From contig NZ_CP095757.1 of the NCBI RefSeq assembly GCF_023093535.1, positions 3,348,001-3,412,000 on the forward strand: a stretch of 64,000 nucleotides of DNA, written 5' to 3'. Shown here in pieces: positions 1-64,000 of the stretch. The translations under genes and the position numbers were made by a program. The stretch's first letter is position 1, and each line of letters opens with the position of its first letter. The notes under the pieces are model-generated. The model was not told where the DNA came from. It did no database searches and was given only the letters and a program-made list of their open reading frames with translations. The DNA comes from Halovivax limisalsi (GTDB lineage Archaea > Halobacteriota > Halobacteria > Halobacteriales > Natrialbaceae).

Positions 1-1042
1 CGAACTGACGCTGTGGGTCGACGAGTTCGAAACCCTCTCTGCGGGCGAACGACGCCGGCTCCGCGAGCGCCGGCCGGACGACGTCGAGGAGGCGTACGAT
101 TCGCGGGGCGAGCCCGAAGCGTTCTGGGTGCGGTGGGAGGCCGTCGAGGACTTCCTCGATTCGGGGCCGCAGGATCGCCACTACGTCGTCGACCGAACCC
201 AGGGAACCGTTCAGTTCGGCGGTGGCGACACCGGTCGAATCCCGCCGCGTGGCGTCGATAACGTCAAGGTGAGCTATACGACCGGCGGAGGAACCGACGG
301 GAACGTCGACGCCGGCGCCGTCACCGATCTCAAGAGTTCGGTTTCCATGGTCGAGTCGGTGACGAACCCGTTGCCGGCAGACGGTGGCACGGACGTCGAA
401 TCGACCGAAACGCTCGTTCACCGCTCGAGTACGCGATTGAAACATCGCAACCGCGCGGTGACGGCAACCGACTACGAGGCGCTGGCCCAGGCCAGATTTC
501 CGGAACTGGCGCGGGTCTCGTGTCGGCCGGCCGGCGAGTCGGGCCAGCAGGTGACCGTGCTGATCGTTCCGGACAGCGAGCGCGAAAAGCCCGTTCCGCC
601 CCGAGCACTCAAACACCGCGTCCGGGAGACGCTCCTCGAACACGCCCCGGCCGGGTTCGTCGCCGGCGACGAGTCGGCCCTCGTAGTCAGTGGGCCGGGA
701 TACGCACCGCTATCGGTCGATCTCACGGTTCGAGCCGCCGGCGTCCGGAGCGTCTCGGCGTTGAAAAATCGGATCGAATCGAGTCTGGACGACTACCTGC
801 ACCCGATCGCAGGCAATCACGGGGAGGGATGGTCGTTCCAGGCGCTGCCGGACCTGGCGTCGCTCTCGGCCGTCGTCGAGGGACTCGAGGCCGTCGGTTC
901 GATCGTCCACCTCGATGGGACGGTCAGCGTCGGCGAGACGGCGTACGATCTCGCCGAGTCGGATGGACGCCCGTCGCTTCCCGAGGATACGCTGGTCTGT
1001 AGCGCCAGCCACGACATCACTGTTCGGACGGAGGGTGCCTGA
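1..1042 (+). CDS. Baseplate J-like protein of a contractile injection system (5' partial)
   Basis: The reading frame is open from the first base (first full codon at base 2), so the true start lies upstream; 346 residues are visible. It shares with the next gene a block around visible residues 53-80 (DRHYVVDR, then a glycine-rich turn and GRIPP) and a GGGTDGNV turn. These are typical of the gp6/J-like 'putative baseplate assembly protein' family (TIGR02243 type). Such proteins form the wedge of the baseplate at the tip of phage tails and phage-tail-like injection particles. It ends two bases before the next gene, so the two are almost certainly co-transcribed. Family assignment is by motif recognition, and the missing N terminus prevents a length comparison. 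Confidence 0.8.
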   Translation, partial: ELTLWVDEFETLSAGERRRLRERRPDDVEEAYDSRGEPEAFWVRWEAVEDFLDSGPQDRHYVVDRTQGTVQFGGGDTGRIPPRGVDNVKVSYTTGGGTDGNVDAGAVTDLKSSVSMVESVTNPLPADGGTDVESTETLVHRSSTRLKHRNRAVTATDYEALAQARFPELARVSCRPAGESGQQVTVLIVPDSEREKPVPPRALKHRVRETLLEHAPAGFVAGDESALVVSGPGYAPLSVDLTVRAAGVRSVSALKNRIESSLDDYLHPIAGNHGEGWSFQALPDLASLSAVVEGLEAVGSIVHLDGTVSVGETAYDLAESDGRPSLPEDTLVCSASHDITVRTEGA

Positions 1043-1044
1043 CG

Positions 1045-2976
1045 ATGGGGATCGACGTTCCCGACCTCGACGACAGAGCCTACGACGACCTGCTCGAGCG
1101 AGCGCAGAAACTCGTACCGGCGTACTCCGACACCTGGACGGACTTCAACCCGCACGATCCCGGCATCACGATTCTGGAGCTGTTGGCCTGGCTTACCGAG
1201 ACGCACACGTACCAGCTCGATCAGATTACGGACGCTCACCGACGGAAGCATCTCCAGTTACTCGGAAAGCGGCCGCGTCGCTCGCGGCCGGCCGAGGCGA
1301 CGGTGCAGTTTCGTCCGCCGGCATCGGCGGCGGGGACTCGCCTGCCGGCGGGCACCAGACTGGCGGTGACGGACGAGACCGCGACGCGACACCGCTTCGA
1401 GACCGAGCGCGACGTCGTGCTGACCGACGCCGAGATCGAACGGGCGCTCACGGTCGTCGACGGCGAGGTGACGGATCACGGTGACGGGACGGTCCCGTCG
1501 TTTTACCGACCGTTCGGTCGGACGGCCGACCCATCGGCGACGTTCTATCTCGGCTTCGACGGGAATCCGTTCGCCGGCGCCGACGCGCTGACGCTGTCGG
1601 TCAGCTATCACGACGAGAATCTCCCGGAACCCGGTGGGTCGACCGCCGCGGTGCCGCCGTTCGACCCGTCGGTCGATCTCGCGTGGGCCTATCGATCGGC
1701 GGACGGCGACTGGAAATCGCTCTCGGTTCGGGTCGACGACACCGAGGCGTTCTATCGCAGCGGGCTGATCGAACTGTCCCCCGCAGGAACCGATGCGGGG
1801 CTCGACGGGCGATCGGAGCCGGCGGCGATTTCGACCGAGCGGCCCTGGGTTCGCTGTCGCGTTCGGACGGGCGGCTGGGAGGTTCCACCGCAGGTCGCGG
1901 GGATTAGACCGAATGCCGTGACGGTGACGAATACGATCCGGGTCGACGCGGAGCCGTTGCGTCGAATCGAGGCGAGCCAGGAACGCGGGGCGTCACCGGT
2001 GTTGGATGGCCAGCGGTTCGCGTTCGAACACCGGCCCGTGCGGTCGGCGACGATCACGGTCGACGGCATCGAGTACGGCGAAGTACCGGACTTCGACGCC
2101 TCCGGACCGGACGATCGACACTACGTGCTCGACCGGGAGCGAGGCGAGATCACGTTTGGCGACGGGGCGGCGGGGCGGGTGCCGCCGCCGAGCGCGACGG
2201 TACGTGCCGACTACGTGGCCGGTGGTGGCGCCGACGCGAACGTCTCGGGGTCGGCCACCTGGCAACTCGTCGACGACGGGTGTGCGATACCGGGCGCAGC
2301 GTCGGCGGCCTCGATACCGGTTCGATCGCTGGGGCCCGCAACCGGCGGCCGCGACCCCGAACCGATCGACGAGGCGTTTCGGCGGGTCCGTCGGGAGTTA
2401 CGAGAGCCCGCCCGTGCCGTCACCGAGTCCGACTATCGTCGTCTCGTCGCCACCACGCCCGGACTCCGGATCGGGCGGACCGGCGTCTGGGTCGATCGAC
2501 CGGACCCGCTCGTCGTGGTCGTGCCCCACGCGCCGGCGGACGTCCCCACGCCGACGCCGAGCGAGCCGTTTCTGGAGGCCGTCCGGAGCCGGCTGCGAGA
2601 GCGGACGCTCATCACCGACCGGATTCGCGTTCGCGGCCCCGAGTACGCCAGGCTCGAGTGCACCGTCCGGGGGACCGTCAGACCGCAGTACGCAGAGAGC
2701 GGCTACGAAGCCGCCATCGAGGACGCCGTCAGCACGTTCCTTCATCCGTTATACGGCGACGACGGCACGGGCTGGCCGTTCGGCCAGCCGCTGTCGAAAG
2801 CGGCACTCGTCGACGTGATCGAGGGTGTCGACGCCGTCGATCACGTCGACACGCTCTCGATCACCGCACACGGCGCCGGGACCACCGGGGACGGAACGAT
2901 TCGTCTCGACGACACCGCACTGTTCACGCTGGAAGCCGTCGACGTCACGATGGTGCGTGGGAGGGAGTCACGATGA
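1045..2976 (+). CDS. Baseplate assembly protein, gp6/J-like (TIGR02243 type)
   Basis: 643 residues, ATG start 2 nt after the preceding stop. Near the N terminus (about residues 31-52) is the block WTDFNPHDPGITILELLAW, a hallmark of the second class of baseplate-J-like proteins in contractile injection systems (Afp11/Afp12-like). A second conserved block lies around residues 352-385 (DRHYVLDRERGEITFGDG, then GGGADANV) and parallels the upstream gene. The two proteins are therefore paralogous baseplate wedge subunits. The stop overlaps the next start in an ATGA arrangement, which indicates translational coupling. The role is inferred from family and context. No effector or sheath gene is in the window; those would lie upstream. 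Confidence 0.86.
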   Translation: MGIDVPDLDDRAYDDLLERAQKLVPAYSDTWTDFNPHDPGITILELLAWLTETHTYQLDQITDAHRRKHLQLLGKRPRRSRPAEATVQFRPPASAAGTRLPAGTRLAVTDETATRHRFETERDVVLTDAEIERALTVVDGEVTDHGDGTVPSFYRPFGRTADPSATFYLGFDGNPFAGADALTLSVSYHDENLPEPGGSTAAVPPFDPSVDLAWAYRSADGDWKSLSVRVDDTEAFYRSGLIELSPAGTDAGLDGRSEPAAISTERPWVRCRVRTGGWEVPPQVAGIRPNAVTVTNTIRVDAEPLRRIEASQERGASPVLDGQRFAFEHRPVRSATITVDGIEYGEVPDFDASGPDDRHYVLDRERGEITFGDGAAGRVPPPSATVRADYVAGGGADANVSGSATWQLVDDGCAIPGAASAASIPVRSLGPATGGRDPEPIDEAFRRVRRELREPARAVTESDYRRLVATTPGLRIGRTGVWVDRPDPLVVVVPHAPADVPTPTPSEPFLEAVRSRLRERTLITDRIRVRGPEYARLECTVRGTVRPQYAESGYEAAIEDAVSTFLHPLYGDDGTGWPFGQPLSKAALVDVIEGVDAVDHVDTLSITAHGAGTTGDGTIRLDDTALFTLEAVDVTMVRGRESR

Positions 2977-5108
2977 CGGAGTCCTCGATCACGACCAGGA
3001 GTGCGCGCGACTGGAGCGACTGGGGTCTCGAGAATGCGGTCGTCAGCGACGGCGGCATCGCCATCGCCCGAACGACGCGGGTTGCGACCCGATCGATCGC
3101 GACGGGGTGTCACGACGTCGCGATCACCCGGAACGGGGACGTGGCCTACGTCACCGGGACGGGCCGGGTCGTCGTCACGGACCAGGATGGCGAGACAGAC
3201 CGGACCGTCGGCCCCGCGAACGGCGACGGCGAGGCCCGCGCGATCGACGCGGCGGCGGGCGAACTCGCGATAGCGGAGACGACGGGTACCGTCCACAGGA
3301 TCCGTCCCCGGACAGAGCGGACGATCGACCGGACGGAGACCGGGCTCGACCCGATTTCGCGAATCGGCACGACGCGAACGCGGACGCTCGTCCGCACCGA
3401 CGAGGGCGTGCGGACGCTCGACGCCGGTACATCCGGGTCCCCGGCCGGCGGGCAGCCACGCGACGTCGCCGGCGACGGAGACCGCGCGATGGTTCTCGAA
3501 CGCCACGACGACGGCGCCTACGTTCGGGCGCTCTCGGGCGGGGTGGGCGGCGGCGAGGAGCGCCTCGCCGGCCCACTCCGCTTCGAGGGGGAACCGATCG
3601 ATCCGACGGCCATCGCCACCGTCGACGATCGACTCTTCCTCGGGACGAGCCTGCCCGAGGGTGGCCACGCCGTTCTCGAATTCGACGCCGCGGCAGCCTC
3701 GCTGCGGCCGTTCACCAGGGTTGATGGGCCGGTTCGGGCGATCGCGGCGGGGACGAACGCGGAGGACCGAACGGTCGTCGCGGCCATTACCGAACCGGAC
3801 GGGGAGTGCATCCTCGCGGTCGAACACGGTCAGGCGAGGCGCCACCCCCGAACGGACGACCATCGGGCGCTCGCCCTGCATCGGTACGACTCCGGGGCCG
3901 AGACGCTCGAGTGGCACCGGATCGCGATCCAGGTCGCTCGCTCCTCGATCGACACCGACGTCTCGCTGCGCTACTACGCGAGCGATTCACCCACGCTGTT
4001 CTCGCTGGCGGCCGAGGCTCAGGAAGCCGAAACAGCAGCAGGGGGAGCCGAGACCGGCCAGTCGTTCGTCTGGGTGGAGTCGACCGCCGACACCGTTGCC
4101 GCGGACGTCTCGCCGGACCTACGAGAAGCACTCGTCGCGGCCGGATTCGAGAGTCTGTGGGAACTGGTGACGACCGATCCTGAGACGCTCGTCGCCGAGA
4201 CGTCGCTCTCACGTTCGCGGCTCCGTACCGCCAGAACGGCCGCCATGGACGCGATCGAGACGGAGATCGAGGCCAACTGGACGACGGCGCGTCTCGACGA
4301 CGCCGACGCCCTGCTCGAAGGCGCGACCGGGCGCTACCTGTTCGTCGCGCTCGAACTCACCGGGACGGCTGCGGCGACGCCGCACGTCGAGTCGCTGACC
4401 GCGTTCTGTCCACGAACGTCGTATCTGCGCTACCTGCCGGATCTGTATCAACGCGACGAGGCGTCGGCCGCCTTCCTCGAACGGTTCCTGTCGGTCTTCG
4501 AGACCTCGTTTTCCGATATCGAACGCGAACTCGACGAATTCACACGGTACCTCGATCCGGCGGGGACGCCGACGGACGCCCTCGCCTGGCTCGAGTCGTG
4601 GCTGGCCGCCGACGAGTATCGCGACTGGCCGGCACCCGCTCGCCGCGCGTACCTCGCTCGCGCGCCGGAACGCTATCGCCGACGGGGGACGCGACGGGGC
4701 CTGCGCGAGACGATCGAGCTCTACTTGCACCACGCCGCCGGTTCCAGCGACTCGTGGGACGACGACCCCGATACCGACCATCGACTGTTCTTCCTCGAAC
4801 CGAGCGACCTCGACGGAATCCCCGACGGGCCGACCGCATCGAGTTATCGATCGCTGGTGCCGACGGATCACTCGTTCGTCGTCTTCGGCGGCCCGTTCGA
4901 CGACCCGCGCCACGAGCGAGCGGTCGAGCACATCGTCGAGACGGAAACGCCCGCACACGTCGACGCCACGGTCCTGGCGCTATCGGACGACCTCGTCCTG
5001 GGCCCGACGAGTTTTCTCGGTCGAAACACGACGCTCGGCGCCGAATCGTTCGGCCTGGGTGAGGCTCGACTCGGTCGCGAGACGTACCTCGGCGAGAACG
5101 CAGACTGA
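2973..5108 (+). CDS. Tail-protein-I-like baseplate protein with large N-terminal domain
   Basis: 711 residues from the ATG at 2973, which overlaps the preceding stop. An open frame extends upstream but is antisense-like overlap with the real preceding gene. Residues ~480-580 match the phage tail protein family TIGR02242 (P2 gpI-like): YLRYLPDLYQRDE, a hydrophobic helix, then YRRRGTRRGLRETIELY. This family joins the baseplate to fibres or the outer wedge. The N-terminal ~480 residues are acidic, with many short repeated beta-rich stretches (GTGRVVV, GTVHRI, GEVAxx-like), and may form a propeller-like domain; that is inference. It is the last gene of the rightward operon and converges on the CDC48-like gene, leaving only 5 bp between stops. 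Confidence 0.82.
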   Translation: MTESSITTRSARDWSDWGLENAVVSDGGIAIARTTRVATRSIATGCHDVAITRNGDVAYVTGTGRVVVTDQDGETDRTVGPANGDGEARAIDAAAGELAIAETTGTVHRIRPRTERTIDRTETGLDPISRIGTTRTRTLVRTDEGVRTLDAGTSGSPAGGQPRDVAGDGDRAMVLERHDDGAYVRALSGGVGGGEERLAGPLRFEGEPIDPTAIATVDDRLFLGTSLPEGGHAVLEFDAAAASLRPFTRVDGPVRAIAAGTNAEDRTVVAAITEPDGECILAVEHGQARRHPRTDDHRALALHRYDSGAETLEWHRIAIQVARSSIDTDVSLRYYASDSPTLFSLAAEAQEAETAAGGAETGQSFVWVESTADTVAADVSPDLREALVAAGFESLWELVTTDPETLVAETSLSRSRLRTARTAAMDAIETEIEANWTTARLDDADALLEGATGRYLFVALELTGTAAATPHVESLTAFCPRTSYLRYLPDLYQRDEASAAFLERFLSVFETSFSDIERELDEFTRYLDPAGTPTDALAWLESWLAADEYRDWPAPARRAYLARAPERYRRRGTRRGLRETIELYLHHAAGSSDSWDDDPDTDHRLFFLEPSDLDGIPDGPTASSYRSLVPTDHSFVVFGGPFDDPRHERAVEHIVETETPAHVDATVLALSDDLVLGPTSFLGRNTTLGAESFGLGEARLGRETYLGENAD

Positions 5109-5113
5109 GCCGG

Positions 5114-7384
5114 TCAGCGGTCGTCTGCGTCGAGTTCCGGGCGACCGAACGATCGTTCGACGTCGGCGTAGTGGGCGCGCGTCGCCTCGTCGACGCTCGG
5201 CGTCACGACGTCGAGTGCGTGGGCGAAGTCCGCCGCCGTCACTTCGACGGCGTCGCGCGTCGAGTCGTCAGCGTCCGCCGCGATGGCTGCGCGCGCGGCC
5301 GCCATCGACGCCTCCCGACAGAGCGCTTCGAGATCGGCACCGACGAAGCCGTCGGTTTCGGCGGCGAGGTGGTCGACGTCGACGTCGTCGGCCAGCGGTC
5401 GCTTCTCGGCGTGAACGCGCAGAATCTCCCGTCGAGCGGGTTCGTCCGGCACGGGAACGTGGACGTGCGTGTCGAGTCGGCCGGGGCGCAAGAGCGCCGA
5501 GTCGATGCGATCCGGGCGGTTGCTCGTCGCGATGACGACGACGTCTTCGAGCGTCTCCATCCCGTCGAGTTCCGTCAGGAGCTGTGAGACGACGCGCTCG
5601 CTCACGCCGGCACTCGCGCCGGCGCTCCCGCGCTCGCTGGCGATCGCGTCGATCTCGTCGAAGAAGACGACGGCCGGCGCGTTCGCCCGCGCCTTGTCGA
5701 ATACCTCGCGGACGCCCTTCTCGCTCTCGCCGACGTACTTGTTCAACAGCTCCGGGCCCTTCACGGAGATGAAGTTCGACTGGGATTCGTGTGCGATGGC
5801 CTTCGCCAGCAGCGTCTTGCCGGTCCCGGGCGGCCCGTACAGGAGGACGCCGGTCGAGTCGTCGAGAGCGAGTGTCTCGAAGACGTCCGGGTGTTCGAGG
5901 GGCCACTGGATCGCCTCCTGCAACAGTCGCTTGGTCTCCGTGAGGCCGCCGACCTGCTCCCAGGAGACGGAGGGCACTTCGACGAAGACCTCGCGTAACG
6001 CGGAGGGCTGGACCTCGCCGATCGCCGCGTCGAGATCCGAGGCCGTGACCCGCAGCGACTCGAGCGTCTCGGCGTCGATCTCGTCGCGTTCGAGGTCGAT
6101 CTCCGGTCTGATCCGGGCCAGGGCGTTCATCGCACCCTCCTTGGCCACCTGCTCGAGATCCGCCCCGACGAAGCCGTGCGTGCGCTCGGCGTAGCGCTCG
6201 AGGTCGACGTCCGACGCGAGCGGCATGGCGCGAGTGTGAACCTGCAGGACTTCGAGCCGACCCGCAGCGTCGGGCACGCCGACTTCGATCTCGCGGTCGA
6301 ATCGCCCACCGCGACGCAGCGCCGGGTCGATGGCGTCGACGCGATTCGTCGCCGCGATGACGACGACGTCGCCGCGACCCTCGAGCCCGTCGAGTAGCGA
6401 CAACAGCTGGGCGACCACGCGTCGCTCGACGTCGCCCGCGGTCTCGTCGCGCTGTGGGGCGATCGAGTCGATCTCGTCGATGAAGACCACCGCCGGCGCC
6501 TCGTCCTCGGCCTCCTCGAACACCTCGCGCAGTTGCTCTTCGGACTCGCCGTAGTACTTCGACATGATCTCCGGCCCGGAGATATCGGTGAAGTAGGCGT
6601 CGATCTCGTTGGCGACCGCCTTCGCGATCAGGGTCTTGCCGGTCCCCGGCGGCCCGTGGAGTAACACGCCTTTCGGCGGCTCGATCCCCAGTTGCTGGAA
6701 GAGTTCCGGATGGCGCATCGGCAACTCGATCATCTCGCGGACCTGCTCGAGTTCCTCGTCGAGGCCGCCGATGTCCTCGTAGACGATCTCCGGCTGCCGA
6801 TCGGCTGCCTGCGCCTCCGGCTCCGCTGCCGGTTCGCCGTCCGACGACGGCGACGCACTCACCGTCGCGGCCGCCTCCGCCGCGAGGCAGATCTGGGTCC
6901 CATCAGTCACGACGACCGGTCCACCCGGCTCCGTTCGCTCGATCCGAAACGGCAGGCGCTGGGCCGTACTCGACGAGCCCGGGCCGACGCCGAGCGAGAT
7001 CTTCACGCGCTGATCCGATCGGACCGCGCGACCGCGTAGCTTTCGGTGAACGATCGGCGTCACGTCGCCGCGGATCCGCAGGGAGTCCGGCAGTGCGATC
7101 ACGACCTCCTGTGCCGGACTCGCATCGACTGCCTCGACGGTAACCCGATCGTCGACGGCCACGCCGACCGCCGAGCGCATCTCCCCGTCGATACGGATGA
7201 GTCCGCCCCGTCCGTTGTCTTCCGGATAGCCCGGCCAGACGCGCGCGAGCGCGGGTCCGTCCTCGCCCTCGATGCGTACGTGATCACCGTTTTCGATCCC
7301 CAGCGCCTCCTTCGCCGCCCGATCGATCGCCGCGAGGCCACGACCGGCATCCTTCTGTTTGAGCGGCTTGACTCGACATTTCAT
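5114..7384 (-). CDS. CDC48-type AAA+ ATPase
   Basis: Two-ring AAA+ ATPase that unfolds or remodels protein complexes using ATP. I place the start at 7384 (756 aa), because the protein then begins [16 protein letters not shown], the usual start of haloarchaeal CDC48 N domains. In-frame ATGs at 7417 and a GTG at 7468 are possible alternatives. An N-terminal double-psi barrel region (~1-190) is followed by D1 (Walker [10 protein letters not shown] ~243, Walker B VVFIDEID ~300) and D2 (Walker [10 protein letters not shown] ~520, Walker B VVFFDEID ~573). Both rings look catalytically complete. It sits between two genes of the injection-system locus, in opposite orientation. A dedicated AAA ATPase is a standard part of such loci (Afp15-like), so a role in particle assembly is plausible, but a general housekeeping paralogue cannot be excluded. 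Confidence 0.9.
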
Positions 7385-7515
7385 TCGTACATGTTCTACG
7401 TAAATCTCATTGCTCATGAACGATCCGACTTCCGACGCGACGATCCCGTTCGGGTCACCGGATCGCAAAATCGCGATGTTTATTACTTCACAAAGATAGG
7501 TATGTACAACGCAAT

Positions 7516-8757
7516 ATGCGCGGAAACGGATGGGATCCCGCCGGCGGTGACGTCGACCTCTCGCAGTTCGTCAAGAATCGATTCTTCGAAGGCAAACTGA
7601 TGACGCCGCAGGTGATGCAAAACGAGCGGCGCTACCTCACCGATCGCCAGCACACGCTGATGCGGTACCTCTTCGGATCGGGGATCGTCCGCGGGCTGGG
7701 CGTCGACCCACCGGTCGAGACCGACGACGGACTGGAGGTCACCGTCGAACCCGGACTCGCCCTCGACGGCCGCGGCCGACCGATCGTCGTCGATCAGCCG
7801 ACGTCGACTTCGGTGCCGGCCGTCGACGGTGACGAACTCTACCTCTTTCTCGAGTACGACGAGACGGCGGTCGAGCCGGTTCCCGTCCCCGAAACCAACG
7901 GCGACGGCGGCTCCGTACCGAACCGGGTCGTCGAACGATTCGAGGTCACCCATCGAGAGTCTCCGCCGTCGGAGCCAGCGGTCGTGCCGGCGGGAGACCT
8001 CACCGCGGCGATCGAGGAGGGCGCCGATCCGCAGTCGATCTGTCAGACCATCCTGACGCAGTATCACGAGCACCACCGACAGGACGTTGGTGACGATGGC
8101 GATCCGGCCGTCTACCTGGGTGGATTCCAGCGAACAGGGTCGAGCGGCTGGTCCCCCCAGCCGGACGCACCCTCGCCAAAGTACGTCTACGACCTGCCGA
8201 TGCTGTTCGGCCTGCTCGGATCGCACCTGACCGATACCGACAATCCACACCGGACGCCGGTTACCGAACCCATCGACTCACCCCCGGACGACATCGAGGC
8301 GCTGAACGAGCGGCTGGCCGACCTCGAGGCGACGGTCGAAGCACAGGCGGACGATCGGGCGACGATCGTCCAGTACACGCTCCGAAAGACGATCAACGAC
8401 CGGCGTCGCTTCTTCAACGCGCTGAGCGATCGACTCGAACCCCTCAGCGGCGAGGCGAGTCGGCTCGCGCGCGAAGTTGCACAGGCTGCAACCGACGACA
8501 TCCTCGAAGACGGAGCGGCCGAAGCCGCCTACCGCGACCAGCTCGACGACGTGCTCGAACGTGCGATCGAGATCGGCGACGAGCTGGATGGCATCGCGAC
8601 CGAAGGATCGCTCGAGCGGTACCTGCAATCGGTCTCGACGCTCCAGGCCGCCCTGGAAGACGAGGCGCGGTTGATCGACACCGTCGACGCCGACGACAGT
8701 CTCAGCGAGGCGGCCGATTCGATCGAACCGCTCGTCGACGTCGTGCCGGATCGGTGA
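7516..8757 (+). CDS. Injection-system-associated conserved protein
   Basis: 413 residues, ATG at 7516, divergent from the CDC48-like gene with a 131 bp AT-rich intergenic region. The N terminus (about residues 19-40, [17 protein letters not shown]) and the following [10 protein letters not shown] and [15 protein letters not shown] segments match a pattern I know from hypothetical proteins of extracellular contractile injection loci (FF-G-KLLT, then GLALD-GREI). The first ~200 residues are predicted beta-rich. The last ~170 are strongly helical (repeated L/A heptad-like spacing, ending [13 protein letters not shown]) and could be a coiled coil. Function is not known. Its position supports membership in the particle gene set. 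Confidence 0.62.
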
Positions 8758-8935
8758 GGACGGCAGGAGTGACGGCGACGGACGAACGCGACGCGGGACG
8801 GATCGGGATCGAAGACGACCGCGGCCATCCCCTCGGTCCCTCGCGAGCAGGGACAGTGCTGGCTCCGTGCCGATCCGTAGCGATCGAACTCCGCGCCGGC
8901 GTTTCCGATCGGCCAGACATCGGGCGATCGGAGCG
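8758..8935. other. Intergenic, no gene seen
   Basis: 178 bp between the injection-system protein and the convergent uracil-DNA glycosylase gene. GC-rich, with no convincing open frame or long hairpin. Confidence 0.5.
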
Positions 8936-9568
8936 TCACGCGAGTGACAGCGCGGTCCGGAGGTCGGACTCGACGGCGTCGACCTTGCTCCGATCGTACA
9001 GTGCGGCCGCCGGGTGAAACGCGGGCACGACCTTCCGTCTCTCACGCGTTCGCGATCCATTCGCACGCTCCTGCGATTCCTCGTCGCTCGCTGAATCGGT
9101 AGAGCGCGCAATCTCGCGGTCGAACTCCCGGCCGTGCAGGTCGGTGATCGTCTCGTCCGTATCGAGGAGTTCGTCCGTCGCGAAGCTCCCCAGGGGAACG
9201 AGAACGGCCGGATCGACGCGCTCGATCTCGGCCTCGAGCACCGGCCGCCAGGCCTCGATCTCCGCGACGCGGGGGTCGCGGTTCTCCGGCGGCCGGGCCT
9301 TGACGAGGTTGGTGATGTAGAGGTCGCGTCGGTCGTGTCCGAGCGATTCGAGCGCCCGATCGAGTTGCGACCCCGCCCGCCCGACGAAGGGTTCTCCCCG
9401 TGCAACTTCCTGCTTCCCCGGGGCCTCGCCGACGAGCATCACGTCGGCCGAGAGCGGGCCGACGCCGGGGACGAATCGCTCGGGGTCCATCTGCTCGGCC
9501 GGAACGGTCGCGAGCGCGTCGGCGAATTCCGCCTCGAACGACCAGTCGGTTGTCGGTGTGTCGGTCAT
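8936..9568 (-). CDS. Uracil-DNA glycosylase superfamily protein lacking the Fe-S cysteines
   Basis: 210 residues, ATG at 9568. Motif 1 (GEAPGKQEVARGEPFVGRAG, ~residues 47-66), the ITNLVKARPPENR block and the C-terminal HPAAALY motif (~189) place it in the family 4/5-like uracil-DNA glycosylases, which remove uracil (deaminated cytosine) from DNA. Canonical family 4 enzymes carry four cysteines binding a 4Fe-4S cluster. This protein contains no cysteine at all, so it cannot bind that cluster. A charged, low-complexity insert (~residues 155-180, serine/glutamate/arginine rich) precedes the last motif. Likely a cluster-free haloarchaeal variant; activity is inferred, not shown. Confidence 0.78.
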   Translation of the reverse strand: MTDTPTTDWSFEAEFADALATVPAEQMDPERFVPGVGPLSADVMLVGEAPGKQEVARGEPFVGRAGSQLDRALESLGHDRRDLYITNLVKARPPENRDPRVAEIEAWRPVLEAEIERVDPAVLVPLGSFATDELLDTDETITDLHGREFDREIARSTDSASDEESQERANGSRTRERRKVVPAFHPAAALYDRSKVDAVESDLRTALSLA

Positions 9569-9641
9569 CGCGCCGACCTACACCGCTCTCGATAACCTTC
9601 GTTTGGGGCCCTCGGCGTGAGTGTCCGCCCCGTTGACATCC

Positions 9642-9663
9642 TCCTCGCGCTAAAGCGCGAGGA
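9642..9663 (-). repeat. Right-end hairpin of the IS element
   Basis: Perfect 9-bp stem (TCCTCGCGC / GCGCGAGGA) with a 4-nt TAAA loop, just inside the right boundary. In IS605 elements this structure is recognised by the Y1 transposase, and its transcript forms the 3' part of the TnpB guide RNA. Confidence 0.8.
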
Positions 9664-9667
9664 TTCC

Positions 9668-10985
<1,318 letters not shown>

Positions 10986-10993
10986 TCATCCCG

Positions 10994-11025
<32 letters not shown>

Positions 11026-11300
11026 CGTAACGTGAGGACGGCTGTTGCGTTCGGTTCGAGAACGGCGACGGCTCACGGTCGCGCATTCGGACGCGCCTTC
11101 AACCGTCGACGTTCCGAAACCGGCATCGTCGCGACCCTGGCCGCGGAGGCCTCACGAACGCCCGCGTCGGCGTCGGGCCCGGATCGACGTCGCTTCCCCT
11201 GCGGAGACCGTCCTCGCGCCGAGGCGGTCGAGCCAAGGTTCAACCGGCTTCGCGGTGTAGCACCCCCGCGCGGCGCGCTCGAGCGCCGTCGGTCCCACCC

Positions 11301-12194
11301 ATGTCCGCACCGAGCACCGAACACGTCGACGGATCGACGAATCGTTCACGAACGACGGCGGCCCGCCTCCGCTCGGCGATCGAGCGACGCGCTCGAGACG
11401 GATCGCTGGCGATACTCGCAGGAGGGGTCGCGTTCGGGGCGGCGCTGCGCCGCGTTCGACGAAACGCGGGCCGGGCGACGCCGCTGGCGCTGTCGGCCGT
11501 CGCGCTCCTCGGACTCGGCGCGCGACAGCGACGACGCGAATGCGCCGACGCAGACGTCGAGACCGGAGCGGACGCGCCGCGAGACGAACACGGGGACAAG
11601 CGCGTCTCCGACGAAGCCTACGCGGAGAGCCACCGCGATCTGGGCGCCGGACGCACCGCCGACGAATCGGCGAGCGCCGACCAGTCGGAGGCGGCGCCCA
11701 ACCCGCGCGGGATGTCCGACCGGGCCGACGTCGAGGCCGAGGAACCGGGCGATATCGATTTCGTCGCGGACGCCGACGACGATGCGGGCGACCGACGGAC
11801 GCACCTGGAAGACGAGACCGCCCACGATCCGCGGCTCCACCCCGACGCCGACGACCAACCGACCGAGATCGACCTCTCGTCGGCGGCGATGGCCGACGAG
11901 GCCAGCGAAGCGACCGGGCCGCACCCCGAACAGGCCTATCCCGCCCAGGAAGGCACGGATCCCGAGCCGAGCGCGGCGAACGCGCCGGAGCGAACGGGCG
12001 AGGGAGCGGTGGCACCAGCCGGAGCCGACGACGAGGCGCCGGCCGGCGATGGGACGGCCGACGAGCGGGCGACCGACGCTCCCGACGACGATGGCGAAGA
12101 AACGGTCGTCGGCGCGGATGCTGGCGGCGAGGAACCCGAAAGTAGCTCGGGAGAAAACGGGAACGCCGACGGAGATTCACCCGGCGATGCGTGA
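11301..12194 (+). CDS. Acidic protein with N-terminal membrane segment
   Basis: 297 residues, ATG at 11301. The N-terminal third is basic and contains a hydrophobic stretch (LAILAGGVAFGAAL, then ATPLALSAVALLGLGA, about residues 36-75) that could form one or two membrane segments. The remaining ~220 residues are an extremely acidic, alanine/aspartate/glutamate-rich, low-complexity tail with no recognisable domain. This architecture fits haloarchaeal membrane-anchored proteins with a disordered acidic tail. I do not recognise a named family. GC content and codon use agree with neighbouring chromosomal genes. A 270 bp stretch upstream (11031-11300) shows nothing recognisable. Confidence 0.6.
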   Translation: MSAPSTEHVDGSTNRSRTTAARLRSAIERRARDGSLAILAGGVAFGAALRRVRRNAGRATPLALSAVALLGLGARQRRRECADADVETGADAPRDEHGDKRVSDEAYAESHRDLGAGRTADESASADQSEAAPNPRGMSDRADVEAEEPGDIDFVADADDDAGDRRTHLEDETAHDPRLHPDADDQPTEIDLSSAAMADEASEATGPHPEQAYPAQEGTDPEPSAANAPERTGEGAVAPAGADDEAPAGDGTADERATDAPDDDGEETVVGADAGGEEPESSSGENGNADGDSPGDA

Positions 12195-12390
12195 AACTCC
12201 TCGCGCACGATGGACGTCACGTTGCACCGACCTTCGTCGACGGACCAACAGTGGGGCAGCAGATCGCGGAGACGACACGGAGGCCGGCGACCGCGAGCGC
12301 GCTCCCGAAGGGGACGCACCCGCGACGAGACTCTCGTACCACAGACACATACCACTGGAGCACGCAGTATAGCGCGAGTCGAAGACACCC

Positions 12391-13158
12391 GTGCGCTACT
12401 TCGTCACGTCGAACGATCCGGCGGTCGAAGCCCACTACGCGGAGCAACTGGAAGCGGAAGGATACGACGTCAACGACTCGTATCACGAAGGGGCCATCAT
12501 CATCGCGTTCGGCGGCGACGGAACGATCCTCCACGCGGCGCGGCAATATCAAGGGCCGACGATTCTACCGATCCGATCCGGCGATTCGGTCGGGGAGAAG
12601 ACGCAGTTCGACGCGGGCGAGTGGCTCGACGCCGTCGAACGGGTGGAACACGGACGGAGGGGCGAGGCGTACGAAATCGAGCGACGGCGCTGCATCGCCG
12701 CCTACCGAGACGGAGCCGAGATCCAGGGCGGGTTTCACGCCCTGAACGAGATCAGCCTGCATCACTCCTCGCCCGTTCTGGCAGCGACCTTCGCCGTTCG
12801 CATCGACGACCGGGGACAGTCCTACGAATTCGAGCGGCTGATCGGCGACGGCGTCCTCGTGGCGACGCCGTTCGGGTCGACCGGGTACTACCGGTCGATC
12901 ACCGGCGGAACGGTTTCGTGTGGACTCGGGGTCGCGTTCAACAACGTCCACACGCCGATGGACGCACCACGGTACGTCCACTGCTCTCCCGACGCAACTG
13001 TCACGGTCGAAGTGATCGAGTCCGAACACTCGTCGGAGGCCGTGCTCACCCGCGACAACGCCGAGGAGCTGTACGAACTCCGGGTCAACGAACCGATCAC
13101 GATCAGGCAAAGCGACCGAGACGTCGAACTCGTCCGACCGCCAACATCGAAATCGTGA
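12391..13158 (+). CDS. NAD kinase-like protein (divergent)
   Basis: 255 residues from a GTG at 12391. It contains the NAD kinase signatures AFGGDGTILHAAR (~residues 39-51), ALNEISL (~119) and GDGVLVATPFGSTGYYRSITGG (~152-173; shown in parts as GDGVLVATPFG and STGYYRSITGG). These bind ATP/NAD and carry the catalytic Asp, so it should phosphorylate NAD to NADP in the cytoplasm. The segment after the GGDGT loop (PTILPIRSGDSVGEK) lacks the usual GxxGFL motif, so it is a divergent member and may use another nucleotide substrate. No operon partner: the next gene is the convergent recombinase 330 bp away. Confidence 0.75.
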   Translation: MRYFVTSNDPAVEAHYAEQLEAEGYDVNDSYHEGAIIIAFGGDGTILHAARQYQGPTILPIRSGDSVGEKTQFDAGEWLDAVERVEHGRRGEAYEIERRRCIAAYRDGAEIQGGFHALNEISLHHSSPVLAATFAVRIDDRGQSYEFERLIGDGVLVATPFGSTGYYRSITGGTVSCGLGVAFNNVHTPMDAPRYVHCSPDATVTVEVIESEHSSEAVLTRDNAEELYELRVNEPITIRQSDRDVELVRPPTSKS

Positions 13159-13489
13159 GCAACTCTCGACTCTCCCCGACAGTCGGGTGTTGCGTCGCCG
13201 ACGCAGTTCGTCGGAGTCGGTTCCATCGAAATGAGCTGCTCGACTCACGCCGACCACCCTGTTTCACTCGGTAAAACCGCCCGACAGCGACGGGGTGGAT
13301 CAAATACCTTCGTCTCCTTCGCAAAATCGCATCTTTCATTCTCTTTCTTATTTGAGAAAAATACCGATAGAGACGCTATAGGTCCGTCTAACGGGGCCCT
13401 TCGATATTGATAAGAAAGTTGATGGACTCGCTGGGAAGGAGAAACTGTACGCTGTCGTGCGGTTTTGTGGATTTCACTCATGGACTTGG
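13159..13489. other. Intergenic, possible island boundary
   Basis: 331 bp between the NAD kinase-like gene and the recombinase. It begins GC-rich, then becomes AT-rich from ~13310 (TTTCATTCTCTTTCTTATTT and similar). No tRNA, no long inverted repeat and no convincing gene. The composition change and the adjacent recombinase make this a candidate left edge of the accessory region. Confidence 0.45.
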
Positions 13490-14497
13490 TTAGGGCAGGT
13501 TGTCTCGCCGAACGGCCATCTTCTCTCGCTCCGTGCGGGCGTCGTAATGCTCGTAGAGGACGTTGAGCGAGACGTCCATCCGCTCGCTGACGACCTCTGG
13601 GGTCGTGTCCTGGTTCAGATGCTGGGTTATCGATCCCCGACGAACGGCGTGGGGAGATCGTGCCGAGGGGCACTCAGATAACGTCCCATCCGCGCCGATT
13701 GCCTCGCACGAACTCGGCGATCTGTCGTGTGGACACTCCTGGAAATTACAGGGGAAGAGGGCCCGTACCGTCCACTTGTAGATGGAGTTGCCGACCGGGC
13801 GCGATCCAGCATCTGTGGTGAAGAGTGGCTCTCTGCCGAACTCGTCGACGACGTGCGTCCGGTCCGGGTTGGTCAGATAGGCGGACAGAATTGAGAACCA
13901 CTCCGGCCCGAGGTAGACCCAGCGGTTCCCGTCGTCGCCATTTTTCAACGTCGTTCCAGTCTCCGGTCGGTGTTCGACACGAACGGCGTGGTCGTTCTCG
14001 TCCAGGTCGTCCACATCGATCGACCGGACGCCACTTCGGCGCATCCCGGTTCGCCACAGGAGGGCGATGAGTGCGTGGTCACGACTCCCGTAATGGTGTC
14101 GATCGTAGTACTCGAGCGCCATCTCGGCGTGCTCTGGATCGAGAAACACGTCCTTGGACTGTGCGCCGTCGGGTAGCTCCGGTGCGTGAAGCTTCTCCGA
14201 GAGGCCTTCTTCAACGGCCTCGATATCGGCCCACCACCGGAGCGCCTGACGAACACTACTGAGTTGTTTTTGTAGCGTGATCGCGGCGATATCTGGCTGT
14301 CGCCACCTGACGAAGTCGTTCAGCATCCGTCCGTCGAGTTCGTTCAGATTCTCGATTCCACGTTCGTCGCACCACTCGAGAAATACCGAGAGTCGGTGCT
14401 TCGCGTTTTGAAACGATGTCTCCCGAATACTCGGTTCGCGGTAGTCGAGAAATCGATCCACCCCTTCCTCCGGTGATAGAGGTTGTAGATCGGTCAC
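13490..14497 (-). CDS. Tyrosine recombinase (XerC/D-like integrase)
   Basis: 335 residues, GTG start at 14497. An N-terminal SAM-like core-binding domain (~1-105, e.g. RFLDYREPSIRETSFQNAKHR) is followed by the catalytic domain. Arg I is in TGMRRSG (~152), the HxxR box is HAVRR (~281) and the nucleophile Tyr lies in LYEHYD (~314). A small CNFQECPHDRSPSSC cysteine insert, common in haloarchaeal integrases, precedes the HxxR box. It performs site-specific strand exchange, integrating or excising an element, or resolving dimers. Its location next to the composition change suggests it belongs to an integrated element. No flanking att repeats could be identified by eye. Confidence 0.88.
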   Translation of the reverse strand: MTDLQPLSPEEGVDRFLDYREPSIRETSFQNAKHRLSVFLEWCDERGIENLNELDGRMLNDFVRWRQPDIAAITLQKQLSSVRQALRWWADIEAVEEGLSEKLHAPELPDGAQSKDVFLDPEHAEMALEYYDRHHYGSRDHALIALLWRTGMRRSGVRSIDVDDLDENDHAVRVEHRPETGTTLKNGDDGNRWVYLGPEWFSILSAYLTNPDRTHVVDEFGREPLFTTDAGSRPVGNSIYKWTVRALFPCNFQECPHDRSPSSCEAIGADGTLSECPSARSPHAVRRGSITQHLNQDTTPEVVSERMDVSLNVLYEHYDARTEREKMAVRRDNLP

Positions 14498-14999
14498 AAC
14501 AGGTCACCGGAAGTCCCGGAAAAGTTGTGACGGTGTGCTTCATTACGCACGGGTTCGAGTTGTCCCGTCGTCGATTCTACTCCGTTCGAGAGGGTTCTTC
14601 TGGTGTCCGTTGCTGACATACGTGGCTCTCTGACCGCGTTTTGGCGCTGGGAGTGCGGTTTACTCGGAGCCCGAAAGACGCGGAGATACCTCTCACAGAG
14701 GTTAATCTATATGCGTCTCGGACCAGAAGGGTCGGATGTCCAGTCGGACCCTTTCTGACGCCGCTACGGTGGGAGGTCTATCGCTCGTCAATTTGCCGCC
14801 CTTTGGACGGGCGGGATAGTTTTCTCACAGCCTTGGTGTCGCGAGTATTTGCCATTGGTCGTATTAAATATTGTGTATGCTTATCTATTCATCAGTATAC
14901 GCTTATCTCACGCAGCCCGTACGCATTCGGCCTCAACACTGGGCTTTACAGAGGCTTTTTTGCTCAGGCTCTCACAGAGTAGGGTATCCAGACAGTCCT
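14498..14999. other. Intergenic with a hairpin; promoter region of the PhiH1-like regulator
   Basis: About 500 bp with no convincing gene. It holds an imperfect inverted repeat at 14724-14757 (CAGAAGGGTC … GACCCTTTCTG, one bulged base, ~13-nt loop). The second half is AT-rich with TTAAATATTG-like boxes, then the repressor start at 15000. A T-loop-like GGTTCGAG near 14550 is not part of a foldable tRNA. Confidence 0.45.
14724..14757. repeat. Imperfect inverted repeat
   Basis: Arms CAGAAGGGTC and GACCCTTTCTG pair over 10 bp with one bulge. It could be a transcript hairpin or regulator site upstream of the winged-helix gene at 15000. No T-run follows it. Confidence 0.4.
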
Positions 15000-15296
15000 A
15001 TGCGTACGCAAATAGCGTGGTTGCGGATGAGTGATTTCTCGATTCTCGAGTTTCTCGACGGCCACGAGCTGGACGCGTTCCACGCGCCGCCCTCCACAAT
15101 CGCGAAGAACATGGACATCAGCAAAGGAACGGTCCAGCAGCGCGTCCGGATCCTTAATGCCGCTGGTCTCATAGAGAAAGAAGACGAGACCGGCGGGTAC
15201 TATCGAATCACGGGCCTCGGTCGTCGATATCTGGATCAGTCCCTGTTAGACGAGGAGAAGGAGCGGCTCAAAGCGTTCGACCCGGACAACGTCTAA
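15000..15296 (+). CDS. PhiH1-repressor-like winged-helix regulator
   Basis: 98 residues from the ATG at 15000. The fold reads as a small winged helix: FSILEFLDGHELD, then helix-turn-helix PPSTIAKNMDISKGTVQQRV and RILNAAGLIEKEDETGGYYR wing, ending GLGRRYLDQSL. This matches the phiH1 repressor family common on haloarchaeal mobile elements, which bind DNA as transcriptional repressors. It lies 60 bp upstream of the DUF4062/methyltransferase fusion on the same strand and may control it or the nearby recombinase. Target genes are inferred only from position. Confidence 0.72.
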   Translation: MRTQIAWLRMSDFSILEFLDGHELDAFHAPPSTIAKNMDISKGTVQQRVRILNAAGLIEKEDETGGYYRITGLGRRYLDQSLLDEEKERLKAFDPDNV

Positions 15297-15356
15297 CGCG
15301 GATTCGATCAGCGATTCGCCACCCATTTTACCCAGTGATTAGTATTGGAACCAAGA

Positions 15357-16712
15357 ATGCCGACCGAAGCAACCATCTATCGCGTCCTTCTCGCGATGCC
15401 GGACGACGTCGAGGAGGAACGTCCGATCGCCAAAGACGTTGTGATCGACTGGAATTCGACGAACGGACGGAAGGAGGATATCCATCTCCAGCCGATATCC
15501 GCTACCCACATCGACCTCGAGTCGAACTCCCTCGCGGACGATATCGACGCCGTCCTGGGGACGTTCTGGACGACGATCGAGGACCCGCGCATCGGTGGCA
15601 CGTCCCTCGCCGAGACGGTACGTCGACTCTCGCTCGAAGGAGAGACGCCGTCGATAATAGGATTCTCGGAACAGAATATCCCGACGCATCAGCTCGATCC
15701 CGAGGAGTACACCGCAGTACAACAGTTCAAAGAAGAATGCCGGAACACTGGCTACTTCACGTACGCGACGCTGGAGGAGTACGAGAGTCGGCTGAAGCGA
15801 TCCCTCTCCCTGTTGATGGAGGAACTCCTCGCGGATCCACGGCGGCAGCACATCACGAAGACGGAACACGAGGGACCAAGCGAGTACGACGTCGAGGTCG
15901 ATCACGACCGGCTCCAACTGTCCGCCGAGATCCATCGCGACCAGGACGTCCGGAACATCGATCGGATGGTCGATCGACTCGAAGCGCAGGGTCTGGAACC
16001 CCCGTATCGGGTGCTGGACGCAGGCTGTGGCTACGGAACCGTCACCCAGTGTCGATTCGGAGATGACAGCCGGTTCGACGTGGTCGCGATCGATCAGTCG
16101 CGAGCTGCCCTCTCGATCGCCAGAGAGGAGTACGCCGCATCGAACGTCGAGTACCGCTGGCTCGACGTGAACAACCTCCCCGAAGCCGATCTCGGGACGT
16201 TCGACCTCGTTTTCGCCGCCTATCTGTTTCACCACCTCCAGAACCAGGAATCGGTCCTCTCGCTCCTATGGGAAGCCGTTCGCGAGGGCGGCTGTTTGCT
16301 CGTTCGCAGTTGTGAGGATGGCCAGCATCTCCACTACCCACCCGACGAGGATATGGAGTGGATCGTCGATCTCACGGATGACATTCCGGGGAGCAGCGAC
16401 CGAACGCACGGACGCCGTCTTCCGACGCACATGAAGCGACTGACACCCGAGCCCACGGACGTCTGGCTCGATCTGGAGAACTACCACACCGTCGGAATGA
16501 GTAGTTCTGAGCGACGGGAGTACTGGGAGGTGTTTCACTCGAATCGGCTCCACTACGCGAAGACTCGAGCGGAAAGGGAGGATGCAACTGTCGAAGAGAA
16601 GCGGCTCTACGAGCGAATGGCCGAAGCGATGGCATCGGTCGAGCAGAAGATAGCCGGCAATGAGCACGTTTTCGACGCGAAGAGTGTGCCGGTATCAGTG
16701 GCTGTGAAGTAA
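15357..16712 (+). CDS. DUF4062-like domain fused to a SAM-dependent methyltransferase
   Basis: 451 residues from the ATG at 15357 (a TTG 12 nt upstream is also possible). Residues 1-~150 follow the DUF4062 pattern: a first strand (YRVLLAMPDDVEEERPIAKD), an IDWN motif, GTFWTTI, then ETPSIIGFSEQNIP and a DPEEYTAVQQFKEECR helix. That domain is related to TIR/deoxyribosyltransferase-like folds and is frequent in predicted anti-phage effectors. Residues ~200-370 are a class I methyltransferase (VLDAGCGYGTVT motif I ~218, VAIDQS motif II, FDLVFAAYLFHHL motif IV region). The methyl acceptor is not evident; no NPPY or PC motif is present, so DNA is unlikely. I do not know this domain pairing from named systems. 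Confidence 0.62.
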   Translation: MPTEATIYRVLLAMPDDVEEERPIAKDVVIDWNSTNGRKEDIHLQPISATHIDLESNSLADDIDAVLGTFWTTIEDPRIGGTSLAETVRRLSLEGETPSIIGFSEQNIPTHQLDPEEYTAVQQFKEECRNTGYFTYATLEEYESRLKRSLSLLMEELLADPRRQHITKTEHEGPSEYDVEVDHDRLQLSAEIHRDQDVRNIDRMVDRLEAQGLEPPYRVLDAGCGYGTVTQCRFGDDSRFDVVAIDQSRAALSIAREEYAASNVEYRWLDVNNLPEADLGTFDLVFAAYLFHHLQNQESVLSLLWEAVREGGCLLVRSCEDGQHLHYPPDEDMEWIVDLTDDIPGSSDRTHGRRLPTHMKRLTPEPTDVWLDLENYHTVGMSSSERREYWEVFHSNRLHYAKTRAEREDATVEEKRLYERMAEAMASVEQKIAGNEHVFDAKSVPVSVAVK

Positions 16713-16937
16713 TTCAAGACAGAGTGTTAGACAGGTAGTAGCCTATTCGAATCACCTTGTCATTCTATGCCCCAATCAACCGGTCCATGCAGGGCAGGCA
16801 GTTATCAAAACCGCCTTCAATATCTCTAATTGCTGCCAAAATTATCCTACTTAATGGAAATATTAGATAGATTTAAATTAATTAGTGCCTGTAGTACTGA
16901 TCGGTCCGTGGAAAAACGATAAAATGCGGATCGCTTA

Positions 16938-17735
16938 TTACGCAGATCCGTTTTCGAAGCGCTCGACTAGGGGCGCCAACATCTCAGATGGATCACCGAG
17001 ATCGAACTGGACAGCACGAAGTTCATCGAGCAATCGCGGGAAGATCACGCTGCGTTGCACGATTGCAACCCGCTTAATATCCCATGATGGCTGCTCCGGA
17101 ACCCGAATATGCCACTGTTCCAGCCCATGCTTTTCACACAGGTGGATACAGTGATCAGTGAAATATGCCTCATCACCATTCTCAGGAATAATCAGAAGAT
17201 GAAGTTCCCACGTATCGAAGTCCTCTGAGCCAGTCTCGTTCACCCAAGTCGTAATATCCACCTCTGCAACGTCCGTTACCGTCCGGTCGGGTCCAACAGC
17301 AAGTCCCTCACTGTCCACATAGTCTTCCAGATATGCCCTGATTTGGTCTCCGACCAGCTCGAAGTCCTGCTCCGGTGGCAGCCCAAGGATCGTCCGGATC
17401 TCTGCACTCTCCGCCGGCGAGAGATTAAACTGAGTCGTAATAATCGAAAATAGTTCCTCCGCCTCAGACTCAGGTAACTCCGTCTTCTCAAGTTGATCGG
17501 GATCCGGTCTGAAATCGTCCGGTCCAAGCGTCCCAGACTGGTCCGTATAAATGATCCCGAGTGCTTTGAACGACTGGATTGTTGACCACGAAACCTCATC
17601 ACCATCTCTCAGGCCATGTTTCCAGACAACTGGATTTCCTTCGTGTTCGATTTTGTACGTAATGTTCCCAACACCGGGGGGACGTGCCAGAATATAGTAC
17701 CCATCCTCATCCACGTATTTATTGATCGTCGGCAT
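16938..17735 (-). CDS. Hypothetical acidic protein
   Basis: 265 residues, ATG at 17735, no family recognised. The N terminus (NKYVDEDGYYILARPPGVG) is beta-rich. The middle (~85-140) holds a helical segment (ESEAEELFSIITTQFNLS), and a QWHIRVPEQPSW stretch lies near residue 215. No signal peptide, membrane segment or metal-binding cluster is visible. It converges on the methyltransferase fusion, with 225 bp of AT-rich DNA between them. Codon use is more AT-tolerant than in the left part of the window, consistent with accessory DNA. Confidence 0.55.
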   Translation of the reverse strand: MPTINKYVDEDGYYILARPPGVGNITYKIEHEGNPVVWKHGLRDGDEVSWSTIQSFKALGIIYTDQSGTLGPDDFRPDPDQLEKTELPESEAEELFSIITTQFNLSPAESAEIRTILGLPPEQDFELVGDQIRAYLEDYVDSEGLAVGPDRTVTDVAEVDITTWVNETGSEDFDTWELHLLIIPENGDEAYFTDHCIHLCEKHGLEQWHIRVPEQPSWDIKRVAIVQRSVIFPRLLDELRAVQFDLGDPSEMLAPLVERFENGSA

Positions 17736-18298
17736 GTCTCTGCAGTATCGCCAGATTTGAAATGAAACGTATTGAGAGTGTCGCCCATCTTGATAACTAT
17801 AAGGCGCGATTAAAGCGCACGCTTTTACTCTGTTTGTAATGGTGACGAACGCTTAATATTGGCAGTCAACCTGTTGATCAAGATGGAGACGGATGCGGCG
17901 CGACCACTCCGTCTCCGCTTTGCAAGTAAAGGCCGTTCTGATTTATCGGTAGCACTTCTCGTGTTAGATACACCATGTCAATAACTCGCGCCCAGTCGGG
18001 ACTGCTCAAGAAGTCGAGTACCGCAACGACGCTGTAAATGCCGCCCTCGAGTTCTGGAAGGGCCGACGGAGGAGTGGACTCTTCTTACTCGGTGCCGCCG
18101 TCCTCTCGTCTCGCGTACCCGGCGTCGGAACGCTTGCTTCGCTTCTTCTCCGGATATACCGCCGCCTCTGATAGATGCGCAGACTCACATACCGACTGGT
18201 TCTGCCAAAGTGATATGAAAATAACTCGTCGTTCAGTATTCTCATCCAACAAAAAAAAACCCATTGGCGCCGATTTTATCCCGGTTGCAAGTACCGGT
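17736..18298. other. Gene-poor stretch with hairpin and possible frameshifted remnant
   Basis: 560 bp upstream of the hypothetical gene. It contains a perfect 9-bp hairpin (17885-17916) and, at 17975-18170, a possible broken small membrane-protein gene. An ATG at 17975 gives MSITRAQSG, and after a frame change near 18001 the sequence reads EVEYRNDAVNAALEFWKG, then a hydrophobic segment ending at a TGA. This reading is suggestive only. No complete gene is supported. Confidence 0.35.
17885..17916. repeat. Perfect 9-bp hairpin
   Basis: GGAGACGGA pairs with TCCGTCTCC across a 14-nt GC-rich loop. Lacks a following T-tract. Its role is unknown; it may be an element end or a regulatory hairpin. Confidence 0.45.
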
Positions 18299-18577
18299 CT
18301 AGTCTAAATCGTCGGCTAGACGCTCCTTGCAGACGACGTCACAAAGTTCATTCAGGAGCTCAGGATGATGTTCTTCTAGAACCTCAATATCTCTAGCCAA
18401 CTCCTCGTTGATCCGCGACCGGACTCGCGAGATGGATTGCAGGCGCTGGGACTCCGATGGGTCGCCCTCGCCTGAGATGTATTCCCGGTCTGTATCCGTC
18501 ATGATCGCACGATACCGTCCCATTTTCGACCTCCAGTTTTGCGCCATTGCAAATGAAGGTTTCCCCGCAGAGGCCAT
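18299..18577 (-). CDS. Small conserved haloarchaeal protein
   Basis: Up to 92 residues. Starts are possible at 18577, 18547 and 18523 (MGRYRAIMTDTDREY, the most family-like). The core pattern is RYRAI-T-T-RE followed by a helix-rich part SRVRSRINEELARDIEVLEEHHPELL and a cysteine pair near the C terminus. It matches small uncharacterised haloarchaeal proteins that I recall from plasmids and accessory regions. No domain function is known to me. Divergent from the gene at 18727, with palindromic sites between them. Confidence 0.6.
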   Translation of the reverse strand: MASAGKPSFAMAQNWRSKMGRYRAIMTDTDREYISGEGDPSESQRLQSISRVRSRINEELARDIEVLEEHHPELLNELCDVVCKERLADDLD

Positions 18578-18638
18578 ATTGTTTGCTCTATTGCAAATAT
18601 TTGCACCAATGCAAAACTGTTAAGATGCACAAGTGCAT
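18546..18638. promoter_or_regulatory. Cluster of ATTGCAAAT-type palindromes between divergent genes
   Basis: The divergent promoter region contains ATTGCAAAT at 18546-18554, a perfect 14-bp palindrome TGCAAATATTTGCA at 18592-18605, a related AATGCAAAA at ~18608 and a second palindrome ATGCACAAGTGCAT at 18625-18638. Repeated, spaced palindromes in a divergent control region suggest operator sites for a dimeric regulator. The regulator is not identified. Confidence 0.5.
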
Positions 18639-18726
18639 ATCTGGAACTGCCAAGCGCGGGACGTCGGTCGAGAAATTGGCCGCGGCGTGTTGGTGCACGC
18701 CTGACCGCGCTTCCGGAGTAGGAAGC

Positions 18727-19062
18727 ATGAGCACTGATACAACGCACAACCAAGATACTGGCGAACCAATCTCGAAACGTCCCAGCCCGACCGACCGGAT
18801 CTACCGGTCACATATCGTCATCGGAACTGATGTCGAAGGGCGGATTCATCACTACGTAAAGGACTACAACCGGGAGTTCATCACGGAGGAGGGTGGTGCA
18901 GTCTACGTCATCGCCGACGACGAGCTGTCCGATGCATATTATCTCGGAACCCATTCACTCACCGAGTGGGTCGAGCAGGTCGAACAAGTGAGCGGATGGT
19001 ATAAGTGCCACGTCATTACAGGGATCGTAGAGGCGATATCCGGTGATACCCGGGATAGTTGA
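18727..19062 (+). CDS. Hypothetical haloarchaeal protein
   Basis: 111 residues from the ATG at 18727. After a polar N terminus comes a beta-rich core: SHIVIGTDVEGRIHHYV, GGAVYVIADDELSDAYYLG, then a helix TEWVEQVEQVSGW. No catalytic motif, membrane segment or metal site is visible. It is divergent from the small gene at 18299-18577 and shares the palindromic control region, so the two may be co-regulated. Family function unknown to me. Confidence 0.55.
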   Translation: MSTDTTHNQDTGEPISKRPSPTDRIYRSHIVIGTDVEGRIHHYVKDYNREFITEEGGAVYVIADDELSDAYYLGTHSLTEWVEQVEQVSGWYKCHVITGIVEAISGDTRDS

Positions 19063-19147
19063 TCTCACGATCTCGTGGGTGACCGTCAACCATCGACTGA
19101 ATGGAGCACGGCAAACTTGAACTTGAAAAGTTTCAATAACGCCGCAG

Positions 19148-19317
19148 AGGGCTCTCTAGGTCACTTCGACATCCCTGCAATCGATCTTCCGTCCGAACGT
19201 CGTAGTGCTGGTTGATGACCTTCGGGGGGACGTTACACCGGTCACCGACAACTCGGTCGGCACACCGGCCTGCAGCAGGTAGGTGATGTATCCTCGCCGA
19301 ATCAGATGCGACGTCAC
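19148..19317 (-). pseudogene. Tyrosine recombinase remnant (C-terminal catalytic part, frameshifted)
   Basis: Reading on the minus strand from 19317: SHLIRRGYITYLLQAGVPTE, then a one-base frame change, then VVGDRCNVPPKVINQHYDVR and EDRLQG. This is the HxxR box and the QHYD nucleophile region of a haloarchaeal integrase. The N-terminal ~200 residues are absent and the frame is broken, so this is a decayed second recombinase, unlike the intact one at 13490-14497. It marks the relic end of another element. Confidence 0.75.
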
Positions 19318-19351
19318 TAACTGAAATTAACTAATGGCCGAATATCGCCAC

Positions 19352-19516
19352 CTACCGCGACGTCGACGAGAACGGATCGGGCAGCCCATGCTCAGCTGCA
19401 ATCTCGCGTACCAGAGAGCGACAGCGCATCGCCTGTCTAGACTCCTCAGAATAGCCGAATGAGTGATAGGCCAGTGCCTCGATCAAGAGACGTGCGTCGG
19501 AATCGCTGAGTTGCAT
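19352..19516 (-). CDS. Small haloarchaeal hypothetical protein
   Basis: 54 residues if started at the ATG at 19516 (MQLSDSDARLLIEAL), which fits small haloarchaeal proteins of the pattern SDARLLIEALAYHSFGY … RSLVREIAAEHGLPDP. An in-frame extension to 19573 is less likely. Mostly helical, with no catalytic motif. Function unknown. It sits upstream, on the same strand, of the recombinase remnant. Confidence 0.5.
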   Translation of the reverse strand: MQLSDSDARLLIEALAYHSFGYSEESRQAMRCRSLVREIAAEHGLPDPFSSTSR

Positions 19517-19617
19517 CGGGGTGTCTGGCCTGGTGATAGTATAAAAATGTGCGGAGCTACTGCTAACCTGCACCTAGGATAGCTTCGATGAACGCTCGCT
19601 ATCTGGTTTCGGCCGCG

Positions 19618-20166
19618 TCAAAGACGATTCAATATTTTCTTCTTCTGGCCGTTAAATTCGGAAGAGGTGATTACCCCCTCATCATACAATTTCTTGAGAG
19701 CTCGAAGAAGTTCTATGGAGTATTGAAAGTCGCTGGTTTTTGACGCCGCCAATTTAGTCATTCGTAGACTTGTGGAACCCACGCGATGATTCTCGCTATC
19801 ATCACTGGAAGAAACAAGCAAATTTAGGATATTCGCTCTGGTGTCCAGTGAGGTTGTCGTGATATTCAGGTCGTCACATATTTGCTCCGTTTGACGCAAT
19901 TCTTGAGGTGAGCGAGCAGACTGTCCAGCTCCATTGTCATACTCGGCCAATTCGACGATATTGCCCTTCTCAGGATCCCTTCCTATAGGAAGTACGTGTG
20001 GATGAGGGTGTGAGTCATAGTACTCTTTGGAACACATCGGAAGCCACCGGTCACAGGCTAGGCAAAATCTCCGATATGCATTTCCTGGTCGGGAGCGCTG
20101 CTCAATTCGCTTGTCATGTACTGGAACCACTTTCGAACGACTACAGTACTGGCACTGATCTTGCAT
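19618..20166 (-). CDS. Zinc-ribbon protein with C-terminal SHOCT-like domain
   Basis: 182 residues, ATG at 20166. The N terminus has two cysteine pairs, CQYC and CLAC (~residues 5-40), plus another Cys, suggesting a zinc ribbon. The C-terminal ~30 residues (LLRALKKLYDEGVITSSEF then KKKILNRL) match the SHOCT short helical-hairpin domain, often found at the end of membrane or nucleic-acid-associated proteins. The middle is polar and probably flexible. Cellular role unknown. It is divergent from the operon starting at 20333. Confidence 0.6.
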   Translation of the reverse strand: MQDQCQYCSRSKVVPVHDKRIEQRSRPGNAYRRFCLACDRWLPMCSKEYYDSHPHPHVLPIGRDPEKGNIVELAEYDNGAGQSARSPQELRQTEQICDDLNITTTSLDTRANILNLLVSSSDDSENHRVGSTSLRMTKLAASKTSDFQYSIELLRALKKLYDEGVITSSEFNGQKKKILNRL

Positions 20167-20332
20167 CGAACTCGACTCATGAGATTCAATCGACCATCGT
20201 TATTCAATCGGAGTTGTCTCAGGCTTCATCTTTTCCCCAGTATTACATTCTAAAAGTAAGTCATCATCCTCTTTCGGAAAGTTCGGAAACCGGGCCCCGA
20301 TTGATACAGCCCTCTGGGCAAACTCGTAGACC

Positions 20333-21004
20333 ATGAACCGATTCGATAAACCTACCATCCCGGAACTCCCGGACCTCACATCCGGCGTTACGTTGCTGGA
20401 ATCCGACGATTCAATCACGCCACTGCACTCCCTCGTCGTCGACCACCTGCTCATTAATGGAGGCGACGGGTGCTGGATTGACAGCCACGGTCACGCCCGC
20501 ACGGACACGCTAACGGACGTCTCTCCATCGGACCGTATCCTCGACCGGATCGACGTCGCGCGCGGCTTCACGCCCCAGCAGCACCACGAACTCGTCGCCA
20601 CGCTATCGGAACGGCGCGTCGACCCGTCGCTCGTCGTCGCGCCGGCCGTCGATGGCCAGTACCGCGACGACAGCCTTCGATCGGCCGAGGCGACAGAGTT
20701 GCTCCTCCGGACGCTGGCCCGACTTGCACGCCTCTCTCGGCGCCACGACTGTCCGGTGCTCGTCACTCGCCTCGTCGATGACGAACTATCGGAACCAGTA
20801 TCGGAACTCGCGTCGCAGACGGTGCGGTGCGAGTCGACACAACTTGGACCGCGCTTCGTCGGCGAGGAGTTCGAGACGCTCGTCTACCCCCAGGAGGACG
20901 GCTGGGTCCAGACAACGCTGGCGTTCTGGGCCGAGGTGCTGCGCGCTCGCGAACCGCTCTACCCGGCGACGCCGATGGAGGCGGCGAGCTATGGGGCGGA
21001 CTAA
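20333..21004 (+). CDS. RecA-like-fold companion protein of the polymerase operon
   Basis: 223 residues, ATG at 20333. The pattern (GVTLLESDDSITPLHSLVVDHL, LINGGDGCWIDSHGHA, then RILDRIDVARGFTPQQHHEL and PSLVVAPAVDGQY) looks like a RecA/RadA-type P-loop fold without a clear Walker A GxxxxGKT: the loop is replaced by SDDSITPLHS. I recall such proteins encoded just upstream of haloarchaeal family B polymerases, so a role as DNA-damage tolerance partner is plausible but not shown. Its end overlaps the next gene by 14 bp, supporting an operon. Confidence 0.58.
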   Translation: MNRFDKPTIPELPDLTSGVTLLESDDSITPLHSLVVDHLLINGGDGCWIDSHGHARTDTLTDVSPSDRILDRIDVARGFTPQQHHELVATLSERRVDPSLVVAPAVDGQYRDDSLRSAEATELLLRTLARLARLSRRHDCPVLVTRLVDDELSEPVSELASQTVRCESTQLGPRFVGEEFETLVYPQEDGWVQTTLAFWAEVLRAREPLYPATPMEAASYGAD

Positions 21005-21245
21005 TCCGACCTACCGTGATCAGGTGCGAGCGATCGAGGAGCGGTGGGGCGACTACCGGCGCGCCCTTCGCGAGCAAGATAAATCGCACTTCGACCGGTT
21101 GTTCGAGCACGGCCGCCAGTACGCCGACGCGGCAGGGTACCAGAATCCGACCGACCCAATGGTGGCGCTGCTCATCTCGATGCACGTCGCTCAAGAGCGA
21201 CGCATCGCCGATCTCGAACAGCGGCTCGACGAACTTGAGTCATGA
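20991..21245 (+). CDS. Small coiled-coil protein of the polymerase operon
   Basis: 84 residues from the ATG at 20991, overlapping both neighbours (14 bp upstream, 4 bp downstream), so it is translated as part of a three-gene unit. Rich in charged residues. The C terminus (VAQERRIADLEQRLDELES) has heptad spacing and probably forms a coiled coil; the N terminus (YRDQVRAIEERWGDYRRALRE) is also helical. It could bridge the upstream RecA-like protein and the polymerase. No named family recognised. Confidence 0.62.
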   Translation: MGRTNPTYRDQVRAIEERWGDYRRALREQDKSHFDRLFEHGRQYADAAGYQNPTDPMVALLISMHVAQERRIADLEQRLDELES

Positions 21246-23344
21246 CAGAGGGACTGTTCAAAGTCGACTATCTGGACGGCGAGGTCGTCGAGTGGCACGC
21301 CACGGCGGACGGGCTCGAGACCGTCTCGAACCCCGAGTTTACGCCGACCATCTACGCGATCGCGGATGGCGACCTGTCGTACGAAGATCTCGCCGATCGC
21401 CTCGAGCCGCATCCGCTCGCGGTGGAGATGCAACTCGAACCGTGGGGGCGCGGCTGGCGGCACGATCCAGAGCCCGTCCTCCGGATCGACGTCCCGGATA
21501 TCGATGCGGTAGACGAACTCGCCTACTACCTCAGAGATATCGGCCGGCTAGGAGACGTCAAGTGCTTCAATGTGGACTTCTCGAGGGAGTTCCGATACTG
21601 CCTCGAAACGGGGCAGACACCAGCTCCCGCGCGAGGCCTTCGGACGCTCGACCTCACCGCGCCGGCGACCGCGATGGTCGATGACGTCCTCTCGACGTTG
21701 TCCATTAACGGTGAGAAGGTCACTGACGATCCCGAAGCAGTCGTGAAAGGCGTCGAACGCGCTCTCGAACGTATCGACCCCGACGTGCTGATCCTCTCGT
21801 CGAGCGAGCTCGTGCCGGCGCTGTACGATGCAGCCGACACGTGTGGTCGCGAGTCGTTCGAGCTGGGTCGCCGATCAGGATGGCATACGCTCGCCGGTGC
21901 GTCGACCTTCGAGAGCTACGGCCAAGTCGGGCACTCCCCAGCTCGATACAACGTCCCCGGACGGGCGATTATCGACCGCTCGAACACGTTCTTCTACGAC
22001 CAATCCGGTCTCCAGGGCATCCTCGATCTGGCGCGTCGGTCGGGGAAGCCGCTGCAGGAACTCGCGTGGGCGTCGATCGGGAACGTCCTCACGGCGATCC
22101 AGATTACGGAGGCCCGTGAGCGGGACGTCCTGACGCCGTGGAAGTCCTGGCGCCACGAGTTCTTCAAGTCGATGCGGACGCTGCACGAGGCCGACCGCGG
22201 GGGCTACACGTTCGCACCCGACGTCGGCGTTCACGAGGACGTCCACGAACTCGACTTTTCGAGTCTCTACCCGAATATCATCGTGACGCGGAACATCAGT
22301 CCGGAGACGATCTGTTGTAATTGTCACGGTCGGGCCGATGTTCCTGGCCTGGGCTACTCGGTCTGCGACGAGCAGGGCTATCTGGCGGACGTCCTCGAGC
22401 CATTGATCTCGGACAGAGATGCGATCAAGGCCGAAATTCGAGAGACGGACGATCCGGAGCGACAGGAAGCGCTGCAACAGAAGTCGGACGCGATCAAGTG
22501 GATTCTCGTCTCCTGTTTCGGCTACCAGGGGTTCTCGAACGCGAAGTTTGGTCGTATCGAATGCCACGAGGCGATCAACGCCTACGCTCGCGAGATTCTG
22601 CTTGATGCGAAGCAGACTCTGGAAGCTAACGGCTGGCGCGTCGTCCACGGGATTGTCGATAGTCTCTGGGTGCAGGCTCGCGAGGGGATAGAAAAGACTG
22701 ATCTGGAAGACGTCGCTCGCGAGATCACCGCCGACGCCGACATTCGGCTGGAGTACGAGGGAGGCTTCGACTGGGTGGCGTTCGTCCCAATGGCCGATAG
22801 CGAGGCTGGCGCGCTGACGAAATACTTCGGCCGGAAACACGACGGCGAGTACAAGTTCCGCGGCATCGAGGTCCGCCAGCACTCGACGCCGGCGTTCATC
22901 GCCGAGTCCCAGACGGAGTTGATCGATATATTTGATTCGACCCGGTCGCCCGAGGCCGTCTGCGATCGACTCGATCGGCAGTTAGAGCGGCTTCAATCGG
23001 GCGATGTGAATCCGATGGACCTCGTCATCGAAGTGCGCTCATCGAAACGCCTGGAGGAGTACACGCAGTCCACACGATCGGTCGCAGCGCTGGAACGGGC
23101 CGAGGCCGCCGGGATCGGTCGCGAACCTGGACAACCCGTCGAGTACGTGGTCGTCGACGATTCGAAATCGGGGCGCGAGCGAGTGCAGTTGCCGCACGAG
23201 GAGATTGACAACTACGACGCGGTGTTCTACGCGACGGAACTCGTCCGGGCTGCCGAGAGTGTTCTGTCCCCGTTAGGGTGGCGCAAAGAGAATATCGATC
23301 AATACCTCTCTGATCGAGTGAGGTCGACGTTGGGTGCGTATTAG
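21242..23344 (+). CDS. Family B DNA-directed DNA polymerase, proofreading motifs eroded
   Basis: 700 residues. Polymerase motifs are clear: motif A DFSSLYPNI (~337), motif B KWILVSCFGYQGFSN (~418-432) and motif C as VVHGIVDSLW (~467). The usual YxDTD of motif C is HGIVDS, keeping only the second aspartate, which with the motif A Asp is the catalytically essential one. In the N-terminal half the exonuclease motifs are not recognisable: the DIET position reads LDLTAP and no later Asp box is clear. The enzyme therefore probably lacks its own 3'-5' proofreading. It extends primers on damaged or element DNA, by inference. Ends 4 bp inside the convergent exonuclease gene. Confidence 0.85.
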   Translation: MTEGLFKVDYLDGEVVEWHATADGLETVSNPEFTPTIYAIADGDLSYEDLADRLEPHPLAVEMQLEPWGRGWRHDPEPVLRIDVPDIDAVDELAYYLRDIGRLGDVKCFNVDFSREFRYCLETGQTPAPARGLRTLDLTAPATAMVDDVLSTLSINGEKVTDDPEAVVKGVERALERIDPDVLILSSSELVPALYDAADTCGRESFELGRRSGWHTLAGASTFESYGQVGHSPARYNVPGRAIIDRSNTFFYDQSGLQGILDLARRSGKPLQELAWASIGNVLTAIQITEARERDVLTPWKSWRHEFFKSMRTLHEADRGGYTFAPDVGVHEDVHELDFSSLYPNIIVTRNISPETICCNCHGRADVPGLGYSVCDEQGYLADVLEPLISDRDAIKAEIRETDDPERQEALQQKSDAIKWILVSCFGYQGFSNAKFGRIECHEAINAYAREILLDAKQTLEANGWRVVHGIVDSLWVQAREGIEKTDLEDVAREITADADIRLEYEGGFDWVAFVPMADSEAGALTKYFGRKHDGEYKFRGIEVRQHSTPAFIAESQTELIDIFDSTRSPEAVCDRLDRQLERLQSGDVNPMDLVIEVRSSKRLEEYTQSTRSVAALERAEAAGIGREPGQPVEYVVVDDSKSGRERVQLPHEEIDNYDAVFYATELVRAAESVLSPLGWRKENIDQYLSDRVRSTLGAY

Positions 23345-24006
23345 AACTCTCGTTCCGTAGCAATGAGAGACGGTGTTATACTCTCGCCGATATCTGCGTA
23401 GTAGAGTGCGATGTTGGCCTCCAAGTCGGTGGTGAGGTAGTGATTGATGGCTCGTTTGATCGACTCAGCGCGATCGTTATTACCCTCGTTCAATGCATCG
23501 AGGTATGCTGGCCCAACTTCCTTTCCGAACCGAGTATTCGAGATTTCGGCGCCGCCCCAGACAGTTGTTGGCGTCGGAAGTTCATAGGATTCGAGACACT
23601 CCTCCAATGAAGGCCATTTCTCGCCTGTACTGTCACACCGCTCTTTTCTCCCTTCGAATAGGTCAATGTGGCTTGCCGGGGTATTTAACGCTGATTCTAC
23701 CGGTGGTTCCCCCAGATGCTTACACCGATCGGCCAAAAATTCGAAGTCGAATTCACGGCCCTGGTACGAGATCAGGCCGTCGACATCCAAGTTATCGAGA
23801 TCTCGAAGTGCGTAACTGATGAGGGTATATTCGTCATCCCCTGATCGGTGATAGAGCTCGTAACTGGCTTCAGAGAGCGGGTCGCCTCGATCGTGAATTC
23901 CGATTCCCACCGAAACAGTCTCACCCTGACTGGCGTCATAGTGCGTCGTTTCTATGTCGATCGTCGCAATCCGATCATACCCGTTGTCATCGTGAGAAAT
24001 CCGCAT
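23341..24006 (-). CDS. DEDD-type 3'-5' exonuclease (RNase H-like)
   Basis: 221 residues. ExoI motif TIDIETTHYD (~residues 14-24), ExoII region LISYQGREFDFEFL (~78-91) and a final YLTTDLEANIALYY (~189-202) carry the four acidic residues of DEDD exonucleases. This is the domain usually found inside archaeal family B polymerases. Here it is a free protein, encoded tail-to-tail with the polymerase whose own motifs are eroded (4-bp overlap of stops). Likely degrades ssDNA 3' ends and might proofread in trans; that link is inference. Confidence 0.78.
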   Translation of the reverse strand: MRISHDDNGYDRIATIDIETTHYDASQGETVSVGIGIHDRGDPLSEASYELYHRSGDDEYTLISYALRDLDNLDVDGLISYQGREFDFEFLADRCKHLGEPPVESALNTPASHIDLFEGRKERCDSTGEKWPSLEECLESYELPTPTTVWGGAEISNTRFGKEVGPAYLDALNEGNNDRAESIKRAINHYLTTDLEANIALYYADIGESITPSLIATEREF

Positions 24007-24590
24007 GCCACTTCTGTTGTGATTGATTAACTTATAGATATCGTACCAGTTTGCCAGTCAATTGGCTGCAGTCCCATCCAATTCACAGAGGGGCGGTATG
24101 GCAGTATTACGGATCGATTGGCCAATACTCGCTACAACCTCTGGGTTGCCCTCAACAAAGCTCGATAAAGAAATAGTGAGGATACTGGAGTGTGGCTACT
24201 CAGTAGCAGTGACTCTTAAACGTTCCCCCCGAACATCCAAGTCTGACGCACAATCCACGTGCTAACCCCGGCCTGTATCCAAAAATCCGTCTCAGGTTGG
24301 TTCGCGGTAAGATTGGTTATCCGAGAGGCACGTGTCACGAAATGAGCGGCTTTCACGCGTCTGATCTCGGATGCGGCATTTATCACCTATCCACCGAGTC
24401 AAATTGATGGATACATGCTAGATAAATAGAGTTATTACATACCCCATAAAATTCCCTAATTGTGTCAGGTGATAGTTGTTGAAAGATACTGACCGTAAGA
24501 CAATTCGACCGCTACGATTCCAAGCAGCAGGGACAGAATTGCTGACGAAAGAAGCTGAAAACGGGATAATAATCGAGCGACGGATCTAAT
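24007..24590. other. Long AT-rich intergenic region
   Basis: 584 bp between the exonuclease and the secretion operon. A 67-codon frame at 24062 has no family-like features and is not accepted as a gene. Several AT-rich boxes lie at 24380-24470 and a GATAATAAT-like box lies ~25 nt before the operon's first ATG at 24591, a plausible promoter. A replication or transfer origin could be here, but no iterated repeat or strong hairpin was found. Confidence 0.45.
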
Positions 24591-24878
24591 ATGGAAAGGA
24601 CCACGGTTAGAACCTCAGTCTCGATTCGACCAGCCGATGCGTTGTTCCTCAGCTGGGCAACGGGGATCAACGCGTCCGGACTCTTTCGAGAGGCGCTGTC
24701 CGAACAGATGTCGTACCGCAACATCGACCGACACCAACTCGTTGATCTCGTCGAGCGAACGCTCCGAGACGAGAACCGCGACCTCGAGGAGCTCTGTGAG
24801 CGAACGACGGGACTCGACGACCTCGAAGCGCTAATCGAAGATCGCGGCAATCAGTCCAAATCCACATCCAATGAGTAA
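24591..24878 (+). CDS. Ribbon-helix-helix-like regulator, first gene of the secretion operon
   Basis: 95 residues. The N terminus (TVRTSVSIRPADALFLSW, GINASGLFREALSEQM) follows the beta-strand/helix/helix pattern of ribbon-helix-helix proteins, which bind operators as dimers and are often autorepressors of plasmid transfer genes. The C-terminal half is acidic and helical. It overlaps the next gene by 8 bp, so it is translated with the type IV secretion operon and is a good candidate for its regulator. Confidence 0.6.
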   Translation: MERTTVRTSVSIRPADALFLSWATGINASGLFREALSEQMSYRNIDRHQLVDLVERTLRDENRDLEELCERTTGLDDLEALIEDRGNQSKSTSNE

Positions 24879-25311
24879 GCCGACGTCACCGAATGCAGGA
24901 GAATCGCCCTCCGAGTCCCCCACGACTACTGGCCCCTCCAAGAAAAGAATCGCAATCCTGACCCTAGCAACAGGTCTGACACTGTGTTTGGTCGCCGTGA
25001 CCCCGGCGATGGCACAGAGCGATGTCGGCGACGTCTACTGTGGTACCGGCGTCGACACCGGAATCACGCTCATATTCGGCGCACTCGCAGGGCTCGGCCT
25101 CCCCGCAACGGCGTTCTTCACCGGGCGAGCTGGGCTGTCCTATATGCGAGCGGGCGGAAACCCCGAGAAGAAAAACGACGCGAAGCAGAAGCTCGTCATG
25201 TCCGGCGTCGGGTTCGGGATCATTGTCCTCGCTCTGGTTTCGCCGGAGCTGGTCTCCAAGGTCGGTGACCAGATGGGATTCGGCTTCTCTGACTGCGTGA
25301 AACCGTTCTGA
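24871..25311 (+). CDS. VirB2/pilin-like small membrane protein
   Basis: 146 residues. A polar N-terminal region ends in a hydrophobic segment with a signal-like AMAQS junction (~35-52). Two further membrane segments lie at ~68-90 (LIFGALAGLGLPATAFF) and ~112-130 (VMSGVGFGIIVLALVSP), separated by a short basic loop (NPEKKNDAKQK). Size and two-helix layout with a short basic cytoplasmic loop fit VirB2/TrbC-type pilin subunits. Two cysteines flank the membrane part (VYCGTG and DCVKPF) and could form a disulphide. Its place at the head of the VirB6/VirB4/coupling-protein operon supports a transfer-pilus role; sequence homology alone is weak. Confidence 0.55.
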   Translation: MSKPTSPNAGESPSESPTTTGPSKKRIAILTLATGLTLCLVAVTPAMAQSDVGDVYCGTGVDTGITLIFGALAGLGLPATAFFTGRAGLSYMRAGGNPEKKNDAKQKLVMSGVGFGIIVLALVSPELVSKVGDQMGFGFSDCVKPF

Positions 25312-25334
25312 GGACGACCGCAGGCTACCCCACT

Positions 25335-27101
25335 ATGATAGCTCTCAGATCGATCACCGTCCTGGGAGCGGTCCTCGTCTGTACGGGCGGGCTGCTCTTG
25401 ACGGGCCTACTTCCGCTCCACGCTGTCACCGGGAGTGACGACCCTGACGAGTCAACGATTCCGCCCGACGGGCCGGATTACGGCGTCAACAGTAGTGACT
25501 TCTACCGGCTCTGGTCGGGAGATGTCGACAATCGAAGCGTCTCGGAGGGTGACTTCGAGGATGGCGACCTCCCTCCTCGCGAACGAGGTCAACGTGCGCT
25601 CACGCGGTCGACAGACATTCCCTTCGCGACGCCACCACAAGCCGCCGAACAGTGGACTCGAGGCGACCTCGGAGATTATGAATCAGGAGGTTCGTCGGCC
25701 TCGATCGCTCCTCCGAACGCCGAGCTCACCAACGGTCCGTACATCAAGGATGCATTCGTGAGTATCGCCGCCGTCCAGCCGTCGACGATCCTCCACGAGT
25801 CGAATTCGACGGATACAGTGCAGTACATCGCGCCGGACGGCGAGGTCCTGGCAGTGAGCAATTTCCGGGTCGGCCTCCCCGAAGGAAATGAGAGCGACAG
25901 GAAGCGCGAAGACTGGTTCGTCGGCGAGGCACAGGTGGAGCAAGTCACGCTCGAGGCTGATGGAGAGACACTGATTACAGACGAGGGCCACCGATCGATA
26001 CTCGAATACTCGGACCTCTCGGGATCAGTCACCTTCGAGGTCGAGGCCAGGATCACCGCCGAGGTAGACGAGGTGACGGGGATCTGCAGCGACTGGAATG
26101 CGACTGCAGAGCGCTGTGAGGCGTGGGATTCGTTCGAGCGCACCATCTCCGTCGAGCAGACGGTCTCGGATACACAGTCGGTCGAAGTGAACCAGCTGTC
26201 GAACATCACAGGCAGTCGAGTTGCATTCGACTCGGACGACGATCTAGTCGGCGCCGCCGTACACCCAGATTCCGAGTGGGCGACGATCGCCGTGGATAGC
26301 GACGTCGAGGCCCGTAGCAGCTGGTGGTTCTACGCCGCCGGAACGCCGGGCTGGCAGGACATGGTTACTCACAAGGCGGATGGGTCGACGACGTCGCCGT
26401 CTTCGTTTCGTCCCGTCCAGGTCCACGCGTTCCCGAGCGAGTCGGAACCCTACGTGCCGACAGAACGCGTGAACGGGACCGTCCCACTGCGAATCGAAGA
26501 GGTCTGGGGCGAGGAACGAACTGGGCCAGAGCTCCCCGGTGTGATCGATCTCGAGACGGCGGATCCCTACACGAATGCAGACTCGGTCGCGCTCACATCG
26601 AGCGTCCTCGAGGCGGACGCACTCCAGGAGGTCACCGTCACCGGGATCGTTCGCGGGCAATCCGAGACGGTGACACTGGGCGAACCGCAGACAGTTCGTG
26701 AGGCAAATCTCTCGCTCTCCTTCCCCGAGGAGGACTCCACGCAGGCGACCATTCGAGCGGAGGTGCTGGATGCGAACAGTGGCAACCCGGTATCCACAGG
26801 AACCGTAGCGATCGGGAATCAATCCGCACCGCTCGACGAGAACGGGATGGCGACCATCACGATCACCAACCCAGGTCCGACCGTCACTGCCGAGTACGTT
26901 CCCGAGACCTGGTGGCAAGCAGGTCAGCTCTACGCGTCGACTGAGACCACGGCCGTCGTCCCGGGAGAGTTCCCAGATCTTCGGTCGCTACTCCAGCTAC
27001 TGGTCGTCACCCTACTGTGGTTCCTGCCAGTTGGCCTCCTCGCTCTCGGTCTCGATTACGTGACCGACGGCGAGCTACTCGGTCTCGAGCGATCATCGTG
27101 A
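25335..27101 (+). CDS. Large secreted, membrane-anchored protein of the secretion operon
   Basis: 588 residues. N-terminal signal/anchor (VLGAVLVCTGGLLLTGLLPL, ~9-28), a long extracellular beta-rich acidic region, and a C-terminal membrane helix (LLQLLVVTLLWFLPVGLLAL, ~558-577). Near residues 470-540 are bacterial-Ig-like or transthyretin-like features (ATIRAEVLDANSGNPVSTGT, NGMATITI). It carries many NxS/T sequons, typical of haloarchaeal surface proteins. It is probably an exterior component of the conjugation machinery that contacts the mating partner; this is inferred from topology and operon position. Confidence 0.55.
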   Translation: MIALRSITVLGAVLVCTGGLLLTGLLPLHAVTGSDDPDESTIPPDGPDYGVNSSDFYRLWSGDVDNRSVSEGDFEDGDLPPRERGQRALTRSTDIPFATPPQAAEQWTRGDLGDYESGGSSASIAPPNAELTNGPYIKDAFVSIAAVQPSTILHESNSTDTVQYIAPDGEVLAVSNFRVGLPEGNESDRKREDWFVGEAQVEQVTLEADGETLITDEGHRSILEYSDLSGSVTFEVEARITAEVDEVTGICSDWNATAERCEAWDSFERTISVEQTVSDTQSVEVNQLSNITGSRVAFDSDDDLVGAAVHPDSEWATIAVDSDVEARSSWWFYAAGTPGWQDMVTHKADGSTTSPSSFRPVQVHAFPSESEPYVPTERVNGTVPLRIEEVWGEERTGPELPGVIDLETADPYTNADSVALTSSVLEADALQEVTVTGIVRGQSETVTLGEPQTVREANLSLSFPEEDSTQATIRAEVLDANSGNPVSTGTVAIGNQSAPLDENGMATITITNPGPTVTAEYVPETWWQAGQLYASTETTAVVPGEFPDLRSLLQLLVVTLLWFLPVGLLALGLDYVTDGELLGLERSS

Positions 27102-27134
27102 ACAGAACAATAGACAACTCCCAACCCAATCAGA

Positions 27135-27980
27135 ATGACTCAACAGACCCAAACGAAGCGAAGAAGCGGTCGTAGAGCGTACCTCACAGGAACGGCGTGT
27201 GGGCTCGTCAGTGTCCTCGCTGGGTGTACCACCTCTGGTGACGACGATCCGTCAACGGGGGATCCGTCAAATGGAGAAACCGATACGTTCCCCACGATCG
27301 AGTGGGAAGGCAATACGCTGACCGTAACGATCGCGAGCGACGCCGACGTTGGTTACGTCGATCTCGTCGATCCGAACGGAGAAACCGTCAAACGAGATTT
27401 CCCAAAAGACACCGCCGAAGTGTCGTATACGCTGCTCGGGGAGATTGCAGACGGCTACGAACCCGGTGAGTATCAATTGGTCGCGGCCAACGGGGAATCC
27501 GTCATCGACGAGACGACGATTTCGCTCGAGCCCGAGTTGACGATTACGGCCGTAAAGCGTGCTGCGGACCATCCGGACATGGACTGGGACAAAGACTCGT
27601 CCCGGTGGGAGAATCAGGCCGCGTTGGAGATCGAGAACGCTGGAACGGCGCCGTCGTATCTCAAATCAGTACGCTGGGTCGATTCCCCATTGGCATTAAT
27701 AGGTCATCGGGAAGAGACAGAATCGTACCACAACACGCTCCTCCCGGCTGGAGAAACGACGACGATCTACGGAATGGCGAGTTACGCGACATACGCTCTA
27801 GGGTACGGGTCACTGAATTGCGAAGAGTACGATACGGTCGATCTCACAGCAACCGCGATCGTCCAAGCAGGTGAAAACCCGTCGTACGCGCAAACGGTCG
27901 ATTACGGCGGTTCGCAAAACAACTGCGAACTGTCCATCGTCGACGGCGGCCCGGTCGAGTCTTCGACTGGAGGGGATTGA
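27135..27980 (+). CDS. Predicted Tat-exported lipoprotein
   Basis: 281 residues. The N terminus has a twin-arginine motif (KRRSGRRAYLTG), a hydrophobic stretch and a lipobox ending VLAGC (Cys ~31), so it should be exported folded by Tat and lipid-anchored outside the membrane, as is usual for haloarchaeal lipoproteins. After a low-complexity acidic linker come beta-strand-rich repeats. Four cysteines could support disulphides. Its stop overlaps the VirB6-like start (TTGA arrangement). No enzymatic motif seen; likely a structural or adhesion part of the transfer apparatus. Confidence 0.62.
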   Translation: MTQQTQTKRRSGRRAYLTGTACGLVSVLAGCTTSGDDDPSTGDPSNGETDTFPTIEWEGNTLTVTIASDADVGYVDLVDPNGETVKRDFPKDTAEVSYTLLGEIADGYEPGEYQLVAANGESVIDETTISLEPELTITAVKRAADHPDMDWDKDSSRWENQAALEIENAGTAPSYLKSVRWVDSPLALIGHREETESYHNTLLPAGETTTIYGMASYATYALGYGSLNCEEYDTVDLTATAIVQAGENPSYAQTVDYGGSQNNCELSIVDGGPVESSTGGD

Positions 27981-29179
27981 CGGTGGGTTGGCTTCGAGAC
28001 GAGGTCGAGGACGCGATAGAGGGCGTCATCGGTAGCATCAAGGACTCCTTCCTCGGGTTCGCTGACGATCTCTTCACGTCGTTGCTCGAACCGATCGTCG
28101 GCGTCGAAGCCCCGATCTCTGACTCCCGATACATCGTCATCGGCGAACCGGACAACGCCCCGTGGGACTCCCTCTACTCGGACTTCTATCTTCAGTACGT
28201 CCTGCCGCTGACGATCATGCTGTTGACCGTCGCCCTCGCGTACATCGGGCTTCGATCCGGCTCGATTAGCAACTACAAACGAAAGCGACTGCTCCGGCGT
28301 ATCGGCCTCGTATTCATGGGGACGTTCGTCTGGTTCCCGATCGTCTCGCTTCCACTCCAGTTCGTCAACGACGTCGGGCTGGCCCTGGCCCCGATCGAGG
28401 AGATGTCCGGTGGGTTCGAGGAGATGATCAAATCCGGTGTCGGCGGCCTGTTCGTCGTGCTCCTCGTCGTGATCATCTCGAACGTCTTCCTGTTCATCGC
28501 CGGGTTCATCTTCGCGATCCGCTGGCTCGGCATCGTCCTGTTGACGGTGCTGATGCCGATACTGGGGGTCCTGTGGGCGATGGACGTCTGGCCGGTCTCC
28601 CCAGCATCCCAACTCGCTCGAAGGGCAGCAGGCGTGTATCCCGGTCTCATTCTGGCGGGGATTCCAGCCGCGGTGCTCTTCCGGATCGGCTGGCAGATGG
28701 ACATCACGGCCAGCGTCGACGGCCTGTTCAGTCTGTTGCTGGGCCTCGCTCTCATTCCAGCTGCCTGTATCGCCTCGATCATGACCGTCTACTGGTCCGC
28801 GCCGGCGATGCGGGCGATCGCGCACAAGGGAGTGCACAACACGAACCCAGCGGCAGCGGGAGCAGCCGCGAAGCGTGGCGTCGGATCGGGCGTTCGCGGG
28901 GCTCGGAACGTCCACCGTGGATACGCCCAGAACGCGACGGGAGCGCTCACGAAGAGCGGACAGGCGAAGTTCGGCAGCGACGGCTCGAAGGCGTACAAAC
29001 TCGGCTCCGCCGCCAGGTCGGCCAAGAGCAACGCAGTCCGGTATAACAACCTCCGGAAGACCAAGACAGGGCGGATGCGAGACAAGGCGAAGGTGGACGC
29101 AGGAAAGACGTCGAAGATCACGAAAGCCCGATCGAAGCAGGCGTTCAGGAACACGAAAAAGAAGGTTTCTCGCTGGTGA
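27977..29179 (+). CDS. VirB6/TrbL-like polytopic membrane protein
   Basis: 400 residues if started at the TTG that overlaps the previous stop; a GTG 6 nt later is also possible. About six hydrophobic segments between residues ~72 and 275 (for example YVLPLTIMLLTVALAYIGL and FVVLLVVIISNVFLFIAGF), then a ~125-residue basic glycine/alanine/lysine-rich cytoplasmic tail. This topology and its position upstream of the VirB4-like ATPase match the inner-membrane channel proteins VirB6/TrbL of type IV secretion systems. The basic tail might contact DNA. Assignment rests on topology and context. Confidence 0.62.
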   Translation: MTVGWLRDEVEDAIEGVIGSIKDSFLGFADDLFTSLLEPIVGVEAPISDSRYIVIGEPDNAPWDSLYSDFYLQYVLPLTIMLLTVALAYIGLRSGSISNYKRKRLLRRIGLVFMGTFVWFPIVSLPLQFVNDVGLALAPIEEMSGGFEEMIKSGVGGLFVVLLVVIISNVFLFIAGFIFAIRWLGIVLLTVLMPILGVLWAMDVWPVSPASQLARRAAGVYPGLILAGIPAAVLFRIGWQMDITASVDGLFSLLLGLALIPAACIASIMTVYWSAPAMRAIAHKGVHNTNPAAAGAAAKRGVGSGVRGARNVHRGYAQNATGALTKSGQAKFGSDGSKAYKLGSAARSAKSNAVRYNNLRKTKTGRMRDKAKVDAGKTSKITKARSKQAFRNTKKKVSRW

Positions 29180-32100
29180 TTCACATGGGAGCTACCACTG
29201 ACGACGGCGAGTACAGCGCGCGACGAATTCACCACACCCTTGGCGGTACGACCGCCTTCTTCCACGGCTACTCGATCGACGAGCTACTCCTCTTCATCGG
29301 CGTGGCGTTCGTCACGCTGATCGGAGCCGCCGTCGTCCCGGCGGCGCTCACGATTCCGGTCATCGGGTTCGGCCTGATGCTTGGCCTCCTCTTAGCCATC
29401 CTCCACAAGGTCAAGCCCGCACATCTCTGGCTCACCGAGTGGCTGGCCGCTCGCCTCGGCTGGGCAATAAAGAACAAGGAGTACACGCACGGCGAGGACG
29501 ACAGCGAGGTGCGGTACCTGACCCGTCTCAACCGAGTCTATCCACACGGGATCGAGCGGACCGACGGCGCGCTCGTCGGAGCGGTGAAGATCGAACCGGC
29601 GAACATGGCGCTCGAGGACGAGGAGGCGTGGGCGAAGGCGGTCCGTTCGCTCTCCGAGTTCGTCAACGCGACGATCGACTTCCCAGCGAAGATCTACATC
29701 ACGAGTCGCGAGGTCGACCAGGACGACGTCGTCCGCGACCACCAGCACCGCCTCGGTGACGCAGACGTTCGAACGCGACCGGTGCTACGGCGACTTCTCG
29801 AGGAGTTCATCGCAAGGAACACAGACGAGAACGGCGACGTCGATTCCGAACGGACCACCAAACGCGAATACTACATCATCACCGCCGTTCGCGATCGGGA
29901 CGTCGAGAAGTTCGACGAAACCGGCGATAGTGTGCTGGCGTACTTCGCCGACATGCGAGTATTCGGGCGCCTATTCAGTCGGTTCCAGGCCGAAGGTCTC
30001 ACCGACGCTGAACGCGAGCGACTGAAAGCGGAGAAACTGGAATCGCGCCTCGCCCAGCTCCGTCGCGGCGGGTCGTCCCTCTACCGGTGTTCGGTGCACA
30101 CCGTCGACGCGTACGATCTTACCCAGGTGACCGCGGAATACTGGAACGGTCACCCCGAAACATACGGCGACATCACCGATGCGCTCGGGACGTTCCCCGT
30201 TGTTGCCCACGGGATCAGCGAAAACGTTCCGTCGAACCCGCATCCGGACGACGTCCTCGACGCCGTGGACGACGAGAAGCCGCGGGCAGGGAAAGACGCC
30301 ACCCAAACCGTGAGCTTCGACGAATCGAGCGAGTCGGAAGACGAGTGGCGATTTCCGCTCGAAGTGCTGGACGATGACGCGGAAGAGTCTATAGACGACG
30401 GCGACGGCCAGGACTTGAGTTCGCCGGAGATGCGTCTCAACGATCCGTCGACGATCCACCAATCAGTGATCGCGCCGTCGACGGTCGACTGGGAAACCAC
30501 CTACGCCGTCATCAACGACGAGACGTACGTGCGGACGTTCTGGATCGAGCAGTTCCCCGAGGAACCGCCGGACGGCATGTTCGAGCGCCTGCTCCTGGAA
30601 ACCGACCTCCAGACGGACATCAGTATCCGCCTTGACCCGTTCGACAGCCAGTCGGCCGAGGACATGATGGCCGAGTGGATCTCGGACCTCAAGGTCAACC
30701 AGCACGACTCGAACAGCCTGCAGGCCGAAGACCTCCAGGAGGACATCGACCGCGGGAAGTACATGCGCTCGCTCGTCCGGGCGAACAAGGCTTCCTTCTA
30801 CCGAGGCGGCGTCTTCATCCGCCTCTCCGCCGAGAGCCCGCAGGAACTCGACAATAAGACGACGCGACTGCGCTCGATCGTCAAGGACGCCCCCGCGAAC
30901 AGTACACTCAAGGTGGCTAACCGCTGGCAGGAGAAGGGACTGGCAACCGTGTCGCCCCTGGGTGGAAACGAACTCGGTCGCGACCGGATGTCGACGATGA
31001 CGAACCAGGCGGTCGGCGCGATGTTCCCGTTCTCGTCGAACTACATGATGATGGACGAGGGCGTCGAGTACGGCTACCACGGCCACAACGGCTCGCCAGT
31101 GCGGATCGATCCGTGGGAACTCGAGACGGGCCACAGCGAACTCGTCGTCGGGATGCCCGGCGCTGGCAAGACCTTCGGCGCGATCATGCGCCACCTCCGG
31201 ATGATGAAACGGCGCCAGGATACGATGCTCGTCCTGGTCGATCCCGTCGGCGGGTTCAAAGGAATCGCAGACGCGCTCAACGCGAAGACGATCACCGTGG
31301 GCGGCGACACGCGATTGAACCCGCTCGAGATTCGCGAGACCCCAGCGGAGATTCTCGAATCCGATGACCGAACCTCTCCGCTGTCGGCGAAGAAAGACGA
31401 GGTGCTGGCCATCCTCGAGAACTTCCTGACCGCTCGCGACATCGACCTCGGCACCGAGACGGGTGTCCTCTCGTACGTCATTGACGAGGCATACCGACAG
31501 GCCGGTGTCGTCGAGGATGACGTGAGTACGCACACGCCAGAGAACTCGCCGACGATGGCCGACGTCCACCGCGTCCTCGCTGACATTGCAGAGAACCCCG
31601 ACGACCACAACATTGCCGAGTCCGAATCCGCTCGGGAGCGGGCGATACAGTACGCCGACGAACTTGCCATCGCCTTCCAGCCGTTCCGCGAAGGCGGTTC
31701 GTATGCGAACCTATCCAAGCGATCGGAGATCGACATTCTGGAGGGGGATAACAAGGTCGTCTACATCGACCTCGGACAGATCGAGGGCACCGCTTCGGGG
31801 ATCGACCGCCAGACGTTCCTGATGCAACTCCTGCTATCGACGGTCTACCAGCAGGCGAAGAAGACCGACAAGCACGTCGAGCTCGCGATCGACGAGGCAC
31901 ACTACCTCTTCGAAGACCAGGCCAACCTCGACTTTCTCGAGACGGCATTCCGCCACCAGCGCCACGCTGGCCTCCGGATGGTCCTGCTCTCCCAGACTGC
32001 ACAGGAGTTCTACGAGACCGACCAGGCCGAGAAGATCATCAGCATGTGCCCGATCAAGGTCTTCCACAAGCTCCCCGACCTCGACGAAGAGACGGCCGAC

Positions 32101-32547
32101 AAGATCGGGCTCACTCGCGAGCAGCGCCAGTACGTCCGGGGTGCCGACGCCGGCAAAGAGGAGCTCGGCTACTCACAGGCACTCGTCTGCGTCGAAGAAC
32201 ACGGGACGTACCCGCTCCACGTCGTTTCCGACGAGTTCGAGAAGCGCGTGATCGACTACACGCCCGATGACCGGGCCATCATCGAGGAGGCGATCAACAC
32301 CGTTCCGGAGGAGCTGGTCGAATTCGAGGATTTCGTGGAAGAGGAATCGCGATGGAACGCGCTACAGAACCGGTTCGGCCTGAGCGAAGAGATGGTCGCG
32401 GAGCTGACCGAATACGATATCTCCGAGCAAGATATCGTCGAGGCGGTCACCTCGAAGATGCTCGAATCGCGGCAAGCAGCAATCGTTCGACCTGACGGCG
32501 GAGAATCGGCAGATGGGGACGTAGCAGCGGATCAGCGGGAGGAGTAG
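29176..32547 (+). CDS. virB4: VirB4-like secretion ATPase with N-terminal VirB3/PrgI-like membrane region
   Basis: 1123 residues from a GTG overlapping the preceding stop; an ATG 9 nt later is an alternative start. Residues ~35-80 hold two membrane helices (ELLLFIGVAFVTLIG, GFGLMLGLLLAILHK), resembling a fused VirB3/PrgI domain. The C-terminal half is a HerA/VirB4 motor: Walker A GMPGAGKTFG (~658), Walker B VELAIDEAHYLF (~903), then the QTAQEFYETDQ motif and a final GKEELGYSQALV region. It powers pilus assembly or DNA transfer at the membrane. It is one of the best-supported genes of the conjugation module. Confidence 0.87.
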   Translation: MIHMGATTDDGEYSARRIHHTLGGTTAFFHGYSIDELLLFIGVAFVTLIGAAVVPAALTIPVIGFGLMLGLLLAILHKVKPAHLWLTEWLAARLGWAIKNKEYTHGEDDSEVRYLTRLNRVYPHGIERTDGALVGAVKIEPANMALEDEEAWAKAVRSLSEFVNATIDFPAKIYITSREVDQDDVVRDHQHRLGDADVRTRPVLRRLLEEFIARNTDENGDVDSERTTKREYYIITAVRDRDVEKFDETGDSVLAYFADMRVFGRLFSRFQAEGLTDAERERLKAEKLESRLAQLRRGGSSLYRCSVHTVDAYDLTQVTAEYWNGHPETYGDITDALGTFPVVAHGISENVPSNPHPDDVLDAVDDEKPRAGKDATQTVSFDESSESEDEWRFPLEVLDDDAEESIDDGDGQDLSSPEMRLNDPSTIHQSVIAPSTVDWETTYAVINDETYVRTFWIEQFPEEPPDGMFERLLLETDLQTDISIRLDPFDSQSAEDMMAEWISDLKVNQHDSNSLQAEDLQEDIDRGKYMRSLVRANKASFYRGGVFIRLSAESPQELDNKTTRLRSIVKDAPANSTLKVANRWQEKGLATVSPLGGNELGRDRMSTMTNQAVGAMFPFSSNYMMMDEGVEYGYHGHNGSPVRIDPWELETGHSELVVGMPGAGKTFGAIMRHLRMMKRRQDTMLVLVDPVGGFKGIADALNAKTITVGGDTRLNPLEIRETPAEILESDDRTSPLSAKKDEVLAILENFLTARDIDLGTETGVLSYVIDEAYRQAGVVEDDVSTHTPENSPTMADVHRVLADIAENPDDHNIAESESARERAIQYADELAIAFQPFREGGSYANLSKRSEIDILEGDNKVVYIDLGQIEGTASGIDRQTFLMQLLLSTVYQQAKKTDKHVELAIDEAHYLFEDQANLDFLETAFRHQRHAGLRMVLLSQTAQEFYETDQAEKIISMCPIKVFHKLPDLDEETADKIGLTREQRQYVRGADAGKEELGYSQALVCVEEHGTYPLHVVSDEFEKRVIDYTPDDRAIIEEAINTVPEELVEFEDFVEEESRWNALQNRFGLSEEMVAELTEYDISEQDIVEAVTSKMLESRQAAIVRPDGGESADGDVAADQREE

Positions 32548-32548
32548 T

Positions 32549-33739
32549 ATGATCAGAAAACTCGCATCCAGGGTCAATCGTGCCCTCCTGGGCTCGCCGC
32601 AGTACGTCGCGACGCAGCTCGACCTCGAGGAGCCGTTCGTCCAGCAGCCGGCGGATGCACCTGGAACACTGCTCCGCATTCGCCCCTACAAGGAGAACCA
32701 GGGTGTCGTCGACGGCGCCAGCCTGCTCCAGTCCGTCCACGACGTGACGACGAACTTCCGCGGGAAGAACACGAGCGATCACCACTCGTTCGAGGTCTGG
32801 TACGACCAGGGCAAAATTGCGTTCTACATGCACGCCGCGACGGAGGCGGCCGCCGACAAGTTCCGACGCCGCGTCGGAAACAGCTACGCCAACAGCGAGG
32901 TGTTCCCCGTCGAAGACGGCTACGCGTTCCCGGTGATCGAGCCCGACGAGTACGTCGCCGGTGCGTGGATGGAGATGGAGAAGATGCCGTACTATCCGAT
33001 CCGGCATCACAACGCCGAGGGATGGGAGACGGATCCATACGGCGAGATCACCAGCGAGATGTTGTCGACCGAGGAGAGCAAGGTCGTCACCCAGGTCGTC
33101 TTTCGCCCCGCGAAGCAGACCTGGACTGATGGCGACCGGTTCAAACACAACGGCGTCGACGATCTCGCCCACAGTCTTCGGCAGGGAACCTCGGTCGGCT
33201 GGCTGAACCCGACTACGCGACCTGCCACGGCAAAAGACAAGGAGGCCGCAAAGACGATCGAACAGCAGCGTGGCTCACAGGCGTTCCACGTCAACATTCG
33301 CATCCTCGCCATCTCGGACAGTCCGGACGAAGCCGAAGCCCGGGCCCGCGGCGTCGCCGGGATGTACAGGAAGTACTACAACGCGACTACCGAGCAGGGA
33401 CTCACTGATAACCCCGTCTGGCACCATCAGGACCGGTTCCGTGTCCGTCGCTTCCGCAATCATATTCAGCGGATGGTCGAGCGTGACTGGCTGGATCGGC
33501 GCATGATCATGACCGTCGACGAGCTCGCCGGCGTCGCCCACATCCCGAACGACGATATCGAGACGCCGAAAATCGACTGGCGCTACACGCAGCGCGGCGA
33601 CCGAATCCCCGCAGACGCCGCTCGCTTCGACGACGCTTCCGACGTCCAGGAGCATTTCCAATCAGTAACCGAGGACCCCCAGGAGTCGGTGAGCGGGGAT
33701 CCTGGTGAGTCGGTACCCGAAGAACCGATCGAGGGGTGA
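32549..33739 (+). CDS. Conserved conjugation-module protein between VirB4 and the coupling ATPase
   Basis: 396 residues, ATG 2 nt after the VirB4 stop and 7 nt before the coupling protein gene, so clearly co-transcribed. Mixed alpha/beta, soluble, no membrane helix. Features include a basic N terminus (IRKLASRVNRALLG), an RGKNTSDHHSFEVWYDQGK block and a C-terminal HIPNDDIETPKIDWRY segment. I know of similar proteins or domains preceding HerA-like transfer ATPases, perhaps supplying the part that docks the coupling ATPase, but cannot name a Pfam family with confidence. Confidence 0.55.
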   Translation: MIRKLASRVNRALLGSPQYVATQLDLEEPFVQQPADAPGTLLRIRPYKENQGVVDGASLLQSVHDVTTNFRGKNTSDHHSFEVWYDQGKIAFYMHAATEAAADKFRRRVGNSYANSEVFPVEDGYAFPVIEPDEYVAGAWMEMEKMPYYPIRHHNAEGWETDPYGEITSEMLSTEESKVVTQVVFRPAKQTWTDGDRFKHNGVDDLAHSLRQGTSVGWLNPTTRPATAKDKEAAKTIEQQRGSQAFHVNIRILAISDSPDEAEARARGVAGMYRKYYNATTEQGLTDNPVWHHQDRFRVRRFRNHIQRMVERDWLDRRMIMTVDELAGVAHIPNDDIETPKIDWRYTQRGDRIPADAARFDDASDVQEHFQSVTEDPQESVSGDPGESVPEEPIEG

Positions 33740-33745
33740 AGAACC

Positions 33746-36700
33746 ATGTTCGATCGATTCACTAGCAAGGGAGACGACGAGGACGATGATCTCGACAGTG
33801 ATAGCTCGAGGGCGGGCTCAGAACAGGATAGCGAGAACGAGGACGGAGGGCCGACGACGATCACCGGAGAACCCTACGAAATCGTAGAGAGCGGCCACAC
33901 TCGTGTCGGCGGCAAGCCCGTCATCACCAGCACCGAAGACGAGGGACTCGTCGCAGGCCCACACGTTCGGACGATGTTCGAGAGCGGTCTCGACGAGCCC
34001 GAGAAGCCGATCTGGATCGGGTACGACGACGGAGCACAGACCGGCTTTCGAGAGGCACCGATCAAGTTCAACTCGCTCTTCCGGCACATCTGGATCGCCG
34101 GCACGACGGGGTACGGGAAGACGACGTGGCTCGTCAACTCGATGCTCCAGCTCGCCTACCAGGGCCACGGGTTCGTCTACTTCGATCCCAAGGGGAAGGA
34201 TTCGCGAGAGCTACTGCGTCGCCTTCCTCAAGATCGCCTCGAAGACGTCATCTGGGTCGAGCCAGGGTCGAGCGACCACGACCGGAGTATCGGACTCAAC
34301 TTCCTCGAAACGCCGGCTGCGGAGAGCGAAGCTGACCTCGAGAACGAGATCGAGAATCGCATCGAGAACCTGAAAGCGATCTTCGACACGGACGAGTACT
34401 GGGGGATCAACATGGAATCGATTACCGAGTCGATGGGTCGGGCGATGATGAAGTCCGAACGGGAGTTCTCGGTGATCGATATGTACTTCATCCTCCTCAA
34501 CGCCGAGCGCCGCCAGCAGTTCGCCGAGGAGGTCGAGGATCCGTTTATCGCCGAGTTCTGCCAGGAGATCGCGGAGATGGAAGACGACGTCGTTCGGCCG
34601 CTCACTAAGCGGATCAAGTCCTGGGTCGAGAACGCGATCATCCGTCGGATTATCGCCCGGCGGGAGAGTACAGTCGACTTCCGCGAGGTCGTCGACGAGG
34701 ACCGCATCGTGATCGTCCGAACGCCGGTCGAGAACAAGGACATCAAGAAGATGGTAACTCTGGGCGTAATGCGGAACGTCTGGTCGGCGATCCAGCGTCG
34801 ATCCTACGAGGAACGCGAGACGCCGAAGCCCTACTTCGTGTTCGCGGACGAGTTCGACGACATCGCCAGCGAGAGCCTGGACATCGAATCGATGCTCGCT
34901 CGGGCCCGATCGATGCGTCTCTCGGTCACGCTCGCCTCACAGTACCCCTCACAGCTCGAGGAGTCGGTCGTGAAGGCGATGAAGAACAACTGCGACAATC
35001 TGGTCACGTTCAGCGTCAACGACGACGAGGACGCCTCGATCCTGATGAAGCGGTTTCGTGGCTACTCGGCCGAGGACCTCATATCGACCGACCAGTACAC
35101 CGTATGGACGAAGCTACCGCTCGAAGGCGGGAAGTACTCCGAACCGGTGAAGCTCAAAACCTTCCCGCCCTATCCGCCGCTCCGATCTCACGAGGCCGTC
35201 GACGCGATTATCGAGGCAAGTCTACAGCGGTACGGCGCCGACGTCCTCACGGACCAGGAGATCCGGTCGAACCTGATCTACGGCGAGTACAACGAGATCG
35301 CCACCGCTGAAAATGACGACGAGGGAAGCGACCTGGAAGCGGACAACAAGAGCATCCCGACCGATCGGATCCTCGAAGGCGTGTTCGCCGCGCAGATTCG
35401 TTCGGAGATCGACGTCGACGAGGAGGGCTTCGTCGCGATCGAGGACGCAAAGCGCGAGATCGAGCGCCGGATGGGCGATACCGGCTACAAGTCTCAGCTG
35501 TCGAACGTCATCGAGCAGACGCTTTACGACGGACAGTACGCCGAGGTCGATCGTCGCAGCGGGCAGTCGGTCGTGAAGCTCACCAACGCTGGCCTCGTGG
35601 AACTCTTCGGCCAAGACACAGGAAGCAGCGCGAACGGCGGCAGCGACGATCATCGGATCATCCTGCAGAAGTCCTACGAGGTGTTCACAAAACTCGGGTA
35701 CGTCACCAGCCTGCCGACGCAAGAGGGTACCGAACTTGCAGATGGGATTGCCGAGCTGCCGATCGACCCGATGAATGGAGAGACACTGGCCGAGGTCGAG
35801 GCCCGTCGCGACGAACTCCGTGAAGAGTACCCCGCGCTGTGGGAGCTGAGCGGGGGTCGTCCCGTCAACATCGAAGCCGAGACATCGACGATCGAGAAGC
35901 CGAAGCAGACGTTGACGAACCTTCGGAAAGCCGTCAACGCGGACCGGTTCTGTGTATTCGCTATCAAGGACGAGAGCGCCACCAAGGACGAGTTCGCGTA
36001 CTGGGGACGACGGGGCGAGCAAGTGCTCTACGATTCATGGCGGGATGGTACCGAAACGGCGATCGATCACGACCGGCTGACGTTTGCGAGCGCCGTCGAC
36101 GACTATGGTCACCGGCACTTCTACAACACGGCATCCTTCGTGGAGTTCAGAGAGGGAGTATACGCACTCCGTCCAGCCTACGATGGCGATACCGAGCGCT
36201 CGATCACTCTGGAGTGGGTCGAGACGGACGAGGGCGTCGTTTGCAGGGATAGTAGCGGGACGATCCACGCCAAGTTCGACGACCTAGACGACCTCGAGGA
36301 GCCGTCGACGAACGCCTTCCCCGCGTACTACGAGTACGACCGTGCCGAAGGGGAGTTCATCGTCTGGGCCGAAGGCGAGAAACGTCTCTACAATTCTCGC
36401 GACGAGCTCGAGGCCGACTGGAAACGCCTCTACGCACCGTTCATCCCCGAACACGAATTCGACCGAATGCCAACGGAGGACGACTTCGCGTTCGTCGTCT
36501 TCCCCGATGGCGATAATGATGCCTTCGACGGGCCACAGATCTACAAGAAGGGGGAGATTCGGCCGCTTCATAGAGGACATGATATTGGAAATGTGCTCTC
36601 TGGAGGCGTTGTCGGTGGGGATGTGCCGGAGGCGAGTGGCGAAGAAGACTCCAATGAAGAAATCTCCGATAGCAGAAGTACGGGGACAATGATGGAGGAC

Positions 36701-36820
36701 CAGGCTGTTCTGGATCGAGATAACGCTTCCAGAGTGGATACAAAGCTTTCACAGAAGGAGATTATCAAGGAGTTTGTGAGTAAGATGGCTCGGAAGAAAC
36801 ATGAATCTGAGGGCAATTAA
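33746..36820 (+). CDS. VirD4/TraG-like coupling ATPase with long C-terminal extension
   Basis: 1024 residues. After an acidic disordered start, a FtsK/HerA-type motor: Walker A GTTGYGKTTW (~120), FDPKGKD, Walker B YFVFADEFDD (~365) and a SQYPSQLEE motif (~395), typical of type IV coupling proteins that hand DNA to the channel. No N-terminal membrane helices are visible, unlike classical VirD4. The C-terminal ~500 residues are unusual: a winged-helix-like part (~545-620) and then beta-rich repeats ending in an acidic and basic tail. They may recruit substrate. The last ~80 residues shift to a more AT-rich codon use. Last gene of the operon; no relaxase gene is visible in the window. Confidence 0.83.
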   Translation: MFDRFTSKGDDEDDDLDSDSSRAGSEQDSENEDGGPTTITGEPYEIVESGHTRVGGKPVITSTEDEGLVAGPHVRTMFESGLDEPEKPIWIGYDDGAQTGFREAPIKFNSLFRHIWIAGTTGYGKTTWLVNSMLQLAYQGHGFVYFDPKGKDSRELLRRLPQDRLEDVIWVEPGSSDHDRSIGLNFLETPAAESEADLENEIENRIENLKAIFDTDEYWGINMESITESMGRAMMKSEREFSVIDMYFILLNAERRQQFAEEVEDPFIAEFCQEIAEMEDDVVRPLTKRIKSWVENAIIRRIIARRESTVDFREVVDEDRIVIVRTPVENKDIKKMVTLGVMRNVWSAIQRRSYEERETPKPYFVFADEFDDIASESLDIESMLARARSMRLSVTLASQYPSQLEESVVKAMKNNCDNLVTFSVNDDEDASILMKRFRGYSAEDLISTDQYTVWTKLPLEGGKYSEPVKLKTFPPYPPLRSHEAVDAIIEASLQRYGADVLTDQEIRSNLIYGEYNEIATAENDDEGSDLEADNKSIPTDRILEGVFAAQIRSEIDVDEEGFVAIEDAKREIERRMGDTGYKSQLSNVIEQTLYDGQYAEVDRRSGQSVVKLTNAGLVELFGQDTGSSANGGSDDHRIILQKSYEVFTKLGYVTSLPTQEGTELADGIAELPIDPMNGETLAEVEARRDELREEYPALWELSGGRPVNIEAETSTIEKPKQTLTNLRKAVNADRFCVFAIKDESATKDEFAYWGRRGEQVLYDSWRDGTETAIDHDRLTFASAVDDYGHRHFYNTASFVEFREGVYALRPAYDGDTERSITLEWVETDEGVVCRDSSGTIHAKFDDLDDLEEPSTNAFPAYYEYDRAEGEFIVWAEGEKRLYNSRDELEADWKRLYAPFIPEHEFDRMPTEDDFAFVVFPDGDNDAFDGPQIYKKGEIRPLHRGHDIGNVLSGGVVGGDVPEASGEEDSNEEISDSRSTGTMMEDQAVLDRDNASRVDTKLSQKEIIKEFVSKMARKKHESEGN

Positions 36821-37039
36821 TTACTCGTCAATAGTTCGGAATCCGATTTCTCATTTCAATACTGGTGCGAGTTTTGTACAGATGCTAATTGATCTGTTTG
36901 ACGGTGTGTCGCATTCAGCGACGGTACGCGACCATTGTCGACCAGAATGACATTGAACCTTAGAAGCGACGACCGAGATGATAGATCGTATTGTCTCCCA
37001 AAACGGGAATGGCAACCAGCGAGATTGTCACCAACCGGC

Positions 37040-39283
37040 TCAATCGTCAGATGCAACTTCTTTCACGGGCAATCCACCCGTGTTCTGAATTGTGGATTCC
37101 GACTCTGACATCACTACTGGTGAAAGTTCCTCGCCGAGCACTTTCCCAGCGACTGGCGGCACAGCGTTACCTATCTGTCGGAACCAGCTAGTAAAAGATC
37201 CGAGGAAAATGTAGTCATCAGGAAAAGATTGCAATCGGGCCGCCTCTCGTGGCGTAATTCCACGATTCCGCTTCGGGTCTGCACGGTCTGGATCTGGGCG
37301 TGCCTGTTCGTAATAATCCGGAAGTACGAATCCATTCGCGTCTTTTGCGAGATGTGCTACAATCGTGGGTGAAGGTTCCGACCATACGAGCTTTCGATAT
37401 TTATCTCGAAACCTGGGGTTCTCTGCGGTTCCAACGTCATACTCAATATACTGGGCATACTCACCGTCAGAGTCAAACTTGATGTCCCATCCGGTGTCGC
37501 CCGGGTCAAGGCCCTCTTCAAATAGAATGCGATCTTTGTCCATTGGATGCTCGCGAGCCTGATGATTGAAGCAGATGTCCGTCCCCTCCTGAAGAGCATG
37601 TTCTTTCACATAGTGGCTCCTGTTTCCACGGCCCATTTCTGCAAGTACTCGACCGCCCTCGCCTCGACGCAGACGGGGAAGTCCGGATAAGCCATGGAGG
37701 ATAGATCGTTCCGAACCAGTTCTCGAAAGTCCGTTCAATAGATCTTCGACCTCATCATCGTTTTCGACAAGATCATCTCGGATACCGACGAGAAGGACAC
37801 GTTCGCGTTCCTGAGGAATGCCAAGTTCGGTCATATCCTGTAAGCAGAATTCGACCTGGTAACCTTCTCCCTGTTCGCCAATGCTGTTGAGGTCTTCAAT
37901 TATCAAGTCGATAACGCGGATATCCGTATTACCCACCTTATTGACCATCCCTTCGACGTTCTCCATGATGATGGCCTTTGGACGGAGCTCACTGACGGCC
38001 TCGACATACCTGGTGTACAGCGACGTCCGCTCGTCGTCAAGAACGCTATAGTTTTCGTCCTTCGCTCGGCGAGAACGGAAGCCAGCCTGAGAGAGGGACT
38101 GGCAGGGAGGACCGCCGACAATCAGATCGGGCTCCGGAACCACCTTCCGTATCTCTGCAGGCAGATCGATTTCTCGGACATCACCACAGACTACGTTCTT
38201 ATGGGGAATCTCCGGATGATTCAGTCGGTATGTGGCAACTGCGTCGGGTTCGACGTCAATTGCCCAGTCGATTCGGTACCCAGCCTGAGAAAGACCGTGG
38301 GAGAGACCGCCAGCTCCAGCAAACAGGTCGACTACGCTAGGACCCTCGTGTTCTTTGCGCTGCTCACGGAGCCGATGGGTGAGCAAGAATTTCCGTATCT
38401 CGCAGTTTTCACTGCAGGCGTCAGTTCCTGAACTGACTGCATGTGTCGCCAGTGCTCGATACAGTACGGGAATCTGCCGATCTATGAGTTCGTCTTCTAG
38501 GTCGGTACGGCGGTCTGGAGAACCTGCATACTCCCTAGGACTGAGAAGACCAAGAGTAAGCAGTAATTCATCAACCAGAGGATCGGCTGGCCACACCGGT
38601 TTGTCAAACGCGGTCTGGAGAAGCCACCATGCATCACCTTCCTCAATTCCCGGAACCGTTTGGAGGAATTTGACGTAATTCGTATACTGGACTCTGGAGA
38701 AGCCTCGGAGTGTAACTCCTTCTGTATAATGGGTCTCTCGCACTGTTTCGAGAAGAGTTTCCAAACGGTCGACCCGTTCGTCACTGATACCTTTCCTCGG
38801 ACTCGCAATCTGAAGCGCTTCTTCAAGGTCATCTCGTGCTAGCGCTTCGATGTCCTCCCACGTACCGTGCTCATCACGAATATTGGACACCGTCTTTCGG
38901 GGAATCCGGTCAAAAAAACGCTCCGACGGAGGGATGGTGTCGCTACCAAGAACGACAGCAGAAACTGCATCGAGGGGATCATCACTGTCGATAAGAGGAT
39001 CGTTGCACGGGCACTCGTCATCCGCCTCTCCACCATCTCGTTCGATAGCTTCATAGCGGCAAGAGCTCTCGCTTTTTGACCGGTTCCTCGCCAAGTTTTC
39101 AGGCGTTGAGCGAGGGCAACCGACGGGAGGGAAGCGCTGGCCGCGAATGTGTTCTGCAGTCAGCGTATCAATAAGAAACTCGATGTTTTCGAGAACCAGC
39201 TGCCTGTGAAGATTACGTTCAACATCTGACGCAGTTCGTACCAGCTCCGAAGGAGACCTGCAAGAAGGCACCGATCCAGACAT
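37040..39283 (-). CDS. Cytosine-C5 DNA methyltransferase with N-terminal HhH-GPD-like domain
   Basis: 747 residues from the ATG at 39283 (a GTG at 39298 is also open). Methyltransferase motifs: I VDLFAGAGGLSHG (~327), IV GGPPCQSLSQAG with catalytic Cys (~391), VI MENVEGM (~439), VIII PQERERVLL (~490), X IGNAVPP (~707). Upstream (~150-300) is a helix-hairpin-helix/GPD-like domain: FLQTVPGIEEGDAWWLL, PADPLVDELLLTLGLL, and a CSENC pair, the pattern of endonuclease III-type glycosylases with the conserved Asp but an incomplete Fe-S cysteine set. It makes 5-methylcytosine in DNA. It is divergent from the glycosylase gene at 39400, sharing a ~115 bp promoter region. The domain fusion is unusual. 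Confidence 0.85.
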   Translation of the reverse strand: MSGSVPSCRSPSELVRTASDVERNLHRQLVLENIEFLIDTLTAEHIRGQRFPPVGCPRSTPENLARNRSKSESSCRYEAIERDGGEADDECPCNDPLIDSDDPLDAVSAVVLGSDTIPPSERFFDRIPRKTVSNIRDEHGTWEDIEALARDDLEEALQIASPRKGISDERVDRLETLLETVRETHYTEGVTLRGFSRVQYTNYVKFLQTVPGIEEGDAWWLLQTAFDKPVWPADPLVDELLLTLGLLSPREYAGSPDRRTDLEDELIDRQIPVLYRALATHAVSSGTDACSENCEIRKFLLTHRLREQRKEHEGPSVVDLFAGAGGLSHGLSQAGYRIDWAIDVEPDAVATYRLNHPEIPHKNVVCGDVREIDLPAEIRKVVPEPDLIVGGPPCQSLSQAGFRSRRAKDENYSVLDDERTSLYTRYVEAVSELRPKAIIMENVEGMVNKVGNTDIRVIDLIIEDLNSIGEQGEGYQVEFCLQDMTELGIPQERERVLLVGIRDDLVENDDEVEDLLNGLSRTGSERSILHGLSGLPRLRRGEGGRVLAEMGRGNRSHYVKEHALQEGTDICFNHQAREHPMDKDRILFEEGLDPGDTGWDIKFDSDGEYAQYIEYDVGTAENPRFRDKYRKLVWSEPSPTIVAHLAKDANGFVLPDYYEQARPDPDRADPKRNRGITPREAARLQSFPDDYIFLGSFTSWFRQIGNAVPPVAGKVLGEELSPVVMSESESTIQNTGGLPVKEVASDD

Positions 39284-39399
39284 AAGCGTCTCTTTCACAA
39301 TGATATGATTTAAACCTCCTGGTCACGCGGCCCACGACAATCACGAAAGGCCCGCTAAGCCCTCCGCCGAAATGGCGCGGGGAGTCACCAGAGATTGAA

Positions 39400-40242
39400 A
39401 TGTTGTATTCGCTTACAGAGACCGGACCTCTCAAGCGGAAACAGATCCTATCTGAAGTGATGTCAACTGTCGATCTCCCATTCGGTCGAACCCGGGTTTC
39501 CGTTGCTGAGCTGAGAGCGGGGATTGACGTTGAGACTGCCAGTGAAGAACTATTGTCAGCTGACGTATCGAATCCCGAAGAGGCAATTGAGTCGTTCATC
39601 GAGTACCTTCCGTCACTACTCGTCTGGCTTGAAGAGCATGGGCGAGAGTATCCGTGGCGTAGTACTACTGATCCCTGGCGGATTTATGCAACCGAAATAT
39701 TACTACAACGGACGCGGAGCGACGCGGTCGACGAGATTTACGCAGATTTCTTCACGCGGTATCCGGATCCCGGAGCTCTTCTTATAGCCGACGAGGACAG
39801 CCTCCGAGACACCGTTCGCCCTCTCGGTTTCGTCAATCATCGGGAACGTACGCTGCGAGAAGCGGCGGAGCTCTGTGTCGAGGAGCATAACGGAGACGTT
39901 CCCGAGGATATCGATGCTCTGCAACGACCATGGCGGGTAGGGCCGTACACTGCTCGTGCCAGTTTGATATTCGCGTTCGGAAAGCCTCTGGCGATCGTTG
40001 ACACCAATACTGCGAGGATAACCGGCCGAGTTTTCGATTATCCTCTCCCCTCTCAACCACACAAAAGTAGCAGTTTCTATCGACTCCTCGATGCACTCGT
40101 TCCCGCCGACCCATCACTGGCACGAGCGTTCAACCTGGCATTGCTCGACCTTGGAGCTTTGATCTGTACTGGCGGAAATCCGGACTGCAATAACTGTCCT
40201 CTGGCACCAGCCTGTACGTACGCTGCGGCGAACCGTGATTAA
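39400..40242 (+). CDS. HhH-GPD glycosylase, predicted T:G mismatch type (MIG-like)
   Basis: 280 residues (an internal ATG at 39460 is an alternative start). EndoIII/MutY fold: YPWRSTTDPWRIYATEILLQRT, then the hairpin RVGPYTARASLIFAFGK (~176-195), the catalytic Asp in AIVDTNTARI (~201) and a 4Fe-4S set C-x6-C-x2-C-x5-C near the C terminus (~257-274). At the position where EndoIII has the catalytic Lys and MutY a Ser, this protein has Tyr, as in the thymine-DNA glycosylase Mig.Mth from a methanogen restriction-modification plasmid. It probably removes T from T:G pairs arising by deamination of 5-methylcytosine. Divergent from a C5 methyltransferase gene, which fits exactly. Its stop overlaps drmC tail-to-tail. 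Confidence 0.85.
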   Translation: MLYSLTETGPLKRKQILSEVMSTVDLPFGRTRVSVAELRAGIDVETASEELLSADVSNPEEAIESFIEYLPSLLVWLEEHGREYPWRSTTDPWRIYATEILLQRTRSDAVDEIYADFFTRYPDPGALLIADEDSLRDTVRPLGFVNHRERTLREAAELCVEEHNGDVPEDIDALQRPWRVGPYTARASLIFAFGKPLAIVDTNTARITGRVFDYPLPSQPHKSSSFYRLLDALVPADPSLARAFNLALLDLGALICTGGNPDCNNCPLAPACTYAAANRD

Positions 40243-41183
40243 TCGAGTAGTGATACCGTCGTCGCGCCTTCCGAATTCAGCAAGAAGTCCACGAGGTCCA
40301 CGAACCCTTCGACAGGCGGCCCTTCCAAGAGAACGCCGGATTCGAGATAGTGCTCGAATCCATAGTCAGTGACATTCGCACTCCCGATGTACGTCGCGGC
40401 GTCGTCGAACAGGATGATTTTCGCGTGGAGAGTGAATGCAGGGGTCGCCCCATCCTGCCGGCGTTGTTCAGGTGGAGTTCCGGTACTCCATCGGGTATAG
40501 TCGATGAATGTGAGCAGGGATCTGTCGATGTTCCGTTCTCGAGCGGCTTCGGCGAACGACTTCAGCACGGCGTGGTTGTAGGAGGCAGAATCGGTGAGGT
40601 ACCGGGACACCACCCTGACTTCTACACCGCGTTCCACGGCAGCGAGCAGTACCTCCTCAAGGTGAGAGAAGCCTTCCTCCTCGAAGAACGGTGCCAGCAG
40701 GATAATAGACTCCTCCGATCGTTTAATCTGTCGTGTGAGCGCCGGCATCAACCACGACATCCCGAAGGACGTGGGACTTACATTCTCGAATGCCGGGTCA
40801 GACGGGAACGTGACCAGTGGTGTGGCCCGGGTCGCCGGAGGCTGGCGTTCCTGATAGGCATTGACGCTACGGGCCGCGTACCGCGCGGTCTCGAAAATCT
40901 GACGGCATATCTCGACATCGGCGCGGTAAGAACTGTTACTGACGTTCGTTTCGAACGATTCCCGTTCGACAGCATCAGTCTGAGAAAGCTGGCGAAATAC
41001 GTCCGTCGTGGCCGACACGGGCACGTCGGTTTGATTCGCGATCTCCGCCGGAGTTACCACTTCTTCACGGCCTCCGGATAGCACCAGCAGCCCCTCAAGC
41101 TGAGAGAGAAGCTTCTCGTCGCGGTCCACGTATTCGGCGATTGCCAGGGGCAGCCAGTTCGATTCAGATCCGTCGTCGTGCAT
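40239..41183 (-). CDS. drmC: DISARM DrmC, phospholipase D-fold protein
   Basis: 314 residues, ATG at 41183. An N-terminal winged-helix-like region (~30-75, VVTPAEIANQTDVPVSATT) is followed by a PLD domain with one clear HKD motif, LHAKIILFDD … GSANVT (~253-275). PLD-fold DrmC is the third core component of the DISARM anti-phage system; in other DISARM systems it is reported dispensable for some phages. It is 50 bp downstream of drmB in the same orientation, so the core operon is drmA-drmB-drmC. Only one HKD half is visible; dimerisation would complete the site. Confidence 0.82.
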   Translation of the reverse strand: MHDDGSESNWLPLAIAEYVDRDEKLLSQLEGLLVLSGGREEVVTPAEIANQTDVPVSATTDVFRQLSQTDAVERESFETNVSNSSYRADVEICRQIFETARYAARSVNAYQERQPPATRATPLVTFPSDPAFENVSPTSFGMSWLMPALTRQIKRSEESIILLAPFFEEEGFSHLEEVLLAAVERGVEVRVVSRYLTDSASYNHAVLKSFAEAARERNIDRSLLTFIDYTRWSTGTPPEQRRQDGATPAFTLHAKIILFDDAATYIGSANVTDYGFEHYLESGVLLEGPPVEGFVDLVDFLLNSEGATTVSLLD

Positions 41184-41233
41184 ATCAGTGGGATGTTTGT
41201 GGAGTAGCTGGCGAGTCCAGCATCAGGGACACG

Positions 41234-43192
41234 TTATAGCGTCCAGTATCCATCGATGTTCTTGTCAGTGTTTGGCCGACTCCCGAACAGGTAGTCGCGG
41301 GAGAGTACCTGATTGAAGTACGAACAGCTGATCTCACTGACGTGCAGACATGAGAGACACGCACCTCCTCGTTGGGAGCAGACAGGATCGTAGACGCACT
41401 CATTCCCGTGAGTCTCGGCCTGCCCCAGGAGGTTATCGAGCTGCTGTTCAACCATCGTGTGCATTCCTCCGATGTTGAACTCCTCCCGGTTGTTCGCGTA
41501 GATGACGACAGAGAGTGCGCGCGGGAAGAGGAATTCACTGAGGTTCGTGCGGTCGAATCCACTGATGGTACTGGCCTGCTTCAGCAGGATGTGACTCAGT
41601 GTGTGGACGAGCTGGAACACGTGTTCTGTCACCTGTTCTTCTACCGAGTCGTCGAGGTCCGTCTGGAACTTTCCGTATCGTTCGACGGGCGCGAGATGGT
41701 TAAGCAGAAAAGCCCACTGCTCATCGGTGGAGAGTGACTCGATCTCGCTTCGGGCATGCTGGAGTGCAGCGTCGTCACGGTTGCGTAATTCCGGAAGCAC
41801 GATATCTCCGTTGACCGCGTTCGGGTCACTCGTACCGGGGATGTTGAGCGCGAGCCACAGCAGAACCTGCACGGGATCGAGGTCGAACTGAACCGCCTCC
41901 GTTTCAGACGTATCGACGAAGATCGGGGTTCCATCTCCGTCACTTGCGCTCTGAGAGAACGCGTTGATTCGTGCTTCGCTTTCTTCACGGCTACCACGGG
42001 TATAACCGTAGACGAACGTCTGTACGGGGAAGTCCTCGATGACGCGAACGTCGTCGAATCCAAGGGACTCCAGATCGTCGTGGTAGCTGTTGATGCGGTC
42101 AGCTTTGTCCGTGAACCCGCGATCCCGAGCGTCCGACTCGAGTTCGGCCAGCGTATCCGTCGTGAGCGACTCGCGGCTGAGGACGTACTGAAGGATCTCG
42201 TCACCCGCTTCCGTGAGTTCGGAGGTTTCGCCGTCTGCATCCAGTGCGAGTGTCTCGCCGAGACGCTCCAGAATCGTCTGACTCTCCAGCGTTCCTTGCT
42301 CGCGGAGGTAATCTCTCGCCTCGTCGAGCGTGGTAATGTCGTCGTGCGTGGTATATATTTCTACGACCTTCTCATCGTCCACCTCCACCTGACCGGTTCG
42401 CTGGTGCAAGCTGACGTCCTGGAGGGACTGCGCATCGGATAGACCGAACAGTTTGGCAATCGCCTTCTTTGCGCCGTCCTCGGAGTTCCGAAGATGTCCG
42501 ATGCCCGCGGTGTGCAGATTCACCGTTGAGAGGTAGTGCGGGTAGAAGACACTCCCTGCCCGATGGACCGTTGTGTACATCCCGTCGTTCTCATCCGCGC
42601 CGGGCGCTCTGTAGTCACATTTACAGTTCTGATAGTTCCGGATCGGGGTTTCCCAGGTGCAGTTTCCGACCTCACAACTCCAGTGGAAGTTCCGGACGCG
42701 CTGACTGTTCCGGCGATTAAGGCTGACGTGCTGATCACCGTGAGTCGGACATTTCTGTGGGTACAGACGGCGTATCTCGCCACAGGTGTGGACGCTCACG
42801 AACTGATACTGCTCCAGATCACCATCGCAGCCAGACCGTTTACAGGTGAGGTCGGGATTGTCCTCCTTGACCTCGTCTGCGGTGTAGTACCCGTGGACTT
42901 TGTCGCACTTCTGGCACTCGTAGGTGGTGGGGAACGGCTCGGCGCGAACGGCCTCAGGGACGCCGAAGTGATAGTGGTCGGTGTTGTTCGAGACGAACCC
43001 GTTCTGGCCACCATCCCAGTTTCGGACGCGTGCGAGAACGCGTCCGAGTATGTAGTCTTTGCTGACGGTACCACTCGCGTCGCCTGTCTCAAGTCGCGTG
43101 GTCTTCCAGATGCCTCGCTGTCCACTGTAGTCGAACGTGTTCTCGGGCAAGAACTGGTAAAGCACCTGTGACTTGCTGCGTTCCATTGACAT
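41234..43192 (-). CDS. drmB: DISARM DrmB (DUF1998 protein)
   Basis: 652 residues from the ATG at 43192, 2 nt after the drmA stop, which implies coupled translation. A zinc-binding N-terminal part (YECQKCDKVHG, CGEIRRLYPQKCPTHG, and later CKCDYRAPG) and a C-terminal DUF1998 domain ending CVYDPVCSQRGGACLSC … CSYF (~600-625) are visible. DrmB acts with the helicase DrmA in DISARM to load onto foreign DNA ends and restrict unmethylated phage DNA. The order drmA-drmB-drmC and the DUF1998 signature make this call firm. Confidence 0.88.
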   Translation of the reverse strand: MSMERSKSQVLYQFLPENTFDYSGQRGIWKTTRLETGDASGTVSKDYILGRVLARVRNWDGGQNGFVSNNTDHYHFGVPEAVRAEPFPTTYECQKCDKVHGYYTADEVKEDNPDLTCKRSGCDGDLEQYQFVSVHTCGEIRRLYPQKCPTHGDQHVSLNRRNSQRVRNFHWSCEVGNCTWETPIRNYQNCKCDYRAPGADENDGMYTTVHRAGSVFYPHYLSTVNLHTAGIGHLRNSEDGAKKAIAKLFGLSDAQSLQDVSLHQRTGQVEVDDEKVVEIYTTHDDITTLDEARDYLREQGTLESQTILERLGETLALDADGETSELTEAGDEILQYVLSRESLTTDTLAELESDARDRGFTDKADRINSYHDDLESLGFDDVRVIEDFPVQTFVYGYTRGSREESEARINAFSQSASDGDGTPIFVDTSETEAVQFDLDPVQVLLWLALNIPGTSDPNAVNGDIVLPELRNRDDAALQHARSEIESLSTDEQWAFLLNHLAPVERYGKFQTDLDDSVEEQVTEHVFQLVHTLSHILLKQASTISGFDRTNLSEFLFPRALSVVIYANNREEFNIGGMHTMVEQQLDNLLGQAETHGNECVYDPVCSQRGGACLSCLHVSEISCSYFNQVLSRDYLFGSRPNTDKNIDGYWTL

Positions 43193-43194
43193 TG

Positions 43195-46100
43195 TTATCG
43201 GTTGTTGTAGGTGTTGAGGATATCCTTGTACTTCCACTCGGGATCGATTGGGAGCTGTTCGTCGACGTCACGGAGACTCCGCATCGGAGATCCGGGGAGG
43301 CGTTCGCTCGTCCACTGCCGGTCACTCAGCTGGACCTCAGAAATTGCACTGCGGGTGAGTTGCCTGACGTCGTCACTGAACTCCGGTGGAACCTCCGACC
43401 CACCGTACATGTCCACGAGAAGGTTCTCGAGGTCTACGTCATCAACTGTTGAGAGGAAATCTTCGGCACGGTCACCGAAGTACATCAGTTCCCCATCGTC
43501 GGTGTACATGTAGTGGTTAAGCAGGAGCGACATGAACAGCCCCGGTTGCGTCCGCTTGACGCTGTTCTTCGCCCACCGGTTCACAGAGACGGGTTCGACG
43601 AGCCGGTCGAGGAACTGGTGGTACTTCTCGAAGAAGTGGTAGTGACTCAGGTCGCGTTCCCGGATGGGGTGGAGAATATTGAACACGAGGCCGGGGTGCG
43701 AGCGACCAGCCCGGGAACTGGACTGGATGTACTCAGCAGTGGCGCGCGGCATCCCGAAGAACACCATCATGTTGAACCGGTCGACGTCCACCCCGTGGCT
43801 GATCATGCTGGTAGCCGTAACCGTATTGGGCCGGTACGCGAGTAGCCAGGCGAGTCCTTCGCGAACATCAGAGGACGCTGCGCGAAGAGCGACCCGGAAC
43901 TCCGTCCGCGATGTCCTGTCCTCATCGAGTTCTGCCGCGAGAACATCACGGAGTTTCATGATATCCGGAATTGCCTCCTCGTCGACGAGGTCATCGTCTG
44001 CAAGACTGTACAGGAGCGACTCGTCCTCGTCCTCTTGCCACGGGTTGTCGAGCTGATCCAGGATCGTCTGGACCTCCTCGAAAGGTGTCCCGCCCGTCAT
44101 GCGCTCGGAGTTGAGTGGCGGACGACCCTCGCCACGGAAATAGGCGTTCAGCTGGCTGACGAACGACTGATCCAGCCGGTCACCATCCTTCTTTGACAGC
44201 AGATAGGTGAGGCTCGTGCTGTAGAGCGTGAGAATGTCGATGATATCCGCGATGGAGTCCGTAGACAACGCCTCGCTGGTGTCGGTTCCTTCTAGAGCGA
44301 CCCCCGTGAGGAGGTCTTCGGGGGATTCCATCGCCATCAGGAGGAGATCCTGGACCTCTTCGTGGAAGGCGAAGAGGACGTCGATGATGGAGTTGATGTG
44401 CGTCTTCCCGTGCGGGATGAGCCCCATGTAGTAACGCTGTGTCTCGGGCTGTTCCATCGCGTAGAAGTTCTCGCGGAGGAAGGGGCCCGGCGACGGGAAG
44501 CGCTCTGCGGGCCGAAGGAACAGGTGGTACACCTGGTCTTCGTACGCCGTGATCGTCGCCGTGGGGGCAAGCACCTTGGTCTTTCCGGCATCGACAATCT
44601 CCTGAAGCGTCTGGACGCCCGTCTCGTAGTGCCCGTCGAAGCTTCCCACGCTCTCCTCCAAGAGGTGGAGTTCGTCGGGAACCATCAGCGACGGCGCCGG
44701 GTCATACACCTCAATTGGCGATGCCATCATCTCGAACTCGTCCTTGTCGATGTCACAGCCGTACTTCTCCGTACACTCATCGAGGCTGGCAAAGCCGTGT
44801 GTCGGACACTCGTACTCCATTTCCCCAGTCAGAAGATGGGCCATCTTCCGCTGGTAACCGACTGCGGTGATCTTGTCGATGGTTCCGGCGAGAATGCTCG
44901 GCGCGTACCGGTAGAGTTCGTTGTCGACGACGTGAATCGGGAGTTCGTCCTCAGCATACACCTCCTGAGCAGTGGTCTCGCGCTTTTGCCAGTCGCATTC
45001 GAATGGATTCCCGGTACAGGCATGTGCGAGACGGATATCTTCAGTGACTCGCATCTCGACCCGGGCGCCACACGCCGGACAGCTCGGAACGACCTTCGAT
45101 TCCTCTCGGAGGCTCTCATCCTGCTTGTATCGGGTGTATTTGTCGTTATTGTATCCCGTAAGTGCGTTCGGCGTGTTCTTCTTCCCGACAAGGAAACCGA
45201 CACTGAAGGGACGAGATGGGTGGCTACCGATGACGTCCTGGTCACGGCGGACGAGATCGGCGTACATGATGGTCTCTGACATCCGCTGGAGTTGTTGAAG
45301 CGACAGGAGCCGGAGCGGGAATCGCGTCCACGTCGTCACCCCGAAGTGCTTGCCGCGGATGCGATCGAAGAACATGTTCCAGACGGCAACACCGAAGAAC
45401 GCCTCGGACTTCCCGCCGCCAGTCGGGAACCACAGCACGTCGACGACGTCGAGGGCCCCTTCGGCCTCCTCGAACCGCTCTGAGAGGTCCTCCTCGTCAC
45501 GCCAGCTGATCTCGTCCCACTCCTCGTACTCGCGGCCCGCGATATCGGGGACGAGCATGACGATGAAGACGAGCTGGAACAGCCGCCACGTGTCGAAGTC
45601 GTGCATCCGGTCCATGGACTCGTTCATCAGTTCGAACGCGCGACCGACCGTGTCCGGGTGTTCGCGAAGCACACGAATTCCCCGGCGAAATCGGATGATT
45701 TCGCGCTCGAACGACGCTTTGTCGTCCTCGAAGTCCTCGCGGTCGGCGTCCGTCCAGTCGCCGCGCTTGCTGTATTCTCTGAGGGCTTCCGGGTAGGCGG
45801 TTTCGAGGTACGTGTCCATCGCATCCGCGACCGATTCCAGCACATCGTAGCCGCCACCCTGGAGGTCAGCGAGTTCGCTGAACGCGGGATTCACCCCCCG
45901 ATCAGCAGACTCGTAGACGAGCTGCCGGTACTCGGGGATAAACTCCGTTCGAAGGTGGTCCGTGTGCGGGTCCGCACGAGGTGCGGATCGACCTGGCGTG
46001 GCACCGCCGTGCGTCTCCACGTAGTCGGGGGCGGTGATCGTGCAGTTCCGTCCGTGACCCCAGAGATCCCGGTTGTAGCGAAAGTCTTCGGGAAGCGGGT

Positions 46101-46989
46101 CGAACGTGAATGGAGTAAATTCAACATCACCGTCTGCTTTGAGGTCGAGCTGAACCTCGAACAGCGTTGGGTCACGGAGCGTGTATACGTAGTCCCGGAT
46201 CGACTGCGTGCCAGTGTTCGTGACCTCGATGTCGAGCAGGAGTTCGTCACCAGGACTCTCCCGGTCCTCGGTGGCGATGATCTCTATCGACAGATCCCAG
46301 TCTGGTACCGCCGGTGTGCCGTCTCGTTCCTCGAGGTACTCGTTGTACTCGGTCTCGTTCTCGAGAACGTGGTTCGGGACGTCCTCGTCGGGTTTCTCGT
46401 CACCGTTGTCGAGGTAGATATCGTCGCGTGCCACGGCCCGCTCGCGAGCATCCTCCACGGCGGTTCGAATCGCTTCGGAGGCGCGCTCACGAACGACTTC
46501 CGGGGTCGTTCGGGTACCGCCGGCGAGGGCCTCGAAGGGGATCTCGATCGAAGGCACCGCCAGTTCGAGACGTTCGAAAACAGGAAGGAGCGTGGTGTTT
46601 TCGATCTCGTCATCGTCGTGATCTGCCAGTGAGACGTACTCCTCGCGTCGGTCCATCTCCTCGTAGGTCGGGTTAACACGCACCCATACGCTCCCCGTGA
46701 TGTCGATTGAGAGTGTATCACCCGCAGACCCGTTTCGGACGCGAGTCATGGTCCCAACGGTGCTGGGCTCCATCTTCGACTGGAGGTCATCGTCACTATC
46801 TTCGAGTTCGCTGTTCTCTTTCGGCGCCAGCGCTCCGGCGAAGAACTGGTCACTCGGGGCGTCTCGCTTGATGCGTGTATCATCGAGATTCCCGCTGACG
46901 CGGTCCGTGATGCGTTTTCGGAGGTGACGAGCGATGCGTTCCTCGTCGTCGGGAGGTCCGCCATCCCGACCGATCTGTCGACCCGGCAT
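43195..46989 (-). CDS. drmA: DISARM DrmA helicase
   Basis: 1264 residues. I use the ATG at 46989 rather than the longer open frame to 47178, because an AT-rich TTAAATAA box lies 30 bp upstream, as expected for a leaderless haloarchaeal transcript. Superfamily 2 helicase motifs: Walker A FPTGGGKSEA (~525), DELHLLEE (motif II, ~771), SHGVDVDRFN (~1066) and SSSRAGRSHPG (motif VI, ~1098). A cysteine set (CPACGARVEM, CTGNPFEC, CPTHG … CTEKYGC) lies between. DrmA with DrmB senses and unwinds invading DNA. First gene of the leftward drmABC operon, divergent from drmMI. Confidence 0.9.
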   Translation of the reverse strand: MPGRQIGRDGGPPDDEERIARHLRKRITDRVSGNLDDTRIKRDAPSDQFFAGALAPKENSELEDSDDDLQSKMEPSTVGTMTRVRNGSAGDTLSIDITGSVWVRVNPTYEEMDRREEYVSLADHDDDEIENTTLLPVFERLELAVPSIEIPFEALAGGTRTTPEVVRERASEAIRTAVEDARERAVARDDIYLDNGDEKPDEDVPNHVLENETEYNEYLEERDGTPAVPDWDLSIEIIATEDRESPGDELLLDIEVTNTGTQSIRDYVYTLRDPTLFEVQLDLKADGDVEFTPFTFDPLPEDFRYNRDLWGHGRNCTITAPDYVETHGGATPGRSAPRADPHTDHLRTEFIPEYRQLVYESADRGVNPAFSELADLQGGGYDVLESVADAMDTYLETAYPEALREYSKRGDWTDADREDFEDDKASFEREIIRFRRGIRVLREHPDTVGRAFELMNESMDRMHDFDTWRLFQLVFIVMLVPDIAGREYEEWDEISWRDEEDLSERFEEAEGALDVVDVLWFPTGGGKSEAFFGVAVWNMFFDRIRGKHFGVTTWTRFPLRLLSLQQLQRMSETIMYADLVRRDQDVIGSHPSRPFSVGFLVGKKNTPNALTGYNNDKYTRYKQDESLREESKVVPSCPACGARVEMRVTEDIRLAHACTGNPFECDWQKRETTAQEVYAEDELPIHVVDNELYRYAPSILAGTIDKITAVGYQRKMAHLLTGEMEYECPTHGFASLDECTEKYGCDIDKDEFEMMASPIEVYDPAPSLMVPDELHLLEESVGSFDGHYETGVQTLQEIVDAGKTKVLAPTATITAYEDQVYHLFLRPAERFPSPGPFLRENFYAMEQPETQRYYMGLIPHGKTHINSIIDVLFAFHEEVQDLLLMAMESPEDLLTGVALEGTDTSEALSTDSIADIIDILTLYSTSLTYLLSKKDGDRLDQSFVSQLNAYFRGEGRPPLNSERMTGGTPFEEVQTILDQLDNPWQEDEDESLLYSLADDDLVDEEAIPDIMKLRDVLAAELDEDRTSRTEFRVALRAASSDVREGLAWLLAYRPNTVTATSMISHGVDVDRFNMMVFFGMPRATAEYIQSSSRAGRSHPGLVFNILHPIRERDLSHYHFFEKYHQFLDRLVEPVSVNRWAKNSVKRTQPGLFMSLLLNHYMYTDDGELMYFGDRAEDFLSTVDDVDLENLLVDMYGGSEVPPEFSDDVRQLTRSAISEVQLSDRQWTSERLPGSPMRSLRDVDEQLPIDPEWKYKDILNTYNNR

Positions 46990-47033
46990 AGTGTAATCAG
47001 GAAAATACACCCCATTTGTTAAATAACTTCGGG

Positions 47034-47079
47034 TCAGACCTGCGCCTCTTTTAGATTCGTAGAATCGGCGCAGGTCTGA
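47034..47079. promoter_or_regulatory. 13-bp inverted repeat between drmA and drmMI
   Basis: TCAGACCTGCGCC (47034-47046) and its exact complement GGCGCAGGTCTGA (47067-47079), 20 bp apart, lie just upstream of the drmA TATA-like box. A second smaller palindrome, AACAATTGTT, is at 47174-47183 on the drmMI side. The position in the divergent promoter region suggests binding of a regulator, or autoregulation by methylation. Confidence 0.6.
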
Positions 47080-47250
47080 ACAGTAGCGCTCGCGCGGATA
47101 CGTGCGTGCTCGAGCGCTGCGCGTTCGCGTTCGCGCACGCGCTATGCGAAAACTGTCCCGATAGATTATATTCAACAATTGTTATATGGCAGTAGTGTTC
47201 GTTGTACAGTAATACACAGGTAGCGTTTGCCTGGCCCCAGATCACCACAG

Positions 47251-50200
47251 ATGGCTCAACAATCTCACCCATACCGAACGAACCGAGACCTCTTTTCAAA
47301 TCACTATCTTACAGAGCATCTCCGGCAGACCGAACCCTGGCAGGACGTGGACCAGGATGAGGTCCGTGACACCTACGAAGAGATCCGCGACCTCTGGAAA
47401 GAGAAGAAAGGCCGAGTAGAAGACTACAACGAGGCCCAGCTGGAGCGAAACTTTATTCGTCCCATCTTCGAAATTCTCGACGTTCCGTTCGAGATTGAGG
47501 AAACGGTGATGCGAAACGCTCGCCGCCCAGACTACGGGTTCTTCCCGAGTGCGGATTCGGCGGACGCCGCCTTTGATCGGGACGACTTCTACGCAGAAGC
47601 GGTTGCAGTTGCAGACGCCAAGCGATGGGGGCGTAAGCTCGACACCCGTGGTGAAGAGAAGCGAGACTTCGAGAACCCGAGCTACCAGATTCACGCCTAC
47701 CTCCAAGAGACCCCGGTTCAGTGGGCAGTATTGACTAACGGCAAGCAATGGCGGCTCTACTACGGACCGACTAGCCACCGGCTGGACTCCTACTTCGAGA
47801 TCGATCTGCCGGAAATCCTCCAGTATGTTGAGGAGGAGGGAGAACTCGAGGATTTCAAGGACTTCTATCTCTTCTTCCGACAACAAGCGTTCCTTCCGGA
47901 CCAGTCTGGTGATTGCTTCCTCGACAACGTCTACGACGAATCGAGCGTCTTCGCGGAGGCGATCGGTGAGGACCTTCAGGACAACATATATGAGGCGATT
48001 CGGGTTCTCGCGGAGGGTTTCTTAGACTCGAACGATGATCTCGGCGAGGACGACCTGCCGTTAGTCCACGACAGTTCGCTAATCTATCTGTATCGCCTCA
48101 TTTTCGTCCTGTATGCGGAGAGTGAGGGACGTGACCTACTACCCACTGACAACGAGATCTACAGTGAGGGGTACAGCCTGAATGAACTGAAGCAAATGGT
48201 TGCCGACAATCGCGACGAAACGAAGCGGCACTATCAGAACTGGCAGACAAAACTCTGGGACCGACTGGAGGAGCTATTCGTCCTTATCGACCAGGGAAGC
48301 CAGGGAGAAAATATCCCGAAGGACCAGCTCTACATACCGGCCTATAACGGTGGACTCTTTCGAACCAACCCTGACCCAGACGATAGCGAAGAGGCCCAGT
48401 TCCTCGCGACTCACGAGGCCGACGACGCCCATCTCGCAGAGGTGATCGACCTCCTGACACGCCGTGACTCGGACGAGGGCGACGGCCAAGTTTTCGTCGA
48501 CTACTCGTCGCTCGACGAACGTCATCTCGGATCGATTTACGAGGGTCTTCTCGAGTACAAGCTCGACGTCGCTGATGAGCCATTGACAGTCGAGGACGGC
48601 GAGTACTCCCCTGCTGATGGTGATGACGACATCGCCGTCGCTGAAGGCGACGTGTATCTCCGTACGGACGCTGGTGAACGGAAGGCCACGGGGTCATATT
48701 ACACGCCTGAGTATGTCGTCGAGTACATCGTTGACGAGACGCTCGGACCACTTGTCGACGATATACGAGAGGAGCTGGTCGGAACGGAGTCGTATCATGA
48801 GGGTGGCTTTGCCGGAGAGTTCGCCGAGCGCGTGTTTGACCTGAAGGTACTCGATCCGGCGATGGGTAGTGGGCACTTCCTCGTCAACGGGGTCGACTAC
48901 CTCGCACGAGAGATTATCGACGCACAGGAACGGCAGGATCAGCAAGCAGTCAAGAGGGGCGATGAAGACGCAATCAGCGATCCCCGGACCGAAGAAGGAG
49001 AACTCAGAGACATCAACTGGGCACGTCGAAAAGTTGCTCAGAGGTGTATCTATGGTGTCGACCTGAATCCCCTAGCAACGGAGCTGGCAAAGGTGTCGCT
49101 GTGGCTGCGTACCCTCGCTGCCGAGCAACCGCTTGCGTTCCTCGACCACCACCTTAAGACTGGAAACTCGCTCGTCGGTAGTGACATCGAGGATGTGCTC
49201 TCCAACGACAACGACGGCGCCCAGTCAGGCCAGACGCGGCTCTCGGATTGGTTGGACCAAGCTCGCCAGCGTGCCATCGAGCACGTCATGGAACGCTTTG
49301 CTGACCTCCTCAGCATCGACAACGAGACCCTCGAGGACATTAAGCAAATGGAAGAAGTATACGAGGAGGTTCGTGACGATCCTCTCTACCAGCACCTTCT
49401 CGCTATGGCAAACGTTCATACTTCAGCGCATTTTGACTTGGACGTCCCCCAAGACGCCGAAGAGCAAATGGCTGAAGCACTTCGAGACGGCTCGTGGAGC
49501 AAGATTGAGAACGAAGATTGGTTCCAGAGTGCCCAAGATATTGCTGAAGAGGAGTCCTTCTTCCACTGGGAGCTTGAGTTCCCTGTTGCTTTCTACGACA
49601 ACGAAGGTGAGAGGAAATCTGACGCCGGGTTCGACGCCGTCATCGGGAACCCCCCGTACGTCTTCATCGATTCTATCCCCGAGCACCATCGGGATTATTA
49701 CCGAAAGGTTTCTGCGACATGGGATTACCGATACGACCTGTACGGCTTATTTACCGAATACGGAATGGAGTTAACAAAACGCGGGGGGGAATTCGGATAC
49801 ATAATCCCTCACAGCCTACTCAACAACAACTCCTTTGGCGCTCTCCGGCACTATCTCATAGATAGATCGAATGAGATAGACGTGATTGACTTTACTGAGC
49901 CAGTCTTCGAGGATGCATCCAACGAGACGATGATTCTTCGTATTCGCAGAAGTGATACGAAGTCAAATACCCCAATTCTACGTGGTGCCCTAATCGAGAC
50001 GTCTGAACTGGCTGTAGTAGAGAAGTATTTGACCGAGTTCCCTGCCTCGGCAATCGAGAATCTCCCCGGGAATCCATTCGTTGTTCGTGGGGGAGAGTGG
50101 ATCTGGAAACTTATAGAGACGGACGAAACGAGGTTCCTTGGAGAACTCGTCGACACCGTCCAAGGGCTCAGAACAGGGAACAATACGAAACGATTGAGCG

Positions 50201-51381
50201 ACTCGAAAGAAGACGGGCGTTATCGCAAGGCAATCGCAGGCGAGGACATTGATCGGTACGTCTGTGATTGGTCCGGTACATGGGTAATGTATGATAGGGA
50301 TATCCTGAGCAAAGACCCCGCAGCACGGCCTCGTGAACCCAAATTCTGGGAGGCGGAAAGAAAGATCCTCGTTCAAGAAATACGGAACGTACACCTTGAC
50401 CAACGCATTGTCGCCGCTATAGATAATCACAAACATATCGGATTGAATACAACGAATGCGATTATACTAGAAGACGAATCACTCAGTCTTGACTACCTAA
50501 TGGGTATACTCTCTTCAAATCTGATCAACGAGTTCTTTCGGGCTTGTTTTGTCGATAATCACATCGCAACTCAGTATTTGGAAGCTATCCCAATTCCCAC
50601 TCTCAATGTACAGAACCAGGAGACACCAGAGCAACTGTCTACTGGGATAGACCAAATTAAAGAAACGGGAGACTTTACGGAGGTTCAAACATACCTGCGG
50701 GAAAACAATCCGTTGAGGGCTGGTGACGACGCCGCTCACGCAATTATCTCGGAGCTCTCAAGTCTGATTTCGGAGATGGCGAACGACCGTCACTCTCTCA
50801 ACCTCTCCCTCATTGACTACCTCGGCAACTACGCTGAAGGTCCGAAGCTCCCAAATATCGGCCAGTTCCAGCCGACATCACCAAACATTCTCGATGCAAC
50901 GACAGATGAGTATGAGAAGCTCCAAGTTGAGAACGTCCACGCGAAGCGTGACGGTCACGCCGTAACTATTGAGGCGACGGCGAGGTACAAGCCCAAGAAC
51001 GATGAGGCGTTCGAGACGGACCAGTGGGGTTACACAGAAACAGAGTACTTCGATGCGTTCACACTTACGGACCTCACCGATGAGGAAGCTGTACTCGTGG
51101 AAGCGTTCGTGCCAGTTGCTGTCGAAGAGGAAATTGGTGGGTTCCGCGACAATGCCACGAAGACGAACTCCCTTATCGATCGCCTGAAGGACATAATGCT
51201 CCCAGATATCGACGATGTTCAGGACGATCTCGAACACTACATCAAGAACAAGGACCGAGCAGAGGAACTTGATGGGAAGATAGAGAAGACCAACCACCTC
51301 ATTGACGAGATTGTTTACGACCTCTACAATCTCACTGACGAGGAGATTGAAATCGTGGAGGGGGCAGCAAGCAGTGAGTGA
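47251..51381 (+). CDS. drmMI: DISARM DrmMI-type adenine methyltransferase with nuclease-like N terminus
   Basis: 1376 residues from the ATG at 47251; an upstream TTG is less likely. N-terminal ~60-220: RRPDYGFF (~91) followed by AVAVADAKRWG (~117) and WRLYYGP resembles the PD-(D/E)xK nuclease-like N terminus of type I/IIG enzymes. Then a large N6-adenine methyltransferase domain: motif I VLDPAMGSGHFLVNG (~532), motif IV IGNPPYVFID (~800, NPPY), followed by a target-recognition/helical C terminus. It methylates adenine in host DNA, marking self for the DISARM core. Divergent from drmA, and the next genes downstream are decayed. Full-length and without frameshift. Confidence 0.85.
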   Translation: MAQQSHPYRTNRDLFSNHYLTEHLRQTEPWQDVDQDEVRDTYEEIRDLWKEKKGRVEDYNEAQLERNFIRPIFEILDVPFEIEETVMRNARRPDYGFFPSADSADAAFDRDDFYAEAVAVADAKRWGRKLDTRGEEKRDFENPSYQIHAYLQETPVQWAVLTNGKQWRLYYGPTSHRLDSYFEIDLPEILQYVEEEGELEDFKDFYLFFRQQAFLPDQSGDCFLDNVYDESSVFAEAIGEDLQDNIYEAIRVLAEGFLDSNDDLGEDDLPLVHDSSLIYLYRLIFVLYAESEGRDLLPTDNEIYSEGYSLNELKQMVADNRDETKRHYQNWQTKLWDRLEELFVLIDQGSQGENIPKDQLYIPAYNGGLFRTNPDPDDSEEAQFLATHEADDAHLAEVIDLLTRRDSDEGDGQVFVDYSSLDERHLGSIYEGLLEYKLDVADEPLTVEDGEYSPADGDDDIAVAEGDVYLRTDAGERKATGSYYTPEYVVEYIVDETLGPLVDDIREELVGTESYHEGGFAGEFAERVFDLKVLDPAMGSGHFLVNGVDYLAREIIDAQERQDQQAVKRGDEDAISDPRTEEGELRDINWARRKVAQRCIYGVDLNPLATELAKVSLWLRTLAAEQPLAFLDHHLKTGNSLVGSDIEDVLSNDNDGAQSGQTRLSDWLDQARQRAIEHVMERFADLLSIDNETLEDIKQMEEVYEEVRDDPLYQHLLAMANVHTSAHFDLDVPQDAEEQMAEALRDGSWSKIENEDWFQSAQDIAEEESFFHWELEFPVAFYDNEGERKSDAGFDAVIGNPPYVFIDSIPEHHRDYYRKVSATWDYRYDLYGLFTEYGMELTKRGGEFGYIIPHSLLNNNSFGALRHYLIDRSNEIDVIDFTEPVFEDASNETMILRIRRSDTKSNTPILRGALIETSELAVVEKYLTEFPASAIENLPGNPFVVRGGEWIWKLIETDETRFLGELVDTVQGLRTGNNTKRLSDSKEDGRYRKAIAGEDIDRYVCDWSGTWVMYDRDILSKDPAARPREPKFWEAERKILVQEIRNVHLDQRIVAAIDNHKHIGLNTTNAIILEDESLSLDYLMGILSSNLINEFFRACFVDNHIATQYLEAIPIPTLNVQNQETPEQLSTGIDQIKETGDFTEVQTYLRENNPLRAGDDAAHAIISELSSLISEMANDRHSLNLSLIDYLGNYAEGPKLPNIGQFQPTSPNILDATTDEYEKLQVENVHAKRDGHAVTIEATARYKPKNDEAFETDQWGYTETEYFDAFTLTDLTDEEAVLVEAFVPVAVEEEIGGFRDNATKTNSLIDRLKDIMLPDIDDVQDDLEHYIKNKDRAEELDGKIEKTNHLIDEIVYDLYNLTDEEIEIVEGAASSE

Positions 51382-51421
51382 AAGTGATCCTGTCATAAAT
51401 CTCTTGATATAAACCGTATTG

Positions 51422-51961
51422 GAACAGCTTGGAAAGCGTATCTTGGAGTTGGTGAAATGCTTGCTCTGCTATGCCAAGCTCTCGCGCACGGGTGGTTTCA
51501 AATTGTCACTTTGCGGAAATAAGAACGGCACAATCGTCAGAGTTAGTACGATAAATCAGGCCAGGAAACTACTCTGGCTCGTACTCTGTCCTCTCCAAGA
51601 CGAGCCCTATTGCAAGAGCGGTCAGATTCTGGGCTCTTCCCAGATCACCAGTGCAGACGTAGTTCTGAACAGAGAACCACTCATCTTCTGGTTTCTCTAT
51701 GGTTCCAAAGTACGCGATCTGTGTAAGGAATCGCTCTCGGAGCGCATACAGTTCCTCTTCTGAATCTGCACCGGTGATAATATACTTTCCCGTCCTGTAG
51801 ACCGTTATTAATGGTCCATCATCTCCAAATCGGAGGTACATCCCCGGATACTTTTTAGGGTCATAGCGTGCGACGGACTCTCCGATATCATTGGCGAGAT
51901 TTATTAGATCAAGCTCCATGTCTAACGAGCCTGATCAAACGATGTTGACAATCTCCATCAT
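51422..51961 (-). pseudogene. TATA-binding protein (TBP) pseudogene
   Basis: Translation on the minus strand shows a full-length but broken TBP: EIVNIV, in-frame TGA (51935-51937), SGSLDMELDLINLANDIG, YDPKKYPGMYLRF, GKYIITGADSEEELYALRERF (repeat 1), then VQNYVCTGDLGR and YEPE, in-frame TAG (51569-51571), FPGLIYRTN, a further stop and frame disturbance near 51505, and RELGIAEQAF … LSKLF (repeat 2). The two imperfect repeats with FPG/YPG and (D/E)xxLxL motifs are diagnostic of TBP. The longest intact piece (51569-51919, 116 codons) covers parts of both repeats and lacks the C-terminal half, so it cannot form the saddle. A dead TBP paralogue. Confidence 0.85.
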
Positions 51962-52049
51962 CCTTTGCTCCAATTCATAGAGGCATTTCCTGTGAACTCC
52001 TCTCGCTCCAGATATTCACCCGACGACTCTCCAAAGGAAGACAGATCTT

Positions 52050-52790
52050 TTAGAGCCAATACAGACCAGCGTTCAACTCTTCTAGAAACGTGGACCGTAC
52101 CCGGACATCAGGAGGTAACGACAACTGTTCTCCCTGGCGCTCGATAATCGTCTGCCTCAGGAATGGATGGCCGGGGTCGAATGACGGGCTAGCACGTATT
52201 TGATAGTCGCTATCAACCGTGAACAGGTTAGCATCAAACGCCCGATGGTGGAGCGAATTCAGAACGAACACGTTCTCTGGATGTTCGGCGAGATCAGGAC
52301 GCTGGCTCCGGGTAGCACGTGAGCCAGGTCGGGCATTGGTTCCTCCTGGATGCCGGTCATGGGACAGGAATACCCGTATCGCTCGAGTGTTTCAGTCCGG
52401 AACGCCTCGCTAACAACGACTTCCCGTTGCTCATAGCGTCGAATGTTCCCTCCGACCGGATCGAGTAATTCCCCCTGTCGGCCATTGCTGGGCCTCTCCA
52501 GTTCTCACCCACTGCTTCCAGACGTCTGGTGCCTGCTCGGCGCTGTTCGTCTGCGTGCGGTCGTGGAGCCACGACACAGGAACAGACTACGTGTTGAGAA
52601 TCGAGATGTGAGAAATTTTTCGGAAAAGGTATATCAGAATTATTTAGACAGAATCGTATCAGACGTAATCGGTGACGCAGGATTAGCAGAACTCAACCGT
52701 TCCAAACTGTGGCTTCTAAAATTCGAAATCCGGAGATCTCCTCCGCGCCGGCCAAATGATTTCCTGTCAGGTACTTCGTTGAATTTCAGT
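52050..52790 (-). pseudogene. Decayed copy of the SRA-like/HNH nuclease gene
   Basis: Strongly similar at DNA and protein level to the intact gene at 54325-55371. The 3' part still reads FVLNSLHHRAFDANLFTVD … FLEELNAGLYWL (52050-52271). Upstream of this the frame is broken repeatedly, and similarity fades towards 52790, covering roughly two thirds of the gene; the 5' end is missing. Orientation and gene order match the intact module, showing a duplication of the nuclease/SNF2 unit. Confidence 0.85.
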
Positions 52791-52956
52791 TCTGTCCCTA
52801 ATTGTGGTGAAGATACACCGACCTAGTATAATTATATTAGTATATGTATAGAACCAGATCAATATATTTGTTCAATTAATATATTATCTGTTTCGAAAGT
52901 GCCAACTAAAATAGCAGACATAGTTTTACCACCTTAGAATGGTATTCACTAGGTAG

Positions 52957-53928
52957 ATGGAAATCGCCGATGTTGTCTCCTGTGATTTCTATAATTCCCA
53001 GACCTGGGACGGGCGTGAAAAGTCGAGAGTTCATTTATACAAACAGGGCGAACAGGTGGGACTCGATCTCGAAACGGAACGGACTGGAAGTGACGGGAAG
53101 ACACAGGAGCTAACGAGGATCGAGATCAGCCGAATGGACGCTGAAACATTACGTAAAATTCAGTCTGTACTGGGCGAGTGGCTAAAGAAAGTTGACTCGG
53201 AGCAGACTAATCTGACAACACGACCAGTCGAGGGAATATACAAAGATAGCTCAACAGATCACGAAATCTCTCGTCTGCAAGTCGAATTTACCTCTCAGGG
53301 GCTGCGGATACTACCTTTCGCATCGGGAAACAGACCAATGCCGAACGCGACACATATCCCTTGCACCACAGAGATACACGATGAGACCATCAGGGATAAC
53401 AGCCATCTGAAACGCCTCTATAGCCTTATTGAGGTCTTTATGGCGGGAATCGAACAGGAGAGCGACGACGTACTCCAGTCAACGAAGTACCTCTTGGATT
53501 CGGAATCACATGTTCATCCTGACCTCAGAGAAATCTGTCTTGAACGTCTTGACAACGGTGACTGTACAGGCGTGGTTCAGGCGGCCGGAACAGCACTCGA
53601 GGAAACGCTTCAAGCGAAAGCTTCAGACGAGATTGTGAAGCGAGCAAGCAATGCTACCGACCTCGCAAACCAGACATTCAACGTAGACAATCCCGTCTTC
53701 AAATGGGGCTATAATGATGGTGAGCAGAGGGGGTTGCACCAGCTCTACGCGGGTGCGTTCATGGCCCTGCGAAATCCAATGAGTCATCCGCGAGGCGACC
53801 CTGACCGTAACCGGTATCTGGACGATATCGACGAGCGCGATGCACTAGATATCCTTTGCCTGTTCAACTTCCTGCTCCGTAAACTGGATCAATACGGTAC
53901 AACGACCCTCGAACAGGAAGCCCAGTAA
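52957..53928 (+). CDS. TIGR02391-like protein
   Basis: 323 residues, ATG at 52957 with a TTTTA box ~33 bp upstream. The C-terminal ~120 residues match the TIGR02391 (Ymh-like) family: GVVQAAGTALEETLQAK (~208), LHQLYAGAFMALRNPMSHPR (~259-278) and a long C-terminal helix. This domain is found in phage- and defence-linked proteins of unknown mechanism, possibly nucleic-acid or abortive-infection related. The N-terminal ~150 residues (beta-rich) are not recognised. The gene sits between the two decayed fragments of the duplicated nuclease/SNF2 module, where the shared promoter would have been. Base composition is lower in GC than neighbours, suggesting separate arrival. Confidence 0.68.
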   Translation: MEIADVVSCDFYNSQTWDGREKSRVHLYKQGEQVGLDLETERTGSDGKTQELTRIEISRMDAETLRKIQSVLGEWLKKVDSEQTNLTTRPVEGIYKDSSTDHEISRLQVEFTSQGLRILPFASGNRPMPNATHIPCTTEIHDETIRDNSHLKRLYSLIEVFMAGIEQESDDVLQSTKYLLDSESHVHPDLREICLERLDNGDCTGVVQAAGTALEETLQAKASDEIVKRASNATDLANQTFNVDNPVFKWGYNDGEQRGLHQLYAGAFMALRNPMSHPRGDPDRNRYLDDIDERDALDILCLFNFLLRKLDQYGTTTLEQEAQ

Positions 53929-53979
53929 CGTTCTGTGCCGACAAAGACATGAAATCCGCGAGTCACATCGGACCTACTA

Positions 53980-54325
53980 GTGACAGGTTGCGATTGCGGG
54001 TTCGAAGTTGGAGGCCCGTGAGTTTCGTGGGCGGCGAGGTCGAAGGTAAACCACCGACCGAGTGGACTATGCCTAGTAACAATATTGGCCGACATTAGGC
54101 AGGAAAAGCGCCTGAGTACCGTCGTCAACAGAGCTTAAGGTAGTGGTTCGCTGCTCGCAAAGCAAGAGTTCGATTCCCCCGAGCGTTTAAATCTCCGTGC
54201 TCGTGCCGCGGAACGCGATCTCGCCCATCAACAGGGCTGGTTCGTCGCTCTGAAGAGCAGTCGAATCTTTTTCACGCCACACACCAGGTCAAAGGCGCCT
54301 GTGACAGGTTTCGGATTCACATCAT
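53980..54325 (+). pseudogene. Decayed 5' fragment of the DrmD-like SNF2 gene
   Basis: Corresponds to the first ~350 bp of the intact gene at 55506. It starts at an equivalent GTG (53980), reads TGCDCGFEVGGP, then a TGA, against TSCSCGFEVGNR in the intact copy. It continues with clear DNA similarity (for example the GAGTTCGATTCCCCCGAGCG stretch near 54170) until it abuts the stop of the intact HNH gene. Only the N terminus remains and it has stops and indels, so it is non-functional. Confidence 0.85.
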
Positions 54326-55371
54326 CACAGCCATGAAATCCCGGCGTTCAGCACTTCGAGGAATAATGGCCGAATCTGAACGTTAGGAGGTAACGCTAGT
54401 CGTTCGCCCTGTTGTTTGACGATGGTTTCCTTGAGGAACGGGTGTGCAGGGTCAAAAGAAGGACTGACCCGTATTCGATAGTCGCTATCGATCGTGAACA
54501 GGTTTGCATCGAACGCTCGATGGTGGAGCGAGTTCATGACGAATACATTTTCGGGGTGTTCGGCGAGGTCGGGGCGCTGGCTCCGGGAAAGAATGTGAGC
54601 AAGGTCGAGCAAAGGCTCTTCCTGGATGCCGGTCACGGTACATGCATATCCGTACCGCTCGAACGTTTCAGCCCGGAACGCATCGCTGACAACCACTTCC
54701 GATCGTTCGTACCGCCGAAGGTTTCCTCCGACCGGATCGAGCAGCTCCCCGGTTGGCCACTGCTGAACCTCTCCGGTTCTCACCCACTGCTTCCAGACCT
54801 CCGGTGCCTGCTCGGCGCTGTTCGTCTGCGCGCGGTCGTGGAGCCACGATACAGGAACGGACTGCGTGTTGAGAATCGAGAAGTGAAAAAGGTAGTTTGG
54901 AATCTGGGCACCCGAATCGTCCTGATACGAACGCACCTCCAGATGGTCGGGGACACAGAGGCCACAGAACTCTACGGTCCCCGACTCCGGCTTTCGGAAT
55001 ACGAGGACCGGTGGTACTTCTTCGCGCCGCCCCGAGGCTTTCCTGTCGAAGGCTTCCTTGATCTTATCATTCTGATCAGACTCGTCGTAGGGGTTGTTCG
55101 CCTTCGCATCGCCCCAGTAGCTGATGTACCCCGAATCAACAGCCAGGGTATCCTCCCACGGATCATCGTGCTGGGAGACTCCTTTATCGTTCGAGACGAG
55201 TACTAGGGCCGCAGGAATGTCGGAACGGTTAGTACCGAGGTCGCGAATTCCGCCGACGTTCTTAATCCCACTATCCAGCGGTCCGCGAATCCAGCGCAAG
55301 AACTGATCTTCCTGTTTTCTGTAACTCCCTGTGTCACGATATCTGTTGCCAATAGTGTATGTGGAGCTCAT
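54325..55371 (-). CDS. HNH endonuclease with SRA-like (AspBHI-N type) reader domain
   Basis: 348 residues from the ATG at 55371 (the longer frame to 55494 is antisense to the SNF2 5' region). The C terminus has the HNH_2-type motif: CTVTGIQEEPLLDLAHILSR, ENVFVMNSLHHRAFD, giving His/Asn/His. The N-terminal half (VGGIRDLGTN, YISYWGDAKANNP, PPVLVFRK, FCGLCVPD, NYLFHFSILN) follows the pattern I know from the SRA-like domain of the 5-methylcytosine-dependent endonuclease AspBHI. So it is probably a type IV, modification-dependent restriction enzyme. It is back-to-back with the SNF2 gene, sharing ~130 bp. Reader specificity is inference. A decayed copy lies at 52050-52790. Confidence 0.76.
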   Translation of the reverse strand: MSSTYTIGNRYRDTGSYRKQEDQFLRWIRGPLDSGIKNVGGIRDLGTNRSDIPAALVLVSNDKGVSQHDDPWEDTLAVDSGYISYWGDAKANNPYDESDQNDKIKEAFDRKASGRREEVPPVLVFRKPESGTVEFCGLCVPDHLEVRSYQDDSGAQIPNYLFHFSILNTQSVPVSWLHDRAQTNSAEQAPEVWKQWVRTGEVQQWPTGELLDPVGGNLRRYERSEVVVSDAFRAETFERYGYACTVTGIQEEPLLDLAHILSRSQRPDLAEHPENVFVMNSLHHRAFDANLFTIDSDYRIRVSPSFDPAHPFLKETIVKQQGERLALPPNVQIRPLFLEVLNAGISWL

Positions 55372-55471
55372 AGTTTCAGTAATTGGGAGTATTTGCCTTA
55401 AATGGTTCCGCGAAAAAGGCCCATATCCGGAATTATACCGATCTTCGGTTCCTGGATGTGAATTCCGCGAA

Positions 55472-55479
55472 GATATTAA
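55472..55479 (+). promoter_or_regulatory. TATA-like box of the SNF2 gene
   Basis: GATATTAA lies 27-34 nt upstream of the GTG at 55506, the spacing expected for a leaderless haloarchaeal transcript, and supports that GTG over an upstream TTG. Confidence 0.5.
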
Positions 55480-55505
55480 GAGGACAAGCCCCATCTGTTT
55501 CAGCA

Positions 55506-58448
55506 GTGACCAGTTGCAGTTGTGGATTCGAAGTCGGTAATCGCGTTAGTTTCGCGGGCGGCGAGGGCGAGGTGGCAAAGGTAAACCACCGACCAAGCGG
55601 ACAGTGCTTGGTAACGATCTTGACCGACGCTGGACAGGAGAAACGTCCGAGCGCCGTCGTCGAGAAGGTCGAAGGGACCGATTCGCTACTCGCCAAGCGT
55701 GAGTTCGACACCCCCGAGCGTTTCAATCTCCGGGCTCGTGCCGCAGAACTCGACCTCGCCCACCGGCAGGACCGGTTCGTCGCCCTGGAGAGCAGCCGGA
55801 TCGACATCGCGCCCCACCAGGTGAAAGCCGCCTACGACATCCTCACATCGTACGACCACCGCTACCTGATCGGGGATGAAGTCGGGCTCGGAAAGACGAT
55901 CGAGGCAGCCATCGTCATCGAAGAACTCGCCGCCCGTGGGCAGGCTGACAGGGTCCTGATCGTCGCACCCGCGCCACTCACGACGCAGTGGCAGGAGGAG
56001 CTCCGCGAGAAGTTTGACAGCAACTACGTCGTATACGACCGCGATTACGTCGACGCGAAGCGTGGAGCCCACCCGAACAAGAACGTCTGGACGCACGACG
56101 ATCGCATCATCACATCCATTGACTTCGCGAAGCAGGAGGACATGCTCGCAGCGCTCGACAATCTTGGGGAGGAGTGGGACATCGCAGTGTTCGACGAGGC
56201 TCACCACCTTACTGCTCGCCGTGAGGGAAAGCGCGGAATCGACAGGACGGAGCGATACAGGGTCGGCGAAGCTGTGTCGAAGACGTCTGATGGTCTCATT
56301 TTCCTGACCGGGACCCCCCACAAGGGGAAGCGCGACCAGTTCTACTTCATGATCTCGCTGCTGGACCCCTACCGGTTCCGCGACGAGCACGACGTCAACA
56401 AGGAGGGACTCCGGGACCTGATGATCCGCCGGCTGAAGGACCAGATGTACGAGGCCGACGGCTCGAAGATGTTCCCGGAGAAGAATATCGAGACGCTGCC
56501 AGTCACGTTCACGCCAGCCGAACGCGAGCTCTACGAGAAGGTCACCGACTACATTACTGAACACTACAACCTTGCCCATCGCGAGGACAATGACACAGCT
56601 GGGTTCGCGATGGTTCTCTATCAGAAGCGTCTGGTCTCGTCGATTCACGCGATCCGAAAATCCCTCAAGAACCGGATGAAGTCCATCCAGGCCGGCGGCG
56701 CGGACCCGAGCGACCTCTCCCAGGCCACGAAGAGTCTCCTGCCGCAGTATCGGGAGGATCCGAATATGCTCACCGACGCCCAGCGGGAGAAGGTCGAGGA
56801 GGACCTCGGTGGGGTCGCGGCGTCAAGTGATCCAGAGAGGGTCCAGAAGGAACTTTCGATCGTTCGAGACCTCTATAACCAGGCCAAGGCGATAGACGTC
56901 GACTCGAAAGCAGAACAGCTGCGTGAGTTCGTTGATGGTGTCCTCGCCGAGGAACCGGACGAGAAGGTGCTCGTGTTCACCGAGTACACGGACACACTGG
57001 AATACCTACGGGATCGGGTGTTCAGTGAGCACGACATCGCGCAGGTTTACGGCGACCTCTCCCAGGCGGAACGTCAGCGCCAGCTCAAGAAATTCGAGGA
57101 GGAGGCGAACATCATGCTCGCGACGGATGCGGCCCGTGAGGGGCTGAACCTCCAGTTCGCCCATATCATGGCCAACTACGACCTCCCATGGAACCCGACG
57201 CGGATCGATCAGCGCATCGGTCGACTCCACCGGTACGGTCAGGACCGAACAGTCGAGATCCGGAACCTGTTCGTCGATGACACGCGGGAAAGCGACATCC
57301 TCGAGCTGCTGATGAACAAGCTCGATGAGATCGAAGAAACCCTCGGAATGAGTTCCGACGTACTGGGACTCATTCTGGAGGACGTCAACCTCGAAGACCA
57401 GATTATGACGGCGGTCGCCCAGCCGGATGGATCAAAGCAGGTTGCAGCGGATATAGACGCGATTGTCGAAGATCAGGAGGAGGCTGTCAGACGGGTCGAC
57501 AAAGAGCTGCTCATTCGCGATCGCTTCGACCTGAGCGAACAGGACCGGGAGATACTCGACGTCATAGAGGAGAGTGCTGAGGATACGATCAGCGAGGCGG
57601 ACGTTGAATACCTCGTCAGGACCGTTTGCAACGAGTTTGGTGGTCGTATCGTGAACGCGCGATCGGGTCCCGCGGACGATGGTGGTGACGTGTTCGACCT
57701 CGTGGTTCCCGACCCAATCTCGGGAGGAGAGGTGAAAGACCGGTACGACGGGGCGACGTTCGACCGGGAGAATGCAGTCGTTGATGAGGACCTGGAGTTT
57801 ATCGCCCTCGATCATCCGGTCGTCCGGTCTATGATGCAGTTCTGTCTTGACACCGATGCAGTTGGCGGACAGACAGCTGTTCTGACCGGAGGTCGCAATC
57901 TGGATACTCCTGGACTGCTCTGTCACTTCCGGGTCGGATACCTCTCTGGGACCGGCGACACCGTGACGGAACGTCTCACCCAGGTATACGTGACCCCCGA
58001 CGAAGACACGATAACTGGCGAGGTCGATCTCACTGGTGGGCTGCCACCGTCAGCTGTCGACGACTATCCTGCCGTCGACGCAATCACGGCAAGTGCCGAC
58101 GAATTCGTAGAAAGCGCCGAAGCGGCTGCCTGGGAAGTTATCGAAGATCTGGCCGATGAGGCACGTGAAGAGCGAGAACGGGAAGTGCGAATTCGTCGCG
58201 AACACACGCAGAACTACTTCGAATACCGTATCGAGGACCTCGAGGAACGCATCCAGAAGTACGAGGAACGTGGTGCAAAGCCGGATGAGGATATGGGCGT
58301 CGTTATCGCAAAAGCCCGGAGCGAACTCGAGAGCTTGCGGGATGAGCGTGACGATGCTCTGGCTCGACTCGAAGAAGAGGGGCAGGTAATTCCCGATGAA
58401 CCAGAACTCGTCAATATGGCCGTTGTTATCGACGCCTTTGAGAGCTGA
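55506..58448 (+). CDS. drmD: DrmD-like SNF2 helicase
   Basis: 980 residues from the GTG at 55506, chosen because the start of the paralogue at 62906 aligns there and a TATA-like box precedes it. SNF2/RapA-type ATPase: Walker A GDEVGLGKTIEAA (~120), motif II DEAHHL (~228), TGTPHKGK (~275), ATDAAREGLNLQ (~540) and RIGRLHRYGQDR (~566). A short N-terminal SH3-like part (FEVGNRVSFAGGEGEV) and a charged coiled-coil C terminus frame the motor. Class 1 DISARM loci encode DrmD, a SNF2 helicase near drmMI, so this is the best drmD candidate. It could instead form a separate system with the HNH nuclease. Confidence 0.78.
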   Translation: MTSCSCGFEVGNRVSFAGGEGEVAKVNHRPSGQCLVTILTDAGQEKRPSAVVEKVEGTDSLLAKREFDTPERFNLRARAAELDLAHRQDRFVALESSRIDIAPHQVKAAYDILTSYDHRYLIGDEVGLGKTIEAAIVIEELAARGQADRVLIVAPAPLTTQWQEELREKFDSNYVVYDRDYVDAKRGAHPNKNVWTHDDRIITSIDFAKQEDMLAALDNLGEEWDIAVFDEAHHLTARREGKRGIDRTERYRVGEAVSKTSDGLIFLTGTPHKGKRDQFYFMISLLDPYRFRDEHDVNKEGLRDLMIRRLKDQMYEADGSKMFPEKNIETLPVTFTPAERELYEKVTDYITEHYNLAHREDNDTAGFAMVLYQKRLVSSIHAIRKSLKNRMKSIQAGGADPSDLSQATKSLLPQYREDPNMLTDAQREKVEEDLGGVAASSDPERVQKELSIVRDLYNQAKAIDVDSKAEQLREFVDGVLAEEPDEKVLVFTEYTDTLEYLRDRVFSEHDIAQVYGDLSQAERQRQLKKFEEEANIMLATDAAREGLNLQFAHIMANYDLPWNPTRIDQRIGRLHRYGQDRTVEIRNLFVDDTRESDILELLMNKLDEIEETLGMSSDVLGLILEDVNLEDQIMTAVAQPDGSKQVAADIDAIVEDQEEAVRRVDKELLIRDRFDLSEQDREILDVIEESAEDTISEADVEYLVRTVCNEFGGRIVNARSGPADDGGDVFDLVVPDPISGGEVKDRYDGATFDRENAVVDEDLEFIALDHPVVRSMMQFCLDTDAVGGQTAVLTGGRNLDTPGLLCHFRVGYLSGTGDTVTERLTQVYVTPDEDTITGEVDLTGGLPPSAVDDYPAVDAITASADEFVESAEAAAWEVIEDLADEAREEREREVRIRREHTQNYFEYRIEDLEERIQKYEERGAKPDEDMGVVIAKARSELESLRDERDDALARLEEEGQVIPDEPELVNMAVVIDAFES

Positions 58449-58494
58449 AAGTGGTTCCAAACTGCTTTGCCCATCCCCTGTCAATATCTGAACG

Positions 58495-59841
58495 ATGGAA
58501 ACGCGGCCTTCTGCTATTGACCTGTTCTGCGGTGCCGGAGGCCTTAGTCAGGGCCTCCGGAAAGCGGGCTTCGACGTCCAGTGGGCGATTGACAGCGATG
58601 CTGCTGCCGTAGAAACCTACCGGCAGAACATCGGTGACCACGTGGTCGAAGCCGATATTCGTGAAACCGATCCAGCGACCGACGGTCCGGACATCAAGCC
58701 AGGTGATCTCGACCTTGTGGCAGGGGGCCCGCCCTGCCCTTCGTTCTCCACAATCGGTCGAGCGAAACTTGAATCTCTGGAGGAGAGGTCGACCGAAAAT
58801 GATAACCGGAACGTCCTCTACCGCGACTTTCTCCGATATGTCGACTATTTCGAGCCGAGTGCCTTCGTTATGGAGAACGTCCCGGGACTGCTCAACGACA
58901 CTGCGCTCGTTGAGACAGATACGATTCAGCAGTCACTTCCGACCGATACAGCATCCCCCGGGAAACCGGTTGGTCAGGAGACGCCCGTCCCTGAAATTAT
59001 TCTTGAGGAGATGGAGGCGCTCGGCTATCACGCGGATTGGGGGGTGGTCGATGCGGCCGACTTTGGAGTGCCACAGTATCGAAATCGTGTCTTTTTCACT
59101 GGTGTCCGTTACGGGAATACGCTCCCAGACCTCGATCAGTGGAGAACCCACCGTGAACCGAAGAATGAGCAAGAACGAACCATGCGAATCCGGAGGGAAC
59201 CTGGAGCGTTCACAGATTCCTCTCAGACCACGTTCGACACGGGGCCCGCTCTTCCCCCCTTCACTCGTGGCGAGACGACCAGACTGCCATACCTGACTGT
59301 TGCTGACGCGATTATGGACCTGCCTCCGGTTTCCCCGGGAGGAGGTATGCCGCCAGGCGAAGCGACTGAATACACGCTCCCTCCCGTCTCCCCGTATCAG
59401 AAATGGTTACGCGACATTCCTGAGGACGAGGACTGGGAAGACCAGGTACTGCGCAACCACACTTGCCGATGGCACAATCACCTCGACCTCTCGATCTACA
59501 AACTGCTTGGCCACGGTGTGGGATGGAACATCGGGGATGTGAGTCAGGAGCTTCAGCCCTATCGAGACGACGTCTTTCCGGACAAATATAAGAAGCAGGA
59601 TCCGTCGAAGCCGGCGTCAACGATTCTTGCACATATTCAGAAGGACGGACATATGTTCATACACCCGACAGAGGCTCGTTCACTCACTGTCCGAGAAGCA
59701 GCACGGTTACAGTCCTTCCGTGACTCCTACTGGTTCCCCGAGAGCAGAACGAAGGCATATCGGCTCGTCGGGAACGCTGTGCCACCGAGGCTAGCTCACG
59801 CCGTGGGAAAGGCAATTAGAGATGTTCTTCTGGAATACTAG
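58495..59841 (+). CDS. Cytosine-C5 DNA methyltransferase (second copy)
   Basis: 448 residues, ATG 46 nt after the SNF2 stop, probably same transcript. Motif I IDLFCGAGGLSQG (~8), IV GGPPCPSFSTIG with catalytic Cys (~80), VI MENVPGLL (~126), VIII PQYRNRVFF (~192), X LVGNAVPPRLAHA (~427). A target-recognition region lies between VIII and IX. It makes 5-methylcytosine and is only distantly similar to the enzyme at 37040, with no HhH extension. C5 methyltransferases (DrmMII) belong to class 2 DISARM, so its presence beside a class 1 set is mixed. Faces the second SNF2 gene, with stops 12 nt apart. Confidence 0.88.
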   Translation: METRPSAIDLFCGAGGLSQGLRKAGFDVQWAIDSDAAAVETYRQNIGDHVVEADIRETDPATDGPDIKPGDLDLVAGGPPCPSFSTIGRAKLESLEERSTENDNRNVLYRDFLRYVDYFEPSAFVMENVPGLLNDTALVETDTIQQSLPTDTASPGKPVGQETPVPEIILEEMEALGYHADWGVVDAADFGVPQYRNRVFFTGVRYGNTLPDLDQWRTHREPKNEQERTMRIRREPGAFTDSSQTTFDTGPALPPFTRGETTRLPYLTVADAIMDLPPVSPGGGMPPGEATEYTLPPVSPYQKWLRDIPEDEDWEDQVLRNHTCRWHNHLDLSIYKLLGHGVGWNIGDVSQELQPYRDDVFPDKYKKQDPSKPASTILAHIQKDGHMFIHPTEARSLTVREAARLQSFRDSYWFPESRTKAYRLVGNAVPPRLAHAVGKAIRDVLLEY

Positions 59842-59852
59842 CCGCTCAAAAA

Positions 59853-62800
59853 TTACTGATTGTGAGAGGAACCAGCAGCGATGTCGTCCGGTGAGGAGAT
59901 GACATCTGCCTCAATGGCGGGAACTGATTCGGTAACGAAAGCGGCGTTCACGAGTTCTGGTTCGTCAGGGATGATCTGGCGTTCGCGCTCGAGGCGTTCC
60001 TGTTCCCGATTCCATTTTTCCTCAAGTTTTCGGATTTCCGCCCGTGTGCTGTCGATTGCGACCTGCATATCCTTCTCGGTATCCGTAGCGTCCTTCTCGT
60101 ACTTGCGGAGCCGGTCCTCGTGCTTGCGAATCTGGTGCTGAAAATACCGCTCTGCGTGTTGTTCTTTGATATCCACTTTCTGAGCCCGTTCCTCTCGGAC
60201 ACCGTCAATCAGTCCCTCCACAACAGTTGTGGCTTCATTGCGCGCCTGTTCCAGAAGTTCACCAACTCTCCCTGCTATTTCCCCCGTTTCTAGACCGGTG
60301 CTCGCGGCCTGTGCGGGAAGTACACCGACTATCGAGGGAGGTTCAGCATGTATCTCTCCCTCAGCATCGATGTAAACATGCGTGTAGTCTTCAGTAGGCA
60401 CCTCACCAGCCCCACTCACATAGCCGAGCCGGTAGGTAACGAGGATACCAGGGGTCTTGGAGGGATCCTGCGCAACCAGTGCCGCCACCTTCCCGTCGAT
60501 CCAGTCGCCATCCAGGCAGTATTCAGTAATTGCCTGAACGAGCGGATGATTGAGCGATATAAGCTCCGCATCGGGCTCATCCAGAGCGATTGTCCGTGAG
60601 AACGTGACTTTACGGTACTGTTCATCGACCTCTGTATTCAACGAGATGATGTCGGGCACTTGGACCTGGAGAAGCGAAGCTGAAGATCCCTTAGAAGACT
60701 GGCTGCTCGTAACTCGCCCTCCAAACTCCTTACAGAACTCTCGAACGAGTTGCTCGATGTCATCTTCACTGATAGGGTTCTCCTCACTCAGATTGATAAT
60801 GTTCTCTATTGCTTCGTGGTCGTCAGCGTCGAACTTGTCTCGAATTAAAAACTCACGTTCAATTTTCTCGACGGCCTCTTTTCGTTCCTCAACGGCTGCG
60901 TCGATCTCCTGTTTTACCGCATCGGAGCTTCGCTCACCGGTCACCGCATCCATAATTGCAGCCTCGACATCGTAGTCATCGAGAACTGTTCCAAGGACGT
61001 CAGATCGCATTCCCGTGTCGGACTCGATCTGATCGATCTTGTCCACCAGCAACTGGAGAATATCGCTCTCTCTGGTTTCCTTAACAAACAGATTATACAC
61101 CTGAACGGTCTGATCCTGTCCGTACCGGTGAAGTCTACCCATTCGCTGGTCAATCCGGATAGGGTTCCATGGTAGGTCGTAGTTCGCCATGATGTGCGCG
61201 AACTGGAGGTTCAGTCCCTCTCGGGCCGCGTCAGTCGCCAGAAGAATATTCGCGTCATCTCGGAACGCATCAATGGCCTCACGCCGTGCCTCCTGATCCA
61301 TCTGGCCACTGATTTCTACTGTCGTGTATTCAGACAGGACCTCGTCACGAAGGTATCTCAGTGTGTCCGTGTACTCCGTGAATAGCAGGATCTTCTCGTC
61401 CGGATCTTCCGAAAGGACGCCATCGACGAATTCGCGAAGCCGCTTCCCCTTCGAGTCGACACCGATATTGTTTGCCGCCGTAATTAACTGCTCCAGAACA
61501 TCGGCCTCTGTTTCTACGGTGTCGTCGACAGTATGTAACTGGGACGAAACATCCTTCCCCACAGTTGTTTTCTCCTCAAGATCGTCGAGACGATTCTGGA
61601 GGGATTGAGCAATGGCTCGGATCGACGAGACGAGACGCTTCTGGTAAATTACCATCGTAAATCCCGCTGCATGTCTGTCGGATTCGGCGTTGGCTGTGTA
61701 CACCGCAGAGATGTACTCCGTCAGATCGTCGTACAACCGTCGTTCAGCGGAAGTCAGTGAAACAGGAAGGGTGGTTATCTCTCGGTCAGGGAACATCGGT
61801 GTTCCGTCCGCTGCGATCATACTGTCATCTGTCTTTACCCGCCGTATCATCAGGTCCTCCAGTTCCTCGGGAGTGATATCTTCGGGACCCCGGAACCGGT
61901 ACGGGTCGAGCAATCTGAGTAGATGGAAGAACTGATCGGGTTTACCCTTGTGGGGCGTTCCGGTCAGGAAGAGGAGTGCATCGGTGTCGCCGGCTACAGC
62001 CTCAGCTACACGGTAACGTCCAACCCGCTCGATACCGTCACCGGTCTCACGAGCTGTCAGATGATGTGCTTCGTCGAATACGACGACATCCCAGTGTTCG
62101 TCGAGTCTTCGCAGGTCGTCAAGCAATCCATCCTGCTTTGCGAAATCGATGGAGACGACAATTTTGTCGTCGTGTGTCCAGACATTAGTTCCGGGATGAG
62201 CGTTGCGTAGTGTGTCGACATACCCCCGATCGTAGGTTACATACTCACGGCCGAACTTGGTCTTCATCTCCCGCTGCCACTGATCCCGAAGCGAGGCAGG
62301 AGTAATAATTAAAACGCGGTCAGCTCGATCGCGAGCAATCAATTCCTCGATGACGATTCCCGCCTCGATCGTCTTCCCGAGCCCAACTTCATCGGCAATC
62401 ATGAACCGCGGCTCATATGAAGTCAGTATCTGATGGGCAGCGTCGACCTGATAGGGCTCGATCCGAATCCGGTTTCCAGATAAAGAGAGGAACCGGTTCG
62501 ATCGATATGCCAGACTCAGCCGAACTGCCCGCTCACGAAGGCTGAATCGTACTGGATCATCGAATTCACCGGAAGCTAGTCGGTCCGGAACCGACCGTCC
62601 AGGTTCGATGCCCGCAAGATCACCGGGAACTTTCTTCAGTTCGCCGCCCTCAGTACGCAGGTACAGGAGATCGGAGCGGCCCTCCCGTTCCTGGACCGAC
62701 ACTACACATGCTCGACCGCCGGGAAACTGGACAAAGTCTCCTTCACCTGCTTCCTCCAGTTTCCGCACCATCGGGAGATCCGAAGAAATCTCACGGACTG

Positions 62801-62906
62801 TACCATCGGATGTGAGTATCTGTAGATTTGGACCTTTAACATCGATTATGTTACCCTTTCCACCGTAGAAAGCCACTTGATCCCCTATATCAAATGCAGA
62901 TGACAT
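59853..62906 (-). CDS. Second SNF2 helicase, paralogue of the DrmD-like protein
   Basis: 1017 residues, ATG at 62906. Same architecture as the protein at 55506: N-terminal SH3-like segment (FDIGDQVAFYGGKGN), Walker A ADEVGLGKTIEAG (~173), DEAHHL (~278), TGTPHKGK (~325), ATDAAREGLNLQ (~560), RMGRLHRYGQDQ (~590) and a long charged coiled coil near the C terminus. The two align over most of their length, including HQILTSYEPRF versus YDILTSYDHRY. It is on the opposite strand with its own promoter side at ~62910 (AT-rich, TTATTTGAAT-like boxes). It could be a second defence motor serving the C5 methyltransferase next to it. Confidence 0.82.
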   Translation of the reverse strand: MSSAFDIGDQVAFYGGKGNIIDVKGPNLQILTSDGTVREISSDLPMVRKLEEAGEGDFVQFPGGRACVVSVQEREGRSDLLYLRTEGGELKKVPGDLAGIEPGRSVPDRLASGEFDDPVRFSLRERAVRLSLAYRSNRFLSLSGNRIRIEPYQVDAAHQILTSYEPRFMIADEVGLGKTIEAGIVIEELIARDRADRVLIITPASLRDQWQREMKTKFGREYVTYDRGYVDTLRNAHPGTNVWTHDDKIVVSIDFAKQDGLLDDLRRLDEHWDVVVFDEAHHLTARETGDGIERVGRYRVAEAVAGDTDALLFLTGTPHKGKPDQFFHLLRLLDPYRFRGPEDITPEELEDLMIRRVKTDDSMIAADGTPMFPDREITTLPVSLTSAERRLYDDLTEYISAVYTANAESDRHAAGFTMVIYQKRLVSSIRAIAQSLQNRLDDLEEKTTVGKDVSSQLHTVDDTVETEADVLEQLITAANNIGVDSKGKRLREFVDGVLSEDPDEKILLFTEYTDTLRYLRDEVLSEYTTVEISGQMDQEARREAIDAFRDDANILLATDAAREGLNLQFAHIMANYDLPWNPIRIDQRMGRLHRYGQDQTVQVYNLFVKETRESDILQLLVDKIDQIESDTGMRSDVLGTVLDDYDVEAAIMDAVTGERSSDAVKQEIDAAVEERKEAVEKIEREFLIRDKFDADDHEAIENIINLSEENPISEDDIEQLVREFCKEFGGRVTSSQSSKGSSASLLQVQVPDIISLNTEVDEQYRKVTFSRTIALDEPDAELISLNHPLVQAITEYCLDGDWIDGKVAALVAQDPSKTPGILVTYRLGYVSGAGEVPTEDYTHVYIDAEGEIHAEPPSIVGVLPAQAASTGLETGEIAGRVGELLEQARNEATTVVEGLIDGVREERAQKVDIKEQHAERYFQHQIRKHEDRLRKYEKDATDTEKDMQVAIDSTRAEIRKLEEKWNREQERLERERQIIPDEPELVNAAFVTESVPAIEADVISSPDDIAAGSSHNQ

Positions 62907-63315
62907 CCAGGTATCATTCTAACTTTGGGGTAAGAGTACTTGAATTTGGGGTGTGTTAATACTCGTCGGTGTCATAGGTGAATTATGATAACGAGGCCTG
63001 CATTGCCGAAAGGACCATCTGTTCCAGAAGGGAAAGGAATGGGTTTCAGAAATGATACGATGATGGACGGTGCTAAATAACAGATTATAATTGACAATTC
63101 CTGGTTTACGGATAATCTCCTGGGACGTTCAGATCGTCTTTCCTAGGCGCACCTGTTGATAGCAAATTCAGAAGGTTTGATAGTAGCCAGCGTTCTATCG
63201 TAATGCCGTCATATTTTAGACCAGTCGTCATCGACTACTGTGGCCAGAATGCACCAAAGTGCGGCGCGACTCACATACTAAAATGGAAGTTGAAAAACAC
63301 ACAGTACGAGACGAT
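62907..63315. other. Intergenic, no gene recognised
   Basis: About 410 bp of AT-rich DNA upstream of the SNF2 paralogue and downstream of the partial regulator. It contains its promoter region but no convincing open frame, tRNA or long repeat. Confidence 0.45.
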
Positions 63316-64000
63316 TCAGCAGTCGGGGGAACCATTAGTTGACTTGTGAAGGAACTCGCGGGGTTCAGAAACCATCTCTTCAGGGGGAGTGCCGTCTCCA
63401 CGGAATCCGCTCGCGTCGATACCGAATACCTCGCTGAATATCCGCTGGTAGGCAACCATGGCGTTCAAGATTGCGTCGAACTGTTCTTCTCGATCAGTAC
63501 TCCACGCACCCATATCTCGCTCGACGAATTGGTGAATCGTCTCTCGAAGTGCTTCGTTTTCCTCACGCATCGCCTCAAATCCCGCTTCGAGCTCGGCCAG
63601 TCGGTCCTCTAGATCCTCGTCGGGTTTGAATGAGCCCGAAGCAGCTCCGGCGAGGACGTCCGACAGCGCCTCCTCACCCTTCTCTGTGAGTTCCGCACAC
63701 TTCGCTGACAGTGCACCATTAGGGAGTAATTCGGAGCCGTAAACACGGATGTATCCGAGGCCGTCTGTATCGAATCCGCGCTGGTTGAACCGGTAGTTGA
63801 CCTCGTTCTTGTTGAGATCTGCTGCGGATGCGATTTTCCCAGTCGTTGCCGGCGGTCGCTCATCAGTACCGGGCTTGTATCCCGCTCGTCCGTTCACCTC
63901 CTGAATCGCCTGTAGAAATCTGATGTCCTTCCCTCCGAGGTGGGGATTAATCGATGCTACCGACGCACCGTTTCCGACTTCACCAGAGTTGTCGCCATCC
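63316..64000 (-). CDS. Winged-helix/coiled-coil regulator (5' partial)
   Basis: The minus-strand frame runs open past the GTG at 63897 to the end of the window, so the start lies outside; 227 residues are visible. Visible N terminus: SINPHLGGKDIRFLQAIQE, then TTGKIASAADLNKNEVNYRF (helix-turn-helix) and GLGYIRVYGSEL … LTEKGEEALSDV, a winged helix. It is followed by a coiled coil (EDRLAELEAGFEAMREENEAL, ~125-150 of the visible part) and a C-terminal region with acidic patches. A haloarchaeal DNA-binding regulator of this kind fits control of nearby defence genes, but the target is unknown. Confidence 0.7.
   Translation of the reverse strand, partial: DGDNSGEVGNGASVASINPHLGGKDIRFLQAIQEVNGRAGYKPGTDERPPATTGKIASAADLNKNEVNYRFNQRGFDTDGLGYIRVYGSELLPNGALSAKCAELTEKGEEALSDVLAGAASGSFKPDEDLEDRLAELEAGFEAMREENEALRETIHQFVERDMGAWSTDREEQFDAILNAMVAYQRIFSEVFGIDASGFRGDGTPPEEMVSEPREFLHKSTNGSPDC

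Follow-up and report, generated by a model that had tools for sequence, protein, structure and literature searches.

Mig.Mth, the T:G glycosylase of a plasmid restriction-modification system in Methanothermobacter and a protein of the REBASE V. type, is encoded by a gene adjoining the C5 methyltransferase gene M.MthTI, and the pairing of a C5 methyltransferase with a Mig-type glycosylase is already known from this case. HhH-GPD glycosylases are also tied to 5mC biology in MBD4 and ROS1, which combine the glycosylase with a reader domain or other parts; to our knowledge no glycosylase of the MBD4/ROS1 type is fused to a methyltransferase itself. Dcm has been tied to very short patch repair (PMC8557920), and the Dcm/Vsr pair likewise couples a repair function to a C5 methyltransferase, but Vsr belongs to the PD-(D/E)XK superfamily of nucleases (PMC12458937) and is not a glycosylase. 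DrmMI, DrmMII or both are present in DISARM operons, and the ATPase of Serratia DrmAB is lowered by 5mC-containing DNA (PMC9142583).

A locus on the 3.89-Mb chromosome of Halovivax limisalsi (GCF_023093535.1, NZ_CP095757.1) was analysed within a window of 64,000 nt, from whose first letter all window coordinates are counted. It resembles Mig.Mth/M.MthTI in placing a 4Fe-4S HhH-GPD glycosylase (P0001) beside a C5 methyltransferase (P0002), and differs in that it is haloarchaeal, lies in a DISARM-like island and has a methyltransferase with a predicted HhH-GPD domain of its own. The two ORFs lie at the coordinates given in a preliminary description of this DNA and are divergent, as it had stated:

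37040-39283, minus strand: P0002, C5 cytosine methyltransferase with a predicted N-terminal HhH-GPD-fold domain (ORF open from GTG 39298; PF00145 at aa 322-725, E 4e-57)
39284-39459, no strand: divergent intergenic region of 176 bp between P0002 and P0001, measured from the probable starts
39460-40242, plus strand: P0001, most likely a Mig-type HhH-GPD/4Fe-4S glycosylase (ORF open from 39400; PF00730, E 1.4e-14)
39934-39960, plus strand: hairpin RVGPYTARA of P0001, with Tyr183 at the position of EndoIII Lys and Mig Tyr126 (residue alignment)
39997-40017, plus strand: VDTNTAR of P0001, with catalytic Asp201 equivalent to Mig D144 (residue alignment)
40165-40215, plus strand: 4Fe-4S cysteine set C-x6-C-x2-C-x5-C of P0001, aa 256-272 (sequence)

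P0001 probably starts at ATG 39460 (260 aa), because in its homologues in-frame stop codons precede the conserved start at LPFGRT, and P0002 probably starts at ATG 39283. Stop codons that had seemed to lie inside the glycosylase of three other loci (L066, L070 and L077) were dismissed, their positions being upstream of the true start. The region has a GC content of 53-57%, compared with ~66% for the surrounding chromosome, and this low-GC island is adjoined at 13490-36820 by a tyrosine integrase and type IV conjugation ATPases, a block that is likely an integrated conjugative element.

Affinity of the stand-alone glycosylase

The preliminary description had read the Tyr of GPYTA, the Asp of VDTN and the full 4Fe-4S set in P0001, and alignment with Mig.Mth and MutY bears this out, with Tyr in the hairpin and no EndoIII-type catalytic Lys. 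It had also taken the Tyr/Asp pairing to mark Mig, and that reasoning fails: the host's own MutY (L003; GVGPYTANA...VDTNVKR) has Tyr and Asp as in P0001, both residues are identical in Geobacillus MutY, and Bacillus MutY carries the Tyr at the catalytic position (PMC2714593). Being common to host and Geobacillus MutY, the signature is not diagnostic of Mig and was rejected as proof of it.

The Mig pocket positions F27/E42/R47/A50/Y126/D144/L187 were compared across the proteins. P0001 reads Y/E/R/S/Y/D/L against F/E/R/A/Y/D/L in Mig, its R104, S107 and L246 occupying the R47, A50 and L187 positions, whereas host MutY reads F/E/Q/L/Y/D/N and Geobacillus MutY reads L/E/Q/V/Y/D/E. Specificity is determined by A50 and L187 in Mig versus V45 and Q182 in MutY (PMC2714593), and P0001 does not have the V45/Q182-type adenine pocket of MutY but Ser and Leu instead. 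It therefore matches Mig at the Tyr, Asp, Arg and Leu positions and departs from it at A50, where P0001 has Ser and its relatives have Gly or Ala. P0001 also lacks the C-terminal MutY (8-oxoG) domain, ending in an 8-residue tail compared with 86-114 residues in haloarchaeal MutY (92 aa in the host protein). Its best PDB match is Mig.Mth (1kea, 4.1e-34), with MutY close behind (2.8e-32). The PADLOC model PDLC03398 is matched at 1e-34 and describes a type II nicking endonuclease family, which we take to be the REBASE V. proteins. On a phylogenetic tree the P0001 clade is firm (100/99) and MutY separates from it (99/95), while the grouping of the P0001 clade with Mig.Mth, which is a long branch, has weak support (81/60). 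P0001 is under purifying selection.

It is improbable that P0001 is a MutY paralogue, an adenine glycosylase for A:8-oxoG or A:G captured by the island. The catalytic Tyr and Asp and the 4Fe-4S set are shared with MutY, MutY structures score just below Mig, and the best NCBIfam model of P0001 is TIGR01084 (mutY), but the score is 144.7 against a cut-off of 286.5. The missing C-terminal domain, the Mig-type R, S and L where MutY has Q, V/L and Q/N/E, the separate MutY clade, the presence of a MutY already in the host, and a genome context that links P0001 to C5 methyltransferases all argue against it. P0001 is most likely a Mig-type T(U):G glycosylase, because of its pocket residues, absent MutY C-terminal domain, top PDB match and genome context. 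The earlier conclusion that a Mig-like glycosylase is dedicated to the C5 methyltransferase can be kept on these grounds, and not on the Tyr/Asp argument first given for it.

The N-terminal domain of the methyltransferase

P0002 possesses C5 methyltransferase motifs I, IV (PCQ), VI (ENV), VIII, IX and X, and its N-terminal ~310 residues are identified, by sequence profile and structural model, as a second HhH-GPD glycosylase-fold domain. Neither this domain nor the DISARM context figured in the preliminary description.

38342-39283, minus strand: predicted fused HhH-GPD-fold domain of P0002, aa 6-319 (profile against EndoIII, AlphaFold2 model, Foldseek)
38579-38602, minus strand: KPVWPADP, with D239 as the catalytic-Asp equivalent of the fused domain (ungapped alignment to EndoIII VDTH)

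The domain is revealed only by an 18-member profile and fold search, and neither Pfam nor a single-sequence PDB search gave an HhH-GPD match for the window copy. The profile of the 18 fused domains matches Deinococcus EndoIII at 1.1e-5 and EndoIII-sized ORFs in the genomes at 1e-9 to 1e-11, two of which were translated and both read GVGxKT...VDTH. An AlphaFold2 model of the domain (pLDDT 76, pTM 0.75) matches EndoIII (Foldseek 1.1e-4; VIA Z 12.8, 216 residues, rmsd 5.3); a Z near 13 is possible for helical proteins from arrangement alone, and here fold and sequence evidence concur. The model also matches ROS1, MutY, Mig and OGG1, and the matches listed are HhH-GPD proteins. In the full-length AlphaFold2 model of P0002 the N-terminal domain and the Rossmann core are confident and the remainder of the methyltransferase is not. 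Purifying selection acts on both halves of P0002, and dN/dS, at about 0.12-0.15 in the nearest pairs that allow comparison, indicates that the fused domain is under constraint. Four conserved cysteines early in the domain (39118-38999; aa 61, 80, 96 and 98), spaced C-x18-C-x15-C-x-C, are a possible metal site. At the other end of the protein, an acidic tail closes all aligned fused methyltransferases (37043-37057 in the window; L106-L115), in which DD is invariant and mostly SDD or TDD.

The catalytic positions of the domain are unevenly preserved. Neither Lys nor Tyr is present at the Lys/Tyr position in any of the 18 members, where the residue is variable, and the second Gly of the hairpin is mostly lost. 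The Asp equivalent is kept in the window protein and in 15 of the 18 overall, and is G, S or N in the other three. A possible but doubtful reading is that P0002 writes and repairs in a single polypeptide: at methylated sites the fused domain would act as a monofunctional T:G glycosylase, or would sense T:G or 5mC, and could replace P0001, which would then be a second and partly redundant copy. The fold and the Asp are consistent with this, the latter being kept in every fusion locus without a glycosylase match in the stretch read, and the missing Lys is compatible with monofunctional HhH-GPD enzymes such as MBD4; against it stand the three members without Asp, which include a locus where P0001 is a remnant only (L081), and the degraded hairpin with its unconstrained Lys/Tyr position. 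A relationship between Asp loss and the presence of P0001 was considered and rejected, as the numbers are too small and L081 contradicts it.

It is highly improbable that the fused domain actively removes 5mC as a ROS1-like eraser glycosylase and so makes the mark reversible. The Arabidopsis ROS1-5mC complex is among its best fold matches (Z 12.4), but scores no better than EndoIII in a fold common to all HhH-GPD enzymes; the domain has no Lys for lyase chemistry, and a writer-eraser fusion would be self-defeating unless regulated.

The DISARM-like island and the distribution of its genes

The P0001/P0002 cassette is assigned, by homology of the neighbouring genes, to a divergent class-1 DISARM-like island in which DrmA, DrmB, DrmC, DrmD and DrmMI homologues are clustered as in class 1:

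40239-41183, minus strand: DrmC-like PLD nuclease (PADLOC DrmC 1e-13; NCBIfam DrmC below cut-off)
41234-43237, minus strand: DrmB-like protein (PADLOC DrmB 2e-52; NCBIfam below cut-off)
43195-47178, minus strand: DrmA helicase (PADLOC DrmA 9e-150; NCBIfam below cut-off)
47227-51381, plus strand: DrmMI/PglX-like adenine methyltransferase (PADLOC DrmMI 1e-99)
54325-55494, minus strand: gene with an AspBHI N-terminal domain and HNH
55383-58448, plus strand: DrmD/BrxHII-like SNF2 helicase (strong PADLOC match)
58495-59841, plus strand: second C5 methyltransferase, MT2, without a fused domain
59853-62906, minus strand: second DrmD/BrxHII-like helicase

DrmA, DrmB, DrmD and DrmMI are matched strongly in PADLOC and DrmC moderately; as the matches to the NCBIfam DISARM models stay under the curated cut-offs, the island is called divergent and class-1-like. 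Unlike class 1 DISARM, it adds a C5 methyltransferase fused to an HhH-GPD-fold domain and a stand-alone glycosylase. Two DrmD/BrxHII-like helicases (55383-58448 and 59853-62906) share the one island. The AspBHI-N/HNH gene is likely a modification-dependent restriction enzyme, although its island produces C5 methylation of its own; at another locus (L090) an AspBHI-like match adjoins a truncated glycosylase. An MT2-type methyltransferase directly adjoins the fused one in four loci (L077, L079, L082 and L083), and the two are possibly methyltransferases for one asymmetric site.

The fused domain is present in 17 further genomes among the 292 haloarchaeal genomes, always joined to the methyltransferase and at about 33-68% identity. 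The fusion is present in each of the 14 genomes whose DrmA is close (57% identity or more), and of the 18 genomes with the fusion 17 have a DrmA match of some kind, an association with Fisher p values of 1e-20 and 2e-15 that ignore the relatedness of the genomes. A pattern-based scan of limited reach found 10 fusion loci in GTDB r220 contigs, all in Halobacteria, and 246 genomes of the phylum contained three fusions, the fused-domain matches there being otherwise EndoIII-sized ORFs only. Across the GTDB contigs, PLSDB plasmids and phylum sample the fusion was found only in Halobacteria, and none turned up in IMG/VR.

P0001-like genes are present in 17 of the 292 genomes. The glycosylase lies divergently beside the fused methyltransferase in the window and six other loci (L066, L069, L070, L074, L077 and L078), about 16 kb from it in L080, and next to an MT2-type methyltransferase in L084-L089, so that MT2 homologues elsewhere pair directly with a P0001-type glycosylase and nearly all loci of the P0001 clade have a fused or MT2-type C5 methyltransferase directly adjacent. 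C5 methyltransferases are also nearby in a neighbouring Mig-like clade (L092, L099, L101, L103 and L104), and no C5 methyltransferase or DISARM gene match lies within about 10 kb of chromosomal MutY in any of 20 loci. The common partner of the glycosylase is therefore C5 methylation and not one type of defence, given that the clade also adjoins MT2 without DISARM and that none of the MutY loci is so linked. L085, L087 and L089, whose neighbours were listed, have further conserved genes beside the glycosylase and MT2, and in L087 two of these genes resemble restriction endonucleases (RE_BsaWI at 5e-9 and, weakly, EcoRII-C). At L087:4845-10273 these stand with a P0001-like gene, an MT2-type methyltransferase and a possible EVE-domain protein, apparently forming a type II restriction-modification system that includes a glycosylase of its own; L085 has similar genes, as does L089 in part.

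This linkage bears on the idea of a restriction glycosylase, in which P0001, by itself or together with the fused domain, would be a defence effector removing bases from viral DNA instead of a repair enzyme. P0001 does lie within a DISARM-like island and base-excision restriction enzymes have a precedent in the PabI family (PMC10273834), but association with C5 methyltransferases irrespective of defence type, and a pocket that fits a mismatch repair enzyme, make such a role unlikely.

Glycosylase copies are broken or split in two genomes (G034 and G092), reduced to a remnant in G260 and undetected in seven other fusion loci. An intact glycosylase is thus missing from 10 of the 18 fusion loci within the stretch read, which indicates that it is dispensable rather than obligatory. 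The preliminary rationale, that the enzyme lets a high-GC host tolerate 5mC deamination, does not survive the low GC of the region or the rarity and dispensability of the gene, which in several genomes is missing or broken beside the same methyltransferase. At L067:4961-5386 the interval from the fusion to drmC holds a PD-(D/E)XK gene (PF11645) instead of the glycosylase.

Proposed role and significance

The observed genes, domains and fold, their conserved linkage and the Mig-type pocket make it fairly probable that this locus provides modification and repair for a haloarchaeal class-1 DISARM-like island, with P0001 repairing 5mC deamination. The C5 methyltransferase would write 5mC as part of the self mark of DISARM here, and spontaneous deamination would convert 5mC to T:G mismatches, mutating the site and erasing the mark. 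P0001, for which we infer T:G activity and a repair role, would flip out and excise T (or U) opposite G via Tyr183, Asp201 and Glu99, and ordinary base excision repair would then restore C:G. The fused domain of P0002 would most likely assist P0002 in binding or scanning DNA or in recognising target sites with a mismatch, and may be a monofunctional glycosylase in its own right.

A literature search that reached few subscription journals, and that included PMC12458937, found no description of an HhH-GPD-C5 methyltransferase fusion or of a DISARM glycosylase. Within the literature searched, the regular occurrence of this fusion in a DISARM lineage seems to be undescribed. Self-marking by 5mC has a mutational cost to an immune system, and with a glycosylase-fold domain built into the mark-setting enzyme of one DISARM lineage, self-repair of that cost by a prokaryotic defence system becomes testable. 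If true, the immune system carries the repair of its own mutagenic mark inside its modification enzyme, which would add a component to haloarchaeal DISARM and would give prokaryotes a parallel to the connection that MBD4/TDG makes from 5mC to T:G repair.

Follow-up and report, generated by a model that had tools for sequence, protein, structure and literature searches.

How might a nuclease that is predicted to recognize modified cytosine coexist with two enzymes able to methylate cytosine in the same genomic island, and what, if anything, binds it to the helicase gene from which it diverges? These questions arise from a 64,000-nt stretch of Halovivax limisalsi contig NZ_CP095757.1 (termed the window; all coordinates are positions within it). 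A first-pass annotation had described an HNH protein with an AspBHI-like N-terminal half, encoded back-to-back with an SNF2 helicase. The reading favored here, with a probability of roughly 0.7, is that the protein is a single-chain Type IV enzyme within a DISARM lineage, where it would provide a second layer that works independently of the helicase and spares host 5mC. The gene and the two domains of its product are as follows.

54325..55371, minus strand: HNH endonuclease of 348 aa, predicted to be modification-dependent (Pfam, PDB, alignment, AlphaFold2 model)
Residues ~20-201 of the HNH protein, N-terminal: AspBHI/MspJI-type SRA-like reader
Residues ~230-348 of the HNH protein, C-terminal: HNH_2 nuclease domain

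The longest open reading frame covers 54325-55494 on the minus strand, but the ATG at 55371 is the start in 21/21 close relatives, and the 348-aa form is preferred to the longer ATG frame (55494) because all of these relatives align from residue 1. The likeness of the N-terminal half to the SRA-like domain of AspBHI is upheld by Pfam (RE_AspBHI_N, PF18062, E=1.4e-38), by a PDB sequence search, in which the closest solved relative is AspBHI (4oc8, 1.3e-12) followed by MspJI and LpnPI, and by a fold search; the comparison with AspBHI and SRA readers that had been proposed as a check thus gives clear matches by both sequence and fold. The AlphaFold2 model (pLDDT 83) matches MspJI, AspBHI and LpnPI at 1.9e-13 to 2.8e-12 and, more weakly, the reader–HNH enzymes TagI (SRA-HNH, 8.8e-8), ScoMcrA and VcaM4I. 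The C-terminal domain matches HNH_2 (PF13391, E=2.6e-9). In MspJI, LpnPI and AspBHI, the 5mC pocket is formed by W, D, Y, G, D and N residues (PMC4499157), and the complete set has counterparts here (N61, W72, D74, Y85, G87 and D88). Across 37 relatives, D74, Y85, G87 and D88 are invariant, as are the catalytic HNH residues H259, N275 and H283/H284, and W72 and N61 are present in at least 90%. Homology, fold and pocket conservation together lend good support to the earlier proposal of a modified-cytosine reader. The protein therefore carries the N-terminal reader and pocket of MspJI-type enzymes with HNH_2 in place of their PD-(D/E)XK nuclease, and it has the make-up of a Type IV enzyme in which a modified-base reader is fused to an HNH domain with catalytic H/N/H residues. 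Selection for retention of the gene is evident from dN/dS values of 0.05-0.20 among intact HNH genes, the lowest of which come from saturated dS.

The genes surrounding the nuclease place it within a larger system.

40239..41183, minus strand: DrmC, PLD nuclease (PADLOC)
41234..43237, minus strand: DrmB (PADLOC, 2.2e-52)
43195..47178, minus strand: DrmA helicase (PADLOC, 8.9e-150)
47227..51381, plus strand: DrmMI, N6-adenine methyltransferase (PADLOC PDLC02643, 1e-99; Pfam Eco57I, TaqI_C)
55372..55505, no strand: divergent intergenic region of 134 bp between the HNH and drmD starts
55506..58448, plus strand: SNF2-family helicase, DrmD of DISARM (PADLOC DrmD, 9e-111; BrxHII, 5.6e-168)
58495..59841, plus strand: DrmMII-like C5-cytosine methyltransferase (PADLOC, Pfam)
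59853..62906, minus strand: second DrmD-like SNF2 helicase (PADLOC, Pfam)

Both the HNH gene and its SNF2 neighbor are real and lie on opposite strands, as the first-pass annotation had stated, although it overlooked the identity of the helicase as the DrmD of a full DISARM locus. The core genes drmA, drmB and drmC are all present, together with drmMI, a drmMII-like gene and drmD, which related loci retain alongside the core. Membership of BREX was considered for the helicase, whose BrxHII score exceeds its DrmD score; since PglZ has no match above the family cut-off in the genome, the locus is assigned to DISARM rather than BREX. Additional DrmD-like genes also occur in loci L092 and L109. 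At the 3' end of drmMI lies a half-length TBP paralogue (116 aa, PF00352; 51569-51919, minus strand), homologues of which are found in other haloarchaeal DISARM loci (L091:10199-10489, L109:10041-10388, L117:7287-7634 and 8401-8739); it is a possible DISARM-linked regulator.

The likely drmD start is the GTG at 55506 rather than the listed 55383, which lies inside the promoter region of the HNH gene; drmD in related loci likewise begins at the position matching 55506. AT-rich, TATA-like elements lie close to each start (ATTTAAGG ahead of HNH and GATATTAAG ahead of drmD), and we infer from them that 55372..55505 is a promoter region for both genes. This sharing is probably a by-product of inverted insertion of the HNH gene between two otherwise adjacent genes.

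The distribution of the nuclease was surveyed in 391 genomes of the class, 52 of which encode the AspBHI-type reader family. Close DISARM loci were defined by a DrmA relative at 49% identity or more (16 genomes), and 36 more genomes have a distant DrmA relative. The HNH gene lies inverted between drmMI and drmD, as in the window, in 8 of the 16 close loci (with an internal stop in one of them, G092), and a ninth, G255, has a decayed HNH remnant at this junction. None of the 36 distant loci carries HNH there (Fisher p=3e-6 versus close loci), and it is missing from the junction in 7/16 close loci as well, so the gene is not an obligatory DISARM component. In G159 and G145, where the junction HNH is absent, drmMI and drmD abut, which indicates that the HNH gene splits an otherwise adjacent pair; no convincing HNH remnant was found in the drmMI-drmD gap of G221.

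Roughly 30 others, equal in length and 56-78% identical (most 71-78%), stand alone, with no drm gene within ~9 kb. In the neighborhood survey proposed earlier, HNH-SNF2 pairing does recur, but only in DISARM, and these ~30 relatives have no DrmD-like divergent neighbor. Because solo HNH genes are common, the nuclease does not depend on the helicase as a partner, and the suggestion that it might provide self/non-self discrimination finds no support, given that the pairing is limited to DISARM loci. No universally conserved partner gene was found for the solo HNH. A conserved cluster encoding proteins of 118 and 89 aa together with one resembling an ADP-ribosylglycohydrolase occurs at variable distance from the HNH gene in 15 solo loci (including L035:11133-14480 and L056:10058-13405), and is apparently an insertion hot spot.

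In the protein tree, DISARM-linked HNH proteins fall into two clades, both separate from a clade of 27 solo genes that is itself well supported. The DISARM/solo label changes only twice on this tree, a value as low being reached in 0/500 shuffles, and DrmA identities show the same split. One or two acquisitions by DISARM, followed by shared inheritance, would explain this pattern. The clustering, together with a position and orientation fixed in two DISARM clades, would also be expected of a working DISARM subunit, an effector nuclease that DrmD or DrmAB would load or activate and that would degrade DNA after DISARM has been triggered; the degrading nuclease of DISARM is unsettled, with DrmC being dispensable (PMC9142583). 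Such a role is nevertheless quite unlikely in view of the solo genes of equal length and, for the most part, 71-78% identity, the close loci whose junction has no HNH, and the alignment, in which no column except residue 113 separates all DISARM-linked from solo HNH proteins and no specificity-determining set common to all the DISARM-linked proteins was found. Similarly doubtful is a lineage-specific arrangement in which DrmD or DrmAB would hand modified or remodelled DNA to the AspBHI-HNH effector. If the effector reading were true, one DISARM variant would attack unmarked DNA and also destroy wrongly marked DNA.

A second, degenerate HNH/drmD pair lies next to the intact one.

52054..52782, minus strand: decayed HNH copy, 3' part, 75% nt identity to the intact gene
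52957..53928, plus strand: Hypoth_Ymh gene (PF09509), replacing the HNH 5' half in the decayed copy
53944..54306, plus strand: decayed drmD copy, 5' end, 73% nt identity, adjoining the intact HNH gene on its downstream side

The decayed pair spans 52054-54306 in the same relative orientation as the intact HNH/drmD pair, and the decayed and intact HNH genes are sisters in the nucleotide tree (support 93.9/96), which places the duplication within this lineage. The earlier view that the divergent pair was duplicated as a unit therefore stands. A comparable drmD fragment adjoins HNH in L090, and relatives of the Ymh gene adjoin drmD or drmC in L106 and L118. A 31-bp perfect repeat proved to be merely the overlap between two query pieces.

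Decay or turnover in the window copy, G255, G092 and G010 indicates that the HNH gene is not essential, and its frequency counts against the favored reading in that it fits a dispensable passenger, in which case a mobile solo restriction gene would have landed in DISARM by chance and been kept through linkage only. Although the presence of solo relatives at many places and the repeated decay at the DISARM junction agree with this, a passenger would hardly be expected to show low dN/dS in its DISARM-linked copies, retention of junction and orientation across genera, and an intact copy kept after duplication, all of which make the possibility very unlikely.

Two further genes bear on how the Type IV enzyme proposed here would cope with the host's own methylation.

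37040..39298, minus strand: second C5-cytosine methyltransferase, 752 aa
39400..40242, plus strand: HhH-GPD glycosylase, Mig type, closest to the G:T mismatch enzyme 1kea (4e-34)

Both C5 methyltransferases noted in the first-pass annotation are thus present (37040-39298 and 58495-59841). The glycosylase, which lies beside a C5 methyltransferase, likely repairs deaminated 5mC, and its similarity to 1kea suggests that the host does produce 5mC and mends it after deamination. This methyltransferase–glycosylase pair (37040-40242) is recurrent beside haloarchaeal DISARM loci. Genomes that encode the nuclease show no shortage of C5 methyltransferases (34/52 with the nuclease versus 149/339 without), so self 5mC must be tolerated by the nuclease; these counts and the neighboring Mig-type enzyme strengthen the earlier argument that it has to cope with self methylation, which is probably both genuine and tolerated. 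An indiscriminate 5mC reader would turn against its own host, because two enzymes make, or could make, 5mC in this genome, a point that weighs against the Type IV reading. In the MspJI family, surface loops of the reader define the short sequence context in which 5mC is accepted (PMC4499157), and sequence context is therefore the simplest account of self-tolerance. The specificity of the DrmMII-like enzyme could not be deduced from its solved relatives.

The main rival to sequence context is a reader specific for another modification, such as 5hmC, a hypermodified viral pyrimidine or N4-methylcytosine, to which host 5mC would be irrelevant. Such a reader would equally be expected to show no avoidance of C5 methyltransferases, which is a further point against the favored reading; these enzymes do co-occur freely with the nuclease, two of them share the island with the G:T glycosylase, and SRA-like pockets vary in their tolerance for 5mC, 5hmC and 5ghmC (PMC4499157). 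However, the complete pocket match to the 5mC/5hmC readers MspJI, AspBHI and LpnPI makes this alternative unlikely.

Under the preferred reading of a helicase-independent Type IV enzyme, the SRA-like N-terminal domain probably captures a 5-modified cytosine by base flipping, within a short sequence context, and the C-terminal HNH domain would cut nearby. The gene would travel with its haloarchaeal DISARM lineage, lodged between drmMI and drmD, and its product would work without the helicase. Unmodified DNA is the described target of DISARM (PMC9142583), and a division of labor can be envisaged in which DISARM attacks DNA without the host mark and the HNH enzyme attacks DNA with a foreign cytosine modification. 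Likely targets would be viruses that methylate their own DNA; the haloviruses HCTV-16, Halfgib1 and HGTV-1 encode C5 methyltransferases, so modified targets plausibly exist, and the enzyme probably attacks viral DNA carrying modified cytosine. Host 5mC would be spared in contexts or forms that the reader refuses. The analysis establishes homology, the pocket and catalytic residues, the position in the locus, solo occurrence and purifying selection; modification dependence, cleavage, complementarity to DISARM and self-avoidance are what we infer for the enzyme, and the coexistence of a 5mC-type reader with two C5 methyltransferases and a glycosylase likely to repair 5mC deamination in one island poses a testable question.

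The protein shares with MspJI, AspBHI and LpnPI an SRA-like N-terminal reader that spans ~180 residues and has identical pocket residues, but characterized members of that family carry a PD-(D/E)XK nuclease (PMC4499157), and no characterized protein joining an MspJI-type reader to an HNH nuclease was found in the papers searched. Like TagI, ScoMcrA (SRA-HNH) and VcaM4I, it has an HNH nuclease C-terminal to a modified-base reader; however, these enzymes are much weaker structural matches than MspJI and AspBHI, and its reader belongs to the AspBHI Pfam family. The locus has the complete DISARM set of drmA, B, C and D, drmMI and a drmMII-like gene, to which it adds an HNH gene, placed between drmMI and drmD, and a second drmD-like gene. 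A parallel in organization is BREX with BrxU on pEFER, an experimentally tested pairing (PMC8565348) in which a modification-dependent nuclease is likewise encoded with a system attacking unmodified DNA. BrxU is a GmrSD-family enzyme partnered with BREX, whereas the putative pairing described here joins an AspBHI-HNH protein to DISARM. If the reading is correct, DISARM would gain a second layer from a Type IV enzyme housed within its locus, as BREX does from BrxU.
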